Source: a virus. From it: 23,200 nt of DNA. The notes under the pieces are model-generated. The model worked only from the letters and a program-made list of their open reading frames with translations. It was not told the origin of the DNA and searched no databases. The DNA lies in IMG/VR virus record IMGVR_UViG_3300029266_000365, positions 1 to 23,200 of that record; one strand, written 5' to 3'. Shown one piece after another: positions 1 to 23,200 of the stretch; positions within the stretch are counted from its first letter, which is position 1, and the number at the start of each line of letters is the position of its first letter. Position numbers and translations under genes: made by a program.

Positions 1-3000
1 GCACTAATGGCCCAGCTGTTCCTTGTACTACTTGATTGAATTGTTCAAAATTAAACTTAGCACCTTGAGCTGTAAGAGTTTCATCTTGTGCTGCAAACTG
101 AGCCGGAGTGATTTCTTTAACTTTTCCATCTGGTGTTGTAACAATTATTTTGCTTTTACTAAAAGCCAGCGTGTCATCAAAATCATATACACTAATACCT
201 TTAGATACTTGAAAGTTTCTTCTCCCTTTCTCTAATGCTTTTTGCATTTCTTGTTTTGAAACAAAATCTTTTATATCAATACCATCTATTAAAGCACTCA
301 CCATTGCATCAATTTCTGCATTTAAACCAGGGCCTTCAAAATTATAAATTTCATCTATAAAGTTTTGATCTAAACTTAAATATCTTAATTGCCTGCTTTG
401 ATTTACTGCTCCGATATTATTATCCATTATATCACTCAGTATTTTAGGCAAACTTGTTTGACCAAACATACCAGCTAAATTATCAAATTTAACTTTAATA
501 CTTGTTAATGTAGAATTTGTTTCAGCGGCTACGCTATTTGAAATTATAGAAGAGTATTCAACAGCAGCTTCGGCGAATACAGCCATTTGAGAAGCAGACG
601 CAAAAGTATGCTCGCCTTTATCTTGAAGCAACTTAGCTATAATAATATTTTTAGCTTGTTCTCTGCTTATTGTTTCGGGATTTTTTTGCTTAGCTTTGTT
701 TTCTATTATCTTATCTATCTGATCATCTAGCGTAGTCATTGCATCAACCTCAGCTAATGCTATTTTATATAAAGGATGTTCTTTGTTTACTTCGTAATTA
801 TTAATATCGCTATATTCATTCTGAGGAAATTTACTTATATAAGTACCATCTAAAGAAGTTAAACCTCTTGGATGATTTTGAACATTGCTTTGCATTTCAA
901 ACCATCTAAACATACCCGGAGCTAATTCAGGGTTTTTACTTATTAGCTCTGTGACTTTCAGCATCATGTAACTTTGTAATTGTAAATTACTTGTGCTGAT
1001 ATTAGATATCCTTGTTCCTAATTTGTTTTCAATCGCCGCTATTTTAGCATCACGGCTCATTTCGCTTCTTACTGTTGTTTCAACTGGTAATCCTTTTTCA
1101 TCAAATTTCCAGCCTTTAGCTTTGATATTAGATATTTGTTTTAGTATACCTTGATTACCTTTTATAAATTGAACACTAGCCATGTCTATACTAAACATAC
1201 TATCTTCAAATACAATACCTTCTTGGCTGGCAATGTTTTTTATAAATTGATTTATTTCATAACCTGCAGTTCCTTTGGTTGTACCTAAGTATCTGTGATG
1301 CTGCCCAAACATACCCCCTATAAATCTAGTTATACCCTTACCACTAAACAATTTAATGTCTAATGATTTCATTAACGCAATTGAAAAATCCATTAATTCT
1401 TGCATGGCAACTTCATTATTTTTAGAAGTATTGTTTTTTAAGTATTCTTCAAATTGTTTTTTAATATCAGGGTTAACTCCGTCTTGATCTAAAGCAACAC
1501 GCATATTATCCTTAAATGCTTTTATGCCAGGGTTAACTAAGTTGTTAAAATTTTCATCCCAATAAACTTTTTGTTCAGCTGTAATATCACTATACCAATC
1601 TACGAAAGCATCACCATAAGCGCCATTAATAGCTGTTGAAAGCCCAATGCTTATTCCCTCTTTCATTAAAGCTTGCAAATCCATACCAGCTTGATAATTA
1701 CGGGTACCATTTTCTATTTGAGATTCTAAAACAACTAAATTGCTTGCAATCTCTAAAGCATTTAAATTTTCTTGGTTATTTATTAAAGCATCTTTAATCT
1801 CACTATTATCTTTATTTAATTCTGCGTTAAGCTTTTGAAATCCATAAGCTTCTGCTGTTGCTTTAGCTATAGATTCTTTTCTTCCTCTTATTAAAGATTG
1901 TGTAGTTCCATCACTATTAAGAATAATTTGTTTAGATAAAAACAAATCTTCATCAATAACATTCTCAATGTTCGGATGTTTACGTATTATTTGATTACCA
2001 CTTGTAGAGCCTTTATTTTCTGTACTAGTTTTTTCTCTATCAACTTTTGAATTTTCCCAAACATTAAAGTCTACAAAGTTAGGTATAAAAGTTTTTCCAT
2101 CTGTGCTAAATTTTCCGCCTACAGATTTTTGAATACCTTCTGGATAAGAATTTATTAAATAATCGGTTGCTAAATTTTTAAGTAATGGTATTCTATTTTT
2201 TACCAGCCAATTCTTATAGCTGTTATTAGCCTTACCACCCATCAGCTTTTTCATATCAATGTCTAAAGCTTTACCAAATTCTTTTTTTAATTCAACAATT
2301 AGTGGAAACTTTTTTGAAACATTTAACGATACTTTAGTATCATATGGTGTTTTTAAAACTCTAACTATTCTTACTAGCTTTTTATCAATACTAAGCTCTG
2401 TTTCTGTATTAACTACTCCTGTAGTTGTTAAAGTGTTAGTATTTCTTTGGCTTGTGTCTGCTGATTCAATATCATCATCAGCTATAATGTTTAGGTTATT
2501 TTCTAGTGTATCAAATTGGTTATAATCACTATCTTTAAATATTTTATCATAGTTTTCTCTAACCTCATCAGCTAATCTTAATGTTAACCTACCGTTTAAA
2601 AAGCCATATAGAGTACCTCTACCATCAAATTTAGTATTTTCCTGTGCCAAATATAGTCTAGCAACCATCTCTGCAGCCAGGGATTCTTTTTTAGATTTAC
2701 TTAAACCGTTATATCTGTTATTTACAATAACAAATGCCATAGAATATATATTGTTACCTATTATTCTTTGATTTGCTGCAGTCTTTAAAGCAGCAAGCCC
2801 TTGGTCTTTAATAATATCATCTATATTATTTAAATCTTTTTCAGTAGATTTTTGTGTTGTTTGAAAAGTTCTACCACTGTTTTTCTTTTGTGCGGCAATA
2901 CCTTTCTTTGCAGCTTTTTGTAATATTTTTTTATTCTCTTCGTTAGGATCAGCTAATACTTTGTTATAATTTTTAAGAAAATCAAATGCTTGTCTACCTG

Positions 3001-6000
3001 TTTTGAATTCAGTGTTTAAACTTTCTTGTGTTGTTCCGTCTGCTTTAGTAATGCCAAAGAAATTAACAACAATATCTAAAAGATTTTTCCAAAAAGATTG
3101 TGGCGCATCATCAAATTTAATTTCTCCATCAACAATTAAATCAGATAATCCTGTTAACCATTCGCTAGAATTTTCTTCTAAATATTGATCAACACTTATA
3201 CCTTGAGCATCTGCTATTGCTTTATAATTACCACGTAATTTATTTTGTAAAAATTCAAAAGCATTATCACCGTTAACCATTGTTTCGCCTTTAAGAATCT
3301 CTTTAAATTCTGTAATCATTTGGGCAAATTCGGGAGTACCTTCTTTGGATTTAATTATAGCATGTAGTAATTCATGAGACGAAGTGCTAACAGTTTTATT
3401 AAGTATAGCCGCTTCTTTATTAATTATAATTTCACCATCAACATCAAAAAATCCATTTGTTTGTATTCCTAGTAGTGCTTCGTCAATAGCAGCTTGATTT
3501 CCTTTAAATTTTTCTGTTAAATAAGCCACAAGCTCTTCTCCAGTATTAAAAGATTTAACGTTGTCACCTACTATATTTTTTATCTTATCAATTTCTTGAT
3601 CTATTTGACCAGATATTTTTTTAACATCTTTTAAATTATTCCATTTAATTTTATCAGCAGCAGTATTTTTAACTTGTTCCGCAATAGCTTCATCAAGCTC
3701 TGCTTTAATAGCGGGTTTAGCGCCTGGGGTTGCATCTTTAAGTGCGTCTACTAATTTTTTAATTTTAGCATTAAGAGCAATTGCCGGCAAAGCTTCATTA
3801 GCCATACCTTTAGTATAATAAAAACCAGCTAAATTTCCTGAGCCTTTATTAAAATTATTTATAGCATCAATTTGTTCGTCCATTTCTAGCTGAGTTATAG
3901 TTTCAGCACTTACCATAGATTGAAAAGTCTTTTTAACTTTATCTGGATCCATCTGAGCCAAAGTGTACAAGTTCGCAAATTGATTTTGTGCATTGACACC
4001 TCTGTTACTTGACAACCTTGCGCCTCCACCCATAAGTCCACCAGCCGCAAACGATAATAAAGATGTTGTAGCAAAGTCTTTTAAGTCATAATCTGTAGTC
4101 ATTAAATCTCTACCCGATGTAGTATTAGTCGATTGATTGACTAATTTAATTTCCCCTAATTGTTGTATGTTTTCTTGAACAACTTCTTTACTACCTTCTT
4201 TAGCTATAGCTAATAATGTAGCAGCGGTATTACTTCCTAGGTATTTTTGTATACCAGCTTTTAAAGATTTATTAAATCCTTTAACTATATTATTTGGAGA
4301 AGCTGATCTAGCATATTTAATAGCATTACCAAATATATTGTTAGCTAAAAAGAAATCGTCTATTGCTTTTAAAGCTTTTAATCTTGGAGCTATAGGGCCC
4401 GTTATCATATACAGCGCACTCATTTGAAATTGAGCCTGAGTAGCTAATGCAGTAATTTCATCATTATTTAAGCCTTGTTCTATGCCAGCTTGCATTACAC
4501 TTTTGTAACCATTTGATCCTCCATATAATCCTTGAAATGCAATTACATTAGCTAAGTCTTTTTTTATAGGAACTTTTTTTATTAAATTAATAAGTGGAGA
4601 AGTAACTTGCTTACCAGCAATAACCGCTTTAGTTAATGCGGCTTGATTTTTAGTATATTGTCTTCCGCCAACAAATTTACCAGTTTTTTGATATTTTAAA
4701 TACTTGTTAAATTGAGCAACGCTTTTAAATCCATTAGCTTTAGCTACTGCTGAAAGTCCTCTTGCCGTTCCTTTAACTCCTTTAACAATATACCCAAGTC
4801 CCTTAGGTCCCACTATTTGAAGTGTTAAATCTCCTAATACAGGGCCAAGCTGATTAGCAAATCCACGACCACTCATATCGCCTAATGGATCTGTTTCAAC
4901 GCCTTCTGCTTCAGCTTTAGCTATTATTGCTTGTGCCTCTTCAGGGCTTACGACTGCTGTAATATTTAAATTATTTGTTATATCATAAATACCATCATCG
5001 TTAACTATGTAATTAATACCGTCTAATTCAATTTGTTTTCCAGCACCTGTATAAGTATAGCTCATTACTTCTGAAGGATTAAATCTATCCTCATCCATCA
5101 TTCTCCTTTGCATTATACTTTCAGCGTCGCTTTCAAAAGCCGAATCAACCCACCAAGTTAAATCTTCTACACCATGCCAAGCACCACCTGGTATACCAAC
5201 TATAGTATTAAAAATATTAATTCCATAATCCTCAGCAGCATCTGCTATTACTTTATTTGTTGGATCCCAATTGCTTCTAATAATTCCGTCTTCATCAAAT
5301 CCAAGAGTGCCTAAAACCGAACCTTCTTGTACGGCTTTTGTTCTAGCTTTAATTTTAGAGTAATAATCAACTAGCTCTTGTTTATTTGCTTTCTCTACAG
5401 CTGCTACTGCTGGTAAATTTTCTTGTACCCAAGCATCAGCTTTTTTACTATCGTGAGAAGCATACAACTCCCCTTTTTCATTAAGAGTATTTATAGCAAG
5501 ATTTTTAGCTTCGATTAAAGCTAAACCTTCAAATTCTTCTTTGTTATCTTCTATATATTTAATAGCCTGTTTATCTATACCTCTTTCGTCAACTTTATTT
5601 TTATATTCGTTGTACCAATTTTTTAAATCTTTTTGTCTTTGTAGTTCGCCTTTAGATATAACTGAACCATCATTGTTAAAGTACCCTGAATCATCTTGAG
5701 CTACAGACATTTCAGGTCTAAATATATCCGGCTTCCATGGAATAAAATCTAAATCTGTTTGTAGCTCAGCTATGCTATAGCCATCTGGATTATTACCATA
5801 TAGACCGTTGTCTATATTTTCTTGATATTGTTTATCGAAACCTTTTCTTCTCATATAACCTTCAAAGTCATTTGAGTCTATATAAGCTTCATTCAATCCT
5901 TCAAGACTATAATGTTGCCCTACAAAAGTTGTTTCGTTATTCGGATTGTAATACTTATTTTGTTGAGTAGCATCTACTTTTAAATCTTTTCTAGTTTTAT

Positions 6001-6559
6001 AAGTGTCTATTTGATCGTCTAAATCAGCTTCTTCATTATAATCATTATTAAGCAGAAATTTCTCAGCATTGTACCCGCTTTCTTCATCTATTTGTTCTTC
6101 ATCATCTAAATAACTTCCTAGCCAAGACAAAGCTTTGCCTAAAATCCAAGGATTTGATGTACCCATCCCAGGCAATTTTTCCATAACCTTCCCAGCGTCA
6201 GATATAATTTCTTTATTATCAATCAGATAATCTTCTGTATCTTCTGCAAAATTAAACCATTCATTATCTCGTCTTTTTTTCTCTGCGTCTTCTACTTGTT
6301 GTTCTACAGGATAGGCTGGATCATTTATAGCTTCATCACCTGCAATTTCACTTGCTAATACCGAAGAAGAATTTTCCGAATTGGAGACCGTATTGTTTTG
6401 GGACCCTGCATTTGTCTCCGCACTTGCAGGATCTATTTGAAAATCCTCCACTAAAATCGCGGAAGGATATTTTGTAATAAAAGCATCGTATTTACTATCG
6501 GTAACATTGAATTCTTTTTCAACGCCATTGATAACAACTTTATATTTTTTGTTTGGCAT
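1..6559 (-). CDS. Giant polyvalent-type internal virion protein, partial (C-terminus beyond left edge)
   Basis: An uninterrupted minus-strand frame starts at ATG 6559-6557 and stays open to the left edge, giving 2186 visible residues. The start lies 18 bases after the preceding gene, and no closer in-frame ATG precedes it. Features seen: HELLH at residues 1062-1066 with a candidate third zinc ligand E1133 (SSEWL), as in gluzincin-type metallopeptidases; an E..QE..QQ stretch at 792-800 followed by the glycine-rich AGGLMGGG at 839-846, a possible membrane-inserting segment; KFDGRG at 1310-1315 in a helical stretch resembling sigma factor region 2; and DFDDT at 2126-2130, the HAD motif I pattern DxDxT, whose remaining motifs would lie outside the window. 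The gene sits last in the structural run, like T7 gene 16. Family knowledge: phage polyvalent proteins string together effector domains and enter the host with the DNA. The role here is inference. Codons are AT-rich and no frameshift was noticed. Confidence 0.85.
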   Translation of the reverse strand, partial: MPNKKYKVVINGVEKEFNVTDSKYDAFITKYPSAILVEDFQIDPASAETNAGSQNNTVSNSENSSSVLASEIAGDEAINDPAYPVEQQVEDAEKKRRDNEWFNFAEDTEDYLIDNKEIISDAGKVMEKLPGMGTSNPWILGKALSWLGSYLDDEEQIDEESGYNAEKFLLNNDYNEEADLDDQIDTYKTRKDLKVDATQQNKYYNPNNETTFVGQHYSLEGLNEAYIDSNDFEGYMRRKGFDKQYQENIDNGLYGNNPDGYSIAELQTDLDFIPWKPDIFRPEMSVAQDDSGYFNNDGSVISKGELQRQKDLKNWYNEYKNKVDERGIDKQAIKYIEDNKEEFEGLALIEAKNLAINTLNEKGELYASHDSKKADAWVQENLPAVAAVEKANKQELVDYYSKIKARTKAVQEGSVLGTLGFDEDGIIRSNWDPTNKVIADAAEDYGINIFNTIVGIPGGAWHGVEDLTWWVDSAFESDAESIMQRRMMDEDRFNPSEVMSYTYTGAGKQIELDGINYIVNDDGIYDITNNLNITAVVSPEEAQAIIAKAEAEGVETDPLGDMSGRGFANQLGPVLGDLTLQIVGPKGLGYIVKGVKGTARGLSAVAKANGFKSVAQFNKYLKYQKTGKFVGGRQYTKNQAALTKAVIAGKQVTSPLINLIKKVPIKKDLANVIAFQGLYGGSNGYKSVMQAGIEQGLNNDEITALATQAQFQMSALYMITGPIAPRLKALKAIDDFFLANNIFGNAIKYARSASPNNIVKGFNKSLKAGIQKYLGSNTAATLLAIAKEGSKEVVQENIQQLGEIKLVNQSTNTTSGRDLMTTDYDLKDFATTSLLSFAAGGLMGGGARLSSNRGVNAQNQFANLYTLAQMDPDKVKKTFQSMVSAETITQLEMDEQIDAINNFNKGSGNLAGFYYTKGMANEALPAIALNAKIKKLVDALKDATPGAKPAIKAELDEAIAEQVKNTAADKIKWNNLKDVKKISGQIDQEIDKIKNIVGDNVKSFNTGEELVAYLTEKFKGNQAAIDEALLGIQTNGFFDVDGEIIINKEAAILNKTVSTSSHELLHAIIKSKEGTPEFAQMITEFKEILKGETMVNGDNAFEFLQNKLRGNYKAIADAQGISVDQYLEENSSEWLTGLSDLIVDGEIKFDDAPQSFWKNLLDIVVNFFGITKADGTTQESLNTEFKTGRQAFDFLKNYNKVLADPNEENKKILQKAAKKGIAAQKKNSGRTFQTTQKSTEKDLNNIDDIIKDQGLAALKTAANQRIIGNNIYSMAFVIVNNRYNGLSKSKKESLAAEMVARLYLAQENTKFDGRGTLYGFLNGRLTLRLADEVRENYDKIFKDSDYNQFDTLENNLNIIADDDIESADTSQRNTNTLTTTGVVNTETELSIDKKLVRIVRVLKTPYDTKVSLNVSKKFPLIVELKKEFGKALDIDMKKLMGGKANNSYKNWLVKNRIPLLKNLATDYLINSYPEGIQKSVGGKFSTDGKTFIPNFVDFNVWENSKVDREKTSTENKGSTSGNQIIRKHPNIENVIDEDLFLSKQIILNSDGTTQSLIRGRKESIAKATAEAYGFQKLNAELNKDNSEIKDALINNQENLNALEIASNLVVLESQIENGTRNYQAGMDLQALMKEGISIGLSTAINGAYGDAFVDWYSDITAEQKVYWDENFNNLVNPGIKAFKDNMRVALDQDGVNPDIKKQFEEYLKNNTSKNNEVAMQELMDFSIALMKSLDIKLFSGKGITRFIGGMFGQHHRYLGTTKGTAGYEINQFIKNIASQEGIVFEDSMFSIDMASVQFIKGNQGILKQISNIKAKGWKFDEKGLPVETTVRSEMSRDAKIAAIENKLGTRISNISTSNLQLQSYMMLKVTELISKNPELAPGMFRWFEMQSNVQNHPRGLTSLDGTYISKFPQNEYSDINNYEVNKEHPLYKIALAEVDAMTTLDDQIDKIIENKAKQKNPETISREQAKNIIIAKLLQDKGEHTFASASQMAVFAEAAVEYSSIISNSVAAETNSTLTSIKVKFDNLAGMFGQTSLPKILSDIMDNNIGAVNQSRQLRYLSLDQNFIDEIYNFEGPGLNAEIDAMVSALIDGIDIKDFVSKQEMQKALEKGRRNFQVSKGISVYDFDDTLAFSKSKIIVTTPDGKVKEITPAQFAAQDETLTAQGAKFNFEQFNQVVQGTAGPLV

Positions 6560-6577
6560 AATATTATATTTTATTCT

Positions 6578-7852
6578 TTAATCTTCACTAAATTCATTTA
6601 CATCCACAAAATCAACAGGCTCGTATATAATTCCAAATTCCTCTTTAGCTTGATCTGGGAATATTATAACTTCCTGTGCATCACCTCTTTTTATAGTTAA
6701 GTATCTTTTGTTTGCATCTGGACCCGTCCCTGGTCTTCTATTAAAAACAATTTTACCACCGCCAGCTGTTCGAACCGCATAACCATTAGGATTAGATGCC
6801 CAAGCTGTATCTTCTAATGAAGCAAAATCTCTATTAAATGTTTGTATAGCTTTAGGTGCTGCTCCACCACCAGAATTACTTTTTCTTTGTTTTTCTGTGT
6901 ATCCTTTTAAAGCGACTTCTTTTCGTGCTGTTACAAGTTGTTCGATTACCATGCTTCGATACATATCTAAATCTACCGGGCCTGATTCCGCATCATTCGA
7001 CCATTGATCAGCTATACCCTCTAGTCTTATCCCTGATGCGCCAAAATCAAATACTAAAGATTTTAATGCTTTTGGATTCTGTAATTTTTGTTGCAGATTT
7101 AATACATATTGATCTTCCTCAATTTGATTCATTTTTTGGCCACTCTTATAAACGTTTTCGTTATTTACTAAAATTTCATTAGCAAGTGTGTAATCTTTAA
7201 AATCTACGCTTTTTACATTGTTGTATGCAACTTCCCCATTTTCTGTTGAAAATTTTAAGGAGCCTCCTTGTCCTATGTAAATACTTTGTATATAATCATC
7301 TGGGCTATTATCGTTTTCACCATCTCCATCATTATCTATAAATCCATATATAGTATTGTTTTCTCTTGTTACAGATGGATCAGTACCTAAAGAAACCTCG
7401 CTGTTCATTTGGTTTTTAGCATACTCCGCTTTACCTGTTTTATAAGCTTCCAATTGTTTAGCTAAGTTTGTAAAACTATTGTTTACATTTTGCATTTGAT
7501 CTACATACATTAAGTAATTTGGATCAGTTGTATCAGAATACTTACCAGCCATTTTAGCCGCTTCAGTATACTTACTACGTTCTGCCATTAAGAAATTACG
7601 CATAGTAGCGGTTTCGCTTGCAGAAAAGCCAGTAAAATCTACATCAGTTTTTAAATTACCCATATAGCTATTAACTTGCTGCTGGTAATGTTGATTAGCT
7701 GCTGCTCTTTTGTTTTGCTGCTTTAATAATATTTTACTAGCCAAGCTCATGCCTTGTTGAGCACCTTGCTGAACAGCAGCTTGCTCCATTAGTCCACCAG
7801 CCTGGCTCCCATATACATCGGCCGCTCCTTTTATTAATTGATTATTTGCCAT
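6578..7852 (-). CDS. Putative internal virion protein (gp15-like position)
   Basis: A 424-residue protein that I do not recognise as a named family. The N-terminal 60 residues are rich in Gln, Ala and Gly (AGGLMEQAAVQQGAQQG), followed by a helical stretch to about residue 150. A DxDxDGxxD loop lies at residues 173-181 (D173, D175, D177, D181), the pattern of EF-hand or dockerin calcium loops. The C-terminal third contains a Gly/Ser linker (SNSGGGAAPK) and a basic, beta-rich segment, ending in an acidic tail. It starts 11 bases after the 218-residue gene and ends 18 bases before the giant gene, so the three are probably co-expressed. The position between a small Gln/Ala-rich protein and a giant protein mimics T7 genes 14-15-16, which encode the ejected core proteins. 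That role is inference from order and composition only. Confidence 0.85.
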   Translation of the reverse strand: MANNQLIKGAADVYGSQAGGLMEQAAVQQGAQQGMSLASKILLKQQNKRAAANQHYQQQVNSYMGNLKTDVDFTGFSASETATMRNFLMAERSKYTEAAKMAGKYSDTTDPNYLMYVDQMQNVNNSFTNLAKQLEAYKTGKAEYAKNQMNSEVSLGTDPSVTRENNTIYGFIDNDGDGENDNSPDDYIQSIYIGQGGSLKFSTENGEVAYNNVKSVDFKDYTLANEILVNNENVYKSGQKMNQIEEDQYVLNLQQKLQNPKALKSLVFDFGASGIRLEGIADQWSNDAESGPVDLDMYRSMVIEQLVTARKEVALKGYTEKQRKSNSGGGAAPKAIQTFNRDFASLEDTAWASNPNGYAVRTAGGGKIVFNRRPGTGPDANKRYLTIKRGDAQEVIIFPDQAKEEFGIIYEPVDFVDVNEFSED

Positions 7853-7863
7853 AGTATTAAATT

Positions 7864-8520
7864 TTATGAACCGCCGCCCATCATGTTACCAATAAATCCT
7901 GCGCTTTCTCCACCACCCATTTCTTTTAGTGAACTAATGTTAGGTAATACTGAACCAATCATACCTGTAACGCCACCCATTATAGATGATTTTGCAGCTG
8001 CTTGAGCTTGATTAGCCGCGGACAATCTTTGTTGAGACATGCCTAGCATTGTATCTACTTTATCTTTTTCAGCTGCTCTTGCGCCGTAATCTCCTTGAAT
8101 TTCCTGTGATTGTAAGTTTCCAGCCATTTGTCTTTCGGCCGCTTGGTTACCAGCTTCCTGCTTAGCGATATCCGCTGATGCAGATTGATTCATTTGTGCT
8201 TGAGATCCTGCTAATGATTGCGCTAATGCTGCAATTCCACTACCTCCGGCTGATGATTGTAAGCCGCCCATAGTATTTGACAAGCTCGCTTGATTTGCTT
8301 GATTTTGCATATCTGCCGCTTGTGTATTTACAGTAAGATCTTCGTAAACGTTTTCCTGATTTTTATATAGATTAGAAGTGTCTGCACCTTCCATTCTAGC
8401 TTTCATTCTATCGTGTTCTCTTTGAGCTTCTGCTTGTTCTCTTTTTCTTTTTCCGCCGCCCATAAGGCCGCCAGCAATTCCAGCTAAACCTTGAACAGCT
8501 CCCAACATTGGTATTGCCAT
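7864..8520 (-). CDS. Putative internal virion / DNA ejection protein (gp14-like)
   Basis: A 218-residue protein dominated by Ala, Gln, Gly, Ser and Met. It starts with a hydrophobic glycine-rich segment (residues 5-23, ending AGGLMGGG) followed at once by KRKRE, as expected for a segment that can insert into a membrane. The middle (about 25-175) is polar and probably helical, with NQYEDLTVN-type sequence (here ENVYEDLTVNTQAADM) and GGSGIAALAQSLAG, patterns I remember from marine phage internal virion proteins. The C-terminus again has glycine- and methionine-rich stretches (SIMGGVTGMIGSVLP, GNMMGGGS). This build resembles small ejection proteins such as T7 gp14, which form the outer-membrane channel. 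The family link rests on composition and gene order, not on a search. Confidence 0.85.
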   Translation of the reverse strand: MAIPMLGAVQGLAGIAGGLMGGGKRKREQAEAQREHDRMKARMEGADTSNLYKNQENVYEDLTVNTQAADMQNQANQASLSNTMGGLQSSAGGSGIAALAQSLAGSQAQMNQSASADIAKQEAGNQAAERQMAGNLQSQEIQGDYGARAAEKDKVDTMLGMSQQRLSAANQAQAAAKSSIMGGVTGMIGSVLPNISSLKEMGGGESAGFIGNMMGGGS

Positions 8521-8554
8521 AATTATAGTGTTTTTATAAGTTTATTATTACGCA

Positions 8555-8881
8555 TTATTTGCTACTTTCAACAATTTCACTACCCACTGCGAATAGTTCT
8601 GCGTACGATTCTGAATCATTTTTAAATTGCATTTCAGCAAAATAACCTTTTAAACCATTAGTATTTACATTAGCTGTTTTACTAAATAGTATAAAACTAG
8701 TTAAGGTAGGTCTTATTGTAGAAGGTAATATGTTTGCCGTTATACTTGAAATATCTATTGCAGTAACAATTCCAATTTCTACAATAGTATCCCCGTTAAT
8801 ATCATTAGTATAGTATACTGTATCTCCTATTTGTACCGAGACGTTTAAGGGTTGTGGAAATGTTAAAGTTATCGAATCCAT
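8555..8881 (-). CDS. Conserved small virion structural protein
   Basis: A 108-residue, beta-rich protein. The N-terminal half (TLTFPQPLNVSVQIGDTVYY) and the C-terminal signature (LKGYFAEMQFKNDS, AELFAVGSEIVESSK) look like a small protein I remember as frequent in marine phage structural modules. There it is found near tail genes, and its function is not known to me. No signal peptide, Cys or membrane segment is visible. It begins 15 bases after the 112-residue gene and ends 34 bases before the 218-residue gene. It probably belongs to the particle, either as a tail decoration or in assembly. The placement is inference. Confidence 0.8.
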   Translation of the reverse strand: MDSITLTFPQPLNVSVQIGDTVYYTNDINGDTIVEIGIVTAIDISSITANILPSTIRPTLTSFILFSKTANVNTNGLKGYFAEMQFKNDSESYAELFAVGSEIVESSK

Positions 8882-8896
8882 GTATATTATTATTTA

Positions 8897-9235
8897 TTAA
8901 GGTATTGAACAAACTCCGCAACTAGCGTAAGGTCCTGTTCCACTATTAGCAGCTTCGTCTATCTTAAAAGGACCTGCGGGGTCTGAAACACTTCCAACAA
9001 CGTCAGCACAAAAAATTGCTGCTGATGCACCATCTTTAACCCACACTACATCGTTTGTTACATAAGTATAAGCCAAAAGACTAGCACTTGATCCATCCCA
9101 TCCATTTGTTTTACTCACAAAGCGTATTGTTCCTGAGCTACAATCTACTGTTCTATACGAACCGGTTCCACAGGTTGGACATGCAGTGCTTGTTCCTAAT
9201 GTTCCTAATTGTAACTGTCTATAATTACCTGCCAT
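8897..9235 (-). CDS. Small Cys-rich putative tail-surface protein (paralogue of its neighbour)
   Basis: A 112-residue protein with six cysteines. A CPTC pair lies at residues 19-22, single Cys at 32 and 76, and a CGVC pair at 106-109 near the C-terminus. The N-terminal segment YRQLQLGTLGTSTAC aligns with YRQQTTGTLGTSTAC of the gene just upstream, and the DNA there shares a 27-base identity, so the two arose by duplication. The remainder is beta-rich with few charged residues (TNGWDGSSASLLAYTYV). The start follows the stop of the 78-residue gene by two bases (TAATCATG), suggesting translational coupling. The two CxxC pairs could bind a metal or form disulfides on the particle surface. Function unknown, but the context suggests a tail or fibre component. 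Confidence 0.8.
   Translation of the reverse strand: MAGNYRQLQLGTLGTSTACPTCGTGSYRTVDCSSGTIRFVSKTNGWDGSSASLLAYTYVTNDVVWVKDGASAAIFCADVVGSVSDPAGPFKIDEAANSGTGPYASCGVCSIP
9180..9206. repeat. 27-base direct repeat, copy A
   Basis: Identical over 27 bases to 9422-9448. It encodes the LGTSTAC segment near the N-terminus of the 112-residue protein. The flanking bases also align with small differences, ending in the shared CTATAAT just inside each start codon. The repeat marks a recent duplication of the 5' end of a small gene, or recombination between the two genes. Confidence 0.9.
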
Positions 9236-9237
9236 GA

Positions 9238-9474
9238 TTATTCTCTATAAAATCCGTCACTAGCTACAGTTCCTATATCGTCACTATATATAGTAGTGGC
9301 TGCTGTAAAATTTGCAACGCCTGGTGCTAAGTAATATGTAGCAGCTGTTGATTGAACGCAGCATACATCATTTGCATCTATATTTGAATAGAATAATTGT
9401 ATAGCGGTGTAGCATGACGCGCATGCAGTGCTTGTTCCTAATGTTCCTGTTGTTTGTTGTCTATAATCTGGCAT
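9238..9474 (-). CDS. Small Cys-containing putative tail-surface protein
   Basis: A 78-residue protein made of two borrowed parts. The N-terminus (YRQQTTGTLGTSTACASC, Cys at 18 and 21) matches the N-terminus of the downstream 112-residue protein. The C-terminus (ending ASDGFYRE) resembles the C-terminal end of the upstream 493-residue protein (ending AADGFYTQ). A vicinal Cys pair occurs at residues 38-39. There are few charged residues and the protein is probably beta-rich. I remember similar short endings in proteins of flavobacteria and their phages, but I cannot name a family. The start lies nine bases after the 493-residue gene in an A-rich leader. It is likely a particle-surface or fibre-tip module, and the function is unknown. 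Confidence 0.78.
   Translation of the reverse strand: MPDYRQQTTGTLGTSTACASCYTAIQLFYSNIDANDVCCVQSTAATYYLAPGVANFTAATTIYSDDIGTVASDGFYRE
9422..9448. repeat. 27-base direct repeat, copy B
   Basis: The second copy of the repeat at 9180-9206, in the same orientation and the same reading frame relative to the start codon of its gene. The spacing between copies is 242 bases, close to the length of one small gene. That is what tandem duplication of such a gene would leave. Confidence 0.9.
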
Positions 9475-9483
9475 ATTGTTTTT

Positions 9484-10965
9484 TTATTGTGTGTAAAATC
9501 CATCCGCAGCGGGATTACCTGTTGAATCTAATATTGCGACTGCATTCGCAAATGTTTCCCCTATTTGTATAAAAGCATTAACGGGTGTGGGATTGCAACA
9601 TGCTGTTACAGCATCCGTTACTGAATAATTTAAAGCTATTGGTTGGTAAGTTTCTTGTATAAAATTATCTAAATTTACTATAGAATTAAAACTTTGAGTT
9701 CCAACAAAATCAATTTGAGCTACTACAGTAATTGTTAACGTACTAGGTGTTGCCGCATTATCTACTACTGTATTAGAAGAATTAATAAGTAAAACCGAAG
9801 CTGGCGGGTATGGGGGTGATTCTATTGGCCAACTAAAAGTTGTTATAGGAAGATCGAATATAAAATCTGCAGTGCTTGTAGCTGTTACAGTATATGTTAC
9901 CAGTCCGGGTCCTGCACCAAATGTGTATGCGTTAACATCTATAGGCCCTACTGTTACCGCGCCTGATGTACTAGTTAAGCCAAAACCTATTGATTGTTCT
10001 ACATATTGATCTATCGTCCAAACAGAAGGTTGACCAGTAGAGCAGGGAGAATACGGAAATGTTGTACAAAAACTAGAAGATAAATTACCTGTTAATACTA
10101 ATGTATAAAATGTATTTACAGCAGAAGCTGGAAAAGATACAGAAAATGTTTCAACTCCTGTACTATCAATAACTCCAGCAGATGCGAAAATAGAAACTCC
10201 AGCTTCGTTAGAAACATTTAAATCCCAAGCCGCTCCTTGTACACCTATAATATTAATTTGTCTACTACTAGCTCCAGCTCCCAACGCTGTTTGATTTATA
10301 GAATATCCTACAATTTCTATTTTTGGATTGTATATTTCTTGGCCGTCAGCAAATAGTGTTATAACATCGCCGGTTACATTAGCTATGGGATATGTGTAGT
10401 TAACAAGTATATTCGTTTGTATTATATTTCCGTTGGCATCGAGAATATTGGTATAGCTTATAGTATAATCTGAAGCATCCCCTATAGTAAGTGCTGCTGA
10501 TGGCGCAACTGGAAAAAAGTATCCCGTTTGCGCAGCTATAACCACATTAGCTACTTGATTTGTTTCATCAAAAGCGCCAGATCCGCTATAAGGTAATTCT
10601 GTATATACAGGCACTGTCGCAGATCCTGTAATACCATTAGCATCTATAGTACCATTTATAGTAATTGAATCTATAGGTCTTGAAAATCCTTGTGAACATA
10701 TATCTATTAAAACATCTTGCGATGGCATAATGCTAGGATCAATATAAGTAACTGTGCAATCTATATTAGTTCCATTCTGAGTAAAAACAACAGAGGCCAC
10801 ATTGTTAGGTAAAGGCAATGTAGGACTAAAGTCTGATGCTGTAATCTGATATCCTTGATTGGGCACTAATAAAAGCAAAGCTGTTGGATTGTCATTTGCC
10901 CAATTGACTCCAGCTATTACCGGGAAACTAACTACAGTTACTGTAAAATTATCTATACTTATCAT
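9484..10965 (-). CDS. Beta-rich putative tail fibre / tail-surface protein
   Basis: A 493-residue protein, almost entirely beta-rich and made of small polar and hydrophobic residues. It contains only one Lys (215) and two Arg (96, 235) and I found no His, so it should be very acidic. Two internal segments look homologous: about 35-93 (NQGYQITASDFS onwards) and about 145-208 (QTGYFFPVAPSAALTIGD onwards). A further module follows at about 215-300. The last 26 residues (468-493, ending AADGFYTQ) resemble the end of the next 78-residue protein. There is no signal peptide. The ATG overlaps the stop of the 1926-residue gene as ATGA (10962-10965), a translational-coupling arrangement that implies a shared complex. 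A tail appendage exposed to sea water or to host surface glycans is the best guess; no enzyme motif was seen. Confidence 0.87.
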   Translation of the reverse strand: MISIDNFTVTVVSFPVIAGVNWANDNPTALLLLVPNQGYQITASDFSPTLPLPNNVASVVFTQNGTNIDCTVTYIDPSIMPSQDVLIDICSQGFSRPIDSITINGTIDANGITGSATVPVYTELPYSGSGAFDETNQVANVVIAAQTGYFFPVAPSAALTIGDASDYTISYTNILDANGNIIQTNILVNYTYPIANVTGDVITLFADGQEIYNPKIEIVGYSINQTALGAGASSRQINIIGVQGAAWDLNVSNEAGVSIFASAGVIDSTGVETFSVSFPASAVNTFYTLVLTGNLSSSFCTTFPYSPCSTGQPSVWTIDQYVEQSIGFGLTSTSGAVTVGPIDVNAYTFGAGPGLVTYTVTATSTADFIFDLPITTFSWPIESPPYPPASVLLINSSNTVVDNAATPSTLTITVVAQIDFVGTQSFNSIVNLDNFIQETYQPIALNYSVTDAVTACCNPTPVNAFIQIGETFANAVAILDSTGNPAADGFYTQ

Positions 10966-13900
10966 GGGACTATGTTTCCTGTTAAAACATTAATAGTTAC
11001 TGCAGAAGCGTTAACTGCTGCACCGCTATATATTTCTACTGCATTTAAAAAAATCTGTAATGATACTGAATCAGAATGTGTTTGTAAAACACCGCCTGCC
11101 GTATAAGTATCTGCAAAAATACCAAACGACACCTCCTCTGGATTAGGTCCACTACTGTTATCTACTATATTTTGGGCAGTTGCTCCATCAATTGTAAGTA
11201 AATTATATCTATCTATACTGCCAAATGAATCATTTACATTTATGTAAGGCTGATTAGGTGCTGTCGCGGTAGTTAAAAGAGTACTGCTGACCCCTTGAGA
11301 TACTGCTGAAGGAACTGTATTTCCATTAACATCTCCAGTAGGGCTAGTGGCAAATCCACTTGCATCCACGGTAAAGGTATCAAATAATGCGCTTGAACTA
11401 TAAGTAATTCCCCCGCTATTACCTACATAAGCTCTACCAATGTCTGTTGTATTTCCTTTAATTAAATAGGTTCCACGATTACAATTATGTGTTGTGCCAG
11501 TTGTGGCTGCTAATTGCGTTGTAACCGCAGGGCTAACAGAATTATCTATCCAAGATCTTTGAACTTGCTGAGGCCTAGACGTAATAACAAATTGCAAATC
11601 AAGTAACGCTGCCACTACCGTGTCGCCCTCTATTCTTTGCGTTCCAGTATTTCCGTCGGGATCTATTACAGTCATTGTAAAATCAATAGCTGCCGCGGGT
11701 GTTCCTACAGGAATACAACTATTAGCAATATACCAATTATCTGAACCGTCATTTAATGGTTGTGGTTGTGCCATCCAACTTGGTAAACTTGGCACTGGAG
11801 TTTGTATAACTAAACTTGAGCTTGGATGATCTGGATCAGATAAACCAATAGGGTTATATGTAAAACAATCACCTTCTCCTAATCCAGTTGGTGTTGGAGC
11901 TGCTGTTGTAAAAATTGGGCCTTCTGCTACAGGTATAACATTTAAACTTACAGTAGCGGAATCGCTACATAATCCATCGCAACATAATCTTACTGTAAAG
12001 GATCCTGCGCTTCCATTGTAATTTAATACAGGAGTAAACGTAAAGCTACCATTAGCATTTAAAACTAATGCACCTCCTGTTGTTGCATCTGAAATTAATT
12101 CATAAACAAAACCTGATCCGCATGCTGGATTGCTTTCTGCAAGTTGGAAAGTACCAACAGTATCTTCAACAGTTTCAAAGTTTTGATTAGATAAAATTGG
12201 AGGATCTTTTAATGTAAAGCAGTTTGGGTCTAAGGAAGTTATTACATCAAATTTAGTTACTTCAGTATCTCCAGTGATTGTCTTAGCTCTACCTATTCCT
12301 TGAACATTAAATTCTTCTGAATTAACATTAGTATCACAATTGTCTACAAAAAATGTTGCTAAACCTTTTATATAATTAAACTTTTTACCTTCTTTGTTTA
12401 TAAATTCTTTTACTTCTCCTTCTTGCAAATTAGTTACAAGCGAATTAGTATACCATCCTTTTGTTGTTGAAAACGATGTAGGTACTAATTGTTGCGCTTG
12501 AATTTGAGCTAATGAATATGTTTGTGTGCTTGCTCCAATTTTATATATATATTCTTTAGAATCAGTACCAGCGTAATTAACAGTATGGAATTCTTTTACC
12601 ACACTAGGCATGTCATTAAAAATAACAGCAAACGAACTTTCGTAATAAACCCCTAGGTTAACATCAGACGGTCCTACATTATAAAACGTATTTCTTAATG
12701 GATTTGAATTGTGTTCCCAAATTTTACCTATCTTAAATGTATAATATTTATTATTTAAAAATTGTCCAGACTCTGGTATATATGTTTTTCTACTTGTCCA
12801 ACCGTTTACGTCATCTTTAAATGATATAGTAGTTGAGATTGTAGGATATTCATTTACAAAAGCATCACAATCCGTAGCTGGATTTAATCTATCTGTTTTA
12901 CCAGCACCTAAAGTTTGTTGCCAATAAGGTGTTAAAGAATTTAAAGTTACATTATAATCTCTTCTGTCAGCATCCCAGCTTCCAATTATTTTTGAATTGA
13001 TAGGTAAATTGTCTTGGAAAAAAGCGTGCATTCCATAATCAGATATAGGAGTTAATCCATCGGCTGATAGTCTTAATACCGTACCCCTATTTGCATCAGT
13101 AAAATACATTCTAAATCCATACTCAGCAAAAGACTCTGGATTTTTTGAAATTCCATATTCACCTTTGTAAGTTATAGTTTGACCTAATACAGCCTTGTTA
13201 GATGTAACGTTAGAAGAGCCGTCAGCATTGAATAGAGCATCTTTCTTGGCTAATATTTTCATTGACTTATTCTCGCATAAGGTCACCAAATCGGTGTCTC
13301 TAGCGAAGAGTTTTTGTATTGAGCCATATTCAGGATTTACATCTTTTGTTATGCTCTCTGCTTGTATAAATTGATTAAATCCATTAAGACCTGATATAGA
13401 ATTAAATATTTGTGAAAATATTAAACCCCCACCTCTTGTTTCTTGCTCATAAGGTTCGTCTAAAACGGCACTAGCTTTAACACCATTGTCAATTGTAGGC
13501 GCATTGAAATCATCTCTAATTCTGTCAGACTCAACTCCATTTCCAAACGAATAACAATTAAACCAATCTAACGTATGTTGTACACCGTGTTCTGCCATGG
13601 TATAATTACCCGGTACTTCATAGTATATGTCTAATTCAGTTGCCTCCTTTGGTTCTGTTTCAAATATAGCAGGATTGTTTGAACTAAAACTATCATCATC
13701 TCCAGCTAAACTAATAAATTCCAAACCAATAAAAGCATTACTATTAGAAGGATTGTTGCCGTTCCACTCATCAATTTTACCAGTATCTGTAATTGGATCC
13801 CATTGCAAACCAAAAAGGCCTTGTTCAATAGGTACTATATCTAATTCCCAATAAGTATATTGATTATAGTAATCTTCCCATCGATCCCAAATTGCCGCAG

Positions 13901-16742
13901 GGTTGAACAAGCCAGTATTGTCGGTACAATCATAAGTAGTGGCTTTATTTTCTCGAGAATTAGTAACTCGGTATACAGTTCCATCAGGATCTGTTTTTCC
14001 ATTACCTGCGTCAATAAATCTAAATAGTGTGCCTGAGTCATTTAATTGCTCTAATAATGCGGGATTAGAGTCTTTAATACCTTGACTTCTCCCCGCTCCA
14101 TACCCAGTTGCGTAACCAATAAATATTTTTCCAGCTTGAGCAGTACCATCGGCTCCATTTGCATTTCCGCAATCAGTTGTTATTGAGGATATAAATAATC
14201 TTTCACCACTACCTTGAGCATCTAATCGAGGCCAAGTGTTTCTCCAAAAACCAGTGCTGCTAAATCCGCCATCCAAATAATAACAATATCCTAATGCTTT
14301 TCGCACATAAGATGCTGATTGATTAGACGCTAATATTTTTTCTTCTAATAAAGTATCTTGATTTACTTTAACAAAAAATCTACCTGTAAATTCTGCTTTA
14401 TTTTCTGTTTCTACATCTGCAATTTCTAATTTTAATCCCGCAACTTTATTGGCATATCCATAAGGTTCTGTCGATGTAAAATTCATATCCGGCCCAAAAG
14501 TTTCCGCTGATACAATTCTAACTAGATTACCAGCTGTTATTTTTGCAAACGTAGATATTTTATAGTAATTACTTCTTGATCCCCCCGCAATAACTCTCAT
14601 TACTTGACCAGATGTACTTCTAGTGTTATCGCCAAATATTTCATCAAATTCGCCTTCATCATCAAACCATATTTCATTAGTTCCCTCTATTGGAAAACCT
14701 CCGATATTTGGCCAGTCTCCATCAGCTTGCCCCTTTGATAATTTTACTTCTTTTAAATATTGTGGTGCTTCATTTTCAATAGCTATAATTTTGTATCTAG
14801 CTTCTTCTGTAACAGGATCGCTGTTGTCATGCTCTTTTTTAAGAATAATAAATGTTTCTTCATCAACTTTGTTTCTTTCGGATGATGGAAACGAAAGCCA
14901 TATATTACCGTCCTCAGCATTGTAAAAACGATCTAAAGCTAAATTATAATATTCCTGGCTAGTTTCTTTTACATAATATTTAAACGTTGAAAATTGTTTA
15001 TTTTGATCAAAGAAAGGTATTGGACTTTGTATTTGTGCGAATAGACTATTTGAAAATTGTGCTTCGCTTTTATCAATAACTACTGAAGCTTCTTTACCAG
15101 TAAAAACAGGTGTTGTTCTTCCGTATTGGTCCTGATAAGCAACTCCAATTTGATAAGTTCTAAGAGATTTTACAGAAGTAAAAACAGCTTTGCCATCAAA
15201 TCCAACCCCAACTATTTCCCCTTCAGAGTTTTCAGAAAGTATAGTTTGAGCTATTTCTCCTACATCTATATTAACTTGTAAAGGCTCGGATTGAGCATTT
15301 AACATGTTAAAGTTTTGTGTGTAATTTGCGTATATTAATCTATTAGCTGTTACCTCTTGAGCTTTAGCCCATCGTGGGACATTGTCATAAGGTCTTAATA
15401 ATTGATTACTAGCCACTACAGAAGTAATTATTTCTGATTGTATATTAAAAGTATTTAAATTCCATTCCGAATCAGTCGGCTTAAACGTGTCCACAATATA
15501 TACATTACCATTATTAGTAGCTTTGTATAATATATCTACAGACACAACATCAGGTGGAATATCAGCTGGTATAAAATTAGATATTTCTAGTTGTCTTATA
15601 TTATTAACCATACCAAGATTATAGCCTTGTTTAGGCTGATAATCAAAAGCACCTGGTATAAAAGCAGGATTACTAAATGCTGAATAAGCAGATACTTCAT
15701 TGTTTTTATACTTATATCTATATCCAAATCTTGCAAATCTAAATTCAAAAAATGGAGATTCTTGTTCTAAAGCTACGTCAAATAATAAAAGATCTAAATT
15801 AATCGCGCCTGTTCCGTTCGCGCCTATAGATAATATAGTTACAACAGCTCCCGCTTGATTTGCTGAGCCAGTCCCAATAACACTATCTATACTAACTCTT
15901 ATAACCGCATCTGTATCTAGAGGGTCATTACTTGAATCAGTAATTAAAAGTATTTGCCCAACTCTATAAAAAGGTAAGTTATTACCTATCCAAGTTAAAG
16001 TTTGCGGACCGCTTTCTGGGTTCATAGGTGCAAAAGTTCCAGCTGGAGCCCCTGGTATCTGCTCAACAAAAGAATACAATGTTTGAGTATCTGTTTCAGC
16101 AGGGTCACCATTTAAATCTAACTCTGAAGTCGTGTATGCTTGAATTGTTGGAGGTTGTAGAGGATATTTTTTAATTGTAGTAACGTCTGATTCTATAAAA
16201 TCTCTACCGTAAATTTGTGAATGAGTAATGAAGTTTGTAGTTGATTGCTCCCAATCTGGTATGTATATTTTTTTTGGCTCGTTAAGATTGTCAGTCCACA
16301 TTAACATACCTTCAATAATATTAACTCCAGTAATTAAATACTTTGAATTAAAATTAAAAACATTTTGTTTGTCTACTATTAATGGAAAAGTTACTTGTGT
16401 AATCGAATCGTAAGAAGCTATTATATCAGCCTCTGTTGAATTAATAAACCAGTATATTTTATTGGTATTAGAATCTGTTATAGACCCAATACAAATAACA
16501 TTAGTTAATTCATCTAAATAAACATTAGGATCCCATACGGTTCTTTGCTTCGTACTAGGATTAAAACTAGCGAATGCTTTTTCAATGTTTCCTTTTATAT
16601 TTTGAAATGCTCCTACTTGTGAATCGTCAGAAGAAGCAACTTCTAAATTTAAAGCATCTCTATATTCACCATTGGGAACCAACCTTTCATCAAGGTCTTT
16701 GTTCATTTTTCCACTGGTAAAATTATGATTCAGCTCTGGCAT
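10962..16742 (-). CDS. Tail nozzle/stabilisation-like protein with C-terminal Ig/cadherin-like domains
   Basis: A 1926-residue protein. Residues 11-35 contain GKMNKDLDERLVPNGEYRDA, a signature I associate with large tail-stabilisation or nozzle proteins of marine and crAss-like phages (T7 gp12-like beta-propeller proteins). Residues to about 1500 are a long beta-rich body with many Trp/Tyr/Gly segments. From about 1517 to 1604 there is a cadherin/Ig-like domain with the pattern NGSFTFTP (1564-1571) then NYNG, followed at about 1605-1702 by a second one (DPDHPSSS and VIDPDGNTG, possible calcium-binding loops). About 220 more beta-rich residues complete the chain. It follows the 307-residue adaptor-like gene by six bases and overlaps the next gene by four. 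It is much longer than T7 gp12 (about 800 residues), apparently through added adhesion-type domains. Confidence is high for a gene and moderate for the role. Confidence 0.87.
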   Translation of the reverse strand: MPELNHNFTSGKMNKDLDERLVPNGEYRDALNLEVASSDDSQVGAFQNIKGNIEKAFASFNPSTKQRTVWDPNVYLDELTNVICIGSITDSNTNKIYWFINSTEADIIASYDSITQVTFPLIVDKQNVFNFNSKYLITGVNIIEGMLMWTDNLNEPKKIYIPDWEQSTTNFITHSQIYGRDFIESDVTTIKKYPLQPPTIQAYTTSELDLNGDPAETDTQTLYSFVEQIPGAPAGTFAPMNPESGPQTLTWIGNNLPFYRVGQILLITDSSNDPLDTDAVIRVSIDSVIGTGSANQAGAVVTILSIGANGTGAINLDLLLFDVALEQESPFFEFRFARFGYRYKYKNNEVSAYSAFSNPAFIPGAFDYQPKQGYNLGMVNNIRQLEISNFIPADIPPDVVSVDILYKATNNGNVYIVDTFKPTDSEWNLNTFNIQSEIITSVVASNQLLRPYDNVPRWAKAQEVTANRLIYANYTQNFNMLNAQSEPLQVNIDVGEIAQTILSENSEGEIVGVGFDGKAVFTSVKSLRTYQIGVAYQDQYGRTTPVFTGKEASVVIDKSEAQFSNSLFAQIQSPIPFFDQNKQFSTFKYYVKETSQEYYNLALDRFYNAEDGNIWLSFPSSERNKVDEETFIILKKEHDNSDPVTEEARYKIIAIENEAPQYLKEVKLSKGQADGDWPNIGGFPIEGTNEIWFDDEGEFDEIFGDNTRSTSGQVMRVIAGGSRSNYYKISTFAKITAGNLVRIVSAETFGPDMNFTSTEPYGYANKVAGLKLEIADVETENKAEFTGRFFVKVNQDTLLEEKILASNQSASYVRKALGYCYYLDGGFSSTGFWRNTWPRLDAQGSGERLFISSITTDCGNANGADGTAQAGKIFIGYATGYGAGRSQGIKDSNPALLEQLNDSGTLFRFIDAGNGKTDPDGTVYRVTNSRENKATTYDCTDNTGLFNPAAIWDRWEDYYNQYTYWELDIVPIEQGLFGLQWDPITDTGKIDEWNGNNPSNSNAFIGLEFISLAGDDDSFSSNNPAIFETEPKEATELDIYYEVPGNYTMAEHGVQHTLDWFNCYSFGNGVESDRIRDDFNAPTIDNGVKASAVLDEPYEQETRGGGLIFSQIFNSISGLNGFNQFIQAESITKDVNPEYGSIQKLFARDTDLVTLCENKSMKILAKKDALFNADGSSNVTSNKAVLGQTITYKGEYGISKNPESFAEYGFRMYFTDANRGTVLRLSADGLTPISDYGMHAFFQDNLPINSKIIGSWDADRRDYNVTLNSLTPYWQQTLGAGKTDRLNPATDCDAFVNEYPTISTTISFKDDVNGWTSRKTYIPESGQFLNNKYYTFKIGKIWEHNSNPLRNTFYNVGPSDVNLGVYYESSFAVIFNDMPSVVKEFHTVNYAGTDSKEYIYKIGASTQTYSLAQIQAQQLVPTSFSTTKGWYTNSLVTNLQEGEVKEFINKEGKKFNYIKGLATFFVDNCDTNVNSEEFNVQGIGRAKTITGDTEVTKFDVITSLDPNCFTLKDPPILSNQNFETVEDTVGTFQLAESNPACGSGFVYELISDATTGGALVLNANGSFTFTPVLNYNGSAGSFTVRLCCDGLCSDSATVSLNVIPVAEGPIFTTAAPTPTGLGEGDCFTYNPIGLSDPDHPSSSLVIQTPVPSLPSWMAQPQPLNDGSDNWYIANSCIPVGTPAAAIDFTMTVIDPDGNTGTQRIEGDTVVAALLDLQFVITSRPQQVQRSWIDNSVSPAVTTQLAATTGTTHNCNRGTYLIKGNTTDIGRAYVGNSGGITYSSSALFDTFTVDASGFATSPTGDVNGNTVPSAVSQGVSSTLLTTATAPNQPYINVNDSFGSIDRYNLLTIDGATAQNIVDNSSGPNPEEVSFGIFADTYTAGGVLQTHSDSVSLQIFLNAVEIYSGAAVNASAVTINVLTGNIVP

Positions 16743-16748
16743 ATATAA

Positions 16749-17672
16749 TTAGCTTTTAATCCACTTGGATTGGTTTCTCATTACTTGGACTATCAAATCA
16801 TTTTTAAGCTCTGATAATCTAATTTTAGCATTTCTTTTAGCGGCAAACATATCTTTTTTAAATCTAGCCACTAGATACTCTTGAGTATTAGCTCTAGTAG
16901 ACAAAATAGAATATGCAATAAATTTCATAATTGCATCGTATGCAAATTTATGAACATTCATTTCTCCTTCTTCTCCTAAGCCATCACTTATATATTTTAC
17001 AACAACTAGTCTACCTCTTAAGTTAGAACTCCATCTAATCATTCCTTTTGTATGATCTATATAAAATGTTCCATTAGCTTGTGCTAATTCTGGTTGAATA
17101 CCATATCTTCCGCCATAAGCATATAAAGCCATTAAGTCTGGATTTTCAATAAAAGAATTCCAATTACCTGTAGCTCCAAGCATAGGCGATCTGCTATTAG
17201 CATTCCATCTTCCTAAAGTTGTAGATTCGTTTGCTAAAGGTATATCACCGGAATTGTCAAATGTATAGTCGTATTCGCTGTCTTGTATATATGGTGTTGG
17301 GTTGCTTGATAAATCTGTTCTATATACTATCCTTTCAATACCTCGTTCATCTGTCCATGATAACTTTGTGTAATTAACATAATCCTGCGGCAATATAGTA
17401 TATAATCCAGGAGGCACTTCTACCTCAATAGATTTATCTTGTGGCAAAACATCAAAGCTAAATTCTTGTATAGCTTGCTGTGCCCAATATGCAATATCAG
17501 TTCTTTTAACTTTAGATATAAGTTTGTCAGCCCCAACATACATAATAACAAAATTATTTATTATGTCTTGAATACTTACAAATTGATAATCACCGTAATT
17601 TTCATCATTACTGTTCCATATACCATCTGGGCCTAAGTAGTATTCTTCCTGTGTTTGATTTATTAATCCCAT
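16749..17672 (-). CDS. Putative head-tail adaptor / neck protein (gp11-like position)
   Basis: A 307-residue protein with a mixed alpha/beta look. The N-terminal part (SIQDIINNFVIMYVG, then YWAQQAIQEFSFDVLP) is helical, followed by EVPPGLYTILPQDYVNYTKLSW, a beta segment I remember from marine phage neck proteins. Near residue 210 comes GMIRWSSNLRGRLVVVKYISDG, then a long helical C-terminus with KFAYDAIMKFIAYSIL and a basic end (RFKKDMFAAKRNAKIRLSELK). Such a build, with a C-terminal helical bundle, fits a ring-forming connector. It starts three bases after the previous gene (TAATACATG). It lies just before the nozzle-like gene, where T7 carries gene 11. The family was not confirmed by search. 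Confidence 0.83.
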   Translation of the reverse strand: MGLINQTQEEYYLGPDGIWNSNDENYGDYQFVSIQDIINNFVIMYVGADKLISKVKRTDIAYWAQQAIQEFSFDVLPQDKSIEVEVPPGLYTILPQDYVNYTKLSWTDERGIERIVYRTDLSSNPTPYIQDSEYDYTFDNSGDIPLANESTTLGRWNANSRSPMLGATGNWNSFIENPDLMALYAYGGRYGIQPELAQANGTFYIDHTKGMIRWSSNLRGRLVVVKYISDGLGEEGEMNVHKFAYDAIMKFIAYSILSTRANTQEYLVARFKKDMFAAKRNAKIRLSELKNDLIVQVMRNQSKWIKS

Positions 17673-17675
17673 GTA

Positions 17676-18419
17676 TTATGATTTTTCTTGTTGTACGGTT
17701 TGTTGCTCCATTTGATTTGCTATTTGATACATACCTATGTCTTTAATAGATAGACCTGCAAATGCTAATATTTTAGTAACTAATTCAGTTTCTTCAGATT
17801 CGTGTAGCTCAAAATCTACTGCTGTTGTTGAATCATATAAAGCTTCTCCGAATACCATTTGATATCCCCAAGCAACCTTAGAGGGTTCTTTTATATAATT
17901 ACACGTTACATCTGTAGTTAACTCGGTATCTCCATAGACTTTATAACCAGCATCGCTAGCAACAAAGATGGGCCTAGTGTTTTTGGGCTTAGTATATTCC
18001 GATTGATTTATATACAAAAATTCATTGAAGTTAATTCGCTCTGCTTCTATAAAGGTTTCTATATTAGTTACAGCGGAAGGATTTAAAGTAAATCCATTGG
18101 TTGTGTTTTTGTATACTATTGTACCCAATCTGTATAAATTAGCTGGGGTTTGCCAATAGTTTTGGGCATCATATGTCATTGCTGCATTAGCCTCAAATAT
18201 ATTTATTTTTTCATTAAGTATGTTAAGCATGTCAGAAAATTCCGTATCGTTACCTGGCAATCTTCCAAATTGATTAATATCATAAAAGTATTGTTCGAAT
18301 ATATCTAATTGCGCTTGATTAGCAAACAGATTAAATTCCTGAGGTGTAACATATCCTCGTTGTTCTTTATTAAGTATTGCTAATACTCTTTGATAAACAG
18401 TATCTACGCTTACAGCCAT
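17676..18419 (-). CDS. Putative head-tail connector / ring protein
   Basis: A 247-residue protein. The N-terminal helices VDTVYQRVLAILNKEQRGYV and TPQEFNLFANQAQLDIFEQY, a central beta-rich part, and the C-terminal ELHESEETELVTKILAFAG helix resemble a connector-type protein I remember from uncultured flavobacterial and marine phages, also comparable to ring proteins of crAss-like phages. No enzyme motif is seen. It ends three bases before the next connector-like gene. Its start lies 17 bases beyond the stem-loop at 18436-18476. It probably forms part of the neck between portal and tail. The role is inferred from position and pattern memory. Confidence 0.83.
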   Translation of the reverse strand: MAVSVDTVYQRVLAILNKEQRGYVTPQEFNLFANQAQLDIFEQYFYDINQFGRLPGNDTEFSDMLNILNEKINIFEANAAMTYDAQNYWQTPANLYRLGTIVYKNTTNGFTLNPSAVTNIETFIEAERINFNEFLYINQSEYTKPKNTRPIFVASDAGYKVYGDTELTTDVTCNYIKEPSKVAWGYQMVFGEALYDSTTAVDFELHESEETELVTKILAFAGLSIKDIGMYQIANQMEQQTVQQEKS

Positions 18420-18435
18420 AATTTATATTTTGTTA

Positions 18436-18476
18436 TTATAATAATAGGCCACCAATACAGTAGCCTATTACTATAA
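18436..18476 (-). terminator. 18-bp stem-loop without a U-tract between two structural genes
   Basis: On the minus strand the arms 18459-18476 and 18436-18453 can pair at all 18 positions, three of them G-U, around a five-base loop (18454-18458). It sits in the 63-base gap between the 259- and 247-residue genes. The bases that follow in the transcript are A-rich (TAACAAAATA), not a U-tract. A standard intrinsic terminator is therefore unlikely, and an RNA-stability or processing hairpin fits better. Confidence 0.6.
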
Positions 18477-18482
18477 GGTGAC

Positions 18483-19262
18483 TTATTTAAGTCTTTTTTC
18501 AATTGCTTTGTAAACTTCCATACCATCATCCGTTTTAAGGAATGCAGCTAATGCTGTATATGGATGCTCATCAAAAGGAACAGTCATTACTTTTCTTTTA
18601 TCCTCTCCGTACGTAAACGTTCTTTGATCTGCTGAAAGATGTAATATTTTATTTTCAACTGCTTTTGCTCCAAAGCTTCTTAAGTGAGTGTTTTCATCAC
18701 TAGCTAATTGTAAAAACAAATTAGGATTTCTTCTAGCAAATATTAGCCCATCTCTTTTTAATTCAGATGAAGATAATGTTGTTACTTCTTTTCCTTGTTC
18801 TGTTCTTAGTATAGCTTCTAGCTCATTAGCATCTAAACTTTGAGCTAAATTTAAAGCTTCAAGTTCTAATTCAATATAAGCAACATGATTACTGGCTATT
18901 TGTTTTGGTTTATATTCCTCATAAATTTTTGACTTTAAATAAGGATGATATAATGATAAAAACTTTTGCAAAGTAACTTCATGTTCTGGAACAGTTAAAG
19001 TTCCATTTCTAAATACAATACGACCCATAGTTGCGTGGCCATCTTGTTCGTCTACAAATACCGATCTTTGATTTGTAGCATATCTTAATTCCCTGTTATA
19101 GCCTTTATCTTCATCAAACCATAATAATGATTTTCTTTTAGAGTGAGCTGTTGGGACTGTAAATACTAAAGGAGCTTTTCCTCTAGTTAATTCATATAAT
19201 CTACTTCGGATTTCCCATCCGTCAGGTGTCGTTTTGACTCCTTCTTTTTTTGCTTTCGCCAT
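18483..19262 (-). CDS. Conserved virion-associated protein of unknown function
   Basis: A 259-residue protein with a basic N-terminus (MAKAKKEGVK). About residues 12-85 look beta-rich (WEIRSRLYELTRGKAPLVF, KSLLWFDEDKGYNRELRY). Around 85-125 is a segment ending PEHEVTLQKFLSLYHP. The C-terminal half is mostly helical (AYIELELEALNLAQSL onwards) with RRNPNLFLQLASDE and ENKILHLSADQRTF. I do not recognise a named family. It lies just after the capsid gene, beyond a strong terminator, and before the connector genes, so a head-completion, capsid-vertex or assembly role is possible. Flanking hairpins on both sides suggest that its mRNA level is set separately from its neighbours. Confidence 0.8.
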   Translation of the reverse strand: MAKAKKEGVKTTPDGWEIRSRLYELTRGKAPLVFTVPTAHSKRKSLLWFDEDKGYNRELRYATNQRSVFVDEQDGHATMGRIVFRNGTLTVPEHEVTLQKFLSLYHPYLKSKIYEEYKPKQIASNHVAYIELELEALNLAQSLDANELEAILRTEQGKEVTTLSSSELKRDGLIFARRNPNLFLQLASDENTHLRSFGAKAVENKILHLSADQRTFTYGEDKRKVMTVPFDEHPYTALAAFLKTDDGMEVYKAIEKRLK

Positions 19263-19287
19263 GATATAATATAATTAAATAATTGAT

Positions 19288-19333
19288 AAAAAAGTAATAA
19301 CCACCCCCGTCAATTCAACGAGGGTAATCATTA
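19288..19333 (-). terminator. Intrinsic terminator after the capsid gene
   Basis: The minus-strand RNA from 19333 down to 19295 can form a 16-bp stem (arms 19318-19333 and 19295-19310, four G-U pairs) with a seven-base loop. After a single C comes a run of six U (19293-19288). This is a near-ideal rho-independent terminator, 11 bases past the stop of the capsid gene. The G-U pairs become A-C mismatches on the plus strand, so the structure is specific to the observed direction of transcription. Partial read-through would lower expression of the downstream genes relative to capsid. Confidence 0.85.
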
Positions 19334-19344
19334 CAATAAAAATA

Positions 19345-20883
19345 CTAAGCTGTTGCTTTTAACAATACAAAATTGTTAGCAGCTTGCGTACACATTGTTC
19401 TCTCCGATAAGAAGTTAACAGTCATTGTATCCGCGTTACTTGTATAGTTACCACCAACAGATCCAGTGATCCAAGATTTCATTCTTCTGTCATCAGCTTC
19501 AGAAGCTCTGTATCTGATGTGTAGGAATGGTCTTGAAATATTCTGACCTAATTGTTGATCGTAAACTGTAGAAGTTCCTGCTGGTACTAACACACCTTTA
19601 ATATCTGAAATAAGCCCTCTAGTTGTAGAGTCATTCAAATATTTCCAGTCAGTTTTGTAAAAGTCATAAGCCCCTCTTCTGAAACCAGAGAATCCTAAGT
19701 TCAACGCCATTTCTTCTGAGTTTTCGAATACACCGTAAGATGTACCACCTGCTCCGTAAGAATTTTGCTGAGCTAGCATATTGTCAATAGATAGAGATGT
19801 ACCTCTGTCTAAGAATAACATGTTTTCTTCAATAGCTCCCTGCTTGTCTAGTTCTTGTAGAATAGAATCAAATTGCTCTATACCAGTTTGTCCAGCTACT
19901 GTAGAATCAAAGTCAGGATCGTTAAATACTAAACCTCTTTCTTCTAATGTAGCGAATAAACCTTGCATACCAGTAATGTTGTTACCAGCGGCATTCGTCA
20001 TCTGTGCTGCTCCTGCTACGCCTCTTTCAGCTGCAGATTCAGTTGCTTCTACCATACTCATTTCTAAGTAATCTTCAAATCTAATTCTAGATTCGTGCTC
20101 AGATTTTAGGTACCATAAGTATCCACCTGTTCCGATCTCTGTAGTAACTTCAACCCAACCGATCTGAGCTACGTCAGAACCGTTTACTTCATACTTATCT
20201 CTAAGGATGATTGGCTTGTTATTAAAAGTCGTGAAAGAAGCATCTACTGATACTCCACCTTCTGGTGATCCTTTTTGGTATTCAGATCCAAATACAAATA
20301 AGCTACCCAGTGGGTTAGCCCCTGCCGCTCCGGTCATATCCTTTAATAATGGATCTAACTGTTTGTCGTCAGTGTCATATACTTCAATAGTATAAGATTG
20401 CAGTCCACCTGCGATACCGTCTACTGATTTAATATATGCTTTGTTTACAACGTTACCGTTTACATTTCCTGAACCTCCAGATATAACAATAGTTTGACCT
20501 GCTCCTAAAAGTGGTGCTTGTCCTGCTTGTGCTGATCCTGCTGGCTGTGGAGAAGGCAAACTAATTATTTGAGCTGCTCCTGCTGCTGGGTCGTTAGATG
20601 AAACGTTATCGTATGCAATATGTAGTCTTCCTTGTTCTGACCAAACTACTCGGTCTGATGCCATAGGCATCTCTGCTCCAACCATTCTTAAGAAACCAGT
20701 GATAGTACGGTTACCGTATCTCTCTACTTCTTTCTCATAAACTTCGGGTAAAAATTGTTGTGTAAAATCCAAGTCAGCCATTGACAAATAATTGTCGCCG
20801 AACAATCCTTTTACGGGTCTTGGAGTTAAGTGTGCAAGGTTAGCTAATGTAGCTGGCGCTTGCGCAAATCCTGGTGCTGCCAT
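19345..20883 (-). CDS. Putative major capsid protein
   Basis: A 512-residue protein directly after the scaffold-like gene and before a strong terminator, the usual place for a capsid gene. The N-terminal region (GLFGDNYLSMADLDF at about 26-40, then QQFLPEVYEKEVERYGNRT) and the middle part (SEHESRIRFEDYLEMSMVEA) resemble marine phage capsid proteins I remember. The end (ERTMCTQAANNFVLLKA) is beta-like, as in the HK97 fold. Length is within the usual capsid range. One 60-base line in this gene has 25 G+C, against 18 in a line from the giant gene, which would fit codon tuning for high expression. It starts nine bases after the scaffold stop in an A/T-only leader. The fold is not proven here. Confidence 0.85.
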   Translation of the reverse strand: MAAPGFAQAPATLANLAHLTPRPVKGLFGDNYLSMADLDFTQQFLPEVYEKEVERYGNRTITGFLRMVGAEMPMASDRVVWSEQGRLHIAYDNVSSNDPAAGAAQIISLPSPQPAGSAQAGQAPLLGAGQTIVISGGSGNVNGNVVNKAYIKSVDGIAGGLQSYTIEVYDTDDKQLDPLLKDMTGAAGANPLGSLFVFGSEYQKGSPEGGVSVDASFTTFNNKPIILRDKYEVNGSDVAQIGWVEVTTEIGTGGYLWYLKSEHESRIRFEDYLEMSMVEATESAAERGVAGAAQMTNAAGNNITGMQGLFATLEERGLVFNDPDFDSTVAGQTGIEQFDSILQELDKQGAIEENMLFLDRGTSLSIDNMLAQQNSYGAGGTSYGVFENSEEMALNLGFSGFRRGAYDFYKTDWKYLNDSTTRGLISDIKGVLVPAGTSTVYDQQLGQNISRPFLHIRYRASEADDRRMKSWITGSVGGNYTSNADTMTVNFLSERTMCTQAANNFVLLKATA

Positions 20884-20892
20884 AATAATAAA

Positions 20893-22137
20893 TTATTTAG
20901 TGTGTTTAAAAGTTTTAATTCGTAATTTCGAATCAGCTGCTCCTGAATCTACAGATTTAACACTCCACCCAGCTGGCGATTTAACATCTTCATGGACACT
21001 TCTCGCCCCCATTTTAACGTTTTTGCTTTTGGATATACTATCTTTAAGAGCATCAGCTTTGCCTTGCTCATAAAAATGTTGTGCTACGTTATCTGCATTC
21101 ATAGCAGTAAATAAGCTTTTGTGATAACCTTTAGCATCTGACATTGTATTATCTTCATTTAAGAACTTCTTAATAAAATTATTAATGTCGCTTTGGTTGT
21201 CTTTGACTTTATTAGCATCCTTCACTTTAAAACGGTATTTCTTGTCTCCGACATTATAATCAAAACCTTTGAAATTGTCATTGAAAACTTGATCCGTTTT
21301 ATTTAAGAATGTTTTAGCCTGCTTATCACTTGCCTTAACAGCTTCTTCATTTTCTTTTGTATAGCGATTAAAAAAATCTACCGCTTTTTTCTGTTCAGGT
21401 AATAAATTACTACCACCTTTTATTTCTGCGTAATATTGAGATTTTAAATTATCTAAATATTTTTTTGCATCTGCAAGTTCTTCTTTTCTTGCAATTTTCT
21501 TTTTTCTTATATCTCTCTCATCATCGTCTTCCTCATTAAAAGCAAATTTGTCTTCCATAAGGAAATCAATTTCTTCTCTATCTAAATGAGGTTTCGATGT
21601 TTGATAGTATTCTGATAATAACTGATTTTCATTCAACGAATCGTAATCAGTGTTTAATTTAACATAGTCTTCTAGACTACCACCTGTTTCTTCAATAAAG
21701 TTTACTACCTTTTGAATGTTGTCAGGTAATGGTTTACCAGTTTCTTTAGCCTCTTCTATAGCTTCTACTACATCCTCTTTAACCTCTTGCGCAATTTCTT
21801 TAATATCCTCTTCGGTTACTTCCTCTAATATAGATTCTTCTGCAACGGGTTGCTCAGTTTGAACGGGCTCTGGTTGTTGTGGTACTTCTTCTTCCACTTT
21901 TTGTACAGGCTCGGGTTGTTTATCTGTAACCACGTCTGCTGCTTCTTGCTTTGTATCGGCATTTTCTTCTGGTTTTTTACTTAAATCAACTTTTATTGTA
22001 CCATCATCTGCTAAAGTTGCTGGCCCTGTTTGTTCTTTAACTTCCACTGGAGCACCCTTCGCTGCTTCAGCTTCTTTTTGTTTTTGTTTGATAGTCTTTT
22101 TTATTTTAAAACTACCTTCTTGTTTTGTTGTTTCCAT
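20893..22137 (-). CDS. Putative head scaffolding protein
   Basis: A 414-residue, strongly charged, low-complexity protein. After a Lys-rich start (KIKKTIKQKQKEAEAAK), residues about 30-135 are Glu/Gln/Pro/Val-rich, with repeated PEPVQ-type elements. The middle is helical and highly charged (EEDDDERDIRKKKIARKEE). The C-terminal part holds YHKSLFTAMNADNVAQHFYE and a basic tail ending KTFKHTK, where scaffold proteins typically bind capsid. Its place between portal and capsid matches T7 gene 9 and many other phages. No protease motif was seen. It starts 36 bases after the portal gene. Confidence 0.82.
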   Translation of the reverse strand: METTKQEGSFKIKKTIKQKQKEAEAAKGAPVEVKEQTGPATLADDGTIKVDLSKKPEENADTKQEAADVVTDKQPEPVQKVEEEVPQQPEPVQTEQPVAEESILEEVTEEDIKEIAQEVKEDVVEAIEEAKETGKPLPDNIQKVVNFIEETGGSLEDYVKLNTDYDSLNENQLLSEYYQTSKPHLDREEIDFLMEDKFAFNEEDDDERDIRKKKIARKEELADAKKYLDNLKSQYYAEIKGGSNLLPEQKKAVDFFNRYTKENEEAVKASDKQAKTFLNKTDQVFNDNFKGFDYNVGDKKYRFKVKDANKVKDNQSDINNFIKKFLNEDNTMSDAKGYHKSLFTAMNADNVAQHFYEQGKADALKDSISKSKNVKMGARSVHEDVKSPAGWSVKSVDSGAADSKLRIKTFKHTK

Positions 22138-22173
22138 GATAAAATATTATAAAATTAGTGTACTCTTTTATTA

Positions 22174-23200
22174 TTACCTAGGTTCGAATGCTCCTAAGCC
22201 AAACCCACCGCCGATTATATCGTTTCCACCGGATTCGAAATTCGTTGGAGGGGAATCATTTTTTCTCTGCGTTATCATTTCTGATTGCTGAGTTCCTTGT
22301 ATTCTAGTTCTTTCGTCTTTTCGATCTTCTATTTCTTTTTCTCTTAATTGGTTTTTTTCTACTTCCATACCTTTTAATTGCATGTTGTATTGAAACTCCA
22401 AAGCCATTAATTCTTTTTTAGCATTAACTTCTACACCTATTCTTTGGTTTTCAAGTTGTCCTTTAAGTTGTTCTAATTGGGCTTTTGTTTGAAATAAAGC
22501 TTGATCTTTTTGTACCTCAGCTTGTGCAGCTACTTGTTGTGCTTGCGCATTCGCATCGGCTTGAGCCTGAATATTTGCTTGTTGCTCTTGTTGTTTTCTT
22601 TCTCTTGTTTTCTTTTGTCTTACTTTCAATAAAGCATTAGCTAATTTTAAATTTTTAACTTCTCTAATATCTATTGCATCTGACAATTCAATTAATCCCG
22701 CTTGCAAAGCAACCTGAATATTGTTTTCTAATAGCTGCTTCTCTTCTTCATCTGGTGTTAATTCTAAGTAAATACCAAAATCATGTAAATGAAGATCTTT
22801 TAATTCATCTAAAATAGCTACATTAAATCCTCCTATCTTTTGTATAAAAGCTTCTTTAGCTGGGTGATATTCTAGTATATCAGATATCCTAAGCGATAAA
22901 CACTCAGCTGTTTCCCTTTTCAAAAATAATCCAGAATCTAATATATGTCTTGTAGCAGTATTACTATTGGCTGCCGCCATTTTTTGAATGCCTACTAAAG
23001 CTCTAGCATCTGGCATACTACCATCTCTTGCTTCATTTAATCCAGTTACATCCCTTATCATTTGTAAATAATAATTGTAAGTAGATATTAACGTTTGCAA
23101 TTTTTGACCACCGCTTCCAGTAGGCACTTCTTGTATAGGTACTTTGCCTGGATTCATATCGCCTTCCTGAGTAAAGGATCTACCTATAATAGAACCCCCC
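22174..23200 (-). CDS. Portal protein, C-terminal part (5' end beyond right edge)
   Basis: The frame is open to the right edge with 341 visible residues. The internal Met at 23157 is not the start, because 14 in-frame residues precede it (SIIGRSFTQEGD then MNPGK). Seen: KLQTLISTYNYYLQMIRDVTGLNEARDG, quoted here in two parts as LISTYNYYLQMIRD and VTGLNEARDG, a segment typical of the portal clip/stem region in marine and crAss-like phages. Next come a helical crown region and a long Gln/Ala/Glu/Lys-rich coiled coil (about 110 residues). The end (GGNDIIGGGFGLGAFEPR) is glycine-rich. It is the first gene of the visible order and is followed by the scaffold candidate. The portal forms the dodecameric DNA channel at one capsid vertex. 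Assignment is by pattern and context. Confidence 0.8.
   Translation of the reverse strand, partial: GGSIIGRSFTQEGDMNPGKVPIQEVPTGSGGQKLQTLISTYNYYLQMIRDVTGLNEARDGSMPDARALVGIQKMAAANSNTATRHILDSGLFLKRETAECLSLRISDILEYHPAKEAFIQKIGGFNVAILDELKDLHLHDFGIYLELTPDEEEKQLLENNIQVALQAGLIELSDAIDIREVKNLKLANALLKVRQKKTRERKQQEQQANIQAQADANAQAQQVAAQAEVQKDQALFQTKAQLEQLKGQLENQRIGVEVNAKKELMALEFQYNMQLKGMEVEKNQLREKEIEDRKDERTRIQGTQQSEMITQRKNDSPPTNFESGGNDIIGGGFGLGAFEPR

Follow-up and report, generated by a model that had tools for sequence, protein, structure and literature searches.

A domain apparently cut by gene boundaries in consecutive tail genes of a crass-related phage

Background

Two small neighboring genes in a 23.2-kb virus record begin with the same motif, and one of them ends with a motif that also ends the gene upstream. 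Are these starts and ends interchangeable modules, as an earlier note on this DNA proposed, or do they belong together in some other way? We addressed this question by comparing the locus with related viral contigs and by structure prediction.

Organization of the locus

The record was analyzed at its full length (hereafter, the window). Its minus strand carries, in order, genes for proteins of 1926, 493, 78, 112, 108, 218 and 424 aa, followed by a frame of 2186 aa. The features needed below are as follows; the halves are those of the putative module described in the next section.

10962..16742, minus strand: muzzle-type tail protein of 1926 aa (phrog_14478, E 1.6e-127); the array lies downstream of it
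9484..10965, minus strand: 493-aa protein (g493), NFTVT-type with repeated Ig-like-looking segments; its C-terminus is an N-half
9487..9633, minus strand: N-half of module 1, LNYSVTDAVTACC...AADGFYTQ; profile matches, and mean pLDDT of 10-residue AF2 blocks mostly 87-94
9475..9486, minus strand: gene break within module 1, TAA AAA AAC AAT, next ATG in the same frame
9412..9474, minus strand: C-half of module 1, MPDYRQQTTGTLGTSTACASC, the N-terminus of the 78-aa gene; profile match
9238..9474, minus strand: 78-aa gene (g78), comprising the C-half of module 1 and the N-half of module 2
9241..9396, minus strand: N-half of module 2, LFYSNIDANDVCC...ASDGFYRE; profile match
9236..9240, minus strand: gene break within module 2, TAA TC, next ATG in another frame
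9170..9235, minus strand: C-half of module 2, MAGNYRQLQLGTLGTSTACPTC, the N-terminus of the 112-aa gene; profile match
8897..9235, minus strand: 112-aa gene (g112); the exchangeable body, after residue 22, is kept in L001 and L002 and has no match in L007
9422..9448, minus strand: 27-base repeat, copy 1, within the first C-half
9180..9206, minus strand: 27-base repeat, copy 2, within the second C-half
8555..8881, minus strand: conserved 108-aa protein (g108); its homolog lies within a muzzle-type gene in Elemovirus phages
2-6559, minus strand: frame of 2186 aa or more, continuing past the contig end; neither Pfam nor PHROGs gave a match

Elsewhere in the window, proteins of 307, 247 and 512 aa match PHROG virion structural families, and a 341-aa frame at the right end matches a portal family. 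The 2186-aa frame carries an HELLH motif (TSSHELLHAII), which we take to resemble a metallopeptidase site. At the position of this giant protein, Maribacter phage Panino (L020) has a 5.5-kb gene (14104-19593) annotated 'tRNA methyltransferase', which looks doubtful for the place.

One domain in two genes

Direct comparison bore out the repeat that had drawn attention to the locus: 9180-9206 and 9422-9448 agree at 27 of 27 bases. The repeat is embedded in a 46-nt stretch of 85% identity, no other 27-mer is repeated on the plus strand of the window, and repeated 16-mers number 12 against a mean of 0.32 in 50 mononucleotide shuffles. The small-gene arrangement is not due to chance because it recurs in related contigs. 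The protein motifs are likewise as the earlier note had them: YRQ..GTLGTSTAC..C is common to the starts of the 112-aa protein (MAGNYRQLQLGTLGTSTACPTC) and the 78-aa protein (MPDYRQQTTGTLGTSTACASC), and the DGFY end to the 78-aa (ASDGFYRE) and 493-aa (AADGFYTQ) proteins. The notion of interchangeable start and end modules needs amending, however, for the region is modular and varies among relatives but start and end appear not to be separate pieces. From their sequences we judge them to be two halves of a single domain, cut by the gene boundary.

Joined, the putative domain has about 75 residues, with the uncurated pattern LxYs..CC..YY..F..A..lYsD..A.DGFY/YRQ..G.LG...CPxC. The part before the slash is an N-half of about 50 residues that ends in the strand DG[FY]Y, and the part after it a C-half of about 20 residues that runs from the strand YRQ to CPxC. 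The order in the window is 493N/C78N/C112, that is, N/CN/C, with slashes here for gene boundaries.

A search of IMG/VR with a DNA pattern for YRQQ-x4-[L]G-x4-CxxC gave 79 stretches, of which 77 were judged real by eye (L054 and L071 were rejected); in about half of the stretches ...PDGFYQ-x3-YRQQ precedes the motif in the same chain. Every open frame in the viral loci and the window was scanned with profiles of both halves. The scan found 165 C-halves, 61 contiguous with an in-frame N-half, 85 split from one by a gene boundary and 19 unpaired, raw counts that include repeats as several loci are drawn from the same contig. Among distinct sequences there are 35 contiguous pairs and 34 with a stop and a start codon between the halves. 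All counts in this work come from related sequences and hence are not independent. A natural fission or fusion is seen in L055, where LCYNQTNEVDACCDCAP is followed by a stop and then by MSLVNKYINSDNF...DGFYQSAGRYRQQ, and L058, which has nearly identical residues in one frame.

The unpaired C-halves are of several kinds. Those of L054 and L156 are weak, chance-like matches; those of L065 and L100 have no N-half upstream within the locus (one is present in L111, which shares its contig with L100); that of L073 is preceded by a truncated N-half; and those of L069, L077 and L092 are gene starts whose preceding gene has no terminal N-half. In L017/L042/L114 (one contig), L111, L120, L123, L124, L126 and L176 extra residues and a gene break come after the N-half. 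L134 has two: one is of this last kind, and the other comes after a C-half. The extra residues between the N-half and the gene end, with a C-half gene following, number about 90 or more in L111, L120, L124, L126, L134 and L017, and insertions may generally go into the loop that links DGFY to YRQ. L069, L077 and L092, with muzzle-type 1887-aa frames and the genes next to them, carry tandem arrays of at least four modules in and after the muzzle gene, and their C-halves include divergent ones such as RQILNNNSGLLESVTACASC.

All 45 full-length joined modules have CC in the N-half and CxxC in the C-half; CxxC was favored by the C-half filter, and only the CC side is free evidence. Rows of A3 were chosen by a pattern demanding CC and C..C, which makes its four invariant cysteines partly selection, not evidence. 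A pattern search for single-cysteine relatives of the module returned 81 sequences, many of them false positives. One such relative (C..YY...F.D..G...A.G.Y...idsngvI...C) seems to cap many neighboring proteins, as at the ends of L023, L026, L028, L036 and L112. The idea that the cysteine numbers of the two halves are coupled comes from few examples (L112, L047, L023) and was not used as proof.

Pfam and PHROGs contain no curated family for the module. For the 25 module sequences of A3 no E value fell below 0.06 in Pfam or 0.08 in PHROGs, and for module proteins of 243 and 314 aa none fell below 0.1 in either. Two module proteins of other contigs match one named record only, MW202828.1, over 18-20% of the query. 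Among named phages tblastn found no match to the 493-aa or the 78-aa protein, and related-locus searches with either alone gave zero confirmed loci. Across 84,980 species genomes the module DNA pattern hit 16 candidate stretches, whose titles are those of mixed bacteria and one archaeon.

Structure prediction

The tail of g493 and the 78-aa protein were modeled with AF2 as one joined chain of 147 aa (25 rows), the TAA being read as Q. The chain reached a pLDDT of 83.4 (76.1-83.4 over the five models), with pTM 0.65. Within module 1 the blocks score 87-94, except for 78 at residues 61-70, which are the break itself. Strands 61-65 (FYTQQ) and 72-77 (DYRQQT) stand on either side of the break, and their order in the model suggests a hairpin across it. 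BFVD contains a viral protein of 469 aa that aligns with the joined model over 140 columns (E 6.7e-11, 34% identity). Against the PDB, the best sequence match has E 1.3 and the best VIA-align Z is 2.6; Foldseek found nothing there at E <= 0.001, and such absence does not show a new fold.

Is the 78-aa protein instead a whole domain, circularly permuted, so that the unit runs from YRQ to DGFY and the breaks fall between units? It does contain both halves, in the order C-N, and modeled alone (18 rows) it reaches a mean pLDDT of 82.8 in the best of five models, so that it may be able to fold on its own. The other four models disagree with this one (72.3, 68.1, 64.4 and 62.1), however, and the C-half blocks score 76-77 compared with 89-94 in the joined model. 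Moreover, g493 has an N-half without a preceding C-half, g112 has a C-half without a following N-half, and the single-module chains of other phages have the order N-C. Permuted units are unlikely in our estimate, and the register of the halves, given next, also goes against them.

Register of the halves along runs of genes

The 61 distinct runs of halves contain 106 NC, 51 CN, 13 NN and 7 CC transitions; that is, N and C mostly take turns along a run, wherever the gene boundaries lie. An N-half begins 60 of the 61 runs (the exception is L100) and a C-half ends 56, which counts against permuted units. As for the five runs that end with N, those of L077 and L029 are cut by the locus end and those of L047 and L089 end in an N-like domain with one cysteine on each side, which leaves L134 as a real exception, its last N-half having no C-half after it. 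Gene boundaries within runs are N/C in 46 cases, C/N in 3, N/N in 7 and C/C in 4, so the breaks fall inside modules rather than between them. The C/N and C/C boundaries are exceptions to the register, as is L120, where an N-half ends the muzzle gene and the next gene lacks a C-half.

A second break point is found among the N/N boundaries. Here the upstream gene, which encodes part of the muzzle, has the terminus LCYDATSxxDACCxC, and M..NKYIxSxxF...DGFYQxxxxYRQQ opens the gene after it. An upstream frame is present for 36 distinct genes; its product has this kind of terminus in 16, CCxC within the last 110 residues in 10 and neither feature in 10.

Might the break be regulatory, with readthrough or frameshifting yielding a fused polypeptide? 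The stop of g493 is in frame with the next ATG, and so are 13 of the 34 distinct junctions. But the frame relations at these junctions (13, 13 and 8) are near random, the stop-to-ATG gap varies from 1 to 27 nt (median 9), the stop is TAA in all 34 cases, and every junction counted has its own ATG. As the frame relation is not conserved we rejected recoding, which we hold to be very improbable. The tight spacing of 1-27 nt is consistent with coupled synthesis of separate chains.

Co-occurrence of the halves in neighboring genes

Does an N-half at the end of one gene predict a C-half at the start of the next? Loci for this comparison (L102-L181, the best 80 of 146 confirmed) were fetched with the 108-aa protein because fetching by the motif would bias co-occurrence. 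They hold 66 distinct complete g493 homologs. All 19 that have the N-half are followed by a gene with a C-half start, and 46 of the 47 without it are not. After dereplication to 49 homologs the figures are 12 of 12 and 36 of 37. Restricting the count to strictly terminal N-halves changes the table for the 66 to 14, 0, 6, 46, because in five genes an extra domain sits between the N-half and the stop. In L103, L106, L119 and L125 the g493 homolog stops at LDLDN(V/I)LI, just short of the N-half position, and the 108-aa gene is next. The whole array is absent from these four loci, and it looks as if the array is gained or lost as a block. By register and co-occurrence, then, an incomplete domain at a chain end would have its completing strand at the next start, the arrangement that donor-strand-type assembly calls for.

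Tail and muzzle context

The 1926-aa protein scores 17 bits with crAss_MUZ_C, below the cut-off of 27, and so is not assigned by the muzzle profiles (PF25731 / PF25729); Big_9 and Cadherin_5 score above cut-off. The Big_9/cadherin-like stretch is residues 1513-1602, at the muzzle C-terminus, and is absent, by length, from shorter muzzles (L017). A 1424-aa protein of L012, homologous to the window protein (37% identity over residues 1-804, 45% over 1015-1491), passes both crAss_MUZ and crAss_MUZ_C (45.5 and 37.8 bits, cut-off 27). Through this relative, which is homologous to crassvirus muzzle proteins, a place of the small genes in the tail-tip protein gains support. With the crassvirus major capsid profile Crass_capsid (PF23898) the score is 13.3 bits, again below the cut-off of 27. 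Named relatives of the capsid (85 records, each with less than 80% query coverage and less than 60% identity) are Flavobacterium elemo phages, Cellulophaga phages, Maribacter phage Panino and MW202828.1; Elemovirus, which holds the relatives with a taxonomy entry, has no order assigned. The window phage appears on this basis to be crass-related, and we do not file it as a member of Crassvirales.

In the window the array separates the crassvirus-type muzzle protein from the conserved 108-aa domain. In Elemovirus phages the 108-aa homolog is inside the gene for a large structural protein, and in L012 and L013 the muzzle terminates in sequence similar to the 108-aa protein. In phages with the second break the upstream gene covers muzzle residues to about 1300 and the downstream gene those from about 1305. 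The L055 downstream gene matches phrog_18548 at positions 4-239, a match that spans parts shared with window muzzle residues 1304-1408 and with the 108-aa protein. One tail protein therefore has two break points, with module genes in both. Threonine-rich stretches (PPTTTTTTTTTVPTTTTT...) close the muzzle-type frame of L112 and L113 (about 3700-5715), and after it comes an additional gene of about 310 aa (MRYICAQPASSFYTWQVEVLINNF...), which was not seen in the other loci read.

The phiCrAss001 study describes the muzzle (gp44) as a hexamer at the tail tip, with a crass domain thought to contact the cell surface; it also reports that insertions in the crass and IG2 regions make the muzzle vary in length and that there are disulfides between proteins of the tail (PMC10172136).

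Variation among relatives

The closest relative that covers the array is L007 (major capsid 89% and ring protein 85% identical); the near-identical contigs L006 and L018 end short of the region. Compared with L007, g493 is 51%, g78 71% and g108 83% identical. At the position of g112, L007 has a 230-aa gene with no detectable similarity to g112 and the same kind of YRQ...CPTC start, and L001 and L002, which are less closely related (ring protein 69%), retain the 112-aa body at 76 and 72%. Bodies are swapped among relatives and copy number differs. The earlier note had held that constant copy number and gene order would speak against diversification; in fact the array is absent from some loci, and some runs exceed four modules. 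The differing bodies agree with its picture of a modular region; a role of the 27-base repeat as a general recombination engine is not supported, since paralogous starts in relatives share only 30-32 of 54 bases where registers are comparable. Within the tract g78 and g112 agree at 27 of 27 bases, versus 14 of 27 in the C-half outside it, and g78 and its L007 ortholog at 19 of 27 in the tract and 21 of 27 outside. From this one comparison the repeat looks like a short, local conversion tract.

Are the conserved halves, then, a mere platform for recombination, at the DNA or protein level, with no need for protein contact? The swapped bodies and the conversion-like tract are what such a platform would produce. 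It leaves unexplained the register across genes, the pairing of N-half ends with C-half starts, and why breaks avoid the linker between modules, which is equally available. We consider it quite improbable.

A probable chain of split domains

The reading that we favor, and think fairly probable, is that consecutive tail proteins are joined by a domain completed across each gene boundary, giving a chain of split domains. The stop and start codon would coincide with the turn that links the DGFY strand to the YRQ strand. Adjacent, tightly spaced genes would be translated, and each C-half would then complete the domain of the preceding protein: the C-terminal N-half of the 493-aa protein would be completed by the C-half of the 78-aa protein, and the terminal N-half of the latter by the C-half that starts the 112-aa protein. 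Each small protein probably has to clip onto its neighbor to complete the domain, and 493-78-112 would form one continuous appendage beside the muzzle at the tail tip, where it might contact a receptor. We suggest that CC of the N-half and CPxC of the C-half may staple the joint across chains, by disulfides or a metal. A gene could be exchanged and its product still dock because every gene begins and ends mid-domain.

How does this compare with known systems? In donor-strand complementation a strand of the neighboring subunit completes a domain, giving a non-covalent chain. Chaperone-usher pili use it in FimA, FimF-FimG-FimH and Caf1. The window domain would likewise be completed by a piece from a neighbor. 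Unlike in pili, the completing piece has about 20 residues, includes two cysteines and is the N-terminus of a different gene product; the window system has no chaperone or usher, and the same domain is unsplit in other phages. SpyTag/SpyCatcher is an engineered split domain, joined by an isopeptide bond, whose two parts link proteins when placed on different chains. The present parts of one domain would also join from different chains, but the system is natural, and cysteines are the only candidate covalent link. BACON repeats of crAssphage are reportedly tandem domains in a tail protein and a hotspot of change. The array resembles them in both respects, in a tail protein of related phages, whereas the module, as far as tested, is a different domain and is split between genes. 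As for the phiCrAss001 muzzle gp44 (PMC10172136), the window array adjoins a muzzle homolog; the difference is that the tail end of the window-type muzzle is broken into genes at one of two places, with module genes in the break. A search of open-licence literature found no paper describing the split module. Domains completed by a neighbor are known from pili; for a phage-tail domain to be interrupted by gene boundaries, with the register kept through successive genes, is new to us.

Conclusions

Phage gene boundaries are usually taken to be protein and domain boundaries. In many environmental phages the boundary appears here to interrupt a domain, and to do so repeatedly and in register. For annotation this yields a rule, an N-half end followed by a C-half start, for genes that current profile libraries miss. 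If the halves join, the module would be a natural split-domain connector, and this would explain how an array of short genes next to the tail tip can vary in size and in content and yet assemble. Unannotated small ORFs would gain a defined place in the virion, and the halves might serve as a tool for coupling proteins. More speculatively, and with the odds in our view somewhat against it, the split, cysteine-stapled domain could act as a natural plug-and-socket code whose halves are universal sticky ends: genes that start with YRQ...CPxC and end with ...DGFY could be inserted, removed or swapped, in whatever number, between the muzzle and its terminal domain, and Bacteroidota phages may in this way rebuild their host-contact surface combinatorially without redesigning the interface.
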